A stretch of 63,201 bases of DNA from Planctomycetota bacterium (GTDB lineage Bacteria; Planctomycetota; Planctomycetia; Gemmatales; Gemmataceae), in assembly GCA_021413735.1 (NCBI GenBank), contig JAIOPV010000090.1, positions 1 through 63,201 of the forward strand. The letters are read 5' to 3'. The translations under genes and the position numbers were made by a program. The notes beneath the pieces are model-generated. The model saw only the letters and a list, made by a program, of their open reading frames with translations. It made no database searches and was not told the DNA's origin. Positions within the stretch are counted from its first letter, which is position 1. Each line of letters begins with the position of its first letter. Shown piece by piece: positions 1 through 63,201 of the stretch.

Positions 1-320
1 TAGGTGGACCCCTTCGGCAGATCCAACTGGTCGCAGTAGTCGGCAGGGAGGATGTCGGTGCAGTGGTGCAGTTGCTTCAGCAGCGTGTCGATGGGAATCG
101 ACTGCTCCTCGGCTGTGGCGGGGTTTCCCTTGTACTGGGCGGACTGGAGGGCGGTGGCAGCAACCTGGGCTGACTTGTGGTCGTGATACACCTTGGCTTC
201 ATCGCGGATGCGAGTCCACCTCTCCCCATCCCAGAACTTGCAGTCGCCGCGTTGAACGAGATAAGTTCTCATCCAGTCCGCGCCCGTGTAGCGGACCATG
301 ATCGTGTTCTTGTTCTTCAT
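1..320 (-). CDS. hypothetical protein, partial (runs off left edge)
   Basis: The frame is open from an ATG at 320 to the window edge, giving at least 106 residues without a stop. The start is preceded by a GGAGAA ribosome-binding site 5 to 6 nt upstream. The visible protein is soluble and mixed-charge, with Trp-rich patches near the N-terminus (GADWMRTYLVQRGD, KFWDGERWTRI) and no signal peptide or membrane segment. I recognise no family. It lies next to a tyrosine recombinase on the same strand, so it may belong to the same integrated element. The C-terminus is missing, so function and true length cannot be judged. Confidence 0.6.
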   Translation of the reverse strand, partial: MKNKNTIMVRYTGADWMRTYLVQRGDCKFWDGERWTRIRDEAKVYHDHKSAQVAATALQSAQYKGNPATAEEQSIPIDTLLKQLHHCTDILPADYCDQLDLPKGST

Positions 321-427
321 GACGTTCTCCGGGTTCAGATTTGGTGTTGATCATTGCAGCCGGGGAAGCGGGCGGCTCGCTCTTGTGGAACGCTACCGCC
401 GTCTCGCCGTCGAATCGTCGTCTTCGC

Positions 428-1153
428 TTACAGGTCGGCTTGCTTCATTGCCTGCTGGTATTTGGCCTCCAGATCGCCGTCGAGGGCGATGTGCTGGTAG
501 ACCGCCAGGGTTTCGCGCCGGGCGTGACCGCTGACCAACTGGATCTCGGCGTCGGCGAGGCCGCTGTGCCGGGTCAGCCACGTCAGGCACATGTGCCGGA
601 AGGTATGCTGAGTGCAGACGACGCCAGCTTTCTCGGCGTATGTCTTAACGATCTGCTGCACCCGCCTCGGCGTGTACCGGCTGTTCCGCCGGGTCTGGAA
701 CAACCACCGATTGTGCGGGTTCGCGGCGATGTGCGTGCGAAGGGCGGTCGCGAACGACTTCCCGAACAAGACCGTGCGGTCCTTGCCGCCCTTGCCCTGG
801 TTCACTCGGATCTTGCACGCTTCGAGGTCCACGTTGGCGATCTCGATCCCGCACAACTCGCTGACCCGGACGCCGGTGTAGAAGAGCAACCTGAGCATCA
901 ACGAGTGCTGGGCGTCGTCAGCCTTGTCCACGGTCGCGTAGAACCTGCGGAAGCTGTCAGCGGTCAGGACGTTCGGCAGCTTCCGTCCCTTCTTCGCCGG
1001 GCGAAGCTGGCAGTCCTTTCGCACCTGCTTGGCGACATACCGCCAGCCGTCGTAGTCCAGCCCGGCCCGACGCACGATGCGGGCGACCTGGGCGACGATG
1101 GCGGACTTCGCCTTCTCATTCTGGGTTGCGAAACTGGCGGCGTTTTCGGCCAT
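428..1153 (-). CDS. tyrosine recombinase / phage-type integrase
   Basis: This 241-residue protein carries the full catalytic set of the tyrosine recombinase family: Arg96 in TGVRVSEL, Lys in GKGGKDR near 121-124, His183 and Arg186 in HTFRH, His210 in SGHARRE and the nucleophile Tyr219 in VYQH. The catalytic domain starts near residue 60. The N-terminal DNA-binding (SAM-like) part is short, about 55 residues, so the protein is smaller than the usual 300-400 residues and may be a compact integron- or phage-type enzyme. AGGAG lies 8 nt upstream of the ATG at 1153. All catalytic residues are present, so it should be active. It probably mobilised the surrounding accessory genes; no tRNA or attachment site was recognised nearby. 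Confidence 0.9.
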   Translation of the reverse strand: MAENAASFATQNEKAKSAIVAQVARIVRRAGLDYDGWRYVAKQVRKDCQLRPAKKGRKLPNVLTADSFRRFYATVDKADDAQHSLMLRLLFYTGVRVSELCGIEIANVDLEACKIRVNQGKGGKDRTVLFGKSFATALRTHIAANPHNRWLFQTRRNSRYTPRRVQQIVKTYAEKAGVVCTQHTFRHMCLTWLTRHSGLADAEIQLVSGHARRETLAVYQHIALDGDLEAKYQQAMKQADL

Positions 1154-1617
1154 GCTTGAGGCTCCTGGCGGGTGAAAGGGCCGGTCGAATTTCGTGGACT
1201 GAGCGTTCTGCGAAATACACGCCTGTCACCGTCAACGTCTCGGATGTCATGCCGAGGTCGTGCCGGGCTGCGGCCACACCCAGGCCGGCACGGCATGAGT
1301 GCAGGTTCTTCAACCGCCGTTACGTCGTCGGAATTCGGGAAATCACGTTGCCGTTCCCGGCGCGAACCACCCTATCTGGCAGGCTCGACTTCGCCTCTTC
1401 GGTGTTTCTTTTTTCAAGAAGCCAGACTTCGCCCCCACAGGGCAGCAGGCTGAAGACGCTCGAAAGACTCGGCCCGAAAAAATCCGGCGACCACTCGGCC
1501 CATCGGCTCCAGGGGGCGCACCCTCGAAGCGGCGTGTGCCATGACCTCGAAGTCCTTCATGATGCACAGCGGTGACCGCGACCGGCACGGGGACAAAGCA
1601 CACCTCGGCCAGCCGGC
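1154..1617. other. intergenic stretch, no convincing gene
   Basis: About 460 bases lie between the recombinase start and the next gene's stop. A 48-codon minus-strand frame (ATG near 1560, stop at 1414) has planctomycete-like residue composition but no ribosome-binding site, so I do not call it. No strong hairpin or repeat stands out. The promoter for the tyrosine recombinase is expected here. Confidence 0.4.
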
Positions 1618-1866
1618 TCAGTTGCTCGACGGGTCGAAATCTGTGGTCGCGCCGCTGAAGATCTCGTTCATGTCGAGCCGGCTGTTGTCGTGAACGTCAT
1701 CATCGGCGATGTCGAAGCTCCGCTGCCATTGGTCGATCAAGCGGCGGGCCTCGTCATGCGACAGGCAGATGCGGCTGGAGACGTTACGGTCCCCTCCCTC
1801 GGTGACTGCCGAGAGCATGACGTGGAAGACAAGCCCCCAGCGGTTCAAGAAGATGACGTGCTTCAC
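1618..1866 (-). CDS. small hypothetical protein (82 aa, GTG start)
   Basis: The likely start is GTG at 1866, because GGAGGA sits 7 nt upstream; an earlier TTG start at 1926 has no such site. The 82-residue product begins VKHVIFLNRWGLVFH and has an acidic C-terminal half (SFDIADDDVHDNSRLD). It begins about 70 nt after the stop of the serine recombinase-like gene on the same strand, so the two are probably co-transcribed. No family is recognised. The hydrophobic N-terminus (about residues 3-17) is too short and broken for a clear membrane span. Confidence 0.55.
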   Translation of the reverse strand: MKHVIFLNRWGLVFHVMLSAVTEGGDRNVSSRICLSHDEARRLIDQWQRSFDIADDDVHDNSRLDMNEIFSGATTDFDPSSN

Positions 1867-1935
1867 GAAGAAGTCCTCCGACAAGAGGCTCGCACGACCT
1901 GGGCGACGACCGCGCGGGTCGTGCAAGGGTGACGG

Positions 1936-2517
1936 TCAGCCCTGGTTCTCATCGCGTTTGGCAATGACCCTGTAGACCGTTCGCAACGACACCTGCACCC
2001 CCTCATCCTTCGCGATCTCGGCGACCGGCATGCCTGCGGCGAAGAGGTCGTTGATCCTTCGCTCTACAGCCTCGGAGAGGCGGACACGGCAGCCGACCGG
2101 CCTGCCGCCCCAGGAGCGACCGGCGGCTCGGGCCTGATTGATGCCTTCCCGCTGACGGTCGTCACGCACCTTGCGGTCGGCCAGAGCCACGTTGAGGAGG
2201 AAGGTGGCCAGCTTCTCGCCCTCGGTCGTCATCAGGTCGAAGCACTCCCGCGCCGAGACGAGCGTCACCTTGCGAGAGCGGCAGTCGCCCAGGAACGCGG
2301 CCAGCCGGCAGGCAGTCATTCCCAGGTCGTCCAGCTTGGCCACTACGACGCGGTCGAAGCCGCCGCCGGCCAAGGTGGTCAGGAGATCGGCCAGCAGAGG
2401 ACGACGACCGTCCACGTCGATGAAGGTGGTGATCGTGTCCGGGTGGCCGGCGAGCCAGCGACGGAGCTTTTTCTCGGCCTTGGGTTGCGGCTGGAAGAGG
2501 TAGACAGCGGTCGGCAT
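1936..2517 (-). CDS. degenerate serine recombinase (resolvase/invertase family)
   Basis: The 193-residue protein has the two-domain layout of resolvases: an N-terminal resolvase fold (residues 1-115, with GFDRVVVAKLDDLG at the position of the usual D-x-l-v-V-t-k-L-D-R-L) and a C-terminal Hin-type helix-turn-helix (about 145-190, AEIAKDEGVQVSLRTVYRVI). The catalytic residues are not those of an active enzyme. The canonical Y-x-R-V-S start reads VYLFQP, so Arg and the nucleophile Ser are Phe and Pro (Pro10), and the L-D-R-L-x-R motif reads LDDLGM, losing both Arg. Arg in GRRPLL is kept. It therefore probably binds DNA without cutting it. The start at 2517 was chosen by alignment; an in-frame ATG lies 10 codons upstream. 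Confidence 0.8.
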   Translation of the reverse strand: MPTAVYLFQPQPKAEKKLRRWLAGHPDTITTFIDVDGRRPLLADLLTTLAGGGFDRVVVAKLDDLGMTACRLAAFLGDCRSRKVTLVSARECFDLMTTEGEKLATFLLNVALADRKVRDDRQREGINQARAAGRSWGGRPVGCRVRLSEAVERRINDLFAAGMPVAEIAKDEGVQVSLRTVYRVIAKRDENQG

Positions 2518-2668
2518 GATGCTCTCGGTGGCAGTAGAAATGGGCATCCACTGGCACACGCACACCAAGAGATCGGCTCGGTAATCGCGACGAAGCAGGG
2601 CTTGAGCCGCAGGTGTGGACCGACCACACGACTACCGACCTTGCATCGCCGCGCCCGCCGGGTAAGAT

Positions 2669-2683
2669 TTCTGAAATTCAGAA
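2669..2683. promoter_or_regulatory. palindrome upstream of small gene, possible operator
   Basis: The sequence TTCTGAAATTCAGAA is a perfect 7-1-7 palindrome lying 24 nt before the start of the next plus-strand gene and about 150 nt upstream of the recombinase-like gene on the other strand. It lies in the only divergent intergenic space of this island, where an operator would be expected. That it binds the degenerate recombinase or any other factor is only inference. Confidence 0.3.
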
Positions 2684-2707
2684 CTTGACCGGACGAGGCA
2701 GCCAGCC

Positions 2708-3004
2708 ATGTTGAAGATGGTCAGGTACGCAGCCACACCGCATGCCGTGGCCAGGAACCACAAGATCCCGATTGGCGTGATCGAGTTCCTGACCGGCAAG
2801 CGGGAGCAGGATGCCCTCGACGGCAAACGGTGCATGTTCGAGTTCTTCGTGATCGCGCACGGCGAGTTGCCGACCGTGCTGCCGCCGGTCGTGCTGTCGC
2901 CGAGTTCCGGCGGCGAGTTGCGGGTCGGCAAGAAGGTGTCTCCGGACTACCCGGAGGAGTTCGCGCCGGGCGAGTTCCTGCTGGTCCAGATCACCGGCCT
3001 GTAA
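2708..3004 (+). CDS. small hypothetical protein (98 aa)
   Basis: An ATG at 2708 opens a 98-residue frame with no signal peptide or membrane segment. Composition is typical of a folded small domain, with repeated acidic/hydrophobic strands and the C-terminal run YPEEFAPGEFLLVQITGL. The upstream ribosome-binding site is weak (GAGG at about 10 nt). It is divergent from the serine recombinase-like gene. I recognise no family; an accessory role in the integrated region is the only contextual hint. Confidence 0.5.
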   Translation: MLKMVRYAATPHAVARNHKIPIGVIEFLTGKREQDALDGKRCMFEFFVIAHGELPTVLPPVVLSPSSGGELRVGKKVSPDYPEEFAPGEFLLVQITGL

Positions 3005-3121
3005 CTGAGGCCGTGACCGCAGACACTGGACTGACCAGAAGGACCGATGGCGACGAACAAGCAACGGCATTTTGTGGAAGCCATGCGACACCTTCCGTGA
3101 GCAGGGACTCTGTCTGTTCCA

Positions 3122-3157
3122 GTTCACGATCCTGGTCACGATCCTGTTCACGATCAA
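3122..3157. repeat. three tandem 12-bp repeats
   Basis: Three imperfect copies of the unit GTTCACGATCCT follow each other directly, differing by one or two bases. They sit in the 220-bp gap between two small plus-strand genes. Directly upstream, an ATG at 3047 with AAGGA opens only 15 codons before a stop, which may be the remnant of a decayed gene. Confidence 0.6.
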
Positions 3158-3226
3158 CGGGGCGACTTTCTCAGAGGTTGAGTGTCTTCCCTTCCGGTTT
3201 GCTGGCTTGGGCGGGAGGGGATGACG

Positions 3227-3529
3227 ATGGAGGCAACAACCGCACGAACGCAGGTCGTCAAATACTTGGCCACCATCCCCAGTCGCGGCAAGGACCGCTG
3301 GGTGATCGTGGACGACCAGACCATCGACCACGAACTGTTCTGGATGTTCTTCTGGACCACGTCGCGTTCTTTCTGGCCACGTCGCCGGACGATTCCGATG
3401 GCAGGGAACTACCCCGTTGCCGTCACCAAGGACGACGGGAGCATGTTCGTGTGGAACATGCTCTTCCCCTTCGAGGAGTTCGTGGAGCGAATTAAGAATC
3501 GACGAGATGAACTACCGCGTATCGGGTAA
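3227..3529 (+). CDS. small hypothetical protein (100 aa)
   Basis: The ATG at 3227 is preferred over the one at 3221 because the strong GGGAGGGG ribosome-binding site ends 6 nt before it. The 100-residue product has a Trp/Phe-rich centre (FWMFFWTTSRSFWP) and an acidic/aromatic tail (FVWNMLFPFEEFVERI). There is no signal peptide, and the aromatic patch is too short for a membrane span. No family is recognised. It lies on the plus strand between two other accessory genes. Confidence 0.55.
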   Translation: MEATTARTQVVKYLATIPSRGKDRWVIVDDQTIDHELFWMFFWTTSRSFWPRRRTIPMAGNYPVAVTKDDGSMFVWNMLFPFEEFVERIKNRRDELPRIG

Positions 3530-3604
3530 ATCGCGACAGCCCTGACCACGTCGAAAGAGAGGTGACGTGCCTGGGCTGCCCGGCTGGCATCAGGAGGTAG
3601 TGCA

Positions 3605-4957
3605 GTGACGGAAGCAGACTGGGAAACCGCGACGGACCCGAACGCGATGTTGCAGTTCCTCAAGGGACGAACGGGCGACCGGAAGATCCGCCTCATCGCC
3701 TGCGGGGTTGCTCGTTGCGTCTGGGATGCCATGCCAGCGGATAGCAGCCGCAGGGCAGTCGAGGTCGCGGAGCAGTTTGCAGATAGATTAGCCACGCAAG
3801 AAGAGCTTCACGGAGCATACCGGGCGGCATGGGATGAGGCGTGGGACATCAGTTGGGGTGAGGACGCTAGTGTCCCTTACGCTGCTGCGGCGGCGGCAGA
3901 GGAGTTTTCAGTTAGGGCAGCAGAAAACGCGGTGAAGTCGCTTGGCCCACAGCCGATCCACTGCGAGGTCATTCGCGACATCATGGGGATGCAGTTCACT
4001 CCCCGCGAACTCAAGCCGGCGTGGCGAAGTGCGGAGGTGATCGCCCTGGCTCAACGCATCTACGAGGAGCGGCGATTCCCCGACATGCCCAGGTTGGGCG
4101 ATGCCTTGCAGCAAGCCGGTTGCCAGGATGCCACCGTCCTCAACCATTGCCGCTGTTCCGGTCTTCACGCTCGGGGATGCTGGGTTCTGGATCAGGTGTT
4201 GCAGTTGGGCCACGGGAATGAAGTCGTGAGCGAGCAGCAATGGCTGACCTGCGACAAGCCGTTCAAACTGCTGGACTGGCTGGACTACTTGCAGGGGAAA
4301 CCACCCGACCGCAAGATCCGCCTGTTCAACTGCTCTTGTGTACGCCGAGCTTGGCCGATGCTCACTGATGAGCGATCAAGACGGGCGTTGGAGGTTGCCG
4401 AGCGGTTTTGCGACGGCGATGCCGACGAGAGTGAGTTGGCGACGGCGGAGGCAGCCGCAAGAGACTTTTTTCTCCCCGTTGGAGAAGTTCTGGGACGAAC
4501 CGCAGGCAACGATCCCAACCACCGTCGGCTGGTGTTGCAGTGGAAACCAGGGTTGGTAGCAGCAACCTTGGCGGGCGGCATGTTCGGCATGAACAACGCC
4601 GCCTTCCACATGCGGGAGTTGATGGATGAGGACTTGGCGACAGGTGGTAACGAATCCGCCATTCAGGCGGCAATCTTCCGCGATCTCATCGGCAACCCGT
4701 TTCGATCAGAATTGCTTGATCCCCGCTGGCTGACTCCGACAGTCCTCGGCCTTGCTCGAACTGCCTACAGCGAGCCGGTTGCCCTTGATCCCAGGAACCC
4801 CGGTTATTTGACGCTCGATCCGTCGTTGCTCCTGATCTTGGCGGATGCCCTGGAAGAGGCCGGATGTGACTGGCCTGAACTGCTGCGTCATTGCCGGAGC
4901 GGTCAGCCACACTGGCGGGGATGCTGGGTTGTGGATTGCCTTCTCGGGATAGGGTGA
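3605..4957 (+). CDS. Gemmata-type tandem-domain protein (450 aa), unknown function
   Basis: The start is a GTG at 3605 with AGGAGG 7 nt upstream. The protein is an internal duplication: each half has a block around D-R-K-I-R-L (residues 24-29 and 237-242), a Ser-Arg-Arg-Ala-x-E-V-A-E block, an (I/L)RD(I/L)xG block, an A-D-A-L-E/Q-x-A-G-C block and a terminal block (GLHARGCWVLDQVL at about 190, HWRGCWVVDCLLG at the end). The opening, MTEADWETATDP, is characteristic of a family that I know to be highly expanded in Gemmata and relatives, where it has no assigned biochemical role. It is soluble and helical. Conserved Cys and Trp in the G-C-W-V motif could be structural or metal-linked; this is not shown. 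Confidence 0.75.
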   Translation: MTEADWETATDPNAMLQFLKGRTGDRKIRLIACGVARCVWDAMPADSSRRAVEVAEQFADRLATQEELHGAYRAAWDEAWDISWGEDASVPYAAAAAAEEFSVRAAENAVKSLGPQPIHCEVIRDIMGMQFTPRELKPAWRSAEVIALAQRIYEERRFPDMPRLGDALQQAGCQDATVLNHCRCSGLHARGCWVLDQVLQLGHGNEVVSEQQWLTCDKPFKLLDWLDYLQGKPPDRKIRLFNCSCVRRAWPMLTDERSRRALEVAERFCDGDADESELATAEAAARDFFLPVGEVLGRTAGNDPNHRRLVLQWKPGLVAATLAGGMFGMNNAAFHMRELMDEDLATGGNESAIQAAIFRDLIGNPFRSELLDPRWLTPTVLGLARTAYSEPVALDPRNPGYLTLDPSLLLILADALEEAGCDWPELLRHCRSGQPHWRGCWVVDCLLGIG

Positions 4958-5243
4958 CGAGTGAACGTGCGAGGTATCGACCAGGATCACCCCGCACGGT
5001 ATCTGCACGGAACGGCGTGAAAACGGGACAAAATCGACAAGTTGAACGCCGCTCTGAGGCGGGCGGGCGTCAGAAAACCCTGGAAATCATGGACGTTCTG
5101 TACGGCCTGTCTGGGGGAGGCCGCTTCTGCATCGGGAAATGATGTTTTGCGAGCCACGGGGTTTATCCCCGTGGTGCTGGCGTGAAGCAAAAACCACGGG
5201 GATAAACCCCGTGGCTCGCCGGCATTCCGATAATGTCCGTCAC
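4958..5243. other. intergenic region with a long inverted repeat
   Basis: This gap separates the plus-strand tandem-domain gene from the convergent acetolactate synthase gene. No coding frame is convincing. Its main content is the long hairpin at 5149-5219, listed separately, which could end transcription from both sides. Confidence 0.5.
5149..5219. repeat. dispersed inverted repeat, family A (copy 1)
   Basis: Two perfect 27-nt arms (5149-5175 and 5193-5219) beginning GCGAGCCACGGGGTTTA flank a 17-nt loop. A second copy with the same core lies at 39648-39721, and a shorter hairpin with the CACGGGGGTAAA core lies at 62992-63026. All three are in gene gaps. The first two lie just past the stop codon of a minus-strand gene, so they may act as terminators; there is no T-run. 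Confidence 0.85.
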
Positions 5244-7019
5244 TCACGCCTTGATGATGTCCTTCACGCTCATGCCGCCCGGGATCATCGGCAGCACGTG
5301 CTCCTGATGCGGCACATGCACGTTCAGCAAGTACGGACCCTTGCTCTCGATCATCTCGATCAAAGCCGCGTCGAGATCGGCACGAGCCACGATGCTCTTG
5401 CCCTGAACGCCGAAACCCTCCGCGATCTTCACGAAGTCGGGATACGGGTCTTTGTCTTCGCCAGCACCCAGATACGTGTGCCCACGGTTCGACCCGAAGA
5501 AGCGGTCTTCCCACTGCATCACCATGCCAAGGTGCTGATTGTTCAACAGCAACACCTTCGCGGGAATCTTCTCGGCGTGAGCCGTTGCGAGTTCCTGCAC
5601 GTTCATCAAGAAGCTACCATCGCCGTCGATGTCGATGACGAGGTTGTTCGGGAACGCCACCTTCGCACCCAACGCCGACGGCAACCCGAAGCCCATCGTG
5701 CCGAGACCGCCGCTTGTGATCCACTTCCGCGGCTTGTTGAAGTGGAAGAACTGCGCCGCCCACATCTGGTGCTGACCCACACCCGTCGTGATGATCGTGT
5801 CGTCCAGTTGCTTGCGATCCCGCAGGATTTCCCACAACCGCGTGATCGCGTACTGCGGGATGATGTTCTTGCCCGGATCGGTGAACTTCAACGGGTCCGA
5901 CTCACGCCATGCGTCGATCTGACGCCACCAATCGCCGTAGCGACCGCCACCAACGAGGTCGGCGTTCTTCTCTTCGCGGAGCAGTGCGTTCAGTTCCGAG
6001 AGGGCGAACTTCACGTCGCCATGAACGGGAATCGCAGCGAACTTGTTCTTGTGAATCTCGCTCTTGTCGATGTCGATGTGGACAATCTTCCCGTGCTTCG
6101 CGAACTCCGTCAGCTTGCCCGTCACGCGGTCGTCGAACCGCACGCCGAGCGCGATGAGCAGGTCGGCGTCGTTGATCGCGTAGTTCGAGTACACGGTGCC
6201 GTGCATCCCGAGCATCTGCAAGCAGAGGTAGTGATCCGACGGGAAGTTCCCCAAACCGTGGACCGTGAGGCCAACCGGAATGCCTGTCAGTTCGGCGAAC
6301 TCTTTCAGTTCCGCGGCAGCGCCGGCGTGCGTGATGCCACCACCCGCGTAGATGAACGGCTTCTTGCTGCCACGAATCGCCGCGACGATCGCTTCCAGTT
6401 CGGGACGCTTGGCCTTCCGCATCGGGCGGTAACCCGGCAGATCCATTGCGACATCCCAGTTCGGGATGGTCGTGTTCTGCTGCACGTCCTTGCAGACGTC
6501 GATGATGATCGGCCCTGGTCGGCCGGTGGTGGCGATGTGGAACGCTTCCTTCATGACGCGGGTGATGTCTTCCACTCGCGTCAGCAGGTAGTGGTGCTTC
6601 GTGATGCCACGGCAGATTTCCACCATCGGGGTTTCCTGGAACGCATCGTTCCCGAGAACCTTGGTGGACACTTGCCCGGTGATGGCGATCATCGGGATCG
6701 AATCCATCTTCGCGTCGGCGAGGCACGTGACGAAGTTCGTCGCGCCAGGGCCGCTGGTGGAAACGCAAACGCTGGCCTTGCCGGTGGTGCGGCTGTAGCC
6801 GTGCGCCATGAAGCCGCCGCCCTGCTCGTGGCGGGGAAGAATCGTGCGAAGTCGATCCGTTACCTTGGTAAGCGACTGGTGAATGGGCATACTCGCACCG
6901 CCTGGGTAGGCGAATACGGTATCTACTCCGTTGCGGATGAGTGCCTCGACGAGAATGTCTGCCCCGTTCATGGGGGTGCCGGTCGGGATTTGTGTGGCGG
7001 TCGAGGTCTTTTCGGCCAT
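5244..7019 (-). CDS. ilvB: acetolactate synthase, large (catalytic) subunit
   Basis: The 591-residue protein is a ThDP-dependent enzyme that condenses two pyruvates (or pyruvate and 2-oxobutyrate) in the first step of branched-chain amino acid synthesis. It shows the family layout: an N-terminal pyrimidine-binding domain with [12 protein letters not shown], where the family's catalytic Glu is expected near HEQGG; a central FAD/nucleotide-binding domain ([11 protein letters not shown]); and a C-terminal ThDP-binding domain with the [15 protein letters not shown] metal-binding motif and [12 protein letters not shown]. Length fits the family. The ATG at 7019 has AAGGA upstream, and family alignment excludes an extension to 7400. 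No regulatory subunit gene (ilvN) follows. It is the last gene of the minus-strand run behind the kinases, with a 128-nt gap that could hold its own promoter. Confidence 0.95.
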
Positions 7020-7147
7020 GACGACGGAATCCTTGTGTAGCCCTTTATGGGGTAGAGAGACGCGGCGCGGCACGCGCACCACTAAACAGTTTACAGATTC
7101 CGGGGCTATTCGGAAGCATTTCAGAAGGAAGTTTCTGGAAGCGATGG

Positions 7148-10100
7148 TTACGGCTTCTTGACAGGTTCGATCACTTTGCCCACACCCCACGTGATCTTGC
7201 ACTGCGGCAACCTCTCGGCCAACTTCTTGACCGCGGCATCGGTCACAGTTGTGGGACCAAGCCCCAACTCGCGGAGGTTCGTCAGCGTGGCGAGCGGTTC
7301 TAGGTCGGCGTCCACCAATGTCGGGCAATCGGCGAGAACCAACCCCGTCAGCGATTTCATGGCGGCGATCTGTTTCCCCGCGTTCGAGGGCAGCGTGCAT
7401 TTTTCAATCCAAAGCGTCGTCAACTTGGGCGACCGACCAAGCTCTCGCATGGCAGCCTCGTCCAGAGTGGTCTCGTTGACCGTAAGGAATTCCAGGGTCG
7501 GGATCGCGACGAGTTGCTTGGCGGCCGCAGCGTCTAGCCCCACGGGCGCGATCAGGTCGAGCCTGGTTAATGGGAGCGACGCGAAGTTGGCCCACCCCTT
7601 CGCGGTGACCTTCCCGGACTTACCAAGGCCAAGGGTACTGAGGCCCACGATCCCCCGCAGTTTTGGAAGTTCGGCCAGCACCGCATCGTCGGCTTCGGAG
7701 GCCGTTACGCCCAGGGAGCTGAGTTTGGGAAACCGCGTCAGGAGGGCAATCGACTTCGGGGTGAGCGGCACGCCGCCGCTGATGACGCCGAGCGTTTCCC
7801 GCGCCGGGGAATCGGCGAGCGCCGCGATGTCGGCTTCAGTGAACTGAAGGGGAATGGGCAGGGTGCCGAGGAGCGGGCCGCACGCGCCGATCTGCGTGAA
7901 GCCGCGGAGTTGCGAGATTGCCCGGACCACAGCCGCCCCGTCGAACCCCGGGGTGCGGGGCACGCCGTGCATCGAGATGGCTACGAGTGTGAACGGGCCA
8001 GCCGGTAGCGGTTGGTTCGGCATCACCGAAGCGGGCGTTCCCGACGGCAACGTCAGGAACACACAGGTGTGCGGGTGGAGCGCCTCGGCCGCCTTGCGGT
8101 CCGCGTCGGACGGAGACCACTCAATCTTGCAGTTCGGCATTGCGTCCTTGAGTTTCTTGTAGCCGGCTTCCGTGATGCGTGTGTCCCTCAGGTAAAGTGA
8201 CGTGAGCGTCTTCATGTTCGCGATGGTTGGGACACTGTCGTCGGACACGAGAGAGTTCGTCAGCGACAACAGATTGAGCGATGGCAGGCCTCCAAAGTGC
8301 TTCTTGAACCCGGCGTCGGTCATGCTTGTGTCGACCATGGTCAAAGCGAGCAACTTCGTGAGGCCAGCGAGATGCGCAATGCCGGTGTCGGTCACCGTCA
8401 ACCCGGGACCCCCGAATTGCAGACTCGTGAGTTCCGGAAACCCGCCGATAACCTTCAGATGCTCGTCGGTCACCGCACCGATGGCGAGGTACGCGAGCGA
8501 CTTGTTCGACGCGAGCAGTGAGCGGAGCCCGTCCACGCCAATTGCCAGACCGTGGGCTGCGAACCCGGTCAGAGTTGGAACGGCTTCCAGTCGTTTGATG
8601 TCGGCGTCCGTGAGCGCGGGGGGTTGCGGGCCAGCGCGAGTTAATCTGACGATGGCGAACGGCCCCGCCGGCAGGTCTGCGGCCTTACCAACGTTGACAA
8701 TCTTGCCGTCCGGGAGTTTGAGATCGAACTGGAATCCGCCAACTCCGTTGACGAACGGCGCTCGTTCGAGGAACAATTTCGCAACGGTTCGGTTTGGGTC
8801 TTCCCACACGATCTGGCACATCGGCAGCTCTTTCTGCAACCGCTTGAAGCCAGCCTCGGTGATTCGCGTGCCAGCGATGCCCAGATATACGAGAGATTTC
8901 AGTTTGGCGAGCGATTCGATTCCCGCATCCGAAATGGCCGTCTTGGAAAGACCCAGGCTGGTGAGCGCAGGCAGACTTGTGAGATGCCTGAGCCCCGCAT
9001 CGGTTATGGCAAGTTCCTCAAGAAATAGCGATTCGAGTTTGGTCAAACCTGCAAGGTGCCCGAGGCCGGCATCTGTGATGCCCGACACGGTGGCGCTGAG
9101 ATTGACAGACGTAAGCGCCGTCAGTTGGCCAATGACTTTTAGATGCTCATCGGTCAAGTTGCTCTGAACGAGGTAGAGGCTGTTAAGGGCTTTCTTCGAC
9201 GGCAACAGCGAGCGAATCCCTGTCGGACTGATCACGAGGTGGGGGAAATAAATTCCCTTCAGCGTCGGGATGGATTCGAGCGCTCGCAGTTCCGACTCGG
9301 TGAGGGCATGGAAGCCACCGTGCCGGTAAAGGCCGACAAGAGTGAAAGGGCCCTTGGGCAAGTCGTCAACTTTCTCCACAGAGACCAGCTTACCGTCGGG
9401 AAGTTCTAGGGTCACCTTGAGCGCGGCCTGGTCGGGGCGGGTCAGCAACATCGTCGCGACCCACCGGTTCGGGTCTTCCCACCGGATCTTGCACTTCGGC
9501 AAAGCCGCCTGGAGCTTCTTCAACCCGGCCTCGGTTACGCGGGTGCGCTCCAGGCCAAGTTGCTCCAAATGCGTCATTCTGGCGAGTGTCTCGATCCCCG
9601 CATCCGACACGACGGTGTCGGCAAGGCTCAGCCCCCGCAATTGCTTCATCCCGGCGAGTGACTTCAGACAGGCGTCGGTAACGGGAGAGCCGCCGAGCCA
9701 GAGGCTCCAGAGCTTCGGGGCGCGGGCGAGGTGGGCGACCCCCGCGTCGGTGATCAAACCGGCCTCACCTTCAACATTGAGGTCGCTGAGTTCCGTCAAC
9801 TCGGCAAGCACGGCGCACCCGGCATCGGTCACCTTGACGTTGTTGAAGTAGAGGCTCGTCAGCGTCTTGCGATGGGCCAGGAGCGACCGCAGGCCGCCCT
9901 CGGTGATTTGAGCCCCCGGTGCGTCAATCCCCACGAGCGTCGGGGTAGCCTCCAACCACTTCAGGTGATTGTCGGTGAGCGCTGTGATGCCCTTCCCACG
10001 GTTAACCCGAGTAAGCGTGAACGTCTCGGCCGGCAAGTCTTCTGCCCGCAACACATCAATATCCTTGCCCGCGGCGGTCCGCACCGTGACGCCAAAGCCC

Positions 10101-12907
10101 GGCGTGCCGAGGAGGTACTTCGCGACCCAGCGGTTCGGGTCTTCCCACACGATCTTGCAATTCGGCAACGCATCCGCGAGCCGCTTGTGCCCGGCCGCCG
10201 AGATCCGGGTGCCCATCAGGGTCAACTCAACAAGCCCCTTCATCTCCCGCAGCGTTTCGACACCGCCGTCGGACACCGCCGTGTCGTCGAGGTACAGGGA
10301 ACGCAGTGCGGGCAGGCCGGCGAGGTGCTTCAGGCCCGCGTCCGTGACGGCCGTCCCCGTGACGCCGACCGTGTGCAACCGGGTCAGGCTGGCGACGTGT
10401 TTCAACCCCGCGTCGGTAACCTTGGTCCCGCCGAGGTGGAAGCTCTCCAGGTTCGGGCACTCCCCCATCGCCCGAAGGCTCTCGTCCGTCAGACTCGCGG
10501 CGCCTGCCAGGTAGAGGAGGATCAGGGTCTGCATCGACGCGAGGGCCGATCGGACCCCGGTGACGGTGATCGTGACGCCGTTGAGTTCCAGCGTGACGAG
10601 CGTCGGCGTCGCCTCGAGCCGCTTCAGGTCCTCGTCGGTAAAGGGGAATGCGTTGCTGACGCGCGCGATCCCGGTCAATTCGAACGGGCCGTCGGGCAGG
10701 TCGGCCGGCGCCTTCACGCGGGTCACGGCTCCCCCCACCGGCCGCACGTCGACGTAGCACCCGCGGCCCAACAGTCGGCTCGCCTCGCGGAAGTGGGCGT
10801 CGCTCGCCTCAGCAATGGTCGTACCGTTCACGCGGATCTCACAACGCGGCAGCGGGGTCACGGTCTTCGCAGTGAGTGCCGAAGCCCCGAGATCGAGAAG
10901 GCGAACGCGCGACCCGCGGAGGTGAGCAAGCCCCTCGTTGGTGACGGGGCAAAGTGGACCGGAAGTCGTCAGGCTCAGGGTCGAGAGGCCCGGCATGGCA
11001 CTCACGATTGTCTTGATATCCTCGTCCTTCACTGCGTTGCCGGGGTAGACGAGGCCGGCCAACGACGCCATCCGACCGAGGTTGGGGAGGCCCGCCCCTG
11101 TCAACTTGGCATTGTGTCCGAGATAGATGGAGGTCAGCGGGAGATCCTTCAAAGCCGTCAGGTGTTCGTCGGTCAGGCCGCAATCTCCGAACGCGATTCG
11201 GTTGAGCTTGGGAAGCTTTTGGAGCTTCATCAACCCCGCCGGGGTGAACTTCCCGGTCACGCCCAGGAATTCGAGGTTGGTGAAAGCTGTGAGACTCTCA
11301 AGCCCGGCGTCGGTCAAGTTCGCCGCCGACAGATCGAGATTGGTCAGCGTTTTGGCGAAGGGCATGCCCGCGAGGCACTTTGCCCCGGCGTCCGTGATTG
11401 GTGCCAGGCGAAGCACGAGACTTGTGAGTGCGGGCAGTGCCCTCAGGTTCTCAAGGGCGGTGTCATCGACCGTCGCCACGGAGATGTTGACCGCCCCGAT
11501 CGGCCCGCCAATCGCGTCGGGGTTCGTTACCACTTGGTACGATCCTTCCGTCCCGCTCGCCACATCGCCCCCGTTTGCCAACACCCATGCAACGGCCTTC
11601 TTGACGGGGTCGGCGGTGTCCTTGGGCTTCGTCGTCGTCACGGGCCGCGGCGCGGGTGGCGGTTCCTCCTTCGCCACTTCCGACTCAGGCTTTTTGCCCA
11701 TCTGCGATGCGACGAAACCCACAACCCCGGCGACGGCCAGCAACACTCCCGCAACAATTGCCCACATCGGAATGCCGCCACCTGACTTCGCGGCACGCAG
11801 CGGCGTCTGTTCCTCATCCTCAACCGGTTCGGCATCTGGTGCAGAGTTCGCTTCGGTCGCATCGAGATCTGCAAACGGGTCCGGACCAGTGGGTTGCAGG
11901 ATGATCGGCGGCGGCGCATCGAGCGCAATCACTCGCACAGCATTCACGAGGCCAGCCTCGATCGCACGCAGTTCGTCGGCTGCGATCTCGGCTGTCGGCG
12001 GACGATACGCGGGGTCTTTCGCGAGCAAACGCATCACGAAATCGGACAGCGATTGCGGAACGGCCGGGTTCCTCGTGATCGGCGGCGGTGGGTTGTCGAA
12101 CGCAAGCGAAGTGAGAATGGCGAGCGACGTCGGGCCACGGAACGGGAGTTCGCCCACCGTCATCTGGTAGAGCATGACGCCAAGGCTCCACAGATCGGTG
12201 CGGCCATCGACGGGCAACCCCCGACCCTGCTCTGGACTCATGTACGCAGGCGTGCCCACGATCGCGCCTTCGTTCGTCACCGGTCCTTCAGAGCCCTCTG
12301 TTGCCTCAACTTCGACTGTGGTGCGTGCGAGTCCGAAGTCGAGCACTTTGACGCGAAGTTTCTTGCCTTCGAGCCAGATATTCGCGGGTTTGATGTCGCG
12401 GTGAACCAGTCCCTTCTCGTGTGCAGCCGCCAGTCCTTCGGCGACCTCGCGACCGATGCGAATCACCTCGTTCAGCGGCGGTCGTGGATTCGCCTTGATC
12501 GCAGCTTGAAGCGTCATGCCTTTCAACAATGGCATCACGATGTACGGCAGTCCGTCGTGGTCGGCGACCGTGAAGATGGCGGCGACGTGATCGTGTTCGA
12601 CCTTCGCCTGAGCGCGGGCTTCGCGAACGAATCGTGCCTTGGCGGTTGGATTCGCCGCGAACTGCGGAAGCATCACCTTCAGCGCGACTTCACGCTTCAA
12701 ACGCGGATCTTCGGCGCGGTAAACAACACCCATGCCGCCGCGACCGAGTTCGCCGAGTAGGACGTACTCCCCGATGCGTGTGGACGCCGCCCGCGCCTCG
12801 CCTAGTGGCGGATCGCCAATCGTGCCGGAACCAGTTGGAGTCATTGAAGGAAGAGAGGGAGGCGCAATTGTCCGTGTGCGTAGTTCATTCGGATCCGGCT
12901 CGTTCAT
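7148..12907 (-). CDS. membrane Ser/Thr protein kinase with giant modular LRR ectodomain (1919 aa)
   Basis: A Hanks-type kinase occupies residues 47-315: glycine loop [12 protein letters not shown] (about 53-62), catalytic Lys77 in [13 protein letters not shown] (His169-Asp171) and DFG (190-192), with activation segment [10 protein letters not shown]. All catalytic residues are present. One membrane span lies at about 380-401 ([17 protein letters not shown]), so the kinase is cytoplasmic and residues 402-1919 are outside. The outer part is built from leucine-rich repeats (repeating TDAGL-x-HLAGL pattern). These are grouped into super-modules of about 235 residues, several separated by ALP-x-CKI-x-WEDPNR. 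This is a planctomycete-type receptor kinase; the ligand is unknown. The ATG at 12907 was chosen over an upstream in-frame start by alignment with the other three kinases. Confidence 0.9.
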
Positions 12908-12968
12908 CGCGACACTCCGACGGCGAGGATGCGAGATGATTGTACCGGAGAACCCCAAGCCGACCGAG

Positions 12969-14837
12969 TCACGGTTTCTTTTTCGGATCGGGAAGAGGCC
13001 GCACGCGGATGTTCCGGAATCGAACCGGACTACCGTGATCTTGAAGCATCACCGGACCCAAGTCACCCTCTCGCAGCCATTCCGAAGCCAAGCCGGAGAT
13101 ATTGAGGACCGGCGCTTCGTCGATGACTTTCTCTCCGTTATGGACGACCGTCACCCGCCCAGCTTTCCCGCCCTTCGGAGCGACAAAGGTGATATCCAAC
13201 GTTTGCCATTCCTCAGCTGGTTTCGAAGCATTCTTGCTCGGAGCGACTTCATTGTAGAGAGCCCCGGTGGTGTTCTTGGCCGCCGGCTGGCCAAAATCGT
13301 CGAGGATTTGAATCTCCCAACAACCGTGAAGATAGACGCCACTGTTCGCGTTGACTCGCCGTGGTAGCCAGTACTCAACGTGAATTTCGCAGTCACCGAA
13401 CAGTTGCTTCGAGGCGATGTTGTTCCCACCAAGCGAATTGACCTCCAGGCAGTCATCCTTAACGAACCATCGGTCTCGGCTACCTTGTTGTTTCACCAAC
13501 CGCCACTGCGACACATCCTTGCCATCGAACAGAACTACCTCGCCTTTCAGTGGCGTCACCTTGTCTTTGGGGATCGGCGTGACGGGTGGAACCTCCTTCT
13601 TCGGTGTGGGTGGCTCCTCCTTCTGCGCGACTTCTGGTGGCTTGCTCCCGAACTGCGACACCACGAAGCCGACCACTCCCGCGACCGCCAACAATACGAC
13701 CGCCACAACCGCCCACATGGGGAAACTACCACTGGTTTTCCGGCGTGGAGACTCTGCAGGCTCGACCACCGTGGCTTCTGCAACGCGGCTTGGGTCGGTG
13801 GCGTCGAGCTCGGCGAATGGGTCTGGCCCGTTCTGCGGAAGAATGATCGGCGGAGGAGCGTCGAGTGCAATCACCCGCACAGCGTTCACGAGTCCGGCTT
13901 CGATCGACCGCAATTCGTCAGCAACCATCTCGGCTGTCGGCGGGCGATGTGCGGGGTCTTTCGTCAGCAGACGCATCACGAAGTCAGACAACGCCTGCGG
14001 AACGGCCGCGTTCTTCGCGATCGGCGGCGGCGGATTGTTCATCGCGAGCGCAGACAGAACCACGAGTGCGCTCGCACCCCGGAATGGGAGTTCGCCAGCC
14101 GTCATTTGGTAGAGGATAACGCCAAGGCTCCACAGATCGGTGCGACCATCGACGGGGTCGCCGCGTCCCTGCTCGGGGCTCATGTACGCGGGCGTGCCGA
14201 CGATCGCGCCTTCGTGCGTCAGGAGTCCATCGACGCTCTCGGCGTCTGTGTCGGCCGCTCGGGCGAGTCCGAAGTCGAGAACCTTGACACGGAGTTTCTT
14301 GCCTTCGAGCCAGACGTTCGCGGGTTTGATATCGCGGTGAACCAACCCTTTCTCGTGGGCAGCGGCCAGCCCCTCGGCTATCTCTCGACCGATGCGGATC
14401 ACCTCGTTCAGCGGCGGTCGTGTGTTTGCCTTGAGCGCTGCCTGGAGCGTCATGCCTTTCAGCAATGGCATGACGATGTACGGCAACCCATTGTGGTCGG
14501 CGACCGTGAAGATGGCGGCGACGTGATCGTGTTCGACCTTCGCCTGTGCTCGCGCTTCGCGAACGAACCGTGCTTTCGCTTGCTCGTTGGCCGCATACTG
14601 CGGCAGCATCACCTTCAGCGCGATTTCACGCTTCAGTCGTGGGTCTTCGGCACGGTAAACGACGCCCATGCCGCCGCGACCGAGTTCGCCGAGCAGAATG
14701 TATTCGCCAACGTGAACGGGTGCAGTGCCACCAGCGAGGGCGGGGTCGCCGAGAGTCTCGGGGTTGCTCGCCATTGGCGAAATCGAGTCTTGCGTGAGCG
14801 CTCGCGTGAGAGGCAGGTTCGGCTTGGATTCGTTCAT
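12969..14837 (-). CDS. membrane Ser/Thr protein kinase with DUF1080 ectodomain (622 aa)
   Basis: The kinase domain (residues 45-310) is nearly identical to its neighbours: [12 protein letters not shown], Lys75, HRDIKPAN at 167, DFG at 188 and [11 protein letters not shown] membrane span lies at about 374-395 and a Pro/Lys-rich linker at 396-432. The C-terminus (about 434-615) is a DUF1080 (3-keto-disaccharide hydrolase-like) beta-jelly-roll domain: it opens with VVLFDGKDVSQW and contains NSGVYLHGCWEIQILDDFG and the late RFRNIRVRPLP strand typical of that family. DUF1080 is normally a secreted carbohydrate-active or carbohydrate-binding domain in planctomycetes. Fusion to a kinase suggests sugar sensing across the membrane (inference). 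The gene lies 61 nt upstream of the LRR kinase gene and 63 nt downstream of the next. Confidence 0.9.
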   Translation of the reverse strand: MNESKPNLPLTRALTQDSISPMASNPETLGDPALAGGTAPVHVGEYILLGELGRGGMGVVYRAEDPRLKREIALKVMLPQYAANEQAKARFVREARAQAKVEHDHVAAIFTVADHNGLPYIVMPLLKGMTLQAALKANTRPPLNEVIRIGREIAEGLAAAHEKGLVHRDIKPANVWLEGKKLRVKVLDFGLARAADTDAESVDGLLTHEGAIVGTPAYMSPEQGRGDPVDGRTDLWSLGVILYQMTAGELPFRGASALVVLSALAMNNPPPPIAKNAAVPQALSDFVMRLLTKDPAHRPPTAEMVADELRSIEAGLVNAVRVIALDAPPPIILPQNGPDPFAELDATDPSRVAEATVVEPAESPRRKTSGSFPMWAVVAVVLLAVAGVVGFVVSQFGSKPPEVAQKEEPPTPKKEVPPVTPIPKDKVTPLKGEVVLFDGKDVSQWRLVKQQGSRDRWFVKDDCLEVNSLGGNNIASKQLFGDCEIHVEYWLPRRVNANSGVYLHGCWEIQILDDFGQPAAKNTTGALYNEVAPSKNASKPAEEWQTLDITFVAPKGGKAGRVTVVHNGEKVIDEAPVLNISGLASEWLREGDLGPVMLQDHGSPVRFRNIRVRPLPDPKKKP

Positions 14838-14900
14838 TGCGGGCGCTCCGAACAGCGGGACTTGCGAACGATTCTACCGGAGTCAACGGACGTTGCCGAG

Positions 14901-17900
14901 TTACGGCTTCTTCGGTTCGTTGGGGTAGGCCCACGCCGCACCGGTGATTTTGCCATGCCGCCCGTTGCCGGACGAATCAGTCACCACGTCCGGCGTGCCT
15001 TCGTCGAGGTGATACAGAGCGAGAGTGTTCTTATCCGTGGCGAATCGTGCCGCAGGCGTGAAGTCCTTGTCGTACCGTGCGACGTTCGACACGCGAACCT
15101 CCTCAAGCACACTGGGGAAAAAGTAACCCAGATGGAAATCGGACTGCTGCTTCAAATAGCCCTTGTCTGTGGTGATTGACTTCGAGCCAATGAGCTTCCC
15201 GTCCACGTACAGGCGAACTGTGTTGTTCTCGAATATCCCGGCGACATGAGTTCGTTTGCTGACTGGTCCGTCTTGCGAAACGCTGTCTTTGCTCCAGATG
15301 CGAGCGTGCCACTTGCCGCGAGACCACCCAACATGCAGCCGGGTATCGAAGTAGATGCACGTCTGGTCAGGATGACTGTTCGCAGGCTGTTCGGGGTCGA
15401 CAGTGATGTACCCCTCAAACGTCAGTGGCTGGGTCAGGTCGAGTTTGAAGTTGTCGAAGTTCACCCTGCTGCTGTTATCGAACCGCAGTCCGCGCGCAGC
15501 CGGCGACCAGTCGATCGGGCAGTTCGGTAACCAAGCCTTGAACTTCTTCACGCCGGCTTCCGTGATCCGTGTGTTCCTGACGGTGAGAGTCGCAAGCAAT
15601 TTCATCGAGGCAAACTGCTCGATGCTCGCGTCTGAAACGATGGTGTTACTCAAGCTCAGGTAGAATCGCGTCTTGATTTCCGCGAGGTGTTTCATCCCCG
15701 CATCGGTCACAGCCGAATGACTGATGTCCAAATGCAGGAGCGATTTCATTTGAGGCACGTGCTCCAGTCCCGCGTCGCTGATCCGCGAATAAGGAATGAC
15801 GAGCATGTAGAGATTCTTGATCGTCGAGAGGTGTTTGAGCCCGGTATCGGTGACCGTCGCATAATCGTAGAACCGCAGTTGCTCGAGTTGCTCGTGCCCG
15901 GCGAGAGGGGCCAGCCCCTCGGATGAGAAGTTGGGATCCCCCACTCCGAGGAATTTGAGCTTCGAGAGCTGCCCGATGACCTTTATTCCTTCGTCCGTGA
16001 AGAGAACCCGACCGGTTGAAAGGTTGAGACGAGTCAGCGTGTCCTTGTGGGCGAGAACGCCGCGAAATTCCTCAACAGTGACATTGAGGGGACTGCCGAG
16101 GTGCAACTGTTTCAGGTTTCCGAGCAGTTGGAGCCGCCTGAAATCCTGGTCGCTGAATATCGGGTTGTACCCACCTGTTGTGTTGACACTCGTGACCGTG
16201 AAGGCACCCGCCGGCAACTCCTCGACTTTTTTCGGCGTGATCTCCTTCCCGTCGGGGAGCGTGAGCATCACCTCGACCTCGCCGCGGGTCAGGGCCCACT
16301 TCGCGAAGTGGCGGTTCGCTTCTTCCCACAGTATCTCGCAGTCCGGCAGTGCGGCCTTGAGCTTATTGAAGCCCGCCTCCGTGATTCGCGTGCCCCTGAT
16401 GTCCAGAACCCTGAGTAACTTCATTGCCGCGAGATGCTCGACACTCGCATCCGTGACAGAGGGCACCGTCAGATGCAAGCGATCGAGCATCGTTAATCGG
16501 GCCAACTCCGTAAATCCCTTATCGGTGAGATCGCAATTCGGGAGTTCGAGAGACTTCAGTCGAGGAAGTCCGGCGATTAGTTTCGCCTGCGATTCACTCA
16601 GCCTAGTGCCGTCGATGTGCAAGGTTTCGAGCGACGTCAATTGACCAATAATCTTTGCCTCTTCCTCATTCATCGGGACTTGAAACAGAAACGTGGTGAT
16701 CGTGTCCTTGTGCTTGAGGAGTGATTGGAACCCAGCGGGAGTAATCTTGTGACCAGCGGAGAGTTGAACCTTGCCAATCGGCGGGAGGGATTCGACCCAC
16801 AGCATGTCAGCGTCAGTCGCAACTGCGGTGAGGTGTAGGAGGTCGATGGAGAATGGCCCAACAGGTAATCCCTCTGGCTTCGAGACGTGGTGAAACGAGC
16901 CGTTCTGGAGCACAAGCACGAACGCATTCCCCCGCCGCAGAAGATGCTCCATGATGGCTCGCGTCGGTTCTTCCCACTCGATCTTGCAGTGGGGCAACGC
17001 GTCTTTGAGCTTCTTGAAGCCCGCTTCGGTGATGCGTGTGCCCTTGATACTCAGGGCCGTCAATTGCTTCATTCCGCTGAGGGCCCCGATGCTCGCGTCG
17101 GAAATCGGCGTTCCCCCGAGATCGAGTTCGACCAGTTTCGGAAGCGTTGTGATCTGTTTCAGTGCCTCGTCGGAGAGGCCAGGGTCGGTGAGGCGCAGCC
17201 GTTGCAACTCCTTGAGTTTGTTGAGGTGGTTCCACTCCGTAAGAGTTGGTGCGGGATTCCAGAGATTCAGTTTGTTGAGGTTTGAGAACTCGCCCATCAC
17301 CTCAAGCATTCCATTGGTGATCGGGAGTGAATTGCCGATCAGCTTCAGGTTGGTCAGCGTCTTGCTGGAACTGCGGAATGCACGCATTCCTTCGACAGTC
17401 AGCCTCGAAGATACAAAGTCGACACTGGTGATCGTCGGGATTGCTTCAAATCCCTTTACGTGCTCATCGGCAACGATGGCGCCGTGGCTCACGCCGGTAA
17501 TCGTGAACGGCTCATCTGGAAGCTCGGGTGTTGTGGGATTGGGCACCCCAACGGTCTTTCCGTCTGCGAGTTTCACATGGACCATACCTCCGGTATTGAT
17601 CCACCTCAGTGCCTCACGAAAATGCGGATCAGACGGTTCCAGAACTCCTTTGTCCCACTCGATGCGGCACTGTGGCAACGCGGCGCTGAGCATCTTCACC
17701 TCTTCCTCGGTGACGCTGGATTGAGGAAGTCTCAAATATCGAAGTCGTTTCATTGCGGTCAGGAACTTCAAACCATCGGGGCGGACCTTCGACTGGATGA
17801 TCGTGAGATTGCGCAGCGACTTCATCTCTGAAATGTGCTTGAGTCCCGAGGATGGGAAATTGACTTCCTGGAGAAGGTCCAGTTCTTGGAGATTCGGAGT

Positions 17901-20444
17901 CTTGCTAAGTTCTTGCATGCTCGCGTCGTCAAGATCGCAGTTCGTGAAGACCAGGTTTTTGAGACCTGGGATTTCCGCAATGACCTTCCCCACGTTCGCA
18001 TTGATGCCGTGCGGTGAACCCAAATAGAGAGTCTCGATGCGGGTGAAATTGAGCAGTTTGCCCCAACCCTTGGCGGTGAGCTTCTCGGACTTGCCGAGAT
18101 CGTTGATCGCCAACCAGGTGATCCCGGCAAACTGGGGCAACTCGGCGACGGACTCATCTGTGATGCGACTCCCGTAGATGCCCAGTTCGTTCAAGCGAAA
18201 CTTCTTGAGGGCCTGCCACGTTGTCGGACTTGGTTCGAAGTTAGCCACAAACTTCGTGAGGGTTTGTGCAACGCGGGAGTCAGCGAGTTGCGTGAGTTGT
18301 TCGTTCGACAAAGGAAACCGATCCGCGTGCGCTTCGAAACCGTTGAGTGAACCGAGACGAGCCAGCGCGGGGACAGCTTTCTCGGTGAAGCCCGCTGGAG
18401 GTGCGGCGACGTTCTGGACCATGGCGATGCTGACGACCACATACGGCTCGGTCGGAAGTGCTTGGCCGCAGTCGACCGGGACCCATTTCGGTGGGGTACC
18501 TACCTGGAGAGCGAGATTCGCATACGGATTGAACAACTTGGCGGCTTTGCGTTCCGGGTCTGCGGTGTCGCTGCCATTCTCCTTGATCCAGGTGCCGCCA
18601 CGAATCTTCCCCGTGTGGTTGTTGCCGGAAGCGTCCTTCGCTTCGCTGCCCGTGTCCTCGTCGAGATGGTAAAGCGCGAGCGTGTCTTTGTCTGTCTTGA
18701 ACCGCGTTTCTGGGACGAAATCCTTCTGGTAGCGGGCGACCTTCGAGACTCGAACCTCGCGAACAGAGCCCTCGCAATCGCCGAATACTCGAAATGGCGG
18801 GTAATCCCGGTTGGGTGGTGGGGTAGACGCTGTGGTCGCGACCAACTTCCCGTCAACAAAGAGCTGACGATCGGTTCGCCTCTGAACGCCCGCAACGTGA
18901 GTGACACGCCCCGCAACGATCGGCGTTGGCGAAACCGACTGGCCGTGATACGTGTACCAGGCCCACGACCCAGGACGGGAGTCCATGTGGAGGTGTGCCA
19001 GGTCCTGAGTGCCCACGAAGTGGACCTTCGCGTCTGTCCGGATACTCTTCACATTGATGAAGGCTTCGATGGTGTACTCGTCCAAGCCCGTCAGTTTCAG
19101 CGAGGGCATTTCGATCTGATCGCCCTTTGCGAACAGCAACCCGGTAGCGGCTTCCTTTGAAGGCTTGACCGGTGGATTCGGGGTTGGTGCGGGCTCTTCC
19201 TTCGCCACTTCTTCGGGCTTCTTGCTCATCTGCGACATCACGAAGCCGATCACACCTGCGACAGCGAGCAACACCATGCCCACCAGCGCCCACGCGGGGA
19301 AACCGCTTCGCGGTTTCGTCGTCCTCATTGGCACGCGGGCCGAAACGGGTTCAGCCTCATCGACAGGCACACCATCCGGAGCTGAGTTCGCTTCGGTTAC
19401 ATCGAGGTCGGCGAACGGATCGGAACCAACATTCACGTCCGCGACAACAATCGGCGGAACATCGCCAAGCGGAATCACGCGAACCGCACCAGCAAGCCCG
19501 AGTTCGATGGCTCGCAGCGCTTCGGCGACCGCCTCGGCTGTTGGTGGGCGACCTTCGGCAGTCTTCGAGAGCAATCGTTCGACGAGATTGGAAAGAGCAG
19601 GCGGAACGGCCGGGTTCTTCGTGATGAGCGGCGGCGGAACATGCAATGCCAGCGCCGACAGCACCGCAAGCGCACTGCCGCCACGGAACGGCAGTTCGCC
19701 AGCGCACATCTGATAGAGCATGACGCCCAGCGAGAACAGATCGGTGCGAGAGTCCACGGCGTCGCCGCGTGCTTGCTCGGGACTCATGTACGCGGGCGTG
19801 CCGACGATCGCGCCTTCGGCCGTCAGCGGGCCATCGGTGGCGTCGGTGGCTTCCGCATCGGCCACGCGAGCGAGTCCGAAGTCGAGCACCTTGACGCGGA
19901 GTTTCTTGCCTTCGAGCCAGACGTTCGCTGGCTTGATATCGCGGTGAACCAATCCCTTCTCGTGCGCTGCCGCCAGCCCCTCGGCGACTTCGCGAACGAT
20001 GCGAATCACTTCCGCGAGCGGCGGGCGTGCGTTCGCTTTGATCGCGGCTTGGAGTGTCATGCCCTTGAGCAGCGGCATGACGAGATACGGTACGCCAGCG
20101 TGTTCCGCGACTTGAAAGATGGCTGCGACGTGATCGTGTTCGACCTTGGCCTGTGCTCGTGCTTCGCGAACGAACCGCGCTTTGGCGTCCGGGTTGGCGG
20201 CGAACTGCGGCAGCATCACCTTGAGGGCAATTTCGCGCTTCAGGTGTGGGTCTTCAGCGCGATAGACGACGCCCATTCCGCCGCGACCGAGTTCACCCAG
20301 AATGACACACTCGCCAATGCGCTCTGGCAGCGGTGGCGTGTCGGATGGTGGGACGCCAAGCGTCTCGGCGCGGCTCGCGGTCGCGGGTTGAATCGAGGAA
20401 GCCTGGGTGACCTCGATTTTGGTGATCGGCTTCGGTTCAGGCAT
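14901..20444 (-). CDS. membrane Ser/Thr protein kinase with LamG-LRR-LamG ectodomain (1847 aa)
   Basis: An active-looking kinase domain fills residues 45-315 ([12 protein letters not shown], Lys75, HRDIKPAN at 167, DFG at 188), followed by a membrane span at about 384-405. Outside, a first laminin-G/concanavalin-like domain lies at about 435-610 (VREVRVSKVARY, TLALYHLDEDTG). A long leucine-rich region with at least three super-modules follows (about 640-1640; module borders WDKG, WEEPTR and WEEANR). A second LamG domain ends the protein (about 1650-1840; VEEVRVSNVARY-type strand and TLALYHLDEGT). LamG domains commonly bind glycans or protein. The two LamG domains match each other closely in the A-R-Y-x-K-D-F motif, so one arose by duplication. 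Kinase half and LRR modules are shared with the gene ending at 7148. Confidence 0.9.
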   Translation of the reverse strand: MPEPKPITKIEVTQASSIQPATASRAETLGVPPSDTPPLPERIGECVILGELGRGGMGVVYRAEDPHLKREIALKVMLPQFAANPDAKARFVREARAQAKVEHDHVAAIFQVAEHAGVPYLVMPLLKGMTLQAAIKANARPPLAEVIRIVREVAEGLAAAHEKGLVHRDIKPANVWLEGKKLRVKVLDFGLARVADAEATDATDGPLTAEGAIVGTPAYMSPEQARGDAVDSRTDLFSLGVMLYQMCAGELPFRGGSALAVLSALALHVPPPLITKNPAVPPALSNLVERLLSKTAEGRPPTAEAVAEALRAIELGLAGAVRVIPLGDVPPIVVADVNVGSDPFADLDVTEANSAPDGVPVDEAEPVSARVPMRTTKPRSGFPAWALVGMVLLAVAGVIGFVMSQMSKKPEEVAKEEPAPTPNPPVKPSKEAATGLLFAKGDQIEMPSLKLTGLDEYTIEAFINVKSIRTDAKVHFVGTQDLAHLHMDSRPGSWAWYTYHGQSVSPTPIVAGRVTHVAGVQRRTDRQLFVDGKLVATTASTPPPNRDYPPFRVFGDCEGSVREVRVSKVARYQKDFVPETRFKTDKDTLALYHLDEDTGSEAKDASGNNHTGKIRGGTWIKENGSDTADPERKAAKLFNPYANLALQVGTPPKWVPVDCGQALPTEPYVVVSIAMVQNVAAPPAGFTEKAVPALARLGSLNGFEAHADRFPLSNEQLTQLADSRVAQTLTKFVANFEPSPTTWQALKKFRLNELGIYGSRITDESVAELPQFAGITWLAINDLGKSEKLTAKGWGKLLNFTRIETLYLGSPHGINANVGKVIAEIPGLKNLVFTNCDLDDASMQELSKTPNLQELDLLQEVNFPSSGLKHISEMKSLRNLTIIQSKVRPDGLKFLTAMKRLRYLRLPQSSVTEEEVKMLSAALPQCRIEWDKGVLEPSDPHFREALRWINTGGMVHVKLADGKTVGVPNPTTPELPDEPFTITGVSHGAIVADEHVKGFEAIPTITSVDFVSSRLTVEGMRAFRSSSKTLTNLKLIGNSLPITNGMLEVMGEFSNLNKLNLWNPAPTLTEWNHLNKLKELQRLRLTDPGLSDEALKQITTLPKLVELDLGGTPISDASIGALSGMKQLTALSIKGTRITEAGFKKLKDALPHCKIEWEEPTRAIMEHLLRRGNAFVLVLQNGSFHHVSKPEGLPVGPFSIDLLHLTAVATDADMLWVESLPPIGKVQLSAGHKITPAGFQSLLKHKDTITTFLFQVPMNEEEAKIIGQLTSLETLHIDGTRLSESQAKLIAGLPRLKSLELPNCDLTDKGFTELARLTMLDRLHLTVPSVTDASVEHLAAMKLLRVLDIRGTRITEAGFNKLKAALPDCEILWEEANRHFAKWALTRGEVEVMLTLPDGKEITPKKVEELPAGAFTVTSVNTTGGYNPIFSDQDFRRLQLLGNLKQLHLGSPLNVTVEEFRGVLAHKDTLTRLNLSTGRVLFTDEGIKVIGQLSKLKFLGVGDPNFSSEGLAPLAGHEQLEQLRFYDYATVTDTGLKHLSTIKNLYMLVIPYSRISDAGLEHVPQMKSLLHLDISHSAVTDAGMKHLAEIKTRFYLSLSNTIVSDASIEQFASMKLLATLTVRNTRITEAGVKKFKAWLPNCPIDWSPAARGLRFDNSSRVNFDNFKLDLTQPLTFEGYITVDPEQPANSHPDQTCIYFDTRLHVGWSRGKWHARIWSKDSVSQDGPVSKRTHVAGIFENNTVRLYVDGKLIGSKSITTDKGYLKQQSDFHLGYFFPSVLEEVRVSNVARYDKDFTPAARFATDKNTLALYHLDEGTPDVVTDSSGNGRHGKITGAAWAYPNEPKKP

Positions 20445-20576
20445 GGGCGCGGCTCCGGGCTGCGATATCCGGCTGATTTTATCCGAACGACGAGGGTTCG
20501 AGCTTCACGTTTTCAGTTTCTCGTTGAAGTGAGCACATTTGGGGTTTGGTCGAGAACTTGAAGCTCTGGAGGGCGA

Positions 20577-23501
20577 TCACGGCTTCTTCGCTTCGATCAG
20601 GCCATCATTCCAACTGACCCGTAAGTCCGGGCGCAGCGTGACCAGATTTTGCAGCGCCCTCATCGACACCTTGGTTCGCCAGACATCAAGGATACGCAGC
20701 GGGGTGATTTTCTCGACGGACTCCAGTGCTTTGTCGGTGATCTTCGTCCCGGTGAGCGTGAGCCGTTGAAGTTTCGCACAGGTCACCAAATCGGCCACGC
20801 ACGCATCGGTGGTGGTGCCGCCGCTCAGGTCGAGAAGCGTCAGATTCGGCATGTCCGCGATCCCACGATAATGCTGCGAAGACAGATCGGAATTCCACAG
20901 CGAGAGTGACCGCAGCGGTAAGTTGGTGATCGCCTCAAGACCGCGATCGCCAGCCTTGCCTCGCGTATCAAGTCCACGCAGAGCCAGCGACGTCACCTTG
21001 GGCAGTTCCTTCAATCGCGAAAGGATCTCGTCGTCGGCCATTTTCGCCGAGCATCCGAGACTCGCGAGGTTCGGAAACTTCTTGAACGCTGCGAGAGTGT
21101 CTGGCGTGAGTTCGCACTCCCAAAAACCCAGATCGGTCAAATTGGTTGCTGACGCGCTCCCGGCCAGTTTGTTCAAGTCGTCCGCGGTGACCGGAGTCTG
21201 CAACCCGTGGATCGTGTTGAGGTGCCGTAGATCGGCTACCAGCGGCAGCAAAGTTTTGGACATGAAATCCGGGGGCACTCGGTTATCGAAGAAGCTGATT
21301 CCGGTGAGTTCAAACGCACCGTCTGGAAGCGGATCGTCGCGTTTGATGGTGACGGAATTCCAGCCGACGCGAAGCGTCAGGCTGAAGGCAGTTGATTTGA
21401 GCGCTATCGCCACCCGACGATCAGTGTCGGGATCGACATTATCTTCCCAGACCACCGCGTAACTCACCTTCCCATCGGCGACGTAAGACGCGACCAACCC
21501 TGGCCGTTGCCGTTTCTCTTTTCGTTCAACGAGCGCTTTTTCGTATTCCGTGATGCTCAGCGCACTTTGGAATTCCCAGCCTACGGGCGGCTGGTTCTCG
21601 GCGAATGTGGCCGAGAATCGGACTCGGCTGGAATCGCAGACAGCGGCAAGCGTTTTCGGTCGCCAACCCTTCGTGTTACACTCGCCGACCCGCCGCACCA
21701 GATCGTTGAGTTGAAGGTCCAGCGCGGCCTCCCATTTCAGGCTCGAAGGTCGCGCAAAAACGACCACGCCGAAGAACTGCCTTTCACCCTCGGTCACGCA
21801 CGACAACTGGATCGGGATGCGTTCGGTGGTGAGCGCTTCTTTCAGCTTCGCGTTGATGGAAGCTCGCGGACCATTCCACGAAGTCCACGGGTTCGGTTTC
21901 TCCCGTACCCACACCTCGCTCAACATGAACTGCCCTTCCGCGAGGTGTGCGAGACGCACTTTCGCCATGAAGCCGCGATTGCTGTAGTCGTCGAACACAG
22001 GCTGTTCCAACCCACCGGCCGTCGTGACGAAATGCCATTCGCGGGTTTCGGGAATCGCGACCGCGTCGAAGATGGTCTCGGCCGTGCCGCCACGAACACT
22101 GATGCACGAGGGCCGGTATCCGGGGTTGAGTCTGGTGATCCATGCCTTCAACTCCGCAGCGTTGACGCCGTGAACTTCGCGGAACGGATCGGTTGGTGTT
22201 TCGAGTTTGGGCGGATCCTTCGGCTTGATCTTGGGGATGAGCGGAGGATCCTTCACCTTCGTGATCAGTTCTTCGTGGGCGACCTCGACCGGCGGCTTCT
22301 TCGCACGCAGCGACGACACCACGCCGAGCACCAGCAGCAACGCGACGAACGCCGCTCCGCCAGCCGCGTAGAGCCACTGACGCGAAGACTCCGACCTCGC
22401 TTTTTTCTGTGTCGGTTCGATGGGCTTGGCGATTCCGCTGGTTTCGGTTGCGTCGATCTCCGCGAACGGGTCGGCTCCGACACTCGGGAGCGTGAATGCC
22501 GGAACCGCCTCCAGAGAGACGACCCGAACCAAACCGGAAACCGACGTCTCAATGGCGCGAAGTTCATCCGCCAGAATTTCCGCTGTCGGTGGGCGATGTG
22601 CAGGGTCTTTCGCCAGCAATCGCATGATGAGAGCCGACAGTTCCGGCGGCACGGCCGGGTTCTTCACAACCGGGGTTACTGGCGTGTCGAGCGAGAGCGA
22701 CGTGAGAATCGTGATCGTGGTTGGACCGTTGAATGGCAGTTCGCCCGATGTCATTTGGTAGAGGATGACGCCGAGGCTCCACAGGTCGGTGCGGCCATCG
22801 ACGGGGTTCCCGCGGGCCTGCTCGGGACTCATGTACGCTGGCGTGCCGATGAGCGCTCCCTCGCGCGTGACCGGCCCGTTGTCTTGTTCTGCGCCGTCGG
22901 CTTCGACCGCGATGCGTGCAAGTCCGAAGTCGAGAAGCCGAACGCGGAGTTTCTTGCCTTCGAGCCAGATGTTCGCGGGCTTGATATCGCGGTGAACCAG
23001 TCCGCTCTCGTGGGCCGCGGCAAGCCCTTCGGCCATCTCGCGAGCAATGCGAACGACTTCGGAAATGGGCGGTCGTGGGTTTGCCCGTAGGGCAGCGTGA
23101 AGCGTCATGCCTTTGAGCAACGGCATGACGATGTACGGCAATCCGTCGTGTTCCGCGACCTGGTGAATGACGGCAACGTGTTCGTGTTCGACCTTGGCCT
23201 GAGCGCGAGCTTCGCGAACGAATCGTGCCTTGGCGGTCGCGTTGGAGGCGAACTGCGGAAGCATGACCTTGAGCGCAACTTCACGCTTCAGGTGTGGGTC
23301 TTCGGCACGGTAAACGACGCCCATTCCGCCGCGACCCAGTTCGCCGAGCAACAGATATTGTCCGATGTGTGCGGGTGCTGCCACCTCGGTCGCGGATGGA
23401 ACAACGCCCGTGTCTGATCCCGTTCCGGTGTTGGGCGGAATCGACGAGACCGCGAATGTTGGGTGGAGTGCGGAAAGAGGGTCTGGCTTCTGTTCGGCCA
23501 T
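20577..23501 (-). CDS. membrane Ser/Thr protein kinase with tandem-repeat and LRR ectodomain (974 aa)
   Basis: The kinase domain occupies residues 48-320 ([12 protein letters not shown], Lys78, HRDIKPAN at 170, DFG at 191, [10 protein letters not shown]) and a membrane span lies at about 376-397. The first ectodomain part (about 450-710) has roughly 50-residue repeats with G-(Y/W)-R-P, W-E and Y-A-V-V-W-E-D motifs, resembling the 'bacterial tandem repeat' domain family. The rest (about 740-970) is leucine-rich repeats. The start at 23501 (MAEQKPDPLS) was chosen by alignment with the other kinases. It is first in transcription order of the four kinases, with 132 nt before the next. The tandem-repeat call is by eye and less certain than the kinase and LRR calls. 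Confidence 0.88.
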   Translation of the reverse strand: MAEQKPDPLSALHPTFAVSSIPPNTGTGSDTGVVPSATEVAAPAHIGQYLLLGELGRGGMGVVYRAEDPHLKREVALKVMLPQFASNATAKARFVREARAQAKVEHEHVAVIHQVAEHDGLPYIVMPLLKGMTLHAALRANPRPPISEVVRIAREMAEGLAAAHESGLVHRDIKPANIWLEGKKLRVRLLDFGLARIAVEADGAEQDNGPVTREGALIGTPAYMSPEQARGNPVDGRTDLWSLGVILYQMTSGELPFNGPTTITILTSLSLDTPVTPVVKNPAVPPELSALIMRLLAKDPAHRPPTAEILADELRAIETSVSGLVRVVSLEAVPAFTLPSVGADPFAEIDATETSGIAKPIEPTQKKARSESSRQWLYAAGGAAFVALLLVLGVVSSLRAKKPPVEVAHEELITKVKDPPLIPKIKPKDPPKLETPTDPFREVHGVNAAELKAWITRLNPGYRPSCISVRGGTAETIFDAVAIPETREWHFVTTAGGLEQPVFDDYSNRGFMAKVRLAHLAEGQFMLSEVWVREKPNPWTSWNGPRASINAKLKEALTTERIPIQLSCVTEGERQFFGVVVFARPSSLKWEAALDLQLNDLVRRVGECNTKGWRPKTLAAVCDSSRVRFSATFAENQPPVGWEFQSALSITEYEKALVERKEKRQRPGLVASYVADGKVSYAVVWEDNVDPDTDRRVAIALKSTAFSLTLRVGWNSVTIKRDDPLPDGAFELTGISFFDNRVPPDFMSKTLLPLVADLRHLNTIHGLQTPVTADDLNKLAGSASATNLTDLGFWECELTPDTLAAFKKFPNLASLGCSAKMADDEILSRLKELPKVTSLALRGLDTRGKAGDRGLEAITNLPLRSLSLWNSDLSSQHYRGIADMPNLTLLDLSGGTTTDACVADLVTCAKLQRLTLTGTKITDKALESVEKITPLRILDVWRTKVSMRALQNLVTLRPDLRVSWNDGLIEAKKP

Positions 23502-23623
23502 CGGGGGGCTCCGGCGGCGGGTCCAAACAGGTTTTGTTTTATGCGACGCGACGAAATTCACCACCAATTGAACGAGATGGCATTACACTCCGGGTTCGTT
23601 CGATCAGGGTTCTCTTGGTTGTT

Positions 23624-23669
23624 GCCGCTTGCGGCTTCGCAGGCTGTGGCCTGCGAAGCCGCAAGCGGC
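23624..23669. repeat. perfect 21-bp hairpin, CCGCTTGCGG family
   Basis: Two perfect 21-nt arms starting GCCGCTTGCGGCTTCGC are separated by a 4-nt TGTG loop. It lies between the protease stop (23696) and the first kinase gene of the array, both on the minus strand. The core CCGCTTGCGG recurs at 33518, 42157, 43186 and 62739. No T-run follows, so it is either a repeat element or an mRNA-stabilising or terminating stem. Confidence 0.85.
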
Positions 23670-23695
23670 GAATACGGAAAGACCAAATCGGGAAC

Positions 23696-24502
23696 TTATT
23701 CACCCCTCGTTCCTTTGCGGCACAACCAGTACAGGATGGTTTTGATCTCGAAGGGCTTGAGGTCGGGTTTGAGCGAGAGGATGCGGGCGGCGATGCCAGC
23801 GAGGTGTGGGGTCGCCCAACTCGTGGCGGGTTCGCGAGCGAACGGCCCGAGGTAGCCGCGACCGTGAGCCTGGAACTCAACCTGCTCGTGCAGCAGATAC
23901 GCGAAGTGCATGGGATCGTCGAACAGCCCTTTATCGACGGAGATCAACGGCGTGGCGAACGCGGCCGGGTAACTGCGTGTGATGGGGTGTTCGTTATGCG
24001 CCGCAGCGAAGACCAGCACATCGCGGAAGTACGCCTCCTCAATGGCTCGCAGGAGTTGTTGTCGGCGTGCGAGCTGTTGCAGCTTGTGTTCCGGTACGCC
24101 GAGCGACAGGTTCACGACCTTCACTTTCCAGACGTCGATGGCGTGCCGTATCGCCGCTATGACCGTTTCGACTTCGCAGCTTCCGGTCGGACCGAACACG
24201 TCGGCTGAGTACAACTTCACTCGCGGGGCGATCGTGAGAATGATGTCGGCGACGGTGGTTCCGTGTGCGCTCGACTGGTGCCCGGTGTACGGCAACGGTG
24301 GCCCCGTTGGACGGAACACGGCACCGTCGATGGGTTGGATGGGCGTGCCCGCTGCGTTGAACTTCTCTTCGAGAACTGAGCGTTCGACGCCGGAATCGAC
24401 GACGGCGATGGCGATGCCTTCACCGGTGGCGCGCGCATCGTTGAAGATCCGGTCGGGCGTGAGCCGGGCGAAGATTTCGTCGAACACCGTCGGCTCGGTC
24501 AT
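23696..24502 (-). CDS. subtilisin-like serine protease, cytoplasmic (S8 family)
   Basis: This 268-residue protein has the subtilase catalytic triad in order: Asp36 in AVVDSGV, His80 in HGTTVAD and Ser228 in ATSWATPHLAG, with the oxyanion-hole Asn170 in FAAAHN. The serine motif has Ala-Thr-Ser in place of the usual Gly-Thr-Ser. There is no signal peptide, propeptide or membrane span, so it appears to be an intracellular protease smaller than typical secreted subtilases. It lies between a response regulator gene and the kinase array on the same strand. That makes regulated proteolysis within the same signalling locus a reasonable but unproven idea. Confidence 0.88.
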   Translation of the reverse strand: MTEPTVFDEIFARLTPDRIFNDARATGEGIAIAVVDSGVERSVLEEKFNAAGTPIQPIDGAVFRPTGPPLPYTGHQSSAHGTTVADIILTIAPRVKLYSADVFGPTGSCEVETVIAAIRHAIDVWKVKVVNLSLGVPEHKLQQLARRQQLLRAIEEAYFRDVLVFAAAHNEHPITRSYPAAFATPLISVDKGLFDDPMHFAYLLHEQVEFQAHGRGYLGPFAREPATSWATPHLAGIAARILSLKPDLKPFEIKTILYWLCRKGTRGE

Positions 24503-24517
24503 GGGGATACCAGTCGC

Positions 24518-24580
24518 CGCGTAGTCGCGACCGAAGGGAGCGTATTGGCCTCACACGCTCCCTTCGGTCGCGGCTACGCG
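24518..24580. repeat. 26-bp hairpin between response regulator and protease genes
   Basis: Arms at 24518-24543 and 24555-24580 match over 26 bp with one mismatch and share the sequence CGACCGAAGGGAGCGT. The right arm includes the last codons and stop of the response regulator gene (stop at 24574), and the left arm ends 16 nt before the protease start. An mRNA structure at this junction could set the ratio of the two products. Confidence 0.75.
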
Positions 24581-25785
24581 ACACCCGTAATGTCGTCGAG
24601 GAGTTTCCGCAGGTCGTTCACCATCCGCACGCAATGATCCACCGCAGTGGGACCGTGCCGCACTGCGAGGGCACGCACTGCCTCCACGAGTCGCAGCGTC
24701 GTTTCGGGGTTGGCCATCGCGTTGGTGTCTTCGGCAAGCCCCACCTTCAACCGCTCCATCGCAGCGGGCAACGGGTTCTCGCTCGGGGCCAGCACATCCG
24801 TTACGCCAGCGGTCGCCTTCAACGCGGCATCGACCGCATCGAACAGCAGCCGGCTCGTTTGACGTTCCGCGAATGCTTGCCGAAGCAGATCAGCGCCAAT
24901 CTCCATCGCGGGTGCCATGAGTTGCCGATCAGCTTGCGTGAAGCCGGGGGCGGGCTTGTCGAACAACTCCAGCACCACCGACGTTCCACCACCGACCGGC
25001 AGCGGCGCAGCAAGGATCGATTTCCGCCCGATCTCGAACGGCATCAACTGAACTGCCCCGGCCGCGACCGCTTCCGCGCCATTGCCGATCATCGGTTCCT
25101 GATGACTTGCGATGCTCGCCGCAAGCGACTTCGCAAAGGGAATCGTCGTTGCGGGGTGCCTTTCTCCATTCGCACCGAACGCGACAGTCGCCTCGGTTCC
25201 GTCGGGTGCGAGATGACGCACGAGCAAAGCGCCGTCGGTTGCGCCGGTCACGCGAATGAGGAACCGCAGGAGCGTTCGCACCGCGTCGGGCAACGGCACC
25301 GGATCGTTGAACGCGGCAGCGGTCTGCACCAACGGCAACACATTCTCAACCGCAGCGCGAAACTCGGTCGCGGCTCGGTTCAACGCTCTGGCGTGTCGTG
25401 CTGGCCGAATGCGATCCAACTGGTGCCGCACAGCTTTCAGGAACGTCTCGCGGTTGAGGTCGGCGTTCTTGTCGAGGTAATCGCGTACGCCCATTCGCAG
25501 AGCTTGCAACGGCGTGGCGATGCCCGCGAAGCCCGTCACGAGAATGGCGACGACATCCGGTTGAAACTCGACGATATCTTCGAGGAGCCGCAGGCCATCG
25601 CTGCCGGAGCCGAGGTTCCAGTCGAGCACGGCGAGGTCGATGGGATGTTCGTTGACGATTCGCAGTGCGGACTCAGCATCCGGTGACGCGAACACGGTGA
25701 CGCCGAGGCCCGACGACGCGAGCCATTCCTGAAACGTGCGTCGGACGGATTCCTCGTCGTCGACGATAAGGACAGTTTCGTTCAT
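24574..25785 (-). CDS. response regulator with REC and GAF-like domains (403 aa)
   Basis: The receiver domain spans residues 1-125: acidic pocket Asp9-Asp10-Glu11, phospho-acceptor Asp55 in LAVLDWNLG, Thr near 85 in LVTGFAG and the conserved Lys in RDYLDKN. A GAF-like sensor domain follows (about 165-300; FLIRVTGATDGALLVRHL, ILAAPLPVGGGTSVVLEL). The C-terminal 100 residues are helical, and no DNA-binding, GGDEF or kinase output domain is visible. It therefore probably works through protein contacts. The start is divergent from the CbiX-like gene with only 20 nt between the two start codons. No histidine kinase gene is adjacent; the nearby kinases are Ser/Thr type. Confidence 0.85.
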   Translation of the reverse strand: MNETVLIVDDEESVRRTFQEWLASSGLGVTVFASPDAESALRIVNEHPIDLAVLDWNLGSGSDGLRLLEDIVEFQPDVVAILVTGFAGIATPLQALRMGVRDYLDKNADLNRETFLKAVRHQLDRIRPARHARALNRAATEFRAAVENVLPLVQTAAAFNDPVPLPDAVRTLLRFLIRVTGATDGALLVRHLAPDGTEATVAFGANGERHPATTIPFAKSLAASIASHQEPMIGNGAEAVAAGAVQLMPFEIGRKSILAAPLPVGGGTSVVLELFDKPAPGFTQADRQLMAPAMEIGADLLRQAFAERQTSRLLFDAVDAALKATAGVTDVLAPSENPLPAAMERLKVGLAEDTNAMANPETTLRLVEAVRALAVRHGPTAVDHCVRMVNDLRKLLDDITGVA

Positions 25786-25805
25786 GGCAGGCTATGATAC
25801 GGGGT

Positions 25806-26183
25806 ATGTCAACGCCGCACCGCATCGCATTGTTGTTGATCGCTCACGGAAGCCGTCGCGCCGAGGCAAACGCCGACTTGAGCCACGTCGCGGACGAGCT
25901 GCGTGACCGCGGCCGCTACCCGATTGTGCAGGTATCGTTCCTGGAGTTGGCCGAGCCGAACATCGAAGCCGGCGGCGTGTTATGTGTGGACGCCGGCGCG
26001 ACGGACGTGATCTTGCTGCCGTATTTCTTGTCGCCGGGGAAGCACGTTGTGGAAGACCTGACCGCCGCTCGCGACCGCCTGAGCGAGCGTTTCCCGGTGG
26101 TGCGGTTCATGCTGGCGGAACCGCTGGGTCGTCATCCGCTGATTCTGGACGTGCTGGAACAACGTGCCCGCGAAGTCGAGTAG
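25806..26183 (+). CDS. CbiX/SirB-like chelatase domain protein (125 aa)
   Basis: The protein matches the short single-domain chelatases that insert cobalt or iron into sirohydrochlorin for cobalamin, sirohaem or related tetrapyrroles. It has the N-terminal strand and motif LLLIAHGSR with the metal-binding His, followed by V-S-F-L-E-L-A-E-P and the second metal-binding region LLPYFLSPGKHV. At 125 residues it has the length of the small archaeal-type CbiX. The start at 25806 fits this family. No other cobalamin genes are nearby, so the substrate is not fixed by context. Confidence 0.8.
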   Translation: MSTPHRIALLLIAHGSRRAEANADLSHVADELRDRGRYPIVQVSFLELAEPNIEAGGVLCVDAGATDVILLPYFLSPGKHVVEDLTAARDRLSERFPVVRFMLAEPLGRHPLILDVLEQRAREVE

Positions 26184-26221
26184 AAGTGTGGTACGCTGGA
26201 GGCTCTCCACGAGGTACGCCC

Positions 26222-27781
26222 ATGCCGCGATTCATGTGGTTGGTTGTGGCCGTGTGTTGCCTCGGCTGCGCCCGAAAGCCCGCACTCGAAGTGGTTTGGC
26301 CAACCGCACCAAACCCTGCGCCTCTCGTAGCAGAAGCCGACCCGCTCGTGGGCCTCACGGACAAGTTGCGAGGCTACCCCAAAGCACCCGAAGCCGACCG
26401 GGCAATCGCATTGCTCGATGTGGCGCTCGAAACGGCGTGGTCGCTTCCCGACCCACGTGATCTGCTTTACGCAATCATCTGGAAGCTCGTTGCTGCCGAT
26501 CCCGTCCGGGGGTGCGAGCGTCTTCGCATGGTGTCGGTCAGACTTCAAAAGCTGGACCTTCCCCTACGTGAGTGGGATGGGATCTGGGCGTCGTTCGCTT
26601 GGCAAGTTGCCCCGCACGATCCGCAACTGCGCAACGACATGCTGCGGCTTGCGGTCGCGGAGGGAAAGCGAAAACTTGCCACAGAGGAATTCTGGAAGGC
26701 CCCGCCCGTAAAGCCGGGAGAACTTTGGGATGTTGAACCCCAAGAGTCGCTGAACAGGTCCAGACTTGGCCTCACATTCCGCGTCCGGCTTTGGGAATTG
26801 GTACCAATGTGGGACAGCGATCGCGAGACCGCTCTCAGCTTGTTAGCTCACCTTCTGGCTGATGCGAAAGCAATGGGTGGTTACGGCGGTTGTGTTGGTC
26901 CCACTTACGAGGAAACACTTCACCGAGCGCTCTCGGGTCTGAATCCCGACATCCTGATCACGGTCCTGAGTTTCGAGGAGACTCTCCATCACACTCTTGC
27001 GGCACTCACTCCACCTATGGTGGCCAGGACCATTCGGAGAGAGATCGGTTGGCCCCGTGGACGCGCTGGGTATCTGGCCTGGTTCGCGGAACAACGCTGG
27101 AAGAATGACCTTTACGATTCGTTCACGGAAGCACTCGCACTCGCGGCTTTCGAGTGGGGAGACCAAGGCGCCACGACACTGAAAATTCTCAGCCACCGAG
27201 ATTTTGCTCTCGTCTGGAAGATCAGCGTGCGACATCCCAGAGACGATCGCGGCGAGCCACACCCAAGGCAAGAAATCCTTGGCTATCTTCTCGGCAGATG
27301 GGCATGGCACGATCCTGATGCAGCACTATTTGAAGCGGAACACATACCCGGTGCCGCCCAACAAAACATGATTACGGTGGTCGCGAATGTGTGGGCCTAC
27401 AAGCGGCCCGAGCAGATCGATCGCGCGGTTCTGTGCCTCGATAACTACAACCGGAAGGGGCCAAGCGAACTGGCGTCCGATGAACTCCGTTGGCGGAAGC
27501 AAGGGAATCCATCACGCGACACGCCAGCAACAAGACCAGAGTCAGCTCACAAGTTTCCCTTGCCTGCCGTTGGGCCGTGGGTGCCTCCGGACTACATCCA
27601 GAAGTTACTCGCTGATCCCGGACAAGTTGAAGAGGCGGACCGCGAAATCCACGAATACATTCAAGCACGGAGTCTGACGTGGCCAACAGACCGCTTGATC
27701 GAGATGGCGAACCACATCAAGTCGCCGCGGCGGCTTATTTTGACGCAACTGTCAATTGTTTCGGGACTACTCCGCCGGTGA
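26222..27781 (+). CDS. predicted lipoprotein, unknown function (519 aa)
   Basis: The N-terminus MPRFMWLVVAVCCLGCARK is a short hydrophobic signal ending in a lipobox-like C-L-G-C, so Cys16 is probably lipidated, although the -3 residue is unusual. The mature part is alpha-helical, with Trp/Arg-rich helices and recurring acidic segments suggestive of helical-repeat packing, but I recognise no domain. A GAGGT ribosome-binding site lies upstream. The gene's 3' end overlaps the convergent DUF1464 gene by 15 nt. It follows the CbiX-like gene by 38 nt and may be co-transcribed. Confidence 0.65.
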   Translation: MPRFMWLVVAVCCLGCARKPALEVVWPTAPNPAPLVAEADPLVGLTDKLRGYPKAPEADRAIALLDVALETAWSLPDPRDLLYAIIWKLVAADPVRGCERLRMVSVRLQKLDLPLREWDGIWASFAWQVAPHDPQLRNDMLRLAVAEGKRKLATEEFWKAPPVKPGELWDVEPQESLNRSRLGLTFRVRLWELVPMWDSDRETALSLLAHLLADAKAMGGYGGCVGPTYEETLHRALSGLNPDILITVLSFEETLHHTLAALTPPMVARTIRREIGWPRGRAGYLAWFAEQRWKNDLYDSFTEALALAAFEWGDQGATTLKILSHRDFALVWKISVRHPRDDRGEPHPRQEILGYLLGRWAWHDPDAALFEAEHIPGAAQQNMITVVANVWAYKRPEQIDRAVLCLDNYNRKGPSELASDELRWRKQGNPSRDTPATRPESAHKFPLPAVGPWVPPDYIQKLLADPGQVEEADREIHEYIQARSLTWPTDRLIEMANHIKSPRRLILTQLSIVSGLLRR

Positions 27782-28813
27782 ACAGGGCTCACCAACACCG
27801 AATGCCGTTCGCACTTCGACTGCTCGCGGGTGCGTTAGCCAGTCCAGCGCCGTGCCCGACGCTTCTCGCAGCTTCAGCCAATCGACCACCTTCGCGAACG
27901 CGCCGCCAGCCAGCCCGTTCGCGATGATCGCCGCACCCTGAGCCGCGTGCTTCACCCATGCCCCAGGCAAGTCCCCCGCATAGTGCAGCTTGAAGAAACT
28001 CGTCGGCAACTCACCCAAGCCCTGCTGCACCAAATCCGAATCCGTGCGAAGCAGTCGCCCGCCGTAATAGATGTCCTGCACGCCATGCACGTTTAGCAGT
28101 CCGTACACCGTCTTGGTGAACGCCTCACGAAACGCCGCCTTGCCAATGTCGCGGTCCGGGGCGTCTGCCACGCCGCCACGGAAGAGATCGGCCTTCGTCA
28201 GTGGCGACAGCAGATACGCTGCCTCCCCATCCCACGCACCGCCGCACATCGCGCCCATCATGCCAGACGTGCCGCCGTAGCCGTCAACGATCTGCCGATC
28301 CTTCAGGATGGTGATCGCCGTGAATGCCGAGCCGAACTCGATCACCGCGGCCGGTTCGTCGCGATCGTGCTGAGCCAGTGCCAGCGCCGCGACGCACAAC
28401 TTGTCTGCGGTGCCCATGTCAACTTTGTTGAGTTTGCGATGGATTGGAACCGTCGGAAGGTGAATCACGCCCGGCAGGAACACGACTGGTAACCCCGAAT
28501 CGCGAAAGGCACGCACCATCGCCGAGAAGCCGCCGACGCCATGCGATGTGCCGCGTTCATCGGGGCGAACCAACGACATCAGTTCAAGCTGTGCGTCGGT
28601 GCAATCGGCAGCGCGAACCAGTGGCAAGCCATAGCCCGACGGCCCCGCGATTATGTCGAACGGGCCGTTCTCGCGGAGCCACCGCACGGGAAGCGTTGGA
28701 TCGGCACGCAACTCGTCTGGCTCGAACGATACCTGTGCGATGGCGTGTCGCTCATCGATGGCAAGGATGTCAAGCGAACTGGTTCCAGGGTCACAGCCCG
28801 CGACACGAATCAT
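27767..28813 (-). CDS. DUF1464-family ASKHA protein (predicted small-molecule kinase)
   Basis: The 348-residue protein starts MIRVAGCDPGTSSLDILAID, the phosphate-1 loop of the acetate/sugar kinase-Hsc70-actin fold. It has a second glycine-rich loop (VIEFGSAFTAIT, about 160) and a late YYGGRLLR segment, all features of the DUF1464 family first noted in archaea as possible butyrate kinases. The actual substrate is unknown. It lies in the same stretch as fae and the methylene-H4MPT dehydrogenase remnant. It overlaps the convergent lipoprotein gene by 15 nt and is preceded by a PEP-CTERM gene only 4 nt away. Confidence 0.8.
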   Translation of the reverse strand: MIRVAGCDPGTSSLDILAIDERHAIAQVSFEPDELRADPTLPVRWLRENGPFDIIAGPSGYGLPLVRAADCTDAQLELMSLVRPDERGTSHGVGGFSAMVRAFRDSGLPVVFLPGVIHLPTVPIHRKLNKVDMGTADKLCVAALALAQHDRDEPAAVIEFGSAFTAITILKDRQIVDGYGGTSGMMGAMCGGAWDGEAAYLLSPLTKADLFRGGVADAPDRDIGKAAFREAFTKTVYGLLNVHGVQDIYYGGRLLRTDSDLVQQGLGELPTSFFKLHYAGDLPGAWVKHAAQGAAIIANGLAGGAFAKVVDWLKLREASGTALDWLTHPRAVEVRTAFGVGEPCSPAE

Positions 28814-28817
28814 GTTG

Positions 28818-29459
28818 CTACGCCTTGTTACGCTGCTGACCGATCCGCTGACGCATCACACGAAGCCCAATCGGGAGCAAGGCAATCGCCCCGAGCAGCG
28901 CGCTCGCCGGTTCCGGTGTCGTGATGCCGTGGGGTGGGTCGATGTACAGCTCGAAGTCGGCGAGCGTTCCTCCTTCGTAGGTCGTCACTTGCAGAACGTA
29001 ATCCTTGCCGTCGAGCGTGGCGCTCTGTGTGAACGGCATGTTGAGCCAGAACTGCCCGATCTCAAGGTTGTGGTAGTCGTTGATCCAACTGCCATCGAAG
29101 CGCTTGGTCCACTCATCCCTGGCCGCGCCATCCACCTGAAAGGTTGTGTTCTGGCCCGATGCGGTGTCGGTCACCTTGACTTTGACGCTGAATGTCGTGG
29201 TCGCGTCGTAGGACGTGCCCGACGTGTCTTGTGGCCCCTCTGGGAAAAGGTAGTGGATGTTGCCCACCTCCAGGTTGCCACCAGAGGGGAGACTCAAGTT
29301 ACCGTGTTGGTTGAACGTCAGATCCACTGCTCCCGGAGTTGGATTTCCGGGCGTGACGGTCGTGGTGACTTCGAGATTGAAGTCGATGGGGCCAGCCGTG
29401 GAAATTGCTGGAGTGCCAATCAAAACGAACGTTGTGAGAATCGAGAACCGTAACCGCAT
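28818..29459 (-). CDS. secreted protein with PEP-CTERM sorting signal (213 aa)
   Basis: A signal peptide (MRLRFSILTTFVLIG..., cleavage expected after STA-G) is followed by a Thr/Gly-rich beta region. At the C-terminus TTPEPASALLGAIALLPIG and a basic tail (MRQRIGQQRNK) form the classic PEP-CTERM tripartite sorting signal. Such proteins are processed by exosortase/archaeosortase-type enzymes and exported, often with exopolysaccharide. The ATG at 29459 has GGAG 12 nt upstream and is preferred over the ATG five codons earlier. The stop is 4 nt from the DUF1464 start, so the two form an operon despite unrelated roles. Confidence 0.85.
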   Translation of the reverse strand: MRLRFSILTTFVLIGTPAISTAGPIDFNLEVTTTVTPGNPTPGAVDLTFNQHGNLSLPSGGNLEVGNIHYLFPEGPQDTSGTSYDATTTFSVKVKVTDTASGQNTTFQVDGAARDEWTKRFDGSWINDYHNLEIGQFWLNMPFTQSATLDGKDYVLQVTTYEGGTLADFELYIDPPHGITTPEPASALLGAIALLPIGLRVMRQRIGQQRNKA

Positions 29460-29556
29460 ATTGTGCCGCTCCATGTCAGCTTGGGCGGCGGAAGATATCG
29501 TCGGGTATTGTTGGGCGTCAACCGCGACTGCGATGGCTTCACGCCAATTTCATTTC

Positions 29557-31968
29557 TCATCCCTTCAGGCCACCGAGCAATTTCTGAAGAGCGCTCAACG
29601 CTTGTTCCAATATCTGCGGCGGCGGCACTGGCAACCGTAAGTACGGCTCGCCGGTCTTCTCGTCGGTGCGGATCAACGACGTTGGGGTTCCGCTCGCGGC
29701 AGGCTTGGTGCCATTCACGCTCTTCGGCTGCGTGAACTGCTCGATCAACGCCGTGCCGGCCCGCAGCAGTGACGCCCACGGATCGTTATCCCGCATGGTC
29801 TCTTCCTCGGCCGTGGGCTTCTCCTTGCCCGAGAACTCGCGTTTCGCCTCGGCTGCCTCTTCCTTCTCGGCTGGCACCGGTGGCGGAATCTCTGCTGTCG
29901 TGGCTTCCACCGATTCCATGAACTTCGTCAACCGCGTGCCGCCGAGGTGAATGTCGGTTGAGCCGCCATCGAGAACCCCCGCGAACAGCGACGATTTGAA
30001 CTCCAACACCGATAACATTCCTTCTTCAATGCTGCCCTTCGCGACGACGTTGAGAACCCGCACGGGGTTCCGCTGCCCGAGTCGGTGAACGCGGCCAATC
30101 CGCTGATTCAACACGGCCGGGTTCCACGGCAAATCGACATTCACGACCACCGACGCGAACTGAAGATTCAACCCGACACCGCCCGCGTCCGTGCTGAAGA
30201 AGACACGGCAATCGGGATCGTCGCGGAACTTGTCAACGAGCTTGCCGCGATCACGCCCGGGCACGCCGCCGTGAAACAGAACGTGCCCCCATTTCTTTTT
30301 CTTCGCGGCACGCACAAGCAACTCGTGCATCCGCAGCCATTGACTGAACACGACCGCCTTCGTGCCCGGTTGTTCGAGAGCCTCTTCAAGCAACGTTGCA
30401 ATCTCGCTGGCCTTCACGCCGTGATCGGTTTTCGAGTCGATCAAGTACGACGAATCGCACACCATTCGCATGTTTTGCAGCGAGATCATGAGCCTGCGCT
30501 TGTCAGCTTCCGAGAGGAACTTGAACCGTCGCCACTTGTGAACAATGCGGGCGACTTCTTCCTGGTTCTCGGTGTGAATGTCACGCTGGAACGGCGTCAT
30601 CGGCACGAAGATCGTGCTTTCGATGCGTTCCGGGAGCTGAGCGAGCACTTCATCCTTGCGACGGCGAATCAGCACTGGGGCCAGCGTTTCGCCGAGACGG
30701 TTCAGGTCGCGATAGCCGATCACCTTTCCGACGGCGTCGCGGAGTTGGTGATCGTGCAGCAGGCGGAATGTCGGGCCGAGGCGGTGCGGGTCCACGAACT
30801 GCACGATGGAGATGAGTTCCTCCAGGCGGTTCTCAAGCGGTGTGCCCGTGAGAACGACCGCATACGGCGAACGGATCAGCTTCACACTGCGAGCGGCACG
30901 AGTGGCCCAGTTCTTGATTCGTTGGGCTTCGTCGAGAATGACGAGATCGGGACTCCACGCCGCGATTGCGTCGAGATCAGCGTGAATCGTGTCGTAGTTC
31001 GTGATCTTGAAGAACGGGGCGGGGTCGGCGAAGCCCTCAGCTCGCTTCGGCTTCATCCCTTCGATGACACTCGCCACGCGATTCGTGAACCGCTTGATCT
31101 CGTTCTTCCATTGATGCTTCAAGGACGTCGGGCAGACGATCAGCACTCGCTCGACGCCGAACAGTTTCGCCATGACCTCGGCCGACGCGAGCGCCTGAGC
31201 GGTTTTGCCGAGACCCATCTCGTCGCCGATGAGGCAGCGGCCCGCAGTCGCCGCGAACAGCACGCCCTCGCGCTGGTAGTCGTACAGCGGCACCTTCAGC
31301 ACCGCATCGAGTTCCTTGCTGCGGATGCCCTTCGGAAACGCTTCCTTCACCTTCGAGGCTCGTTCCGTGGCATCCCGCAACTCAGCGAGATATGCCAGCA
31401 CGTCGTCGTGAACCCAGAGATCCGGATCGTACTCCGCGGCGGTCGAAGCAAACTCGTCGAACGTGGGTGCGGCCGTCGGTTTCAGGGTGCCGCTGGCATC
31501 GAAGAACTTCGCGGCGAGCTTCGCAAGCGGTGGATTCGGCTCGGCAGCGGGCCGATAGCAGACCTGCCGACGGCTCCCGTAACGCAGCACAACCTCGGCG
31601 TGCGGTGCCTGGTAGCCGGCCTTCAGCTCGGGTGCTGCTTTTTTCGAGCGTTCCAGTTTCGCGAGCGTGAACTCGATGTGCTTGCAGGTGCCAAGCGTGT
31701 TCGTGGCGAAATCGGGGCAAGTGCAGGCGTTGTCGCCGGGCTGGGTGCCGCGAATGCTGACGCGATACGTGCGATGCGATTCGGGATTGGTGACGAGGAA
31801 GTCGGAATACGCCTGGTTGTCGCCGAGGTTCTTGAGGGTGAACTTCTGTTCGCGGCCGAACTGTCGGCGGAGTTGTGTCTGCCATTCTTCGAGAGGCATT
31901 CCCGCAGGCGGTTGAGTCCGCGAGACCTTCGGTTCGGCGGGTTTTGCTTTCGTGCGTTTCGGAGGCAT
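29557..31968 (-). CDS. SNF2-family helicase/ATPase with SWIM zinc finger (803 aa)
   Basis: A SWIM-type zinc finger lies near the N-terminus (Cys82-x-Cys84 and Cys95-Lys-His97). The SNF2 ATPase core follows: motif I GDEMGLGKTAQ (248-258), motif II DEAQ (346-349), GTPLENRLEE, and in lobe 2 FSTDAGGVGLNLQ and QRIGRVHRLGQ. These are all the residues for ATP hydrolysis. Bacterial SNF2 proteins of this kind act on nucleic acid-protein complexes, such as RNA polymerase recycling or DNA remodelling. The start at 31968 (MPPKRTKAKP) excludes an upstream stretch that is only the long hairpin at 31987-32056. The C-terminal 120 residues after the core are low-complexity and acidic. Confidence 0.9.
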   Translation of the reverse strand: MPPKRTKAKPAEPKVSRTQPPAGMPLEEWQTQLRRQFGREQKFTLKNLGDNQAYSDFLVTNPESHRTYRVSIRGTQPGDNACTCPDFATNTLGTCKHIEFTLAKLERSKKAAPELKAGYQAPHAEVVLRYGSRRQVCYRPAAEPNPPLAKLAAKFFDASGTLKPTAAPTFDEFASTAAEYDPDLWVHDDVLAYLAELRDATERASKVKEAFPKGIRSKELDAVLKVPLYDYQREGVLFAATAGRCLIGDEMGLGKTAQALASAEVMAKLFGVERVLIVCPTSLKHQWKNEIKRFTNRVASVIEGMKPKRAEGFADPAPFFKITNYDTIHADLDAIAAWSPDLVILDEAQRIKNWATRAARSVKLIRSPYAVVLTGTPLENRLEELISIVQFVDPHRLGPTFRLLHDHQLRDAVGKVIGYRDLNRLGETLAPVLIRRRKDEVLAQLPERIESTIFVPMTPFQRDIHTENQEEVARIVHKWRRFKFLSEADKRRLMISLQNMRMVCDSSYLIDSKTDHGVKASEIATLLEEALEQPGTKAVVFSQWLRMHELLVRAAKKKKWGHVLFHGGVPGRDRGKLVDKFRDDPDCRVFFSTDAGGVGLNLQFASVVVNVDLPWNPAVLNQRIGRVHRLGQRNPVRVLNVVAKGSIEEGMLSVLEFKSSLFAGVLDGGSTDIHLGGTRLTKFMESVEATTAEIPPPVPAEKEEAAEAKREFSGKEKPTAEEETMRDNDPWASLLRAGTALIEQFTQPKSVNGTKPAASGTPTSLIRTDEKTGEPYLRLPVPPPQILEQALSALQKLLGGLKG

Positions 31969-31986
31969 AGTGATGTCCGATGTGCC

Positions 31987-32056
31987 GGCGAGCGGCGCAC
32001 CGTCAGGTCGCCGGTAGCGCTGGAAACACCGGCGACCTGACGGTGCGCCGCTCGCC
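31987..32056. repeat. perfect 29-bp hairpin between mtd remnant and SNF2 gene
   Basis: Arms at 31987-32015 and 32028-32056 are perfect inverted repeats of 29 nt (core GCACCGTCAGGTCGCCGG) around a 12-nt loop. The hairpin fills the gap between the stop at 32066 and the SNF2 start at 31968. The upstream-extended frame of the SNF2 gene reads through it, which is why that extension is rejected. Confidence 0.85.
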
Positions 32057-32065
32057 AAAATCCAA

Positions 32066-32825
32066 TTACTGCATCTGAAGTGCGAGTTCGTAAATCTCTT
32101 CGACGTCCAGCACGAGGTTGTTCGCGGTGAACAGCTTCGCGATCGCGGCCTTGTGCAGTTTCATCTTCGCGCCGCCAACCCCAATCGCACCATAACAGAT
32201 CGTACCGCCGTGCTCGGCTCCCGCATCGAACAGATCGACCCGCGATCACGAGCGCTCGCCCATCGAGAGCCGCGGGGCCATCCGCCGACGAACTCACGCC
32301 GACCGCTTCGAGCTTCGCATCGGGAACGTGCGCTCGCACGGCGAAGCACACTTGCTCGGCCTTTTCCTTCTGCCGGGAACCGACGCGCACGTGCCCACCC
32401 GCTTGAGCGAGCAACCGCACGACTCGCTGACCCACCGGACCCGTCGCGCCGAGAACCAGCGACTTCGCCGAAGCGAGATCGACATGCTTCGCAGCAGCAC
32501 GAACAGCAGCAGCAGCGGTCGTGTTCGCGCCGTTGGAGTCGAGCATCACGGACACGCGAAACGGATTCATCGCGGACTTCACAGCCGCGACGAGAGCTTC
32601 CCCCGCCGCGACATCCGAGCCGCCAACGAAGATCGCCGTGCGGTGCAGATCCTTCATGCCGCGAGTGAAGATGCAACCGTGAACGAGTCCCGTGACGTTC
32701 TCCGGCGTGACGCCACCGTAGCTGAAGATGTGTTCCGTGCCTGAATCGACCGCGACAACTCGGTCGAAGACGCTCGGCATGGCGTCGGTGTCGAGTTGAA
32801 CGAGTATGGTGTGCTTATCAGCCAT
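32066..32825 (-). pseudogene. methylene-tetrahydromethanopterin dehydrogenase, internally deleted and frameshifted
   Basis: From the ATG at 32825 the frame reads as the methylene-H4MPT dehydrogenase family for about 195 codons: Mtd N-terminal domain with GGVTPENVTGLVHGCIFTRG, then the Rossmann loop VLGATGPVGQRVVRLLAQAG. At about 32240, after ALVIA, the frame is lost. The family C-terminus resumes in another frame with VDLFDAGAEHGG, CYGAIGVGGAKMKLHKA and LVLDVEEIYELALQMQ, ending at a TAA at 32066-32068. About 35 codons (the region normally containing A-A-G-A-A-G and L-N-A-V-P-P-L-G-I-E) are missing between them. The original frame instead runs on into the SNF2 gene to 31623. Either this is a real inactivating deletion or an assembly error; the enzyme as written cannot work. 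Confidence 0.8.
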
Positions 32826-32840
32826 GATTCACCGGAAATG

Positions 32841-32911
32841 GTTAGCCGCGACCTGAAGGGCAGCGTGACCGATGCGTTTCGGTGACGCTCCTCTTCGAGT
32901 CGCGGCTAAAC
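32841..32911. repeat. stem-loop between fae and mtd remnant
   Basis: An outer stem GTTAGCCGCGAC (from 32841) pairs with GTCGCGGCTAAAC (to 32911), and an inner stem pairs AGCGTGACC with GGTGACGCT with one mismatch. It fills most of the 92-nt gap between the fae stop (32918) and the mtd start (32825). It may be a processing site or attenuator within the C1 operon. Confidence 0.65.
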
Positions 32912-32917
32912 GAAGAA

Positions 32918-33415
32918 TTACTTCGGGCTGAATGGGTGCTTGACCGATTCCTTCTTGCTGAGAATTTCCTGGATCGTCGGCGAACCCTTCATGGCGCTCG
33001 CGATGGCCTGCTTCGTGGCCTCGTAGTTGTACTGGAAGATCTTGGCGTCGTCGGCCGCCTGCCAGTGGATGAACACGCCGCAAACGATGACCAAATCGTC
33101 GGCCTTGCTCGCGGGGATGACGCCAGCCTCGACGCTGTCGGCCACTGCACGGGCGACAGCTGCCTGAGCTGGGCCGAACATCTGAACGGCCTGCTTCGCA
33201 CCCTTGATGGTCACCTTGGTAATCATCACCGTGGCGGGCTTGCAAACCAGATTCGGCGCAATGACTGCGAGCAAGCTGGAGTGCCCTTGCGACTGGGTCG
33301 CCAGTGCGTTGGCGAATGCCACGCCGACGGGACCGGTCTTGTCGCCAATCAAGAGGTCGATGTGAGCGATTTCGTTGCCGTCACCGACCAAAGCTTCGCC
33401 GATAAACATGGACAT
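32918..33415 (-). CDS. fae: formaldehyde-activating enzyme (Fae)
   Basis: This 165-residue protein catalyses condensation of formaldehyde with tetrahydromethanopterin to methylene-H4MPT in the cytoplasm. It matches the Fae family along its length: MFIGEALVGDGNEIAHIDLL with the catalytic His (residue 18, His17 in the usual numbering), GPVGVAFANALA, TVMITKVTIKG, GPAQAAVARAVADSV and the terminal F-I-H-W-x-A-x-D-x-x-K-I-F-x-Y-N-Y motif. Family length is about 170. The start at 33415 has GAGG 5 nt upstream. The next enzyme of the pathway, methylene-H4MPT dehydrogenase, follows immediately but is disrupted. Planctomycetes are known carriers of this pathway. Confidence 0.95.
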   Translation of the reverse strand: MSMFIGEALVGDGNEIAHIDLLIGDKTGPVGVAFANALATQSQGHSSLLAVIAPNLVCKPATVMITKVTIKGAKQAVQMFGPAQAAVARAVADSVEAGVIPASKADDLVIVCGVFIHWQAADDAKIFQYNYEATKQAIASAMKGSPTIQEILSKKESVKHPFSPK

Positions 33416-33517
33416 GGGAGCCTCGTGTGGGAGTGGAGACATTCGGAGTACCGACGGCGTAGATCGTAGCTATACGACACGTTAAGGCAACCGGATTCTC
33501 GAACTCACCACACGGAT

Positions 33518-33537
33518 GCTACGCCGCAAGCGGCAAA
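33518..33537. repeat. short CCGCAAGCGG repeat (half site)
   Basis: GCTACGCCGCAAGCGGCAAA lies directly beyond the DUF1501 stop. It is one arm of the dispersed CCGCAAGCGG family that appears as complete hairpins at 23624 and 43186, and as another single arm at 42157. Confidence 0.6.
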
Positions 33538-33541
33538 ACCT

Positions 33542-34792
33542 TTATCCCAACAGCGCCGCGACAGGGCTTCCCGTACTCAGACGAATTGTTCGGCCAATCG
33601 GGCCACGCAGCGTCTTCTCCCAGTTGATGTCGAGTGCCTTCAAGATCGTTGCGTGGAGATCGGGCACCGAAACGGGGTCTTTTGGCTTCTTCCCGCCTTC
33701 CGGATCGCTCTCGCCCACGACCGTTCCGCCACGAACGCCGCCGCCCGCAATCGCGATCGAGAAGTTGTGAGGCCAGTGATCGCGACCACCTACCGGGTTC
33801 ACGATCGGCGTGCGGCCGAACTCGCCGATGCAAAGCACAATCGTGTCTTTCAGCGTGTCGCGCTTCTTCAGGTCGCGAATCAGTGCGGCGAACGCAGGAT
33901 CGAGGATCGCGACATTCTTCGCACAGAGTTCGTGGTTCTTCGCGTGCGTATCCCAGCCGTCGAGCGTCACTTCCACGCAACGCACACCGACTTCCAGTAG
34001 CCGCCGTGCCGCGAGGCAACCACGCCCAAACGGAGTGTCGCCGTATTCTTTGCGAAGTGCCGCCGACTCCTGTTTCACGTCGAACGCCTTGAGTTGTTCC
34101 GAACTCATCATGCGACGAGCACGGTCCATCGTGTCTTTGTGGCCGAGGTTGCCCATGCGGTTACCGCGACCCTGAGCGAACGCACCCTCAACGACATCGA
34201 GATCCTTCACGCGATCGGCGAACCGCTCTTTGGGCACGTTCGGCGCGACATCGGGCACCTTGTCGGCGGGGTCGTACATCTTGAAGGCGTCGTACTCGGC
34301 ACCGAGAACGCCGCCGCGTGCGGGCCACTGATCGGGGAGAATGCTGACGTGCCTGGGGATCTCGGTTCCGCCGGCTGGCAGATAGTGACACGCGATCGCG
34401 CCGAGCGAAGGGTAGTTCACCGTGGGGTCTGGGCGGTTGCCGGTTTTCAGCGTGTAGGCACCGCGTTCGTGGTCGCCCTCGAAGCTGGTGAGCGACCGCA
34501 CGAGCGCAACGTGTTGCATCTGGTCGGCGAGTTGCTCGAAGCCCACCGCGAGTTGCACGCCTTTCACGGCGGTGTCGCGTGCCAGCGATCCGCGAGCGAT
34601 CTCGGTGCCGGGCTTGGGGTCGAACGTCTCAAGCTGACTTGGCCCGCCGGCCATCCACAGGATAATGACCGACTTCGCGGGAGCCTTTTCGGCTTCAGCG
34701 GACCGGGCCAGGGCGGTGCCAAGCCAACCAAGCCCGGCAGCAGAGAGGAAGTTGCGACGTGTCGCGTGTGGGTTGCAGAGCAGAGGCTGCAT
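33542..34792 (-). CDS. DUF1501 family exported protein (416 aa)
   Basis: The N-terminus has a Tat-like signal: TRRNFLSAAGLGWLGTALA with twin arginines at 12-13. The body matches the DUF1501 (sulfatase/alkaline-phosphatase-like fold) family: IILWMAGGPSQLETFDPKP, a Cys-Val-Glu-Val-T-x-D-G-W-D-T-H motif, GEFGRTP and a final G-R-D-H-W-P segment. The two histidine-bearing motifs look like metal ligands. These proteins are very numerous in planctomycetes, usually paired with a DUF1549/DUF1553 protein as found 2.4 kb downstream in window order. Their substrate is not established. The start at 34792 has GGAGA 8 nt upstream. Confidence 0.9.
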   Translation of the reverse strand: MQPLLCNPHATRRNFLSAAGLGWLGTALARSAEAEKAPAKSVIILWMAGGPSQLETFDPKPGTEIARGSLARDTAVKGVQLAVGFEQLADQMQHVALVRSLTSFEGDHERGAYTLKTGNRPDPTVNYPSLGAIACHYLPAGGTEIPRHVSILPDQWPARGGVLGAEYDAFKMYDPADKVPDVAPNVPKERFADRVKDLDVVEGAFAQGRGNRMGNLGHKDTMDRARRMMSSEQLKAFDVKQESAALRKEYGDTPFGRGCLAARRLLEVGVRCVEVTLDGWDTHAKNHELCAKNVAILDPAFAALIRDLKKRDTLKDTIVLCIGEFGRTPIVNPVGGRDHWPHNFSIAIAGGGVRGGTVVGESDPEGGKKPKDPVSVPDLHATILKALDINWEKTLRGPIGRTIRLSTGSPVAALLG

Positions 34793-35136
34793 AACGTCTC
34801 CGCGGATCGAGTGGTCAACTGCCCGAAGCCGGCACAAGGAGATACCCCGCTGTGCGGCTCTGAGTTTTACCGATCGTTGAAGAAAGGTTGCAATTTGCAT
34901 GGAGATGTCGCTTGCTGCATTGCAAAGTGCATTGGGGCGTGCCGCGATTGTAAGCACACTCGCTTGCAGGCGCGGCAGAAAATCGCCCTCGACACAATTC
35001 CAGATGCCATATTCCCAAGCCGAATGCCTTGAAATCTCCGCACTTTCAACACATCTGCGCAAAGCGCGAACCCAATGGTACGGATGTTGCGATTGGATGA
35101 AGCAGAACCGCACACTCCCTCATCCGAGCCACCGTT
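34793..35136. other. divergent intergenic region, promoters expected
   Basis: The 344-bp gap separates the minus-strand DUF1501 gene from a plus-strand secreted protein gene, so it should hold at least two promoters. It is somewhat richer in A+T than its surroundings. It contains a weak stem (TGCCGCG near 34939 pairing with CGCGGCA near 34973) and the repeated words TTGCAATTTGCA and TGCATTGCAAAG near 34890-34930. No gene is convincing. Confidence 0.4.
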
Positions 35137-35442
35137 ATGACCCGCTACCTGTGGGCCACAATCAGCTTGTTGGCCATTTCCAGCGTCGCCTCGGCAAATC
35201 TCGCTCGTGTGAAGCCACAAGAGGTTTCCACCGAACTCCGACTGGCAATCACAGGTATCCCAACCCCAACCGAGGAGGTGCAGCCCCCAACCCGAGCAGA
35301 ACTGAACAGCGACACGGAAGTGTATTTGAACGGGAAACGCTCCTCATACAAGAGCATCCCGAAAACTGCCTCGGTAAGCCGCGTCATCCTCGCTCCGGAC
35401 GGCAAAACCATTGTCCGGATCGAGTTCACCACGGAGAAATGA
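35137..35442 (+). CDS. small secreted protein, unknown (101 aa)
   Basis: A clear signal peptide (MTRYLWATISLLAISSVASA, cleavage expected near residue 20) precedes an 80-residue beta-type mature domain ending DGKTIVRIEFTTEK. No ribosome-binding site is obvious. No family is recognised. It is convergent with the next gene, with a strong hairpin in the gap. Confidence 0.6.
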   Translation: MTRYLWATISLLAISSVASANLARVKPQEVSTELRLAITGIPTPTEEVQPPTRAELNSDTEVYLNGKRSSYKSIPKTASVSRVILAPDGKTIVRIEFTTEK

Positions 35443-35450
35443 CAACGTTG

Positions 35451-35529
35451 TGAGGCTGTTGGTTTTGCCGGGTGGTCCGTCAAGCAAGGATGCGCAGCGG
35501 CGATTCACCCGGCAAAACCAACAGCCTCA
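35451..35529. terminator. 24-bp perfect hairpin between convergent genes
   Basis: Arms at 35451-35474 and 35506-35529 are perfect inverted repeats (core GTTGGTTTTGCCGGGTG) with a 31-nt loop. The hairpin begins 8 nt after the stop of the plus-strand gene and ends 25 nt before the stop of the minus-strand gene, the position of a bidirectional terminator. There is no T-run on either side, so the terminator role is inferred from position. Confidence 0.6.
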
Positions 35530-35554
35530 TACCCCAATCACTTTGAACTTCAAC

Positions 35555-36010
35555 TCATCGCCGCAGACGCGGGAATAATGGAACACGCGACCCGGTCGCG
35601 GGGATCACAACTGCCGGATTGGTCGAAGTGCCGCCCACCGTGGGAGCAGTCTGCGTCACGCCAGTCGCGTTGGGCGCTGCGATCGTGCTCTGCGTCGGCA
35701 CCTGCTGTACAACTCCGCCCACAACCGGATAGGTCCGAGCAACTCCGTCACTGCCAACGATCGTGATCGTGTTCGCCGCCGTCGATGGGTTTCCATTCAA
35801 AGGCTGACCGACCGCCACTGCCGGGCCGGTAACGACATTCTGGGCAGGGGCGTAATAGTAAGTGGGAGCGGTCCGCGTCGTCGGGGTTCGTGATGGCCCC
35901 CAGGCGAAGTCGCTCCACCTCAAACCCTTCCCGGGATCCGCAGAGGCAAGATTCACGGAAGCGAGAAGAGCAACGAAAGCGCCTGCCATTTTCAGAGGAG
36001 AGGTAAACAT
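35555..36010 (-). CDS. secreted low-complexity protein, unknown (151 aa)
   Basis: The start at 36010 has GGAG 9 nt upstream. A signal peptide (MFTSPLKMAGAFVALLASV, cleavage near NLASA-D) is followed by a Thr/Pro/Val/Asn-rich chain (TPTTRTAPTYYYAPAQNVV; NATGVTQTAPTVGGTSTNP) that looks disordered, and a basic end VPLFPRLRR. It resembles many small exported planctomycete proteins without known role; a cell-surface or stalk function is possible but not supported directly. Confidence 0.6.
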   Translation of the reverse strand: MFTSPLKMAGAFVALLASVNLASADPGKGLRWSDFAWGPSRTPTTRTAPTYYYAPAQNVVTGPAVAVGQPLNGNPSTAANTITIVGSDGVARTYPVVGGVVQQVPTQSTIAAPNATGVTQTAPTVGGTSTNPAVVIPATGSRVPLFPRLRR

Positions 36011-36338
36011 GAGTTTCTCCAGCCTCGCTGGTGCGCACGGGAGAAGACGCAACCGGCTTTGGCCATGAAGAGGGAAAGGTAACTGCTGGCATGGCGGGTT
36101 TGTCTGGTGTCGGTTTCGGAACTGGGTTCGCGTCCGATCAACACGTGAAGTGGCACAACCAGATAATGAGGTCGCAACCGCTCAACGGTTGGACAGCCGT
36201 GATGACCGTCACGGCAGTAACCGTTGCGAGAACTCGGGTTAGACGACCTGAGAAAATGGCCATAGTCACCCCCACTACACTATCGCAGTGCGGGGAACGG
36301 CAAGTCAATCTATACGCACGTTCATATTCTGGAAGCGA
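36011..36338. other. intergenic region, nothing convincing
   Basis: About 330 bp lie between two minus-strand genes. The stretch after 36240 is relatively A+T-rich and may hold the promoter of the secreted protein gene on the minus strand. Several overlapping frames exist but none has a ribosome-binding site or protein-like composition. Confidence 0.4.
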
Positions 36339-36614
36339 TCAAACCTGGTCAAGCAACCAGACAGCCGCGATCACCCCGAGCGCAACGCCGAAACCCGACC
36401 ATCCGCGGGCCGGCTTCCGTGGCGCTTTCCGGATGTTGGGCTGACACGCCTTACAGACCGGAATAGGTCGGCCGTTTGCCGTCGGCAATCGCTGCGCCAA
36501 GCAGTTTGAGGCGGGTTCGTTGATGCCGGCTTCTTCAACGAGGAAGGCGAACTGTTGGACTGGTTCGAGTGCTGCGTTGCAGCGTGCGCAGACTTTGGGA
36601 CAAACGTCGGACAA
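36339..36614 (-). CDS. small zinc-ribbon membrane protein (91 aa, TTG start)
   Basis: A TTG at 36614 with GGAG 8 nt upstream is the likely start; it immediately precedes the first Cys motif. The protein has CPKVCARCNAAL at the N-terminus and CKACQ at about residue 55, giving two C-x-x-C knuckles of a zinc ribbon. One C-terminal membrane span follows (about 72-89, GWSGFGVALGVIAAVWLL). A tail-anchored zinc-ribbon protein of this size resembles small planctomycete membrane proteins of unknown role. The frame extends upstream to 36707 but that part has no support. Confidence 0.6.
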   Translation of the reverse strand: MSDVCPKVCARCNAALEPVQQFAFLVEEAGINEPASNCLAQRLPTANGRPIPVCKACQPNIRKAPRKPARGWSGFGVALGVIAAVWLLDQV

Positions 36615-36721
36615 GGGGGTATCTCCGCCCTGGCGGTGGGTTGACGGCTTGTGCTGTTTGGGAGGTATGTGAGGTCTAGTCCATTCGGCGGGGAAATGCA
36701 AACCCAACTATTTCGGCTCTT

Positions 36722-36815
36722 GTAGGGTGGGTCGAGTCGCGCTTCGCGACGAGCCCCACCATTTTCCCGCTTCGTGGTGGGGCTCGACCGCAAAGCCGGT
36801 CTCGACTCACCCTAC
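36722..36815. repeat. 94-bp imperfect inverted repeat (GTAGGGTGGG type)
   Basis: The left arm GTAGGGTGGGTCGAG continues through a small inner hairpin to CGAGCCCCACCA. The right arm runs TGGTGGGGCTCGA to CTCGACTCACCCTAC. Elements with the GTAGGGTGGG(T) edge are a known type of dispersed intergenic repeat in several bacterial groups. It sits between two minus-strand genes, and only one copy is present here. Confidence 0.75.
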
Positions 36816-36836
36816 TTGCTTGCGCGAGTCCGGCGA

Positions 36837-37223
36837 TTATGGGCGATTAAACCACCGACGGAGCCGCTCCTCCATCGAAAGCGGTGGGCGGGCTTTCGCT
36901 CGATACCAGCCAGCAACGCGGCCGTCGTCCGTGAAGAAAACCTCGACAGTCGCGAAATCGTCGTACCACCGCGAACTTCGTACCGATCCTGAGGGCGGCC
37001 ACTGCCCATGAACGCGAAAGAACTCGTAATCCCTCGGTTGGCTCGCGTAGCTCCCCGGTGGGCCGAAGCGCGCAATCACGCCGGCCTCGGTTTCACCCCA
37101 TCCTCTCTCTGCGTCCTTCAACCCAAGGTCAACCGGACGTTGAGACGTGGTCAGAGTCCAAACGAGCACCATTGCCGCCAACCCGACTGCAACCCACAAC
37201 GCAATTTGCAGTCGTCGCAGCAT
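36837..37223 (-). CDS. membrane-anchored small protein (128 aa)
   Basis: An N-terminal membrane span (residues 6-25, QIALWVAVGLAAMVLVWTL) is followed by about 100 residues containing WGETEAGVIARFGPPGSY and a C-terminal beta segment (FATVEVFFTDDGRVAGWYRA). The F-G-x-P-G-x-Y motif and following strands recall the small BamE/SmpA-like or 'bounded-by-Gly-Pro' domains seen in exported proteins, but the match is weak. The ATG lies only 9 nt after the stop of the DUF1549/1553 gene, so it is translated from the same mRNA. Confidence 0.65.
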   Translation of the reverse strand: MLRRLQIALWVAVGLAAMVLVWTLTTSQRPVDLGLKDAERGWGETEAGVIARFGPPGSYASQPRDYEFFRVHGQWPPSGSVRSSRWYDDFATVEVFFTDDGRVAGWYRAKARPPLSMEERLRRWFNRP

Positions 37224-37231
37224 GTCGTGGC

Positions 37232-38860
37232 TCAGTGGTTGAAGCTCATCTCCGTTGAATTGAACAGCACCCAGTACATATCGGCGAGCTTATTGCGGCG
37301 GTCGTCGCCGTGCGTGCCCGCGATCTTCGCCACGAAATGCTCCAACTCCTTCGGCGTCGGCTTTCGCGTCAGCACGCACAGATACGCTGTCTCGACTGCC
37401 GCGTTGTCGTCGGGCGCAAAAATCGCAATCTGCGTCGATGCGTTCAGCAACTCATTCTTCGCTTTGCCGTCCACGAGGTCGCCGTTCATCATCAGCAATC
37501 GCTGCGGAATCGTGCCGTGAGCCTTCGCGAAATCGTCATCGTCTGCGTCGCCGTAGCGAGTCACGAAATCCTTCTCGCCGAAGAACCGCGTCGCACGCAC
37601 GAAGAGCTGAGAATTCTTGTCGATGGTTCGCACCGACGCCGCCTGAATCACACTGCCGATCACCTGCTCCGGACGCAATCGCGACAGCGGAAACGCCGCC
37701 CAGTGTTCGTCGTGGGCGTCCGTGATGTCGAACGGTGCTGCGCTGTCGAGCCGGAACACCTCCGTCGATGCGATCAGCAGAATGAGGCGCTGCAGGTCGT
37801 GGTTGTGAGCCGCGAAGTCGGCTGCGAGGATATCGAGCGCCGCGGGACCGCGTTCCGTGAGCGTCGGCGACTCGATTCGCTTCAACAGCGGCCGACCGAA
37901 CATCATCGCCCACACGCGGTTCACCGTCGCCCGTGAGAAAGCCTTATTCTGCGGGTTCGTGACCCACGCCGCGAGCCGTTCACGCCGTGAGCCTTCTTCC
38001 GGCATCAGTTCAGGCGAGAACGGCACCGACACGCCGATTTCGTGCGTGCCGCCGTGCACGCGATCCTCGAATTTGTATTCACCGTCGGCGTTGTCTGAAA
38101 TGTGCGTGACGATGTGGCGAGTCTGGCCGAAGAACGCCGCGAGCGACTGGAAATCGGTCTGCTTCCAGATGATCTGCTCGTAGTCGGCGGGGTTCTTGAA
38201 GTCGTGACACTGAGCGCAGTCGATGCGCAACCCGAGGAACGCCCGGCTCACGCGGATGGCGAGCTTCTCGGGATCGGGCTTTTCCTTGCCGTCGTCGTAG
38301 GCGGCCGCGATGAAATTGACCGCAGGTTGGTCGGTGTTCAGCCCGCGTGCCGAGATCATCTGCCGGACCATTTCGCCATACGGCACATTGTGGTGCAGTT
38401 GGTCGCTGAGCCAGGAGTTGAAGCGGCGTTTGCGGTAGATCAGCAGCGGACCGTCTTCGGTGCCGACGTAAGCCCTCGCAAGGCGATCCGCGAAGTAATC
38501 CGAATAACGGCGATCGCGGAGAAGGTGATTCGCCCAGCCGTCGAGCCGTTCGCCTTTGTCGTGCTGTTCAAACTGACGGATCTCTTCGAGCGATGGCACG
38601 CTGCCTGTGAGTGCGAGCGACATGCGACGAGCGACAGCGAGGTCGGAGGCACGCGGCGCGGGCGTGAGGCCGTTCGCGTCCCAGTCCTTGCGGAATTCTT
38701 CATTCACCTTGCGAACGACGGCCTGGAAGTCGTCTTCTTTGGTGGTGCCGGGGTCGAGGTGAATCTTTCGGGTCTGGGTGTTCTGCGGGAACAGACTCGC
38801 CCGGAGACCGCCGACCGCGACGAGCACGACCACGATGAACAGGAGATTACGGGCCAACAT
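37232..38860 (-). CDS. DUF1549/DUF1553 protein (542 aa)
   Basis: An N-terminal signal/anchor (MLARNLLFIVVVLVAVGGL) is followed by the DUF1549 domain (about 50-260: ARRMSLALTGSVPSLEEI, YADRLARAYVG-type, CAQCHDFKNP near 225) and the DUF1553 domain (about 300-535: NRVWAMMFGRPL, LSRLRPEQVIGSV, LCVLTRKPTPKELEHF). The C-A-Q-C-H motif could bind haem c or a metal. These proteins are hallmark planctomycete exported proteins, usually paired with DUF1501; their reaction is unknown. The start at 38860 is preferred because the upstream in-frame ATG lies within a 32-bp palindrome repeated elsewhere. Confidence 0.9.
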   Translation of the reverse strand: MLARNLLFIVVVLVAVGGLRASLFPQNTQTRKIHLDPGTTKEDDFQAVVRKVNEEFRKDWDANGLTPAPRASDLAVARRMSLALTGSVPSLEEIRQFEQHDKGERLDGWANHLLRDRRYSDYFADRLARAYVGTEDGPLLIYRKRRFNSWLSDQLHHNVPYGEMVRQMISARGLNTDQPAVNFIAAAYDDGKEKPDPEKLAIRVSRAFLGLRIDCAQCHDFKNPADYEQIIWKQTDFQSLAAFFGQTRHIVTHISDNADGEYKFEDRVHGGTHEIGVSVPFSPELMPEEGSRRERLAAWVTNPQNKAFSRATVNRVWAMMFGRPLLKRIESPTLTERGPAALDILAADFAAHNHDLQRLILLIASTEVFRLDSAAPFDITDAHDEHWAAFPLSRLRPEQVIGSVIQAASVRTIDKNSQLFVRATRFFGEKDFVTRYGDADDDDFAKAHGTIPQRLLMMNGDLVDGKAKNELLNASTQIAIFAPDDNAAVETAYLCVLTRKPTPKELEHFVAKIAGTHGDDRRNKLADMYWVLFNSTEMSFNH

Positions 38861-38878
38861 GACGACATTCCAAGAATT

Positions 38879-38910
38879 GAATGAGAACGCGGCCTGCCGA
38901 GTTCTCATTC
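38879..38910. repeat. 32-bp palindrome, family B (copy 1)
   Basis: GAATGAGAACGCGGCC is followed by its near-perfect inverse. Copies lie at 45603-45634 and 48631-48662. This copy ends 18 nt before the start codon of the DUF1549/1553 gene, on the upstream side. It contains an ATG in frame with that gene (M-R-T-R-Q-A-A-F-S-F-N). Confidence 0.9.
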
Positions 38911-39050
38911 ACAAGACGGGTGTTGGTCATGATACCCGAGATCACGGGCTGAAGTTTCACCGTAACAGCACACCCGCGAATTGTTGTGTGGCGTGTGCAT
39001 CGGGGGTATCGTGCGGGCTGGCTGCAACTCTCTTCGTTCCGGAGTTCCCG

Positions 39051-39608
39051 ATGTCGCGTTCCAGACTGCGCCCGCTCACCGCTGTCGTTCTGTTGCTGCT
39101 CCACGCGAGCATCGCGCTCGCCGAGGACAAGAAGCCCGCGATCGTGTTGCCCAAGGATGGCAAGACGGTTGTGCTGAGTTACGATCCAGGCGCCGGCGGC
39201 TTCATCCGCAAGGGCGAGGCTCCATATCTGAAGATTCAGGCCGACGGCAAGGTGACCGTCACCAACCTCCACGACGGCACGCAGAAAGAAGCGAAGCTCA
39301 CGCCGAAGGAACTGGAGGAGTTGCTTAAGTTCGTCGTCACCACAAACGACATCTACGCTTTGACCGAAGAAAAGTTGAAGGAGGATGTCGCAACGGCATC
39401 GGCGAAAGGGCCATTCATTGCAGTGGGCGGAGCGGGCACGAGCGTCATCACTGTGGAGGTTGGCGACAAGAAACACAGCGTGAGCTTCCGCGCCGCCGAG
39501 ACGTATGCCAAGCAATACCCGACGGTGAAACTGCTGCCGCAGTTCGTCGCGGTTGAGAAGAAACTGTCGGACTATGCCGCCGGCGTATTGAAGGCCAAGG
39601 ATAAGTGA
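39051..39608 (+). CDS. secreted protein, unknown (185 aa)
   Basis: The ATG at 39051 has GGAG 6 nt upstream. A signal peptide (residues 1-24, ending SIALAED) precedes a charged, lysine-rich mature domain with a beta-rich first half (KPAIVLPKDGKTVVLSYDP; KIQADGKVTVTNL) and helices (LTPKELEELLKFVV). No family is recognised. The gene is divergent from the DUF1549/1553 gene, and copy 1 of the 32-bp palindrome lies in the shared 190-bp gap. Confidence 0.7.
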   Translation: MSRSRLRPLTAVVLLLLHASIALAEDKKPAIVLPKDGKTVVLSYDPGAGGFIRKGEAPYLKIQADGKVTVTNLHDGTQKEAKLTPKELEELLKFVVTTNDIYALTEEKLKEDVATASAKGPFIAVGGAGTSVITVEVGDKKHSVSFRAAETYAKQYPTVKLLPQFVAVEKKLSDYAAGVLKAKDK

Positions 39609-39647
39609 TCGGAAGGGTTTGACTGAAAGGGAGCTATCGCAAACCCC

Positions 39648-39721
39648 TTTGCGAGCCACGGGGTTTACCCCCGTGGTCTTCTCGAATTCTCAGCACGAGG
39701 GTAAACCCCGTGGCTCGCAAA
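39648..39721. repeat. dispersed inverted repeat, family A (copy 2)
   Basis: The left arm 39648-39677 (TTTGCGAGCCACGGGGTTTA...) pairs with 39694-39721 with one or two mismatches. The core is identical to the copy at 5149-5219 apart from T/C in the TTTAYCC part. It lies between the stops of two convergent genes and abuts the stop codon at 39728. Confidence 0.85.
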
Positions 39722-39727
39722 ACGCAA

Positions 39728-42103
39728 TCACTTCACCTTGAGCGTGGACGGCAACAGGCACTTGCCATCCTTGCACGCGATCAACTTCACGCGAGCTTCG
39801 ATCGCAGCATTCTTGCCTGCCGCGACCGTCGTGGTAATCGTCGCGGTGCCTTCGTAAACGCCATACTTCGCACCGGCACTGTCCGTGATCGCCTTCCCCT
39901 TGAGATACGCAATCTCGGCCTTCGCCTCAGCCCCGTCAACGAACACCGACATTCGCGTTTGCGATTCGAGCAGATCGTCGCTGCCCACCGGGTTCGCGTA
40001 GATGTGCCACTCCGGCGCGATCGTCAGCGTCACGGTCACGGTGCGTTTGCCGTCAACCACTTCGCCAACGCTGACCTTCGCACTCACCACATCCGTCGAT
40101 TCCTTGGGGTTCTTCGGCGGCTCGACCTTGCTCGTGGTGGTCTCGCCGCCGCCCGCCGCGAGGAACTCATCGAGACACAATGCCATCGTCGGAAGCGACC
40201 CAGGATTCGTTCGCAACGCCAGCGAGAAGCTGTTGATCGTCTTGCCGGCGAGTTCCCGCAGTTTTGGGTTGTCGTGCTTCTTCGCGAGACGGAGCAGGTC
40301 GCGAACCGTCTGCGAGTTGCCCGATGGCTGCACACCGTCATAGCCGTCTTTGCCGCGTGCGAACAGCTTCTCGCCACCCGTCGGCGTGAAGAAGTAGCCG
40401 CCCTTGTCGCCGTCGTTGAAGAGCTTCAGCAATGTGTTCATCAGGTCGTCGGCCGCCGTCAGCCACTTCTTGTCGCCGGTCGCATCGTGCAGGTTCAGCA
40501 AGCCGTGGATGAGATACGAGTAGTCGTCGAGGAACGCTGTGCCGCGTGCGGTGGGTTTCTCGCCCGGAACGGCAGCGTACAGTCGGAACAACTGACCGTT
40601 CTCGGTTCGCATCTTCGCCAGGATGAAGTCGGCAGCAGTGCTGGCGGCGCGAATGTAGTCCTTGTCGCCGAACACCTGACCGGCCCGTGCGTAACCTGCG
40701 ATCATCTGGCCGTTCCAGGCGCAAATCACCTTGGTGTCGAGGAACGGACGCTCTCGCTTCGCACGCACCGCGAACAGCTTCGCCTTCAGCGGTTCGAGCT
40801 TCGCGAGCAGTTCTGCCTCCGTGAGCTTCTGATCCTTCGCGATCTCCGCGAGCGGCTTCGGCAACCGCAGAATGTGGAACTTCTCTTCGAAGTTCGGAGC
40901 GGTCACCCCGTACACCGCACGGAAGAATGTCGTGTCGGCGTCGTTGCCGAGGATCTTCTTGATCTCGTCACTTGTCCAGACGTAGAACTCGCCTTCCTTG
41001 TGGTTGCTGTCAGCATCGAGTGCGGAATAGAACACCCCGTCGGGGCTGGTCATCTCACGCTTCATGAAGGCGAGCGTTTCCACCACGACGCGCTTGTACT
41101 GCGGGTCTTGCGTGATCGCGTATGCGTCGCTGAACAGCTCGACGAGCTGGGCATTGTCGTACAGCATCTTCTCGAAGTGCGGTACGGTCCAGGTGCGTTC
41201 GGTGCTGTAGCGGTGGAAGCCGCCGCCGAGGTGATCGTAGATGCCGCCTTCGGCCATCTTGTGCAGCGTCAGGTGAACTTGTTTCGCGAGTTCTTCCTTG
41301 CCCTTCCGCTTCGACTGCGACAGCAAGAACTGCCACACCGGCGGCCGCGGAAACTTCGTGCCCTTGAACGAGCGTGACTTGTTGCCGGTGCCGCCGTGTT
41401 CGGGGTCGATGTCGTAAGCATCGGCGGCATTATCCACGAGTTCGCGATCGAGTTTCACCAGTGCCAGCAACCGCGAGTTGCGGTCGAGCGCGTCGGCCGT
41501 CAACTTCGCGACGTGATCGGCCTGCTCCACGAGTTTGTCGTGCTCTTTCTTGTCCAGTTCGATAACTCGTGCCAGGATCGACTTGATTCCCGGTGCGGTG
41601 TCGTCGCCGATCTTCTTGTCTTCGGGTGGGAAGTAGGTGCCGCCGAAGATGGGTTTGCCGTCGGCGGTGAGGATCATCGTGAGCGGCCAACCGCCCTGCT
41701 GCCCGGTGACGTTCAACGCGGTCATGTAGATGTCGTCGACGTCGGGGCGTTCCTCGCGGTCCACTTTGATACACACGAAGTTCTCGTTCATAATCTTCGC
41801 GATCTCGGCATTCGAGAACGATTCGCGTTCCATGACGTGGCACCAGTGGCACGAGCTGTACCCGATGCTGAGGAAGACGAGCTTCTTCTCTTTCTGTGCG
41901 CGAGCGAACGCTTCCGGCCCCCACGGATACCAGTCGACGGGGTTGTTCGCGTGCTGGAGCAGATACGGACTGCTCTCCTTGGCGAGCCGATTCGGCTTGG
42001 CCTTGGGGGCGTCTTTCGCTTTTTCTTTCGGCTCGTCGGCCGTGGTGGGCTGAACGGTGAGCGCGATGAGGAAGGCGAGCAGGCACAGCGGACGGAGGAA
42101 CAT
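39728..42103 (-). CDS. YyaL/DUF255-type thioredoxin-fold protein fused to DsbD-like domain (791 aa)
   Basis: A signal peptide (residues 1-22) precedes the DUF255/spermatogenesis-associated-protein-20 type thioredoxin domain: [20 protein letters not shown] and the redox-type motif Cys85-His-Trp-Cys88, then a long (alpha/alpha) barrel with [26 protein letters not shown] and [13 protein letters not shown]. The last 135 residues (about 655-791) are an extra immunoglobulin-like domain like the N-terminal domain of Dsb[13 protein letters not shown] and [11 protein letters not shown] with a Cys pair. Normal family members lack this second part. It is exported, so thiol-disulfide chemistry in the periplasm is likely; the substrate is unknown. 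Confidence 0.88.
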
Positions 42104-42156
42104 GGCGAGGTCTCCGGGGAGGGCAGAAGGCCATATTATCCGCCGACGAGGGGAGT

Positions 42157-42177
42157 GCTACGCCGCAAGCGGCGAAT
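42157..42177. repeat. short CCGCAAGCGG repeat (half site)
   Basis: GCTACGCCGCAAGCGGCGAA lies in the 96-bp gap between two minus-strand genes. It matches the arms of the hairpins at 23624 and 43186 and the half site at 33518. Confidence 0.6.
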
Positions 42178-42199
42178 ACCTGCCACTCCCTCGGGTCGA

Positions 42200-43117
42200 T
42201 CACTCCTTCTTCGCGGTGAACTTCTGAATGCGCTTGTTGGTCACCTCGGCAACGTAAACATCACCATGCGAATCGACGCACAGCATGTGCGGCATCTGGA
42301 ACTGACCCGCAGCCGTGCCCTTCTCACCCCAGCGACCAAGCGACTTCCCATCCGGTCCGAGAACCCGCACCCAGCCGGCGCGACCGTCCGCCACGAAGAG
42401 ACGATCCCCGGCGAGGAACAGCCCATACGGTGCGCCGCTCTCCTTCCATTGTTCGAGGAACTTGCCGTCGGCATCGAATACTTGAACGCGGTTGTTCTCG
42501 CGATCGCCGACGTAGACTCGCCCTTTCGCATCGAGAACGATTGCGTGCGGCAAGTTGAACTCGCCCTCGCCGGTGCCCTTCTTGCCCCACTGCTTGAGGA
42601 GCTTCCCCTCGCGATCGAACTTCAGAACGCGAGTGTTGCCGTAACCGTCGGAGATGTAGAACTCGCCCGTCGGCGTGAACGCGATATCGGTAGGCCGGTC
42701 GAACTGATCGGGCTTGTTTCCCGCTTCGCCCTTCTTGCCGAGCGACAGGAGCAGTTTGCCCTCGGGGTCGAATTTCATGACGAGGTGATTGCCGATGTCG
42801 GTGACCCAGACGTTGCCGTCGGGATCGAGTCGCAGCCCATGTGGTGTCTTGAGGTGGTCATCGCCCCACGCCCGGATGAACTTGCCGTCGCGATCGAACA
42901 CGAGGATCGGCTTCGGACCGCGATGTGCGATATACACGTGATCCTTGGCATCGGTCGCGACAGCCGAGACCGGCCCGAGTTCGAGCTTCGGCGGAAGTTG
43001 TGGCCATCCCGCGACCGGTTGGTAATCGGGAATGCCCTTCGCCTTGTCATCGGGCTGGGCCGATGCTGTGCAGTTCAAGAGAAGCGTGAACGCGAATAAT
43101 TGTGCAGTTCGAGGCAT
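42200..43117 (-). CDS. secreted NHL-repeat beta-propeller protein (305 aa)
   Basis: A signal peptide (MPRTAQLFAFTLLLNCTASA) precedes about six NHL-type repeats with the pattern P-x-G-(L/I)-x-x-D-x-x-G-x-(V/I)-(W/Y)-V-(T/A)-D-x-x-N-x-(R/L)-(V/I)-x-K-F (for example DPDGNVWVTDIGNHLVMKFD and DAKGRVYVGDRENNRVQVFD). The repeats close a beta-propeller. Similar planctomycete proteins are annotated as peptidyl-alpha-hydroxyglycine lyase-like or 6-bladed propellers, but catalytic residues cannot be assigned here. It is exported and likely binds protein or carbohydrate. Confidence 0.85.
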   Translation of the reverse strand: MPRTAQLFAFTLLLNCTASAQPDDKAKGIPDYQPVAGWPQLPPKLELGPVSAVATDAKDHVYIAHRGPKPILVFDRDGKFIRAWGDDHLKTPHGLRLDPDGNVWVTDIGNHLVMKFDPEGKLLLSLGKKGEAGNKPDQFDRPTDIAFTPTGEFYISDGYGNTRVLKFDREGKLLKQWGKKGTGEGEFNLPHAIVLDAKGRVYVGDRENNRVQVFDADGKFLEQWKESGAPYGLFLAGDRLFVADGRAGWVRVLGPDGKSLGRWGEKGTAAGQFQMPHMLCVDSHGDVYVAEVTNKRIQKFTAKKE

Positions 43118-43185
43118 GTGGTGACTCGCGATTGGAAGGGATCGTGCCCGATTCTACCTGCATCGGAAGTCAAACGGTGGTTGAT

Positions 43186-43240
43186 TTCGCAGCTTGCGGC
43201 GTAGGGCTCACGTTTGCACACTACGCTGCAAGCGGCGAAA
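43186..43240. repeat. CCGCTTGCGG-family hairpin
   Basis: The left arm TTCGCAGCTTGCGGCGTAG (43186-43204) pairs with CTACGCTGCAAGCGGCGAAA (43221-43240) with few mismatches. It lies in the 159-bp gap between the divergent NHL-repeat and serine hydrolase genes. Confidence 0.75.
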
Positions 43241-43276
43241 ACTATGGTCAGGCCAACGGTCGTGTGATACGGTCAG

Positions 43277-44554
43277 ATGCCAACCCACAATGAGTTCCAC
43301 TTTCGGCAAATCACCATGACCATCCCTTCCGATCCCACGCGGCGCGATGTCCTGCTCGCAAGTGCTGCTGGTGCTGCGGTCGCTGCCGGTGCCGTCGATG
43401 CCCAGGTCGGCGCTGCTCGCGCCGCAACGCATCTGCCACACGCCAAGCCCGAAGACATCGGCCTCGACGGCAAGCAACTCAAGGTCGCGTTCGACCTGCT
43501 CGACAAGTGGACCACCGGCAAAGATGCCTCCGTGCCCGGCGGTGCGATTGTGGTTGGGCGGCATGGCAAAATTGTCGCGCCGCGATTCTTCGGACGCCAG
43601 GGACCAGAAGCCGACGCACCGCCGATCCGCGAAGACGGCATGTTCCTCATGGCGTCCATCACGAAACCAATCACGTACCTCGGTGCGATACTGCTCGTCG
43701 AACGCGGACTGCTGAACCTCACCGATCCCGTTGTTCGCTACGTCCCGGAATTCAAAGGCAAAGACAAAGACCTCGTTCTCGTGCGGCATCTGTTCACGCA
43801 CACGTCCGGGTTGCCTGACATGCTGCCCGACAACAACGAACTGCGGCGAAAGCACGTCCCCGGTCAGCGATTCCTCGACGGTGCCGTGCGCGAGACCACA
43901 CTCGCATTCAAACCGGGCACGCAGGTTAGCTACCAGAGTACCGGCACGGCCGTCGTCGCGGAAATCATTCAGCGACTCTCCGGGCTAACCATCGCGGAGT
44001 TCCTCAAGAAAGAAATCTTCGAACCGCTCGGGTTGAAGTCGTCGGGGCTCGGAGCGAAAGGCTTCCAGCGCGAACGACTCGTGCGTGTGCAAGTTCCCGA
44101 TGAGCAAGTCGGTTCCGATTGGGGATGGAACAGCGCGTACTGGCAGGATCTCGGTGCGCCGTGGGGCGGGATGTTTAGTTCGCCCGAAGACTTCGCGGTG
44201 ATCTGCCAGTTGATGCTGTCGAAGGGCACGCACGCGGGCGTGAAATTGCTTTCGCCTGCGTCGGTGCGAGCGATGACCACAAACCGGCTCGTGGAAGATC
44301 CCGAGTTGCCGGAAGCAATTGCTCGCACGAAGCCGTGGGGTCTCGGTTGGCGATTGAATCATCCCGGCACCTCTGGCAGTTGGGGCGATCTTCTCGGCAA
44401 GGAAGTGTTCGGGCACACGGGGGCAACTGGCACGACAGTTTGGATCGACCCACAGACGCAAGGCTTCTGCATTTTGCTGACGACGGCGATCCGCGAAAAG
44501 GCACCGTGGAAGCTGGTTCATCTGTCGAACGCAGTGGCCGCTGCTTTCATGTGA
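43277..44554 (+). CDS. serine hydrolase, beta-lactamase/class C family (425 aa)
   Basis: The protein belongs to the class C beta-lactamase/D-aminopeptidase-like esterase family. Nucleophile Ser127 and Lys130 form SITK, the Tyr motif is Tyr219-Gln-Ser221, and the third motif is His-Thr-Gly near 388 (HTGATGTT) in place of K-T-G. A twin-arginine signal (TRRDVLLASAAGAAVAAGAV) predicts Tat export. Most planctomycete members are esterases or peptidases rather than true lactamases, and the H-T-G motif fits that. The first ATG (43277) and a second at 43316 are both possible; neither has a clear ribosome-binding site. Confidence 0.88.
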   Translation: MPTHNEFHFRQITMTIPSDPTRRDVLLASAAGAAVAAGAVDAQVGAARAATHLPHAKPEDIGLDGKQLKVAFDLLDKWTTGKDASVPGGAIVVGRHGKIVAPRFFGRQGPEADAPPIREDGMFLMASITKPITYLGAILLVERGLLNLTDPVVRYVPEFKGKDKDLVLVRHLFTHTSGLPDMLPDNNELRRKHVPGQRFLDGAVRETTLAFKPGTQVSYQSTGTAVVAEIIQRLSGLTIAEFLKKEIFEPLGLKSSGLGAKGFQRERLVRVQVPDEQVGSDWGWNSAYWQDLGAPWGGMFSSPEDFAVICQLMLSKGTHAGVKLLSPASVRAMTTNRLVEDPELPEAIARTKPWGLGWRLNHPGTSGSWGDLLGKEVFGHTGATGTTVWIDPQTQGFCILLTTAIREKAPWKLVHLSNAVAAAFM

Positions 44555-44570
44555 ACCGCGAGACGGGCAA

Positions 44571-45002
44571 AGTCGAACACGGGAGGCGGGGAAGACAAAA
44601 GGCGAATTTCGGGCACGGGCAAGGGCACGGGCACGGACAAGAGGGAAAGGCTATCCAGTTCGACTGCTGAGTTCGTGCGTTGCTCCCGCTTCCCGTCTTG
44701 GAACGTGTCCGAAATAACCTCCCGACCCGGAGGGTAAGGCTTGGTTTTGACCTCCCCCCTTGTGGGGGAGGTCGCTCCGAGTCTTCGAGGAGCGGGTGGG
44801 GGTAAAGCCGTCAGCATTGTGGGAGCTCACCCCACCCGGCTCGCAAAGCCTTGCCGACCTCCCCCACAAGGGGGGAGGCCAAAACCAAAAATCCAACACC
44901 GGGAAGTTATTTCGTACCCGTTCCCTTGGGCTTTGTCCGTGCCCGTGCCCTTGCCCGTGCCCGTGCCCGAAGGCTGTCTTTTCCCGTTTTCCCGCTCCCC
45001 GT
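44571..45002. repeat. 430-bp nested composite palindrome containing element C (copy 1)
   Basis: The outer arms carry a C-G-rich hexanucleotide repeat: GGGCACGGGCAAGGGCACGG near 44611 and its inverse CCGTGCCCTTGCCCGTGCCC near 44943. Further in, GAAATAACCTCCC (about 44711) pairs with a near inverse around 44905. At the centre is a 149-bp element (44741-44889) whose ends read TTGGTTTTGACCTCC and GGAGGCCAAAACCAA, with CCTCCCCCCTTGTGGGGGAGG mini-hairpins at each end. The whole lies in the gap between the serine hydrolase and RRM genes, with no gene inside. Confidence 0.85.
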
Positions 45003-45196
45003 CGTCTGCTTGCCCGTGCATCAGGCTTTCAACTTCAAATGAATTGTCCTGGTTTGCTGGGCGGGTTGGTCGTATAGTTCCTGCTGGCCGTCAGCCGGAT
45101 TATGTCCGTTTGTGCGTCCAACCCCGTCGGCACCTAGCCGTCGGGTCGATCGTTCGGTACTTCGCAGCCGACCGAATTTCGGTCGGGAGGGATGGT

Positions 45197-45526
45197 ATGG
45201 GCAGGAAGTTGTACGTTGGGAATTTGAGCTACAATGTGACGGAAGAACAGCTCCGGGGAATGTTCGCACCTTACGGGAGCGTTCAAACTGCCCAGGTCAT
45301 CATGGACCGGGATACCGGCCGGTCGAAGGGGTTCGGCTTCGTCGAACTCAATTCCGATCAAGAAGCACAAGCAGCCATCGCCGGCATGAACGGCCAGATG
45401 GTTGACGGTCGCAGCCTGACCGTGAACGAAGCCAAGCCGAAGGAAGATCGTCCTCGCGGCGGTGGCGGCGGCGGTGGTGGCGGCTACGGCGGTGGTGGCG
45501 GAGGCGGTGGCGGTCGCCGCTACTGA
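45197..45526 (+). CDS. glycine-rich RRM RNA-binding protein (109 aa)
   Basis: One RRM domain fills residues 1-80, with RNP2 KLYVGNLS (4-11) and RNP1 KGFGFVEL (44-51) intact, including the aromatic residues that stack on RNA. The tail is an R-G-G/Y-G-G low-complexity segment ending GGGGRRY. This layout is that of bacterial/cyanobacterial cold-inducible RNA-binding proteins, which act as RNA chaperones in the cytoplasm. GGGAGG lies 6 nt upstream of the ATG at 45197. A terminator hairpin follows. Confidence 0.93.
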   Translation: MGRKLYVGNLSYNVTEEQLRGMFAPYGSVQTAQVIMDRDTGRSKGFGFVELNSDQEAQAAIAGMNGQMVDGRSLTVNEAKPKEDRPRGGGGGGGGGYGGGGGGGGGRRY

Positions 45527-45544
45527 CACCAGAGGTAATTTCCG

Positions 45545-45577
45545 GGAGCCTCTGCCGTCGGGGTCGAGGCTCCTTTT
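45545..45577 (+). terminator. intrinsic terminator of the RRM gene
   Basis: GGAGCCTC (45545-45552) pairs with GAGGCTCC (45566-45573) and is followed by TTTTCGTTTT. It begins 18 nt after the RRM stop codon and is the only hairpin with a T-run found between these genes. Confidence 0.8.
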
Positions 45578-45602
45578 CGTTTTCAGCTCGGCTCAATTGT
45601 GT

Positions 45603-45634
45603 GGATGAGAACTCGGCAGGCCGCGTTCTCATCC
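45603..45634. repeat. 32-bp palindrome, family B (copy 2)
   Basis: GGATGAGAACTCGGCA and its near-inverse, 37 nt upstream of the rpsU start codon. Its ATG opens a 17-codon frame (M-R-T-R-Q-A-A-F-S...) that ends with TGA directly before the rpsU ribosome-binding site. Confidence 0.9.
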
Positions 45635-45671
45635 GAGTGCCGAGGGTTGATTTTAGACTGAGGAGATGTGA

Positions 45672-45893
45672 ATGGGATTGCGAATGCGAGTTCACGACCG
45701 GGAGCCGATCGGAGCTGCTCTTCGTCGGTTCAAGAAGCTCATCGAGCGATCGGGGATGAAGAAGGAAATTCGGGCGCACGAATACTACGAGAAGCCGTGC
45801 GAAGCTCGGACCCGCAAAGAACGCAACCGGATCCGCGCGATCCGCAAGGCTGCGCTCGGCAAGCCGGTCAAGAAAGAACGCTGGCCTGGCTGA
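45672..45893 (+). CDS. rpsU: 30S ribosomal protein bS21
   Basis: The 73-residue basic protein matches S21 along its length: RVHDREPIGAALRRFKKL with the conserved R-R-F-K-K, then HEYYEKPCEARTRKERNR and a lysine-rich end. It is part of the small ribosomal subunit near the mRNA exit platform. GAGGAG lies 7 nt upstream of the ATG at 45672; an internal ATG four codons later is less well placed. It lies in a tight group with an RRM protein and clpS. A copy of the 32-bp palindrome lies 37 nt upstream and could form a regulatory leader. Confidence 0.95.
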   Translation: MGLRMRVHDREPIGAALRRFKKLIERSGMKKEIRAHEYYEKPCEARTRKERNRIRAIRKAALGKPVKKERWPG

Positions 45894-46257
45894 TGCCGTC
45901 TCGCTCAGAGATGCACGCAGGAACCAGACTCCGCACCTGCCTGGGTGAAGCAAATCACCCTGGGCCGAGGCGTTCATGTCTTGACGGAACCGCCAATCTT
46001 TCGGCGGTCCGCAGCTCCGTTCTGCCGTAAACTCTTTCTCTGGAATGAAATGCGTTCCGAGATCGTTCGCGGAAATCATTCTGATATAGTTTCTTCCGGA
46101 CAGATATAATGGTTCCGGAGGTGGGGTGGGTATCTGGCCCGGAATCAAATTGCAACGCACGTCACGCTTGACTCTCGCCAAACGTTGATAGCCATTCCCC
46201 TCCCTGTGGATAATCGCTACAATCTGGCCAGCATTTTGCGCCCCGGAGACTGCGTCA
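45894..46257 (+). promoter_or_regulatory. clpS upstream region with candidate promoter
   Basis: This 364-bp gap has no convincing gene. A perfect -10 box TATAAT lies at 46105-46110, with only a poor -35 match (TTCTGA-like) upstream, and another TATAGT-like word at 46085. Transcription from it would leave about 140 nt of leader before clpS. A small stem ACCGCC/GGCGGT at about 45990-46010 lies further up, without a T-run. Confidence 0.4.
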
Positions 46258-46587
46258 ATGGCCTCCCCAATTCCGGACGTGATGCCGGACACCGAGAACG
46301 AAACGCGGACACGCCGCCAGCCGCCCTACGCGGTCATCCTGCACAACGACGACGTCAACAGCATGGATTTCGTGGTCAGCGTTCTGCGCAAAATCTTCGG
46401 CTACAGCGTCGAGAAGTGCGTCGAGTTGATGCTGGAAGCGCACGAAAAGGGCCGCGCTGCTGTGTGGATTGGAGCGTTGGAAGTCGCGGAGTTGAAGGCC
46501 GATCAGATCCGCTCGTGTGGCCCAGACCCGGACCAGAAAGCCAAGGGCGCCGTGACTCTTGGCGTCAGCGTCGAACCCGCTGCGTGA
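46258..46587 (+). CDS. clpS: ATP-dependent Clp protease adaptor ClpS
   Basis: The 109-residue protein has the ClpS core: PPYAVILHNDDVNSMDFVV with the N-D-D substrate-binding loop, YSVEKCVELMLEAHEKGRA and the final K-A-D-Q-I strand. ClpS delivers N-degron substrates to ClpA/ClpC for degradation in the cytoplasm. It has a longer, disordered N-terminus than the E. coli protein, as in many planctomycete and cyanobacterial forms. GGAG lies 10 nt upstream of the ATG. It is followed by an unrelated secreted protein gene 21 nt downstream. Confidence 0.95.
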   Translation: MASPIPDVMPDTENETRTRRQPPYAVILHNDDVNSMDFVVSVLRKIFGYSVEKCVELMLEAHEKGRAAVWIGALEVAELKADQIRSCGPDPDQKAKGAVTLGVSVEPAA

Positions 46588-46608
46588 ACCTCACACCCAG
46601 GAGTTCCG

Positions 46609-47163
46609 ATGTTCGCCCTGTCGCTGTTTCTCGTGCTGGCACCGGTGCCCAAGACCGAACCTGCTGACTGGAAGCCGGTCATCAAGGAGCGTGCGTTCAA
46701 GTTCGAGGAAGCACAGACGGCTGCAAAGAACGCGAACGACGAAGCCAGGAAGGCCGGGCTGACGGTCGATGTGGCTCCGGATGGTGAGTTCACGTTCGCT
46801 AAGAAAGACGGCCCGAAGGTTGTCGTGAACGGTCATCCGCTGTCGGCATTCGCGGTTTATGGCGACGCACTCTACTTCGCGGACTTCAGTTCAATCGCGA
46901 ACGGCTGCAAGCTCATCACGTTCGATCTGGCGACTGGCAAGAAGGTCCGCGATCAAGCGCTCGACGGAATCGGAGCAGTGGCGCACACGAAGTATCGCAA
47001 TCGCGTTGTGATGAGCGTGGAGAAGCACCCGACCGTGAAGGACTCGCTGGCTCTGGTGGTGACCGGTTGGGAAGCGGCTGGCGCGTACATTGAGGTGCTC
47101 GACCTCGCGACGGGCAAGCAGCTCGCGCACAAGAAATTCGAGACGAACGAACTGCCGAAGTGA
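46609..47163 (+). CDS. exported protein with propeller-like strands (184 aa)
   Basis: AGGAG lies 6 nt upstream of the ATG. A short hydrophobic N-terminus (MFALSLFLVLAPVP) may be a signal peptide or anchor. The rest has two PQQ-like beta strands, ITFDLATGKKV and IEVLDLATGKQL, spaced about 50 residues apart, suggesting blades of a small beta-propeller fragment. No full family match is visible. It follows clpS closely and may be co-transcribed with it. Confidence 0.65.
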   Translation: MFALSLFLVLAPVPKTEPADWKPVIKERAFKFEEAQTAAKNANDEARKAGLTVDVAPDGEFTFAKKDGPKVVVNGHPLSAFAVYGDALYFADFSSIANGCKLITFDLATGKKVRDQALDGIGAVAHTKYRNRVVMSVEKHPTVKDSLALVVTGWEAAGAYIEVLDLATGKQLAHKKFETNELPK

Positions 47164-47223
47164 GTCGTAAGCTCGCCCATTGGAATGGGTGGGTTGCCCC
47201 GATCTCCAGCGCACGGACGCGCC

Positions 47224-48588
47224 ATGCCAAGTCTGTCATTCCCTCGACGCATCTTCGCGAACTTTCGCACCTCGCACCTCGCACACCCCGCGAGGCTGCG
47301 TGTCGTGTTCCTTGGCCTGTTGGCACTCGTCATTGTGCTGACAAGCGTGAAGTACGCCGCGAAAGTTGCCAAGCCCGGCGACACTGGCGAGCAATCGCGT
47401 TCGGCGTTTCTGCGCTGGCGTTCGATGGTCCGCGACGTGTTCACGGGCACGAACATCTACGTCGGCAAGAACGAGTATCCGAACCCGCCGGTGATGGCGA
47501 TCATCCTGCGACCGTTCGCAGAGTTGCCAGCCACCGTCGGCGCGATGACGTGGTTTTACGCGAAGGTGCTGATGGGCGTGCTTGCGGCGCTGTGGACGTT
47601 TCGCCTGCTGGGTTCGGCTGGCACACCCGACGCTGCGAAGGCCGCTGCAATTCTTATCGCGCTGCCTGCGCTGCTCGGCGACCTGACACACAACAACGTG
47701 AACATCTTCATCCTGTTCCTGCTTGCTGGGTGCCTGGAACTCTACCGTCGCGGCTCCGACATCAGTTCCGGGCTTGTCCTTGGCTTGGCGATTGCGTGCA
47801 AGGTGACGCCCCTGCTGTTCCTGGCGTACTTCGTGTGGAAGCGAGCCGGTCGGGTCGTGTTTGGTTGTGCGGTTGGGTTGGTTCTCTGGCTCGCGATTGT
47901 GCCCGGTGCGGTGTTCGGCTGGGATCGCAACGCGGAACTGCTCACCGACTGGTACAAGCTGATGGTCGAACGCCCGGTTCTCAAGGGCGAGGTCACGACT
48001 GAACATCCGAATCAGGCGCTCGTCGGCTTCGTGTATCGCCTTGGCACCCACAGCCCGTCGTTCATCGAATACGTGCAGACGCCCGAAGGCGATATTCCCA
48101 AACCAGCGGCGTATCACAACTTGTTCGACATGGGCCGCCCTGCTGCGTGGGTGCTGGTGAAAGTGCTAACTGTGGCGTTCGCACTCACGATTGTGGTGCT
48201 GTGTCGTGGTCCGCGTTCGGAGCGGAGCGGTTGGCGATTCGCAGCGGAATGCGGGCTGATCTTGCTGGGAATGCTGCTTCTCAGCGAGCGAACGTGGAAG
48301 CATCACGCGGTTATTTTGCTGCTTCCCGCTGCTGCGATTGCCTGTGCTGCGACGCTCGAACTACCGGGCTGGGTGCGGCGATCCATCATCGGTGCGATGA
48401 TCGCGGCCGCAGTTCTGATGACGCTTCCGGGGCTATTCGGTACTCACGTCGGCGATCTCGCGCTGGTGTATGGCACGCATACGATCGCGTTTGTGTTGCT
48501 GACGTTCGCCACATGCGCGGTCTTGGTGTGCGGGTTGCAGCAATCCAACCGAGCAAGCCGGGTAACTTCGGAGGAGATTTCGGGCTGA
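47224..48588 (+). CDS. GT87-type polyprenyl-phosphate sugar transferase (454 aa)
   Basis: The protein is an integral membrane protein with about ten predicted spans (for example LRVVFLGLLALVIVLTSV, NIFILFLLAGCLEL, VVFGCAVGLVLWLAIVPGAV, GLILLGMLLLSE). It has the short loop motif YPNPPVMAIILRPFAELP and a late H-H-A-V-I-L-L-L segment found in the GT87/DUF2029 family. These enzymes move mannose or arabinose from polyprenyl carriers on the outer face of the membrane. The start at 47224 was chosen because it directly precedes the predicted N-terminal region (MPSLSFPRR). A cell-envelope glycan role is likely. Confidence 0.82.
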   Translation: MPSLSFPRRIFANFRTSHLAHPARLRVVFLGLLALVIVLTSVKYAAKVAKPGDTGEQSRSAFLRWRSMVRDVFTGTNIYVGKNEYPNPPVMAIILRPFAELPATVGAMTWFYAKVLMGVLAALWTFRLLGSAGTPDAAKAAAILIALPALLGDLTHNNVNIFILFLLAGCLELYRRGSDISSGLVLGLAIACKVTPLLFLAYFVWKRAGRVVFGCAVGLVLWLAIVPGAVFGWDRNAELLTDWYKLMVERPVLKGEVTTEHPNQALVGFVYRLGTHSPSFIEYVQTPEGDIPKPAAYHNLFDMGRPAAWVLVKVLTVAFALTIVVLCRGPRSERSGWRFAAECGLILLGMLLLSERTWKHHAVILLLPAAAIACAATLELPGWVRRSIIGAMIAAAVLMTLPGLFGTHVGDLALVYGTHTIAFVLLTFATCAVLVCGLQQSNRASRVTSEEISG

Positions 48589-48616
48589 ACGGGTCGGAAT
48601 GGCTGCGGGGCTTGGG

Positions 48617-48622
48617 TATAGT
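48617..48622 (+). promoter_or_regulatory. candidate -10 element for the giant-protein operon
   Basis: TATAGT lies 8 nt before copy 3 of the 32-bp palindrome and 81 nt before the start codon at 48704. If used, the transcript would begin next to the palindrome, placing it in the 5' leader. No good -35 box is seen. Confidence 0.35.
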
Positions 48623-48630
48623 GAGTAATT

Positions 48631-48662
48631 GAATGAGAAGGCGGCCTGCCGAGTTCTCATTC
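48631..48662. repeat. 32-bp palindrome, family B (copy 3)
   Basis: GAATGAGAAGGCGGCC and its near-inverse, 41 nt upstream of the start codon at 48704. Compared with copies 1 and 2 it has one changed base in the left arm and lies in the opposite orientation relative to its gene. Confidence 0.9.
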
Positions 48663-48703
48663 GCCAGACTGAGGCGATTGCCCCGCCCGGCTCGAGGACT
48701 GCC

Positions 48704-51700
48704 ATGCCGGTCATCTCCCGCACTGCGTCGCGGCTCAGGTTTGCGCTCGCTCAAGCGATGCTCCTGTTCGTCGTTCTCGGCCTCACAGCGCACGGCCAAC
48801 CCCCGGAGCCGAAGAAGGCTCCCGATCCCAAAACCAAAGACTCCCCGGTCGTCAAACTGCCGGACGGCACTTATCTGTGGGTCGGCAACTCCACCGACGG
48901 CATCGGCGAGCGTGTCAGCCTCACACCGCAGGAACTTCAAAAGCTCCTCGATCAAGTCGATCAGTTGAAGAAGCAACTCGCTGTGCGGAAGCCCGTGGCC
49001 CCGAGCGGGTGTGCCGTGCGTGGCCGCATCGAGAAACGCGGCGAACAACTCGTCGCGGTGGTCAAACTCACCTGCACGTTCCGCACAACGATCCCGCAGT
49101 CGGCCGTCGCGCTCGGCGGACGACGTGCCTTCCTCGTCGCTGCTGCGCTCGACGGCAACAAGCTCCCCGTGCTGGACACAACCGAAGACGGCTTCGCTCT
49201 CCTCGTCGAAACCGCTGGTGATCACACGCTGACGCTCGACCTGGAAGCTCCGATCACGGCACGCGCAAAGTCGGAACTCGGCTTCGAGATTGGGTTGCCG
49301 CGGGCCGCCATCACGACGCTGAGCTTCGACCCGCCAAGTGCGGACGTAAAGCGCGTGAATCTCACGACGAAAACCGTGGACCCAACGCAACCCGCACGCC
49401 CTCCCGAAGTGCGTCGCATTCCGGCTCTGGAACTGAAGCAACTCGCACCGAGACAGGGGCACGAGGCGGGATATGCTCTCGGTCCGGTTGACGCAGTCGA
49501 AATCACCTGGGATCCGCCAGCCACGTCAGCTCAACCTGCCGATCAGGTTCAATCGACTGAACTCGACGTGCTGGTTCTGCTTCGCGAAGGCGTGGTCGAG
49601 ACCACAGCCAAGATTCGGTTCCGCGGTCCTGCCCGAGAGTGGAAACTCGTCGCGCCGGTGAATGCCGATCTCAGCGTGGATCGCGCCACCACTGCAGACG
49701 TTGGGCCGGTTCAACCTGCTGTCATCGCGAAGCCCGGCGACCCGAATAAACCCGTCTGGAAGATCGACATTCCCGCAGGTTCCACGGCAGCGGATTGGCT
49801 CGTCACCGTCGTCACCAGACAGTTCCGCCCGAAGGCCGACGATCCTGCCCACCGTGGCCCATTTGCCGTCGGTCCGTTCACCACCCTCGATGTTCTCAGG
49901 CAAACGGGAACGGTCCGCGTAACCGCTGCCGCGAACACGCACTTCACGTTCAAGCACGGCCCAGATCTGCGGAAAGCCGAGCCAACCGGCCCGGTCGAAG
50001 ATGATGTGACGACGGCGTTCTTCCGCCTGACCACCGGCCCCACCGGCACAACGCCGGTGAATAGTCCGATGTTCACTTTCGATGCACGGGCACAGGCTGG
50101 TGCGGTGAAAGTGAAACCCGCGTATCGGCTCACGCTGACCGATGCCGGCTGGCGAATCCGGGCCGAGGTGAGAGTGTTCCCGATTCGCACGGAGGTCGAT
50201 CACGTCGTTGTTGATGTGCCGGCCGACTGGCGCGGATTGGAAGCGTCGCCACCGGAGTTAGTCGAGGGCGTTCAGCAAGGTGTTTCACACGATGGATTCT
50301 GGGCCGCGACCGGAGCACGGATTGCGAGTGGGCTGCGTGTTCCGGTGACCGTTCGCCTTGCGACAAGACAGAAACAGCCGTTCGATCTCATCCTGACTGC
50401 GACGGTCCCGGTCGAACCGGGCGACACAACCGGAATCGTGCCGTTGCCGCGATTCCCCGACGCGATGGAATCGAACACATCTGTCACCGCGACGGTTCCC
50501 GATGGGTTCGAGATTCGAGGAGAGTCGCGAGATTGGGACGGCGAATACGCTGCGTGGGGGACGCAACTGACCCCCGACCCGAACGCGAAATCCACGCGAG
50601 TGCCGACCACCATCGGCGTGAAGTCCGACGCGGGACTCGCACGAGTCACGCTCGGATGGAACCCACATCGGCCCGACCTCACCGCCGACGTCCGTGCTGA
50701 CGTGACTCTCGGTGATCGGCAGATGGTCATCGTGCAGCAGATCAAACTGCGGTCGTCGGCGGGGTTGCCGCGACAACTGCGGTTTCGCGGTCCAACTTCA
50801 CCGGCCGCGTTGAAGTCCACGCCGCCACTTGACGCGGTTGGTCCTGGCGAATGGATGCTGGCGACCCCACTCGATGCGAAGGAACTCACGATCTCACTGA
50901 GTTTCGCTATCGCACTCCCGCGGCAGTCTCCGACCGATACGAACCCGGTGAAGGTGTCGGTGGCTGTGATGTGGCCCATCGGAGCGACGCAGGCAGACGC
51001 CACCGCTCGGGTCTGGACGAACATGGATGCGGGGCACACGGTCACCACCGCATCGAAGGGCTGGCGAGAGGTTCCTGTCGAGTTCACTTCGGACCGGGAT
51101 GCTCTGCCGGCGCTCACGTTGGTCGCAACTGGGCCTGAACCGTTGGTGCTTGAAACGCAAGCGACAGTCGATGGCGGCGCCGTGGCGATGTGGGCCGACC
51201 GCGGACTTGTGCAAGCGTGGGGAGCCGACGACGGAACGGTCAGCTATCGTGCTCGTTTCCTGCTTCGTCGCTGGCTCAGGCCGAGCGTGGAGATTCGACT
51301 GCCGAGTCCGCTCGCCGGGCCGAATCCGGAGTTCCTGCGCGACGGGCAGCGAGTCGACGCAACTCCGGTTCCCGGCTCCGAAGACGAGCGAACCTTCCGA
51401 ATTGCACTCCCTGTCGCACGCCCTGGCGCGACAACCGTGATCGAAGTTCGGTATCAGTTGCCGGTTTCCCGAGGCCGAACTGGCGAGTTGGTGTATCACC
51501 CGCCAACGCTTCCCACTGTCGCATTCGCGGGACCGATCCGCTGGCAAGTGACCGTGCCTCACGGAAACACTGCACTGCTGGCGTCCGGCGCCGCAGCCGA
51601 ATTTCGCTGGCGACCGCGTCCGCTCGGAATCGCGCCGTGTGCCAGCGCCTCGGGGGAATCGCTCGACTGGTGGTTCAACACTGGCGAAGAAGTCAGCGAC

Positions 51701-52153
51701 GATGTCGACACAATTGGCGAAGGCTTCACTGCTCGCCAGATGACTCCCGGTGCGATCACGGTCTATCGTGTGCCGCATCTGGGCATGGTGATCGTTTGCT
51801 CGGTCGCGGCGTTCATCGTGATCCTCCTCTTGTGGCGGTTGCCTGGATCGGTGTTCGGGGTGGGTGTCGCGGTGGTTGGTGCGGCGGCTGTGATGGCGGC
51901 TGTGTTCTTTCCGCATCCAGCCGCGCAGGTTGTCGGGGCGTTTCAGCCCGGGCTTGCTGCGGCAGCGGTCGTGGTGCTTCTCCTTGGCGTCGCCCGTTGG
52001 TTCTATCGGCGTCGCGTGACGCGAATGCCAGGGTTTTCGCGAACGTCTCCTGAGCCGTCGTCTCCCGTGGTCGTGCTGTCATCTTCAACGCGGAATCGGC
52101 CAGCGCCAGTGGGTACTCCCGACCCCAACGCCACAGCCTCGATCGAGGGGTAA
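48704..52153 (+). CDS. giant beta-rich membrane-anchored protein (1149 aa), unknown
   Basis: A signal peptide (MPVISRTASRLRFALAQAMLLFVV) precedes a coiled-coil-like segment (about 70-85, LQKLLDQVDQLKKQL) and a long beta-rich exported region with Val/Thr/Asp-rich strands and many Pro turns (about 90-1020). The C-terminus has two to three membrane spans (about 1050-1115, LGMVIVCSVAAFIVILLLW) and a short cytoplasmic Ser/Pro tail. No known domain is visible, though the strand pattern suggests Ig-like or beta-sandwich repeats. The next gene begins 4 nt after the stop and encodes a larger protein of the same kind. Confidence 0.75.
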   Translation: MPVISRTASRLRFALAQAMLLFVVLGLTAHGQPPEPKKAPDPKTKDSPVVKLPDGTYLWVGNSTDGIGERVSLTPQELQKLLDQVDQLKKQLAVRKPVAPSGCAVRGRIEKRGEQLVAVVKLTCTFRTTIPQSAVALGGRRAFLVAAALDGNKLPVLDTTEDGFALLVETAGDHTLTLDLEAPITARAKSELGFEIGLPRAAITTLSFDPPSADVKRVNLTTKTVDPTQPARPPEVRRIPALELKQLAPRQGHEAGYALGPVDAVEITWDPPATSAQPADQVQSTELDVLVLLREGVVETTAKIRFRGPAREWKLVAPVNADLSVDRATTADVGPVQPAVIAKPGDPNKPVWKIDIPAGSTAADWLVTVVTRQFRPKADDPAHRGPFAVGPFTTLDVLRQTGTVRVTAAANTHFTFKHGPDLRKAEPTGPVEDDVTTAFFRLTTGPTGTTPVNSPMFTFDARAQAGAVKVKPAYRLTLTDAGWRIRAEVRVFPIRTEVDHVVVDVPADWRGLEASPPELVEGVQQGVSHDGFWAATGARIASGLRVPVTVRLATRQKQPFDLILTATVPVEPGDTTGIVPLPRFPDAMESNTSVTATVPDGFEIRGESRDWDGEYAAWGTQLTPDPNAKSTRVPTTIGVKSDAGLARVTLGWNPHRPDLTADVRADVTLGDRQMVIVQQIKLRSSAGLPRQLRFRGPTSPAALKSTPPLDAVGPGEWMLATPLDAKELTISLSFAIALPRQSPTDTNPVKVSVAVMWPIGATQADATARVWTNMDAGHTVTTASKGWREVPVEFTSDRDALPALTLVATGPEPLVLETQATVDGGAVAMWADRGLVQAWGADDGTVSYRARFLLRRWLRPSVEIRLPSPLAGPNPEFLRDGQRVDATPVPGSEDERTFRIALPVARPGATTVIEVRYQLPVSRGRTGELVYHPPTLPTVAFAGPIRWQVTVPHGNTALLASGAAAEFRWRPRPLGIAPCASASGESLDWWFNTGEEVSDDVDTIGEGFTARQMTPGAITVYRVPHLGMVIVCSVAAFIVILLLWRLPGSVFGVGVAVVGAAAVMAAVFFPHPAAQVVGAFQPGLAAAAVVVLLLGVARWFYRRRVTRMPGFSRTSPEPSSPVVVLSSSTRNRPAPVGTPDPNATASIEG

Positions 52154-52157
52154 TGCG

Positions 52158-55100
52158 ATGCCTCGCTGGTTGCTCCTGCTCGCAAGTGTTGCGCTGGCGG
52201 TAGTCGTTGGCAGCGCTGCCGGCGAAGTGCCGAGCGTGGGTACGCCAGGGCAAGCTGTTGCTGGCCCCTCTGCGCTTGTTCATCCCGACGGCCTTCCTGT
52301 CGAAGATCCATTTCCAATTCGCCGACTCCGAGCAACCGAGGCACAACTTTCCGAAGCGCAAAAGCAACTCGAAGCAGGGGCGATTGTTCGCCTGCCGCTG
52401 AGTGAGTTCGAGGCGCGAGTGCGGGCAGCGAGCCGAGTCGCAACCGAGGCTCGACAGACACCGAGAATCACGGATGCCAGATTCAAGGCGGCCCTCGTTG
52501 GCGGCGATCTGGTTGGTAGTGCAGAATTGGAGATAGTGAACACGGGTTCCAAATCTCGGTTCTTTCCGCTCGATCCCCTCAGGCTCGCATTGGGAATCGC
52601 AACCTGGGGCGAAGGTCGAGAGGCGATTGTTGGTGTGCCGTCGGGTGGAACGATTCCTGCTGTGTGGCTGGACCGACCGGGCCGACAGACGTTGAAATTC
52701 GGCTGGTCCGCGACGGGTGTCACCGAACCCGGCGAACGGCGATTTGATCTTCGAGTGCCAACAGCTCCGACGGCAGTTCTTGAACTTGAACTCCCTGTCG
52801 GCCAGGTGCCGACGGTATCGGCGACTGAGGTGTTGCTGACAGGTCCGTTCCCGCTGGCTGGCAACCCTCCGCGTGCCGAGTGGCGAGCGCGTTTCGGAGG
52901 CCGATCGCGACTTGATATTGCGGTTCATCCAGCAGGAAATCCGGGGGTGCCCGCAGCGGCGACACTGGCTGCGAAATACGACATTACACCAGGCCAGATC
53001 TCTTGCGGATTCGAGTACGACCTTCGGCCTGCCAGCGGAACAGTTGGCGAATGGGCGTTCAACATCGACCCAGGATTGCGGATCGCCGATGTGGTGATGA
53101 ACAACCGGGCTGGCTGGACAGTCGATCCACCTGCCGGCCCTAACTTGCCCCGGCGGCTCCGGGTGACTCTCCGACAACCAGGCGCTGGCGGGAAGATTCT
53201 GATTTCTGCGGTGGCTCCATTTCCAGACCAAAGTCGACCACATGATTCCCCACTGCCTGGTGTTCGACCAATCGGTGCGGTGTTGGATGACGAAACCCTC
53301 GACATCCGCATTGCCCCCGGTCTGAACATCGAGAACTGGAATCCGGGTGATTACCGACTGACAGACACTCAAACGCTACCTGACCAGACTCGCACTCTCG
53401 CACTGACGGGAACGCTGCTTCCTCCGGGCACGGATCGACCGTTCCGTCGTTTGCCGATGCTCGTTCCGTCGGAGATTGATCGCGAATTTACCACCACTGA
53501 GTATGTCGCGTGGCGATTCGACACTGACCGTGTGATGGCATCGGTGAGGGTCGCGTTGCGAGTTCGGCGTGGTCCGCTGTTCGCGTTCGCGCTGACGGTT
53601 CCTCCGGGATATGCGCTCTCTCGCGTGACATCAGCTCCGGACGAGTTGGTGTCTTACTCAGGGACCAACGCGAACACGGTGGTTGTCGAACTCGCCCGCC
53701 CGCTGACAACGGGGCAATCTGCTGACTTGATCTTTGAGTTCCGCGGACCGCCACTCAGCTCTGGACCGCATCGCTTGCCGTTTCCTGCGTTCACTCCGGT
53801 CGGGGCAAGCGAACGAGTCGGCGTGTTGGGAGTCTACCCGGGATCGGTTTGGACGACATCATTTCAGACGGGTGCTGGGATCACACGATGCGGCTGGTTC
53901 GATCCGTTCGGCCCACTAGCTCCGGGCGGCGTATCTGCTTCGTTCCGCTTCAACGGGAGCGACCCGGATGGTTGGGCACAACTGACACCAGCCAAGCCAG
54001 TTTTCTTTGTGGAATCCGCGACACGAACCGAAACCCTCGCCGGACGGCAGCTTGAGGCGACCACATTCGCGATCGACATCAAAGCCGGCGCTCTTCCGGC
54101 GCTCCTCGCGATGGAACCGAACGGAGCGTTCGTGGATCGTAAGTGGCAAGTTGTTGGGGGCGGGAATGCCGTTTCGTCGGCGGGTTTGGTTCCCGTCATG
54201 GCGATCTTGCGTCGATGCATTGGAATTGTGAACCTCTGTCCCGTGAGATTCTGGGTGGTGGGCTTCGCGCGACCAGCAACCGGTGAGATCACCCTTGAAG
54301 CTGTCACAACACGACTTGGAGATGCGGATACCACATTCCCGCGATTGGCGATTGCGGGAGCAATGCGGTATCGCACCGTTTCACTTCCCGACGTGAAATT
54401 GACTCTGCCGATGGACCCGATCCAGCCTTGGGGGTTTTCCGGAGTCTATCTCGTCACCGTAGCACGATCGCAATCGGATATTGTGGTCTTCTTCGGAGGG
54501 TCAGTAACCACATCGAACGGAACGGTTCTGCCGATCACACTTCCATCCGGAGCAGAGGTGCGGGCGGCAGCGGTCGGGGGAAAGTGGATGACCCCGGGAT
54601 CGCTGCGAATGTCATCCGACGGTGTGTTGAACCTGCCGTTACCGGCGCAAATGCCTGTTAGGTTCGAGGTGCGTTATCGACTGGCAATCGAAGCGACCGG
54701 TCCTGTGATTTCGGTTCGGAGTCCGGAGCCGAAACTTCCTGGTGAGGTCGAGGTGAAGCGGTGGTGGGCTTTCTCGACGGGTGTGCTGGCTGGTTGGCCC
54801 GTGCATCCCTGGGATCGTGGCACTGTCGCGGAACTCCCCGCGATGCTCGGCGATGTGCCGCTTCTGGGAGCGGGCGTCGTGGTATCACGTTCACCTGTTG
54901 AAGCGATGCGGATCGCCACAGCGGGAACGGCCGATGCTGTTGGTGTTGGAATCGCTGCAGTGTTGTTGGCGTTCGGTTGGGCTGGTGGACGACGACGTCA
55001 TCCGTTCTGTGGGTTCCTGCTCGTCACAGCGTTATTCGCTGTTGCGGTTGTTGGACAACTCGGACCTCCGTGGTGGCAGCGTGCCGCGATCTCCCCACTG

Positions 55101-57221
55101 ATCGTGGGATTGGTCGTTGCGGGCGGAATGGTGATTGTTCGCGGACATCGGTCCCGGCTCCCCGCAGTCGCAGCTCTTATAGTATTCGTGTGTGTACTCT
55201 CCGAACCTGAGAGTGCAGCACAGCAGCCCGCCCCCACGACTGTCTTGCTTCTCTCGCCGGATCGAACTGGTCAAGAGACTGTTGTTGTTCCGAAACCGGT
55301 GCTTGATCGCCTCGCGGCGATTCGCCCCACGACGCCCGGAGTGGTTCTCACTGCGGCGGAATATGCAGCCACCGCTGACGACACCACCGCACGTGTGACG
55401 GCCAAGTTCACGGCACACGCCATCAGTGGGCAAGAACCAGCGGCCACGCTAACGCTCTCCGATGCACGGTTGGAGCGGGTAACAGTCGATGGAACGGCAG
55501 CGTTTCCCGTCACACTGCGGTCGGGAGTTTACTCCGTTCCATTGCCTGGCATTGGTCGCCATGAGATCGAGGCACGGTTCGCGGTGGCTGTGACAGGAAC
55601 CGGACCCGAGCGGGAAATTCGATTTGGGGTGCCAGACGTGCCTGCCACGAAGGTAACGGCTGATCTCCCAGGCAGTGCGAAGCAAGCGCAAGTGGTTGGA
55701 CGCATGGGCCGACAAACCGTGACGCCGGGGCAGCGTGTGCGGTTGGATGCCGATGTTGGCGCCGTGAAAGCGTTTCAGGTGCGTTGGCGTGACGGAGCAG
55801 CCGGAACCGCGAACGTAAAAGTTCGCGAAGGATGCATCTGGGATGTTTCCGAAGACGGTGCAGACCTCACGGCGAGTTACCTCGTGCGGGTGGAGCAGGG
55901 TACCGTGTCCACTCTGCGATTCGATGTGCCGACAGAACTTGAACCGCTCGCGTTGGCGATTCGCCCGCTCGACTCAGGCGGAACTGTGGCGTTGCGAGAT
56001 TGGTCGATTGGCGCTGACCAAGCCGGTTTCCGGCCGCTTCGTCTCGATCTTCAGGAACCCACCGGTGGGCGGATGTTGGTAGTTCTCTCGCTCAGTCCGC
56101 GAAAGTCGATCACGCGACAACCGGTGCTGCGATTTCCGAAGGTCGTACTTCCCGGCACACCGTCGACCGAGTTGGACGCGGCCTATGGTCTCCGTGCAAA
56201 AGGCGTGGTCGTCGAGGAGCTGGCTCGCGGTGGGGTGATTGACTTTTCCCCAGACGCTCTCACTCGCGAGTTTGCGGGCGTGGCTGAACTGCGACTCGAT
56301 CCCAATACGCCGGTGCGCGTGTTCCGCCCCACCATCCGCAGCGGTGCCGAACTGAGGCCCACGCTTCGAGTCAACACGGAGCCGCCCGCCTTCACGATCG
56401 ACACGAACTGGCATCTTGGGGCATCCCGTGGAACCGCAACGGGAACGGTCCGCTGGACAGGTAAAGAACCGCAATCCTTCGTGGAGTTCGGCCTGCCTGG
56501 TGTGAAGATGCTGGAGATCCGAGGTCCGGATATCGCGGGATGGGCTCAACCCGATGGACGGGTCCAATTGTGGTTGAAGAAAGCAGCGAAAGACGGAGAG
56601 TTCGCCTGGACAGGAACAGTGAACACGCCAGCGTCTCCGTTCGAGGCGATTACTCCGCGGCTCGTGAATGGCCGACTCATATCCGACTCAGTTCGTGTTC
56701 GGCCGGCTGAAGGATTCTCGCTGACGCTTGAGAGAGATCGGGGTTGGACGCACACGGCGACCACAGGAGACCACTTCAGTTACCGAACGAGCAACGCGGC
56801 TTTTCCACCAATACGAGTTGCGCTGTCTCCCACCAACCGAACGCTGCAACCGGATGAACTTGGATGGTTGAGTCCACTGTCACGATCGAATCCGACGCCC
56901 GAGGAACCGCTGCCGACGAACCGCAAACCCGTGGCGACCAACCCCACTCGGCCGACCACCTCGGCAAGTTCGCAGGAGTTCGCCCCCCAATGGGTATGGC
57001 CGGTATCCGCTGCGGTTGGATGGGGAGCATCGGTGCTGCTTCTGCTGATGCTTATGGCTCGCTTTTCTCGTTCGACATGGCCCGAACAGTTCGGACTCAT
57101 TGGAGGTTTGTTCGGCATCGCCATCGGTTACGGCTGGTGGGTAGGGCTTGCCTTGTGGTTTGCGGCTCGGGCATTTTGGCTTTTCGAAATCACGGTGCGT
57201 GGCTCCTTGCGTCGAGTGTAG
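52158..57221 (+). CDS. giant beta-rich membrane protein with internal duplication (1687 aa), unknown
   Basis: A signal peptide (MPRWLLLLASVALAVVV) opens a first beta-rich unit (about 30-930). A cluster of three or four membrane spans follows (about 935-1010; VGVGIAAVLLAFGWAGG, GFLLVTALFAVAVVGQL, VAALIVFVCVLS), then a second, shorter beta-rich unit (about 1020-1610) and a second membrane cluster at the C-terminus (VWPVSAAVGWGASVLLLLML, FGLIGGLFGIAIGYGWW). The second unit starts, like an independent exported protein, right after a signal-like stretch. The pair with the upstream gene looks like a planctomycete cell-surface system. It converges with dnaE with no spacer: the stop codons are back to back (TAGCTA). 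Confidence 0.75.
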   Translation: MPRWLLLLASVALAVVVGSAAGEVPSVGTPGQAVAGPSALVHPDGLPVEDPFPIRRLRATEAQLSEAQKQLEAGAIVRLPLSEFEARVRAASRVATEARQTPRITDARFKAALVGGDLVGSAELEIVNTGSKSRFFPLDPLRLALGIATWGEGREAIVGVPSGGTIPAVWLDRPGRQTLKFGWSATGVTEPGERRFDLRVPTAPTAVLELELPVGQVPTVSATEVLLTGPFPLAGNPPRAEWRARFGGRSRLDIAVHPAGNPGVPAAATLAAKYDITPGQISCGFEYDLRPASGTVGEWAFNIDPGLRIADVVMNNRAGWTVDPPAGPNLPRRLRVTLRQPGAGGKILISAVAPFPDQSRPHDSPLPGVRPIGAVLDDETLDIRIAPGLNIENWNPGDYRLTDTQTLPDQTRTLALTGTLLPPGTDRPFRRLPMLVPSEIDREFTTTEYVAWRFDTDRVMASVRVALRVRRGPLFAFALTVPPGYALSRVTSAPDELVSYSGTNANTVVVELARPLTTGQSADLIFEFRGPPLSSGPHRLPFPAFTPVGASERVGVLGVYPGSVWTTSFQTGAGITRCGWFDPFGPLAPGGVSASFRFNGSDPDGWAQLTPAKPVFFVESATRTETLAGRQLEATTFAIDIKAGALPALLAMEPNGAFVDRKWQVVGGGNAVSSAGLVPVMAILRRCIGIVNLCPVRFWVVGFARPATGEITLEAVTTRLGDADTTFPRLAIAGAMRYRTVSLPDVKLTLPMDPIQPWGFSGVYLVTVARSQSDIVVFFGGSVTTSNGTVLPITLPSGAEVRAAAVGGKWMTPGSLRMSSDGVLNLPLPAQMPVRFEVRYRLAIEATGPVISVRSPEPKLPGEVEVKRWWAFSTGVLAGWPVHPWDRGTVAELPAMLGDVPLLGAGVVVSRSPVEAMRIATAGTADAVGVGIAAVLLAFGWAGGRRRHPFCGFLLVTALFAVAVVGQLGPPWWQRAAISPLIVGLVVAGGMVIVRGHRSRLPAVAALIVFVCVLSEPESAAQQPAPTTVLLLSPDRTGQETVVVPKPVLDRLAAIRPTTPGVVLTAAEYAATADDTTARVTAKFTAHAISGQEPAATLTLSDARLERVTVDGTAAFPVTLRSGVYSVPLPGIGRHEIEARFAVAVTGTGPEREIRFGVPDVPATKVTADLPGSAKQAQVVGRMGRQTVTPGQRVRLDADVGAVKAFQVRWRDGAAGTANVKVREGCIWDVSEDGADLTASYLVRVEQGTVSTLRFDVPTELEPLALAIRPLDSGGTVALRDWSIGADQAGFRPLRLDLQEPTGGRMLVVLSLSPRKSITRQPVLRFPKVVLPGTPSTELDAAYGLRAKGVVVEELARGGVIDFSPDALTREFAGVAELRLDPNTPVRVFRPTIRSGAELRPTLRVNTEPPAFTIDTNWHLGASRGTATGTVRWTGKEPQSFVEFGLPGVKMLEIRGPDIAGWAQPDGRVQLWLKKAAKDGEFAWTGTVNTPASPFEAITPRLVNGRLISDSVRVRPAEGFSLTLERDRGWTHTATTGDHFSYRTSNAAFPPIRVALSPTNRTLQPDELGWLSPLSRSNPTPEEPLPTNRKPVATNPTRPTTSASSQEFAPQWVWPVSAAVGWGASVLLLLMLMARFSRSTWPEQFGLIGGLFGIAIGYGWWVGLALWFAARAFWLFEITVRGSLRRV

Positions 57222-60200
57222 CTATCGCGAGAAGAGTACTGCACCCGCCCCAAGAACCATTTCCAACTCTTCGACCTTGAGCGCGCCAGGGTTGACGCGG
57301 AACTCCTCGTTGAGTTTGAGTTGCACCTGTTTGCCGTTGGCGTCGCGAACGCTCAGATACACTGGGCACGATCCGCGATATCGCTTCAACACCAGCGATA
57401 CGGCATCGAGTTTCCGCAGGCTACCTTCGTCGTCGCTGTAGGCAAACTTAATCAACATGCTCTTGGTGAATTCGCTGCGAGCCTCGTCGCTGGTCATCAC
57501 CTTCTTCACCTGGAAGTCAGGCTCCGGCCGGTCTGACCAGTTCAGCGTTCCCTCGAACAGATGAACCGCGTCGGCCGTCACCATCGACTGAAACCGGGCG
57601 TACTCGTCGGACCACATGATGCACCGCACCGAGCCGGTGAAATCCTCGATGCGGAACGTGGCATACTTGCGACCCACATTCCGCCCCTTGTTCGCGGTGC
57701 GGACTTCCAGGTTCGCAATCATTCCGCCAAGTCGTCCTTCGGTTCCGTTCTTGGCCTTGGCCATTTCTTTCGCTTCGTGCGTGCGGAACCGGCGAAGTTG
57801 CTCGTCGTACTGTGCCAGCGGATGGCTCGACATATAGAAGTCGAGTGCTTCTTTCTCGAACTTCAGCTTCTCGGTTTCGGGCCACTCGGCAACATCTGGT
57901 AAGCCGTGCCCAGGCCCGCGATTCGGGTCCGCTCCGCCGTCGTCGCTTTCGCTCTCGAACAGATCGAGGAAACTCTTCTGTCCGCGGCGACGGTCGGCGG
58001 CTCGCTCGTCGGCCGCTTGATATGCTTTCGCCACAGCAACGAAGTGTGCGGCTCGCTTGCCAAAAGCGTCGAACGCCCCAGCCATGACCATCTTTTCGAC
58101 AGCCGACTTCTGCACGATTCGCCGGTCGATGCGTTCGCAGAAGTCGAAGAAGTCCTTGAACTTTCCGCCTTCGTTGCGTGCGCGAACGATGTCTTCCGCA
58201 GCGCTTCTGCCGAGTCCCTTGATCGCCGTCAGCCCAAATAAGATGCGGTTGTTCAGCACATCGAAGTCGGCCATACCGCGGTTCACATCCGGCGGCAGAA
58301 CCTCGATTCCGAGCTTCCGGGCATCTGAAATGTGGTCGACGAGCATATCGCGTTTGTTGCCGTCGTCGATCTCCGACGAGAGTAACGCTGCCATGTACTC
58401 GGCCGTGTAGTGCGTCTTGAGGTACGCCGTCTGGTAACCGATCTGGGCATACGCGGCAGTATGTGACTTGTTGAACCCGTAGCCGCCGAACTTCACGATC
58501 AGCTCGAAGATCTCGGCCGACTTCTCCTCCGACATGTTCCGCTCTTTCGCACCGGCTACGAAGTCTGCTTTGCGAGCGTTGATGATCTCGAAATTCTTCT
58601 TGCTGATCGCCTTGATGCACGCATACGCTTTCGCCAGTTCGATCCCTCCCATGCGGTTCAACATCCGCATGATCTGCTCTTGATAAACCATCACGCCGTG
58701 CGTTTCGCTCAGCACCTCTTCCATGATCGGGTGGGCATACTCGGGCTTCTTGCGGCCGTGCTTGCACTCGATGTACTCGTCCACCATGCCGCCTTCCAAC
58801 GGCCCCGGCCGATACAACGCCAGCACCGCGATCAAGTCGCGAATGTTGTCCGGCTTCATTCGCTTCAGCAGTTCGCGGATGCCCTCCGACTCCAACTGGA
58901 ACACGCCCTTCGCGTCGCCACGCTGCAACAGCTTGTACGTCTCCAGGTCGTCCAACGGGAACTTGCCAGGGTCGATCACCTCGTTGCGGGTCTTCTTGAT
59001 GAGCTTCACGCAGTTGTCCAGAACCGTCAGGTTCCGCAACCCCAGGAAGTCCATCTTGAGCATCCCGACCTTCTCGATGATGCCCATTTCCCACTGCGTC
59101 ACGACCGCGATCGTTCCCTTGCCGTTGTCCCCGTCGTCGCCGTCGGATTTGCGGACCACTCGCTGCACAGGCACATAATCCGTGATCGGTCCATTCGCGA
59201 TCACCACGCCCGCCGCGTGCGTTCCCACGTTGCGGTTCATGCCCTCCAACTTCAACGCGATGTCCACCATCTGCCGAACTTGCGGATCCGCTTCGTACTC
59301 CCGCTTGAAGTCCGGGCTGTTCATCGCCTCCGACAGGTCCGCCGCGATTGCTCCCTTCATCGGAACCAGCTTGCACATTGCCGTGACTCGCTCCAGCGGC
59401 ACATCCAGCGCTCGGCCCACGTCCTTCATGGCGTTCTTCGCCGCCAGCGTCCCGAACGTGCCGATCTGTGCGACCGATTCCACGCCGTACTTCCGCTTCA
59501 CATAGTCGATCACCAACTCGCGGCGATCCTGGCAGAAGTCGATGTCGATATCCGGCGCTTCCGAGCGGTTCGGGTCCAGGAATCGCTCGAACAGTAGGTC
59601 GTATTCCAGCGGGCAAACGTGGCTCAGATATAGCACATAGCTCACGATCGCCCCACAGCCCGAACCACGAGCCGTGCTCGGAATCCCGCTCTCGCGAGCA
59701 AACCGCACGAAGTCCCACACGATCAGGAAGTAGCTCGCGAACCCCATCTTGTTGATGACGCCCAGTTCGTGCTCCAGCCGCTTCATCACGGCTTCGCGAG
59801 GATTGTCCCCGTAGCGTTCCTTGATCCCGATCTCGCACAACTCGCGAAGGAACTGCTCTGGCGTCTTGTTTGGCGGCGGTTGAAACACCGGGAAGTGTCG
59901 CTTCTTGAAGTCGAGCTGAATGTCGACCTTGTCCGCGATCTCCTGACTGCGTGCGACCGCGTCCTCGTAGTCCGGGAACAGCTTGTACATATCCTCGGGG
60001 CTGCGAACGTAGTACGGGTTCGGCATCCGTTCTTCCGGATACAGCCGCTTGCGTGGGTCGTGCTTCCGGCGCGTGTTGATGCAGAACAGCACATCGTGGG
60101 CAAGTGCATCGGTCGCACGCAGGTAGTGTGCATCCGATGTCGCCACCAGCGGAATGCCGAGCTTGTTCGCGATGTCCGCTGCGACCGGTGTACACTGATC

Positions 60201-60752
60201 CTGCAACCCGATGCCGTTGTTTTGCAGCTCGACGTAGTAGTCTTCGGCGAACACTTTCCGGAACCACTTCGCGGTCTTCTCCGCTTCCGGAAGCTGATCC
60301 TTCAAGATGAACTGATTCAACTCGCCCGCCAGGCAACCGCTCAGGCAGATCAACCCTTCGCTGTGTGCTTCGAGGATTTCGCGGTCGATTCGCGGGTGGT
60401 AATAGAACCCCTCCAGAAACGCGATGCTCGACAGCTTCACCAAGTTCTTGAAGCCCGTCACGTTCTTCGCCAGCAGCGTCAGGTGGCTGTACGCCTTGTC
60501 CTGCTGGGCCGCTTTGCGATCCGTTCGACTGCCTGGCGCAAGATACGCCTCGTACCCGATGATCGGCTTGATCCCGCCCTTGTTGCACTCGTTGTAAAAC
60601 TCGATCGCTCCGTACAGGTTGCCGTGATCCGTGATCGCGCAGGCATTCATCCCCAGCTTCTTGGTCTGGGCAACGAGCGGCGGAATCCGATTGAAGCCGT
60701 CGAGCAGGCTGTAGTGCGTGTGCAGATGGAGGTGACAAAAGCACTTCGCCAT
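57222..60752 (-). CDS. dnaE: DNA polymerase III subunit alpha
   Basis: The 1176-residue protein is the replicative C-family polymerase. The PHP domain is at the N-terminus (HLHLHTHYSLLDG with the metal-binding His cluster, and ITDHGNL). The catalytic Asp401 and Asp403 sit in the PDIDIDF motif and the third Asp568 in MDFLGLRNLT, the same spacing as in E. coli DnaE. A helix-hairpin-helix region (FGLTAIKGLGRSAAEDI) and the C-terminal OB fold (GMIANLEVRTANKGRNVG) follow. Length is typical. The start at 60752 (MAKCFCHLHLH) aligns with the family. The family PHP metal residues are intact, so a proofreading-type site may be present. Confidence 0.97.
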   Translation of the reverse strand: MAKCFCHLHLHTHYSLLDGFNRIPPLVAQTKKLGMNACAITDHGNLYGAIEFYNECNKGGIKPIIGYEAYLAPGSRTDRKAAQQDKAYSHLTLLAKNVTGFKNLVKLSSIAFLEGFYYHPRIDREILEAHSEGLICLSGCLAGELNQFILKDQLPEAEKTAKWFRKVFAEDYYVELQNNGIGLQDQCTPVAADIANKLGIPLVATSDAHYLRATDALAHDVLFCINTRRKHDPRKRLYPEERMPNPYYVRSPEDMYKLFPDYEDAVARSQEIADKVDIQLDFKKRHFPVFQPPPNKTPEQFLRELCEIGIKERYGDNPREAVMKRLEHELGVINKMGFASYFLIVWDFVRFARESGIPSTARGSGCGAIVSYVLYLSHVCPLEYDLLFERFLDPNRSEAPDIDIDFCQDRRELVIDYVKRKYGVESVAQIGTFGTLAAKNAMKDVGRALDVPLERVTAMCKLVPMKGAIAADLSEAMNSPDFKREYEADPQVRQMVDIALKLEGMNRNVGTHAAGVVIANGPITDYVPVQRVVRKSDGDDGDNGKGTIAVVTQWEMGIIEKVGMLKMDFLGLRNLTVLDNCVKLIKKTRNEVIDPGKFPLDDLETYKLLQRGDAKGVFQLESEGIRELLKRMKPDNIRDLIAVLALYRPGPLEGGMVDEYIECKHGRKKPEYAHPIMEEVLSETHGVMVYQEQIMRMLNRMGGIELAKAYACIKAISKKNFEIINARKADFVAGAKERNMSEEKSAEIFELIVKFGGYGFNKSHTAAYAQIGYQTAYLKTHYTAEYMAALLSSEIDDGNKRDMLVDHISDARKLGIEVLPPDVNRGMADFDVLNNRILFGLTAIKGLGRSAAEDIVRARNEGGKFKDFFDFCERIDRRIVQKSAVEKMVMAGAFDAFGKRAAHFVAVAKAYQAADERAADRRRGQKSFLDLFESESDDGGADPNRGPGHGLPDVAEWPETEKLKFEKEALDFYMSSHPLAQYDEQLRRFRTHEAKEMAKAKNGTEGRLGGMIANLEVRTANKGRNVGRKYATFRIEDFTGSVRCIMWSDEYARFQSMVTADAVHLFEGTLNWSDRPEPDFQVKKVMTSDEARSEFTKSMLIKFAYSDDEGSLRKLDAVSLVLKRYRGSCPVYLSVRDANGKQVQLKLNEEFRVNPGALKVEELEMVLGAGAVLFSR

Positions 60753-60892
60753 GTGAGCAGTCCAGGCAGTGAACAGACGGATAATTTCGGGTCTCATGGG
60801 TTATAGCCGATTCGGGGGTTGCGCGAAAGCCGAAGTCGGGCGGCGACGGGACGACGGCGAAGACGAAATAGCGATCTGTGCCGAATGGTTGG

Positions 60893-61045
60893 TCTTGGTA
60901 TTGACCTCCCCCCTTGTGGGGGAGGTCGCCACGAGTCTTCGAGTGGCGGGTGGGGGGTAAAGCATTAACAGTTCTGTCGGCATACCCCCCACCGTCTCGC
61001 AAAGCCTCGCCACCTCCCCCACAAGGGGGGAGGCCAAAACCCGAA
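60893..61045. repeat. palindromic element C (copy 2), inside a gene's 3' end
   Basis: The ends TTGACCTCCCCCCTTG and CCCACAAGGGGGGAGGCC, the internal mini-hairpins and the middle words GAGTCTTCGAG and CTCGCAAAGCC match the element at 44741-44889. It sits directly downstream of the coding part of the gene at 61623 and in the gap before dnaE. Confidence 0.88.
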
Positions 61046-61623
61046 GACCCCGCACTTGGGGATGAGTTGGCCAATCCGCCTTGGGGATTGGTCGGGTCGT
61101 GTGGCGTGCGAGGTACGAAGTTGCCGTTCGCGTCGCCGAAGTCGTCCGGATCGCGACGAGATTCCGAGCTGCGAATGGGACGGTTCACGAACGCCGCGAT
61201 TTCTTCGTCCGAACGCTCGGAGAGCCATTTCACCAATTCGATGTCGCCGTCCGACATGCCTGCGAGTCGTGGGTCGGCTTCCTGAGCGGTTTGTGGGAGG
61301 CGCTTCGTGTGCCTGCGATGTCGGATGAAGGTCATGCTGATGCGAGCGAGGCACTCGGCCGCGTGTCTGGCTTCGCGTGGGTCGCCTTTGCGGAGCATTT
61401 GCCGCAACGTGAACATGGACTCGGCCAACCCTTCGCGAAGGACAACGCGGCTGGCTTTGGAGTACAGACGCTGAAAGGTTTTGCCTGCGTCGTTGCAGAG
61501 CTGTTTGAGGTCGTCGCCTTCGTAGCCGAGATTGCGTGCGGTGGCGTGCCAGCTCGACCCTTCGGCGCGGAGTTCCGCAGCGCGGGCAAGCACGGCCTCC
61601 ACTTCGGGGGTGATTGTGAGCAT
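61040..61623 (-). pseudogene. hypothetical HTH-like gene whose 3' end is replaced by element C
   Basis: From the ATG at 61623, about 192 codons read as a normal soluble protein: AAELRAEGSSWHATARNLGY resembles a helix-turn-helix, then a basic helix region and FIRHRRHTKRLPQ. The sequence then enters the palindromic element at about 61040 and the frame has no stop until 57517, passing antisense-free but out of frame through dnaE. The original stop codon is therefore missing. The gene was probably about 200 codons long. The intact part could still give a fused product. The family is unknown; the N-terminus recalls small phage-type DNA-binding proteins, but this is weak. The junction position is approximate. 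Confidence 0.65.
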
Positions 61624-61748
61624 GGGAACACCGGGGGAAATGTGGCTCGCAAAAATGCCACCGAGTTGGCGGCGAGATGTGTCTATCTGTTAATGCGCTA
61701 CGACTGGGGTGAAGTCCAACGCGCTCTGGTTTTAAGCCCCGGATGGGG

Positions 61749-61894
61749 CGTTGGATGGTAGCCAGGGGTGAAGTGAGCGAAGCGAACGAAACCCCTGGTC
61801 CGCAGCGAGATGTGAAATGATGGTGTTTGTTTTGTCATCGCTGACCAGGAGTTTGTGCCCAGAGCCGGCACAAACCCCTGGCTATCATCCAACG
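61749..61894. repeat. 146-bp inverted-repeat element (CGTTGGATGGTAGCC type)
   Basis: Left arm 61749-61769 (CGTTGGATGGTAGCCAGGGGT) and right arm 61874-61894 are inverted repeats with one mismatch. Inside, CACAAACCCCTGG-like and ACCCCTGGTCCG words recur. It occupies the gap between the element-disrupted gene and the secreted protein gene. No open frame is likely inside. Confidence 0.75.
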
Positions 61895-61938
61895 CGCTTC
61901 CAGGGCTACAAACAAAACCGCAACTTCGCCTCAATCCC

Positions 61939-62589
61939 TCACTTCGCCTCAACCACCTCGACAACATCCATTTGCACGAACTGCCCATTGAACACCTTCG
62001 GTGCGGGCTTCACGTCGGGCACGGTCAACTTGAGGAAGTTGGAGATCAACCGTCCGTTTTGTCCGTCGCCCAGGAAGTTGACAGTCGCACCGCCGTCGAT
62101 CTCGATCGTCTTCGTGTAGTCGATGGTAAAGATCTTGTGACCGACCTTGTCCTGGCGATTCAGATAGTAGTGCGCCTTCGGCGAAGAGATGGACAGCTTG
62201 TAGATGTTGTACGTTTTGTTGTCCGGTTCTCCGCCAACGTAGAAGTAGTCGCCGTCCTTTGTGCCGTCCTTGTACATCATCGGCTCAACGACCCCACGGA
62301 ATCGGAGGGTGACCTTGTACCGTTTGCCCTTCTCGCCACCAAACGTCTTCTCGGCGGCGAAGTTGTCCGTCTTGTTCGGGTCGCCCTTCACAAGCCCGGA
62401 CACGCAATCGGCTCCCTCTTTTGGGTTTTCGGGCATGGGGTCTTTGCACGGGAACTCCCAGCGGTAACCATCGATGGTGGCGGCAGCCGCCTTGAGGTCG
62501 GCGGGTTTGTCGGATCGGGCAATGCCCGGTAGCCCAGCGAGGCCAGCACAAGCGGCGATCAGGACGGTGGCATACACTCGCTTCGTCAT
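61939..62589 (-). CDS. secreted protein, unknown (216 aa)
   Basis: The start at 62589 opens with a signal peptide (MTKRVYATVLIAACAGLAGLP, cleavage near GIARS-D). The mature domain contains KYKVTLRFRGVVEPMMY, GDYFYVGGEPDNKTYNIYKL and a final FVQMDVVEVVEAK strand, and looks like a beta-sandwich carbohydrate-binding or jelly-roll domain. Two Cys near residues 50-65 could form a disulfide. No family is recognised. A weak GAG site precedes the ATG; a GTG four codons upstream is also possible. Confidence 0.65.
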   Translation of the reverse strand: MTKRVYATVLIAACAGLAGLPGIARSDKPADLKAAAATIDGYRWEFPCKDPMPENPKEGADCVSGLVKGDPNKTDNFAAEKTFGGEKGKRYKVTLRFRGVVEPMMYKDGTKDGDYFYVGGEPDNKTYNIYKLSISSPKAHYYLNRQDKVGHKIFTIDYTKTIEIDGGATVNFLGDGQNGRLISNFLKLTVPDVKPAPKVFNGQFVQMDVVEVVEAK

Positions 62590-62738
62590 GGCGTCACTCA
62601 CAGTGAGAGAGGCGACCCGGTAATTGTGTCACCCGCATGGGTCGCGCGACGGGTGTGTAGCACAGTGTACTCCGAGACGAGCAAGGAGCACGTAATCCGG
62701 CAGCGTGCCCAAGGTCCACCCGTCGGGGATTCTTGTTG

Positions 62739-62790
62739 TTCGCCGCTTGCGGCGTTGCACGCCAGTTGGTGGAAGGCCGCGAGCGGCGAA
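62739..62790. repeat. CCGCTTGCGG-family hairpin
   Basis: Arms TTCGCCGCTTGCGGC (62739-62753) and GCCGCGAGCGGCGAA (62776-62790) pair with one mismatch around a 22-nt loop. Same family as the hairpins at 23624 and 43186. Confidence 0.7.
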
Positions 62791-62991
62791 AACGGAGAAG
62801 TCTTCTGACCCTTGGGCCGCGGGTAATGTGGGTGGTGTGGGCAATCCGTTTCGTGTTCCACGACTCGGAGTTGCTTCGTTTTCCTGATTGTGGCGCGAAG
62901 CAAGACACTTCGTGGTGCGAATAATTAACTGGCGGAAGCTGGTCCCGAGGGGGTGCTTCGCCGATGTCAGTGCCGAGTGGGGCGCGGCACG

Positions 62992-63026
62992 CAGGACACC
63001 CACGGGGGTAAACGTGGGTGTTCCTG
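62992..63026. repeat. short hairpin with family A core
   Basis: CAGGACACCCACG pairs with CGTGGGTGTTCCTG (one bulged base) around GGGGTAAA. The loop and inner stem repeat the CACGGGGGTAAA core of the elements at 5149 and 39648. It lies 40 nt upstream of the partial gene at the right edge. Confidence 0.65.
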
Positions 63027-63065
63027 TTCCCGGTATCGGTACTTGCAAAGCAGCCAGGATCGGTG

Positions 63066-63201
63066 ATGACAACGACCCTACCGAAATGGTCGCGAACGAA
63101 GTCGAATCTCCTCCGACGGTGGCAGGACGCCGCTTCGGGGCCGAACGAGATCATCGAGCAACTCCAACTCGGTATCCGACTGGAGAGACTTCTGGCCGCT
63201 G
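63066..63201 (+). CDS. hypothetical protein, partial (runs off right edge)
   Basis: The ATG at 63066 has AGGA 6 nt upstream, and the frame stays open to the window edge (45 codons). The visible N-terminus is basic and helical (MTTTLPKWSRTKSNLLRRWQ, then an amphipathic helix with IIEQLQLGIRLERLL). No signal peptide or family can be assigned from this fragment. Confidence 0.5.
   Translation, partial: MTTTLPKWSRTKSNLLRRWQDAASGPNEIIEQLQLGIRLERLLAA

Follow-up and report, generated by a model that had tools for sequence, protein, structure and literature searches.

Odelgard et al. (2024, PMC11032199) described 307 architectures among planctomycete Ser/Thr kinases that carry periplasmic accessory domains. 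DUF1080 was the most abundant of the exclusively periplasmic domains and the sulfatase-modifying factor domain was third overall; the authors suggested that similar architectures may have evolved repeatedly. In Gemmataceae, paralogization together with domain shuffling has been described as a source of new signalling proteins (Mahajan et al. 2020b, as cited in PMC8567305). The four proteins considered here, K1–K4, resemble the kinases of Odelgard et al. (2024) in having a Pkinase domain, one membrane span and a C-terminal accessory domain. A unit kept from promoter to span and the exchange of outer parts at one syntenic site are features of the present locus not encountered in the passages of that article used for comparison; its main text (PMC11032199) lacks the terms 'leucine-rich', 'LRR', 'laminin', 'cytochrome' and 'periplasmic binding'. 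Planctomycete kinases with such outer domains had already been published, and the exchange of outer parts, a habit known from planctomycetes, can be followed at this locus in unusual detail.

Two better known groups were also compared. The PknB/Stk1 PASTA kinases have the same order of kinase, span and outer part, and the K3 kinase half found its closest PDB matches among PknB chains (5u94, E 1.4e-49). No PASTA domains were found in K1–K4 by Pfam, and the proteins scored 273.2, 273.0, 290.1 and 283.2 bits with the Stk1/PknB PASTA family model NF033483, below its cut-off of 450. Plant LRR receptor-like kinases likewise combine an LRR outer part, a single span and a Ser/Thr kinase, and plant FLS2 (4mn8, E 3.5e-6) was the best solved match of the K1 outer part by sequence; however, their domain order is the opposite, as K1–K4 have the kinase first. 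We infer that the two types originated independently.

The window, that is, the whole stretch of DNA analysed, comprises 63,201 nucleotides. The four genes, their kinase domains and their membrane spans (the latter from hydropathy) are as follows:

20577..23501, minus strand, K1, receptor Ser/Thr kinase with a BTRD1-type repeat region and an LRR module as ectodomain (Pfam, alignments; a G013 ortholog shares this ectodomain)
14901..20444, minus strand, K2, receptor Ser/Thr kinase with LamG, LRR modules and LamG as ectodomain (Pfam, comparisons)
12969..14837, minus strand, K3, receptor Ser/Thr kinase with one DUF1080 / 3-keto-disaccharide-hydrolase-type ectodomain (Pfam, PDB match)
7148..12907, minus strand, K4, receptor Ser/Thr kinase with a modular LRR ectodomain (Pfam; G008 and G013 have positional orthologs next to ilvB)
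22569..23354, minus strand, K1 kinase domain
19524..20306, minus strand, K2 kinase domain
13920..14699, minus strand, K3 kinase domain
11978..12763, minus strand, K4 kinase domain
22317..22373, minus strand, K1 membrane span
19233..19289, minus strand, K2 membrane span
13656..13712, minus strand, K3 membrane span
11705..11761, minus strand, K4 membrane span

The open reading frames of K1 and K4 extend to upstream TTG codons (23567 and 12958, respectively), but the alignment of the N-termini makes the ATG codons at 23501 and 12907 the likely starts. All four genes are on the minus strand, with gaps of 132, 63 and 61 bp (K1–K2, K2–K3 and K3–K4). Pkinase (PF00069) was recognized in each by Pfam (E 8.9e-45 to 1.6e-41), with a complete Hanks-type domain in which the G-loop, Lys, HRDxKxxN, DFG and SPE motifs were intact in 4/4. 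One strong hydrophobic span per protein (2.37–2.83) stood above the next separate stretch (1.35–1.62), as judged by hydropathy only. In this respect, the preliminary description of four receptor kinases on one strand, spaced by 61–132 bp and bounded at 23501, was borne out by the reading frames, Pfam, hydropathy and the N-termini alignment.

The kinase halves, previously taken as near-identical, were 72.0% (K1–K2), 74.6% (K1–K3), 79.0% (K1–K4), 79.7% (K2–K4), 81.5% (K2–K3) and 84.2% (K3–K4) identical over the kinase domain, and the juxtamembrane parts were 42–68% identical in the four array pairs measured. Although not near-identical, the halves stand well above the genome's other full-length kinases: among 165 own-genome matches of K3, nine others lay at 75–84% (one of them truncated) and the remaining full-length ones at 59% or less, while two fragments were nearer, one at a contig end with 69% (141 aa) and one containing a stop with 63% (125 aa). 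The halves are closer to each other than to distant kinases, so that the condition set in the preliminary description for refuting recent duplication does not apply; the difficulty lies in certain unlinked copies, whose similarity equals or exceeds that within the array. The juxtamembrane part holds a conserved motif, DPF[AS][DE][LI]D[AV][TS][ED].

Concerning the outer parts, the following features were located:

21441..21581, minus strand, K1 BTRD1 repeat, best Pfam stretch (32.1 bits, cut-off 23)
20580..21404, minus strand, K1 common LRR module, module A (comparisons)
18732..19127, minus strand, K2 LamG domain 1 (Pfam)
17655..18563, minus strand, K2 LRR module A (comparisons)
14919..15500, minus strand, K2 LamG domain 2, 38% identical to domain 1 (comparisons)
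12999..13538, minus strand, K3 DUF1080 domain (E 6.5e-40)
7151..8116, minus strand, K4 LRR module A (comparisons; model)

The type of ectodomain in each gene agreed by Pfam with the preliminary description, but the ectodomains do not diverge completely, as it had held: the LRR module is common to K1, K2 and K4 (24–34% identity by BLAST; 31–37% to K4 by alignment). In K4 this module was modelled as an alternating strand-helix LRR, and the best fold matches of the model were an F-box LRR protein, RipG4 and ribonuclease inhibitors. The K3 domain (PF06439, 3keto-disac_hyd) scored 137.6 bits over a cut-off of 26.8, and over residues 12–195 of 202 the domain could be aligned (E 3.9e-28) with the putative glycosyl hydrolase 4qhz. 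For outer residues 1–501 of K2 (LamG 1 and module A), no close relative was found in the other 18 genomes of the same genus (best E 4e-24).

The same kinase subfamily includes six further genes on other contigs of the genome and three genes in two related species. The assembly consists of 293 contigs with 2.1% contamination, and foreign contigs are possible among the paralog stretches, whose G+C contents were matching (58.7–61.4%). The scan of the contigs for a wider subfamily gave 52% as the best among the matches listed, and the subfamily was not extended. The outer parts were assigned by Pfam in 6/9 of these paralogs and orthologs and judged from comparisons in G008a, G013a and G013b. They are three DUF1080 plus PD40 in C70, FGE-sulfatase type in C196 and C42 (a truncated row), LRR in C27 and C93, and haem-CxxCH in C279 (TIGR02604 and TIGR02603, both above cut-offs). 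Over ten pairs formed with K4, identity was 77–91% in the kinase, 41–87% in the span plus 13 residues and 24–36% in the next 60 residues, except for 53% in the latter region with G008a, whose first outer module is the same.

As far as can be judged from sequence, promoter, kinase and membrane span together best define the repeated unit, which stops at a proline-rich linker. A -10-like hexamer lies 37–40 bp upstream of the ATG; the N-terminal tail is short and is followed by the PknB-like kinase, the juxtamembrane motif, one span and about 12 residues, and the proline-rich linker and the variable outer region come afterwards. Some losses occur in other subfamily genes: C27 and C279 are without the hexamer and C196 is without the juxtamembrane motif. 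The commonest outer state is an LRR region, and by sequence modules were swapped, inserted or lost past the linker. With outer-part classes of our own labelling, at least 6 class changes were counted on the DNA tree (13 members in three species) and 9 on the protein tree (23 labelled rows), or 3 and 5, respectively, if all LRR-containing forms are one class. The swapping of sensors on a kept kinase module, proposed earlier for the array, is thus supported, and more widely than had been seen, with similarity dropping just past the span.

Upstream of the genes, these features were found:

23536..23541, minus strand, -10-like hexamer TAAAAC before K1 (upstream comparison)
20476..20481, minus strand, -10-like hexamer TAAAAT before K2 (upstream comparison)
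14871..14876, minus strand, -10-like hexamer TAGAAT before K3 (consensus scan and upstream comparison)
12939..12944, minus strand, -10-like hexamer TACAAT before K4 (upstream comparison)
23624..23669, no strand assigned, 21-bp perfect hairpin between the protease gene and K1 (z -9.5)
24526-24572, perfect hairpin of at least 18 bp in the gap before the protease gene

The hexamer occurred at -31 to -41 in 10/12 subfamily genes examined, including all four of the array, versus 2/167 remaining ORFs scored; in this comparison the upstream sequences of the subfamily are homologous, and the background ORFs are the longest ATG-started ones, which misplaces many starts, including some within the subfamily. 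The -35 region was not conserved across the subfamily upstream regions, and a consensus scan for promoters and terminators gave nothing above chance (3 versus 2.9 expected, and 14 versus 20.2, respectively), so that the comparison of homologous upstream sequences was the one informative approach. A separate promoter probably drives each gene, and the four receptors would then be controlled individually instead of forming one machine encoded by an operon. The hexamer before each gene, together with the 21-bp hairpin, does not favour one operon, and the idea of a single system is weakened. The S8 protease and the REC-GAF regulator, formerly placed in the same run, are indeed on the same strand, but the gap preceding K1 and the one preceding the protease gene each contain a perfect hairpin.

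Downstream of K4 lies the following gene:

5244..7019, minus strand, ilvB, acetolactate synthase large subunit, directly downstream of K4 (start chosen by comparison with relatives)

A kinase was directly upstream of ilvB in 6/16 genomes with readable upstream DNA. Four kinases occurred only at this locus, and a single one was seen in the five other species. The outer parts of the ilvB-linked kinases were LRR in G000, G008, G013 and G015, LRR plus LamG in G006 and LamG in G005; those of G006u, G015u and G005u come from reading, with LamG identities to K2 of 36–48% in support of G006u and G005u, and the G006 kinase, split by an assembly gap, is represented by its larger piece. The six ilvB-linked kinases as one clade were rejected (AU p 1.35e-18), as expected if the other subfamily members are in-paralogs; the subfamily and the other ilvB-linked genes as one group were neither demonstrated nor rejected (AU p 0.12), and the whole subfamily may descend from the ilvB-linked gene. 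From these comparisons, the best explanation is that K4 is the resident of the kinase-ilvB locus and the ilvB-linked G008 and G013 kinases are its positional orthologs.

Taken together, K1–K4 are interpreted, with somewhat more confidence than doubt, as members of one planctomycete receptor-kinase subfamily with a kept promoter-kinase-span unit, exchanged outer parts and separate control. The main rival, which we regard as unlikely, is that a single gene underwent several recent duplications in place, with sensors swapped afterwards, the array being one operon and one system. The single strand and short gaps suit it, no strong hairpin was found inside the array, and the spacers before K3 and K4 start alike right after the stop codon. 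Differences at fourfold sites were lowest, of 12 pairs, for K3–K4 (0.32), followed by 0.41 for K2–K3 and 0.42 for K1–K4; K2–K4 and K4–C70 both gave 0.45, and K4 differed by 0.45–0.54 from unlinked copies and by 0.48–0.57 from orthologs. With such low differences within the array, local copying or gene conversion fits better than independent arrival. A run of 54 identical nucleotides in K3–K4 had p 0.0025 (400 shuffles), but 78 pairs were tested and it was not significant after correction, so it does not support gene conversion inside the array.

The phylogenies agree with the in-place scheme in part. They had 25, 15, 30 and 13 rows, from fetched sequences that are a minority of the genome's 152 kinase matches; own-genome C62, C75, C74, C145, partial C150-end and C98, and a more distant second G008 kinase beyond ilvB (L058:1717-4557), were left out. 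Branching within the subfamily was mostly poorly supported. The clade K3+K4 was not rejected (p 0.36 protein, 0.17 DNA), nor was K2+K3+K4 (p 0.18 and 0.076), and K2+K3 paired on DNA at 92/96. On the other hand, K1–K4 formed one group in 0/200 bootstrap trees, and their clade was modestly rejected on protein (AU p 0.0365; 0.0344), though not at 0.05 on DNA (AU p 0.063). K4 was closer to the unlinked C70 and to G008a (91%) than to its array neighbours, and K1 paired with G013b, which has the same outer part, at 98/97 on protein and 96/100 on DNA; on third positions alone this pair was not recovered, two G+C-rich G013 genes pairing instead. G013b lies about 118 kb from the ilvB-linked kinase of G013. 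Simple in-place amplification of all four is therefore rejected on the protein trees and AU tests, less firmly on DNA, and the hexamer before every gene also stands against it; local duplication is tenable for K3+K4 or K2+K3+K4. K1 is best explained as part of a lineage that predates a species split, and K3 may be a local copy of K4 or K2. Elsewhere in the subfamily, C196 and C42, both FGE, paired at 97/96 (DNA).

We consider it improbable that a multi-kinase array was ancestral at ilvB, with members lost in G008, G013 and others and the unlinked copies left over from it. The kinase-ilvB linkage common to six genomes and the nesting of several unlinked copies near K4 would agree with such an array; however, a second kinase upstream of ilvB was not seen in the five relatives (with the G005 and G015 contigs ending 0.4 and 1.8 kb, respectively, ahead of the kinase ORF), and the G013 ortholog of K1 is far from ilvB. 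Least probable of all is that the outer parts, instead of being sensors of the kinase, act as enzymes or as binding platforms tethered to it and regulated by it, as the match of K3 to a glycosyl hydrolase and the enzyme or redox family names of DUF1080, FGE and haem-CxxCH might suggest. Against this stand the LRR and LamG parts, which are binding folds, and the layout of a single-pass kinase with a C-terminal outer part, which is usual for receptors.

Under the subfamily interpretation, the kinase would be cytoplasmic and the outer part periplasmic, as the span and the published prediction for such kinases indicate. The LRR, LamG, BTRD1 or DUF1080 parts may bind surface, glycan or protein ligands, bringing together kinases that would then phosphorylate each other on the activation loop. 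Given the similarity of their kinase and juxtamembrane parts, K1–K4 would have overlapping outputs. More tentatively, promoter, kinase and span could be a copyable receptor cassette, fused at the proline-rich linker to almost any periplasmic protein gene; the FGE, triple-DUF1080/PD40, single-DUF1080, haem-CxxCH, LamG and BTRD1 forms would then be separate captures, and secreted enzymes, haem, lectin-like and LRR proteins would become inputs of one kinase output.

With seven kinds of outer part joined to the same kinase unit, this genome offers a compact natural series, suited to the question of how unrelated outer domains turn on a bacterial receptor kinase and whether the outputs are shared. 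It also indicates that look-alike neighbour genes need not be fresh tandem copies. An ordinary tandem case offers a contrast: three adjoining C145 kinases all keep a Peripla_BP_5 ectodomain, with identities of 50, 54 and 73% in the kinase halves and 50, 52 and 47% in the rest.

The four neighbouring minus-strand genes that the preliminary description had placed at 7148-23501 were borne out as four long ORFs, each beginning with a kinase domain, and the ectodomain types that it had assigned to them agree with the Pfam matches:

20577-23501, minus strand: K1, N-terminal protein kinase domain; outer part BTRD1 + LRR
14901-20444, minus strand: K2, N-terminal protein kinase domain; outer part LamG-LRR-LamG
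12969-14837, minus strand: K3, N-terminal protein kinase domain; outer part DUF1080
7148-12907, minus strand: K4, N-terminal protein kinase domain; outer part LRR

From the N-terminus alignment, the starts of K1 and K4 are most likely ATGs within longer TTG-started ORFs; with these starts, the gaps in the array are 132, 63 and 61 bp. The kinase catalytic motifs were intact in all four genes, and a hydropathy scan gave one clear membrane span in each (19-residue means of 2.37-2.83, versus 1.35-1.62 for the next best separate stretch).

The kinase-domain identities within the array ranged from 72.0% (K1-K2) to 84.2% (K3-K4). Among 165 own-genome matches to the K3 kinase domain, nine besides K3 (one of them truncated) fell at 75-84%; below this subfamily, full-length kinases reached at most 59%, and two fragments were more alike, one of 141 aa at a contig end (69%) and one of 125 aa that contains a stop (63%). 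The likeness among the array kinase domains is well above that of the remaining own-genome kinases, the genome having 152 Pkinase matches in total. Six of the ten subfamily genes lie on contigs other than that of the array. The K4 kinase domain was 90.8% identical to one of them, C70, and 86-87% to C196, C42 and C27; since its identity to G008a, the K4 ortholog of another species, was 91.2%, C70 and G008a are nearer to K4 than any array neighbour. Matches at E 1e-100 or better occurred in 3 of 40 relatives searched (G008, G013 and G005), all of the same genus. The member C42 (L036:606-2948) lacks the N-terminal kinase part (P-loop, catalytic Lys) and is fused to unrelated upstream sequence, so it is a pseudokinase, a pseudogene or a misassembly.

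In ten pairs with K4, identity was 77-91% in the kinase domain, 42-82% in the juxtamembrane part and 41-87% in the span plus 13 residues, and only 24-36% in the next 60 residues, the exception being G008a (53%), whose first outer module is that of K4 (69% identical). In the alignment, the conservation break falls at a proline-rich linker. The juxtamembrane motif DPF[AS][DE][LI]D[AV][TS][ED] occurred in nine of ten subfamily loci (not in C196) versus 1 of 18 other kinases, in a scan with a loose pattern (the bracketed form is that found in the matches), with two of the 18 having fewer than 30 readable residues and two further loci standing outside the count.

At the other end, 10 of 12 subfamily genes carry the hexamer TA[ACG]AA[TC] at a distance of 31-41 bp upstream of the start (37-40 bp in K1-K4); the set of 12 leaves C42 out, and C27 and C279 were without the hexamer. 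The ten upstream sequences are relatives and not independent. In the window and the own-genome paralog loci, 7 of 172 ORFs had the hexamer at that distance: besides K1-K4 and C70, it preceded 2 of the other 167 ORFs. This background is taken from the longest ATG-started ORFs, which miss many true starts, including some of the subfamily's. No conservation was seen in the -35 region across the subfamily upstream sequences, and a blind consensus promoter scan gave chance numbers only. The hexamer is likely, though not proven, to mark a separate promoter for each gene, and the kept unit would then likely begin upstream of the start codon, running from promoter to span.

Two hairpins set the array apart from the S8 protease and REC-GAF genes: a perfect 21-bp hairpin at 23624-23669, between the protease gene and K1 (fold -50.6 kcal/mol, z -9.5), and a second one with perfect 18-nt arms at 24526-24572, before the S8 protease gene (z -6.8). 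The three gaps within the array showed no folding beyond that of shuffled sequence (z from -0.9 to 1.7). The arm sequences of the hairpins recur in the own-genome loci L033 and L031, so the hairpins could be either terminators or palindromic elements dispersed in the genome.

The outer parts of these kinases are mosaics. An LRR module (module A) is common to K1, K2 and K4, with 24-34% identity by BLAST and 37 and 31% to K4 by alignment, and is further present in G013a (the K4 ortholog of G013), two G006 kinases and one G015 gene. Its model in K4 (mean pLDDT 80, from a three-row alignment) is an alternating strand-helix LRR, with an F-box LRR protein, RipG4 and ribonuclease inhibitors as best PDB fold matches; plant FLS2 was the best sequence match of the K1 outer part (E 3.5e-6). 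The K2 LamG domains are 38% alike to one another, and the K3 DUF1080 is 45% identical to its nearest own-genome relative. Outside the array, C70 has three DUF1080 and PD40, then module A in another frame; C196 and C42 have FGE-sulfatase domains, and C27 and C93 have LRR. C279 (L034:5778-9845) has a PVC-type haem-binding CxxCH protein region (TIGR02604, 127.8 bits, cut-off 122.2; TIGR02603, 96.1 bits, cut-off 68.15) and could possibly be a redox-sensing receptor kinase. The frame shift of C70 (L031:6140-10393) at its terminal module A is natural decay or a sequencing error. An own-genome kinase N-lobe fragment that continues into LRR sequence in other frames (L040:6241-7400) is apparently what remains of a decayed receptor kinase. 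The same short C-terminal tail (KKP before the stop) was seen in K1-K4, G008a, an ilvB-linked G006 kinase and frame 2 of C70, despite differing outer parts.

Concerning the origin of the array, for which repeated duplication with sensor swapping had been proposed, K1-K4 stood apart on the kinase-domain protein tree and came together in 0 of 200 bootstrap trees. A single clade of the four was modestly rejected (p 0.0365 with 25 rows, 0.0344 with 30), and K3+K4 (p 0.36) and K2+K3+K4 (p 0.18) were not. K1 paired (98/97) with its G013 ortholog, whose outer part is the same as that of K1 (53% across 549 residues) and which lies about 118 kb away from the other close subfamily member of G013. The case for separation is weaker on DNA than on protein: a clade of all four had p 0.063, K2+K3+K4 p 0.076 and K3+K4 p 0.17, with the pairs K2+K3 (92/96), K1 and its G013 ortholog (96/100) and C196+C42, both FGE (97/96). 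On third positions alone the K1 pair was lost; instead, the G013 genes, both of which were flagged for unusual composition, paired with each other. The fourfold-site difference was 0.32 for K3-K4, and the other three measured pairs of the array gave 0.41-0.45; for K4 it was 0.45-0.54 to unlinked copies and 0.48-0.57 to its two orthologs. Judging from the trees and these differences, K1 is most likely an old lineage, and K3 is possibly a local copy that then underwent complete replacement of its outer part. The array is unlike the own-genome locus C145 (L041:5888-13647), which has the pattern of whole-gene tandem duplication: each of the three adjacent kinases there carries a periplasmic-binding-protein domain (Peripla_BP_5) as its outer part, with identities of 50, 54 and 73% in the kinase halves and 50, 52 and 47% in the remainders. 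With this outer part, which resembles the urea/amide-binding UrtA, they are Venus-flytrap receptor kinases.

Directly downstream of K4 lies ilvB (acetolactate synthase large subunit; 94-96% to G008 and G013, 83-88% to others), matched in 17 of 19 genus genomes, of which G010 had upstream DNA too short to be used. A kinase lies directly upstream of ilvB in 6 of the remaining 16: four kinases in the array's own genome and one seen in each of G008, G013, G006, G015 and G005, one being a minimum in G005 and G015, whose contigs extend only 0.4 and 1.8 kb upstream of the kinase ORF. The other ten have no directly upstream kinase, one of them (G007) having a kinase about 5.6 kb off. The ilvB-linked kinases of G005, G006 and G015 and one G006 paralog form a clade (99/97); a common ilvB-linked ancestor of this clade and the array's subfamily was neither supported nor rejected (p 0.12). 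The outer parts at the site are LRR (own genome, G008, G013, G015), LRR + LamG (G006) and LamG (G005). The first outer module of K4 and G008a is missing from G013a, which shares another module with K4 (65%; best G008a match 50%). These differences are evidence for turnover of the outer part at a fixed site, qualified by the G006 gene being split by an assembly gap and the G015 gene lying in two ORFs. G008 also has a second, more distant kinase beyond ilvB (L058:1717-4557), and an amino-acid kinase + GNAT gene (L058:11562-12935) precedes its ilvB-adjoining kinase. Genes for a phage-type integrase (428-1153) and a resolvase (1936-2568), near the contig's left end and some 3-4 kb away from ilvB, possibly mark a mobile element.

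We lean, with moderate confidence, towards four kinases of one subfamily with a kept promoter-to-span unit, exchanged outer parts and separate control, an explanation partly weakened by the DNA and third-position trees and by the short G005 and G015 contigs. The nearest solved structure to these kinases is PknB. In Hanks-type receptor kinases, an outer ligand or partner gathers the kinase domains for trans-autophosphorylation; the same would apply to K1-K4, and their outputs may overlap because the kinase and juxtamembrane parts are shared.

This kind of kinase is already known. The available text of Odelgard et al. 2024 (PMC11032199) gives 98-140 such kinases per Gemmataceae proteome, periplasmic accessory domains including DUF1080 and sulfatase-modifying-factor, and 307 architectures, similar ones of which may have arisen several times; that of PMC8567305 stresses paralogization and domain shuffling. 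Among the matches listed, titles and abstract openings included no paper on LRR-bearing or haem-bearing planctomycete kinases. The present analysis adds finer resolution, with a unit reaching from promoter to span, four array genes that probably do not form one clade, and a single site at which outer parts turn over.

Elsewhere in the window, Pfam gave no match at 1e-4 for two adjacent large plus-strand ORFs, 48629-52153 (1174 aa) and 52158-57221 (1687 aa); whether the latter is a real gene is uncertain, given its low G+C at third positions (0.59). Genes of DUF1501 and PSCyt2/PSD1 (DUF1549/DUF1553), families known from planctomycetes, lie at 33542-35113 and 37232-38908.
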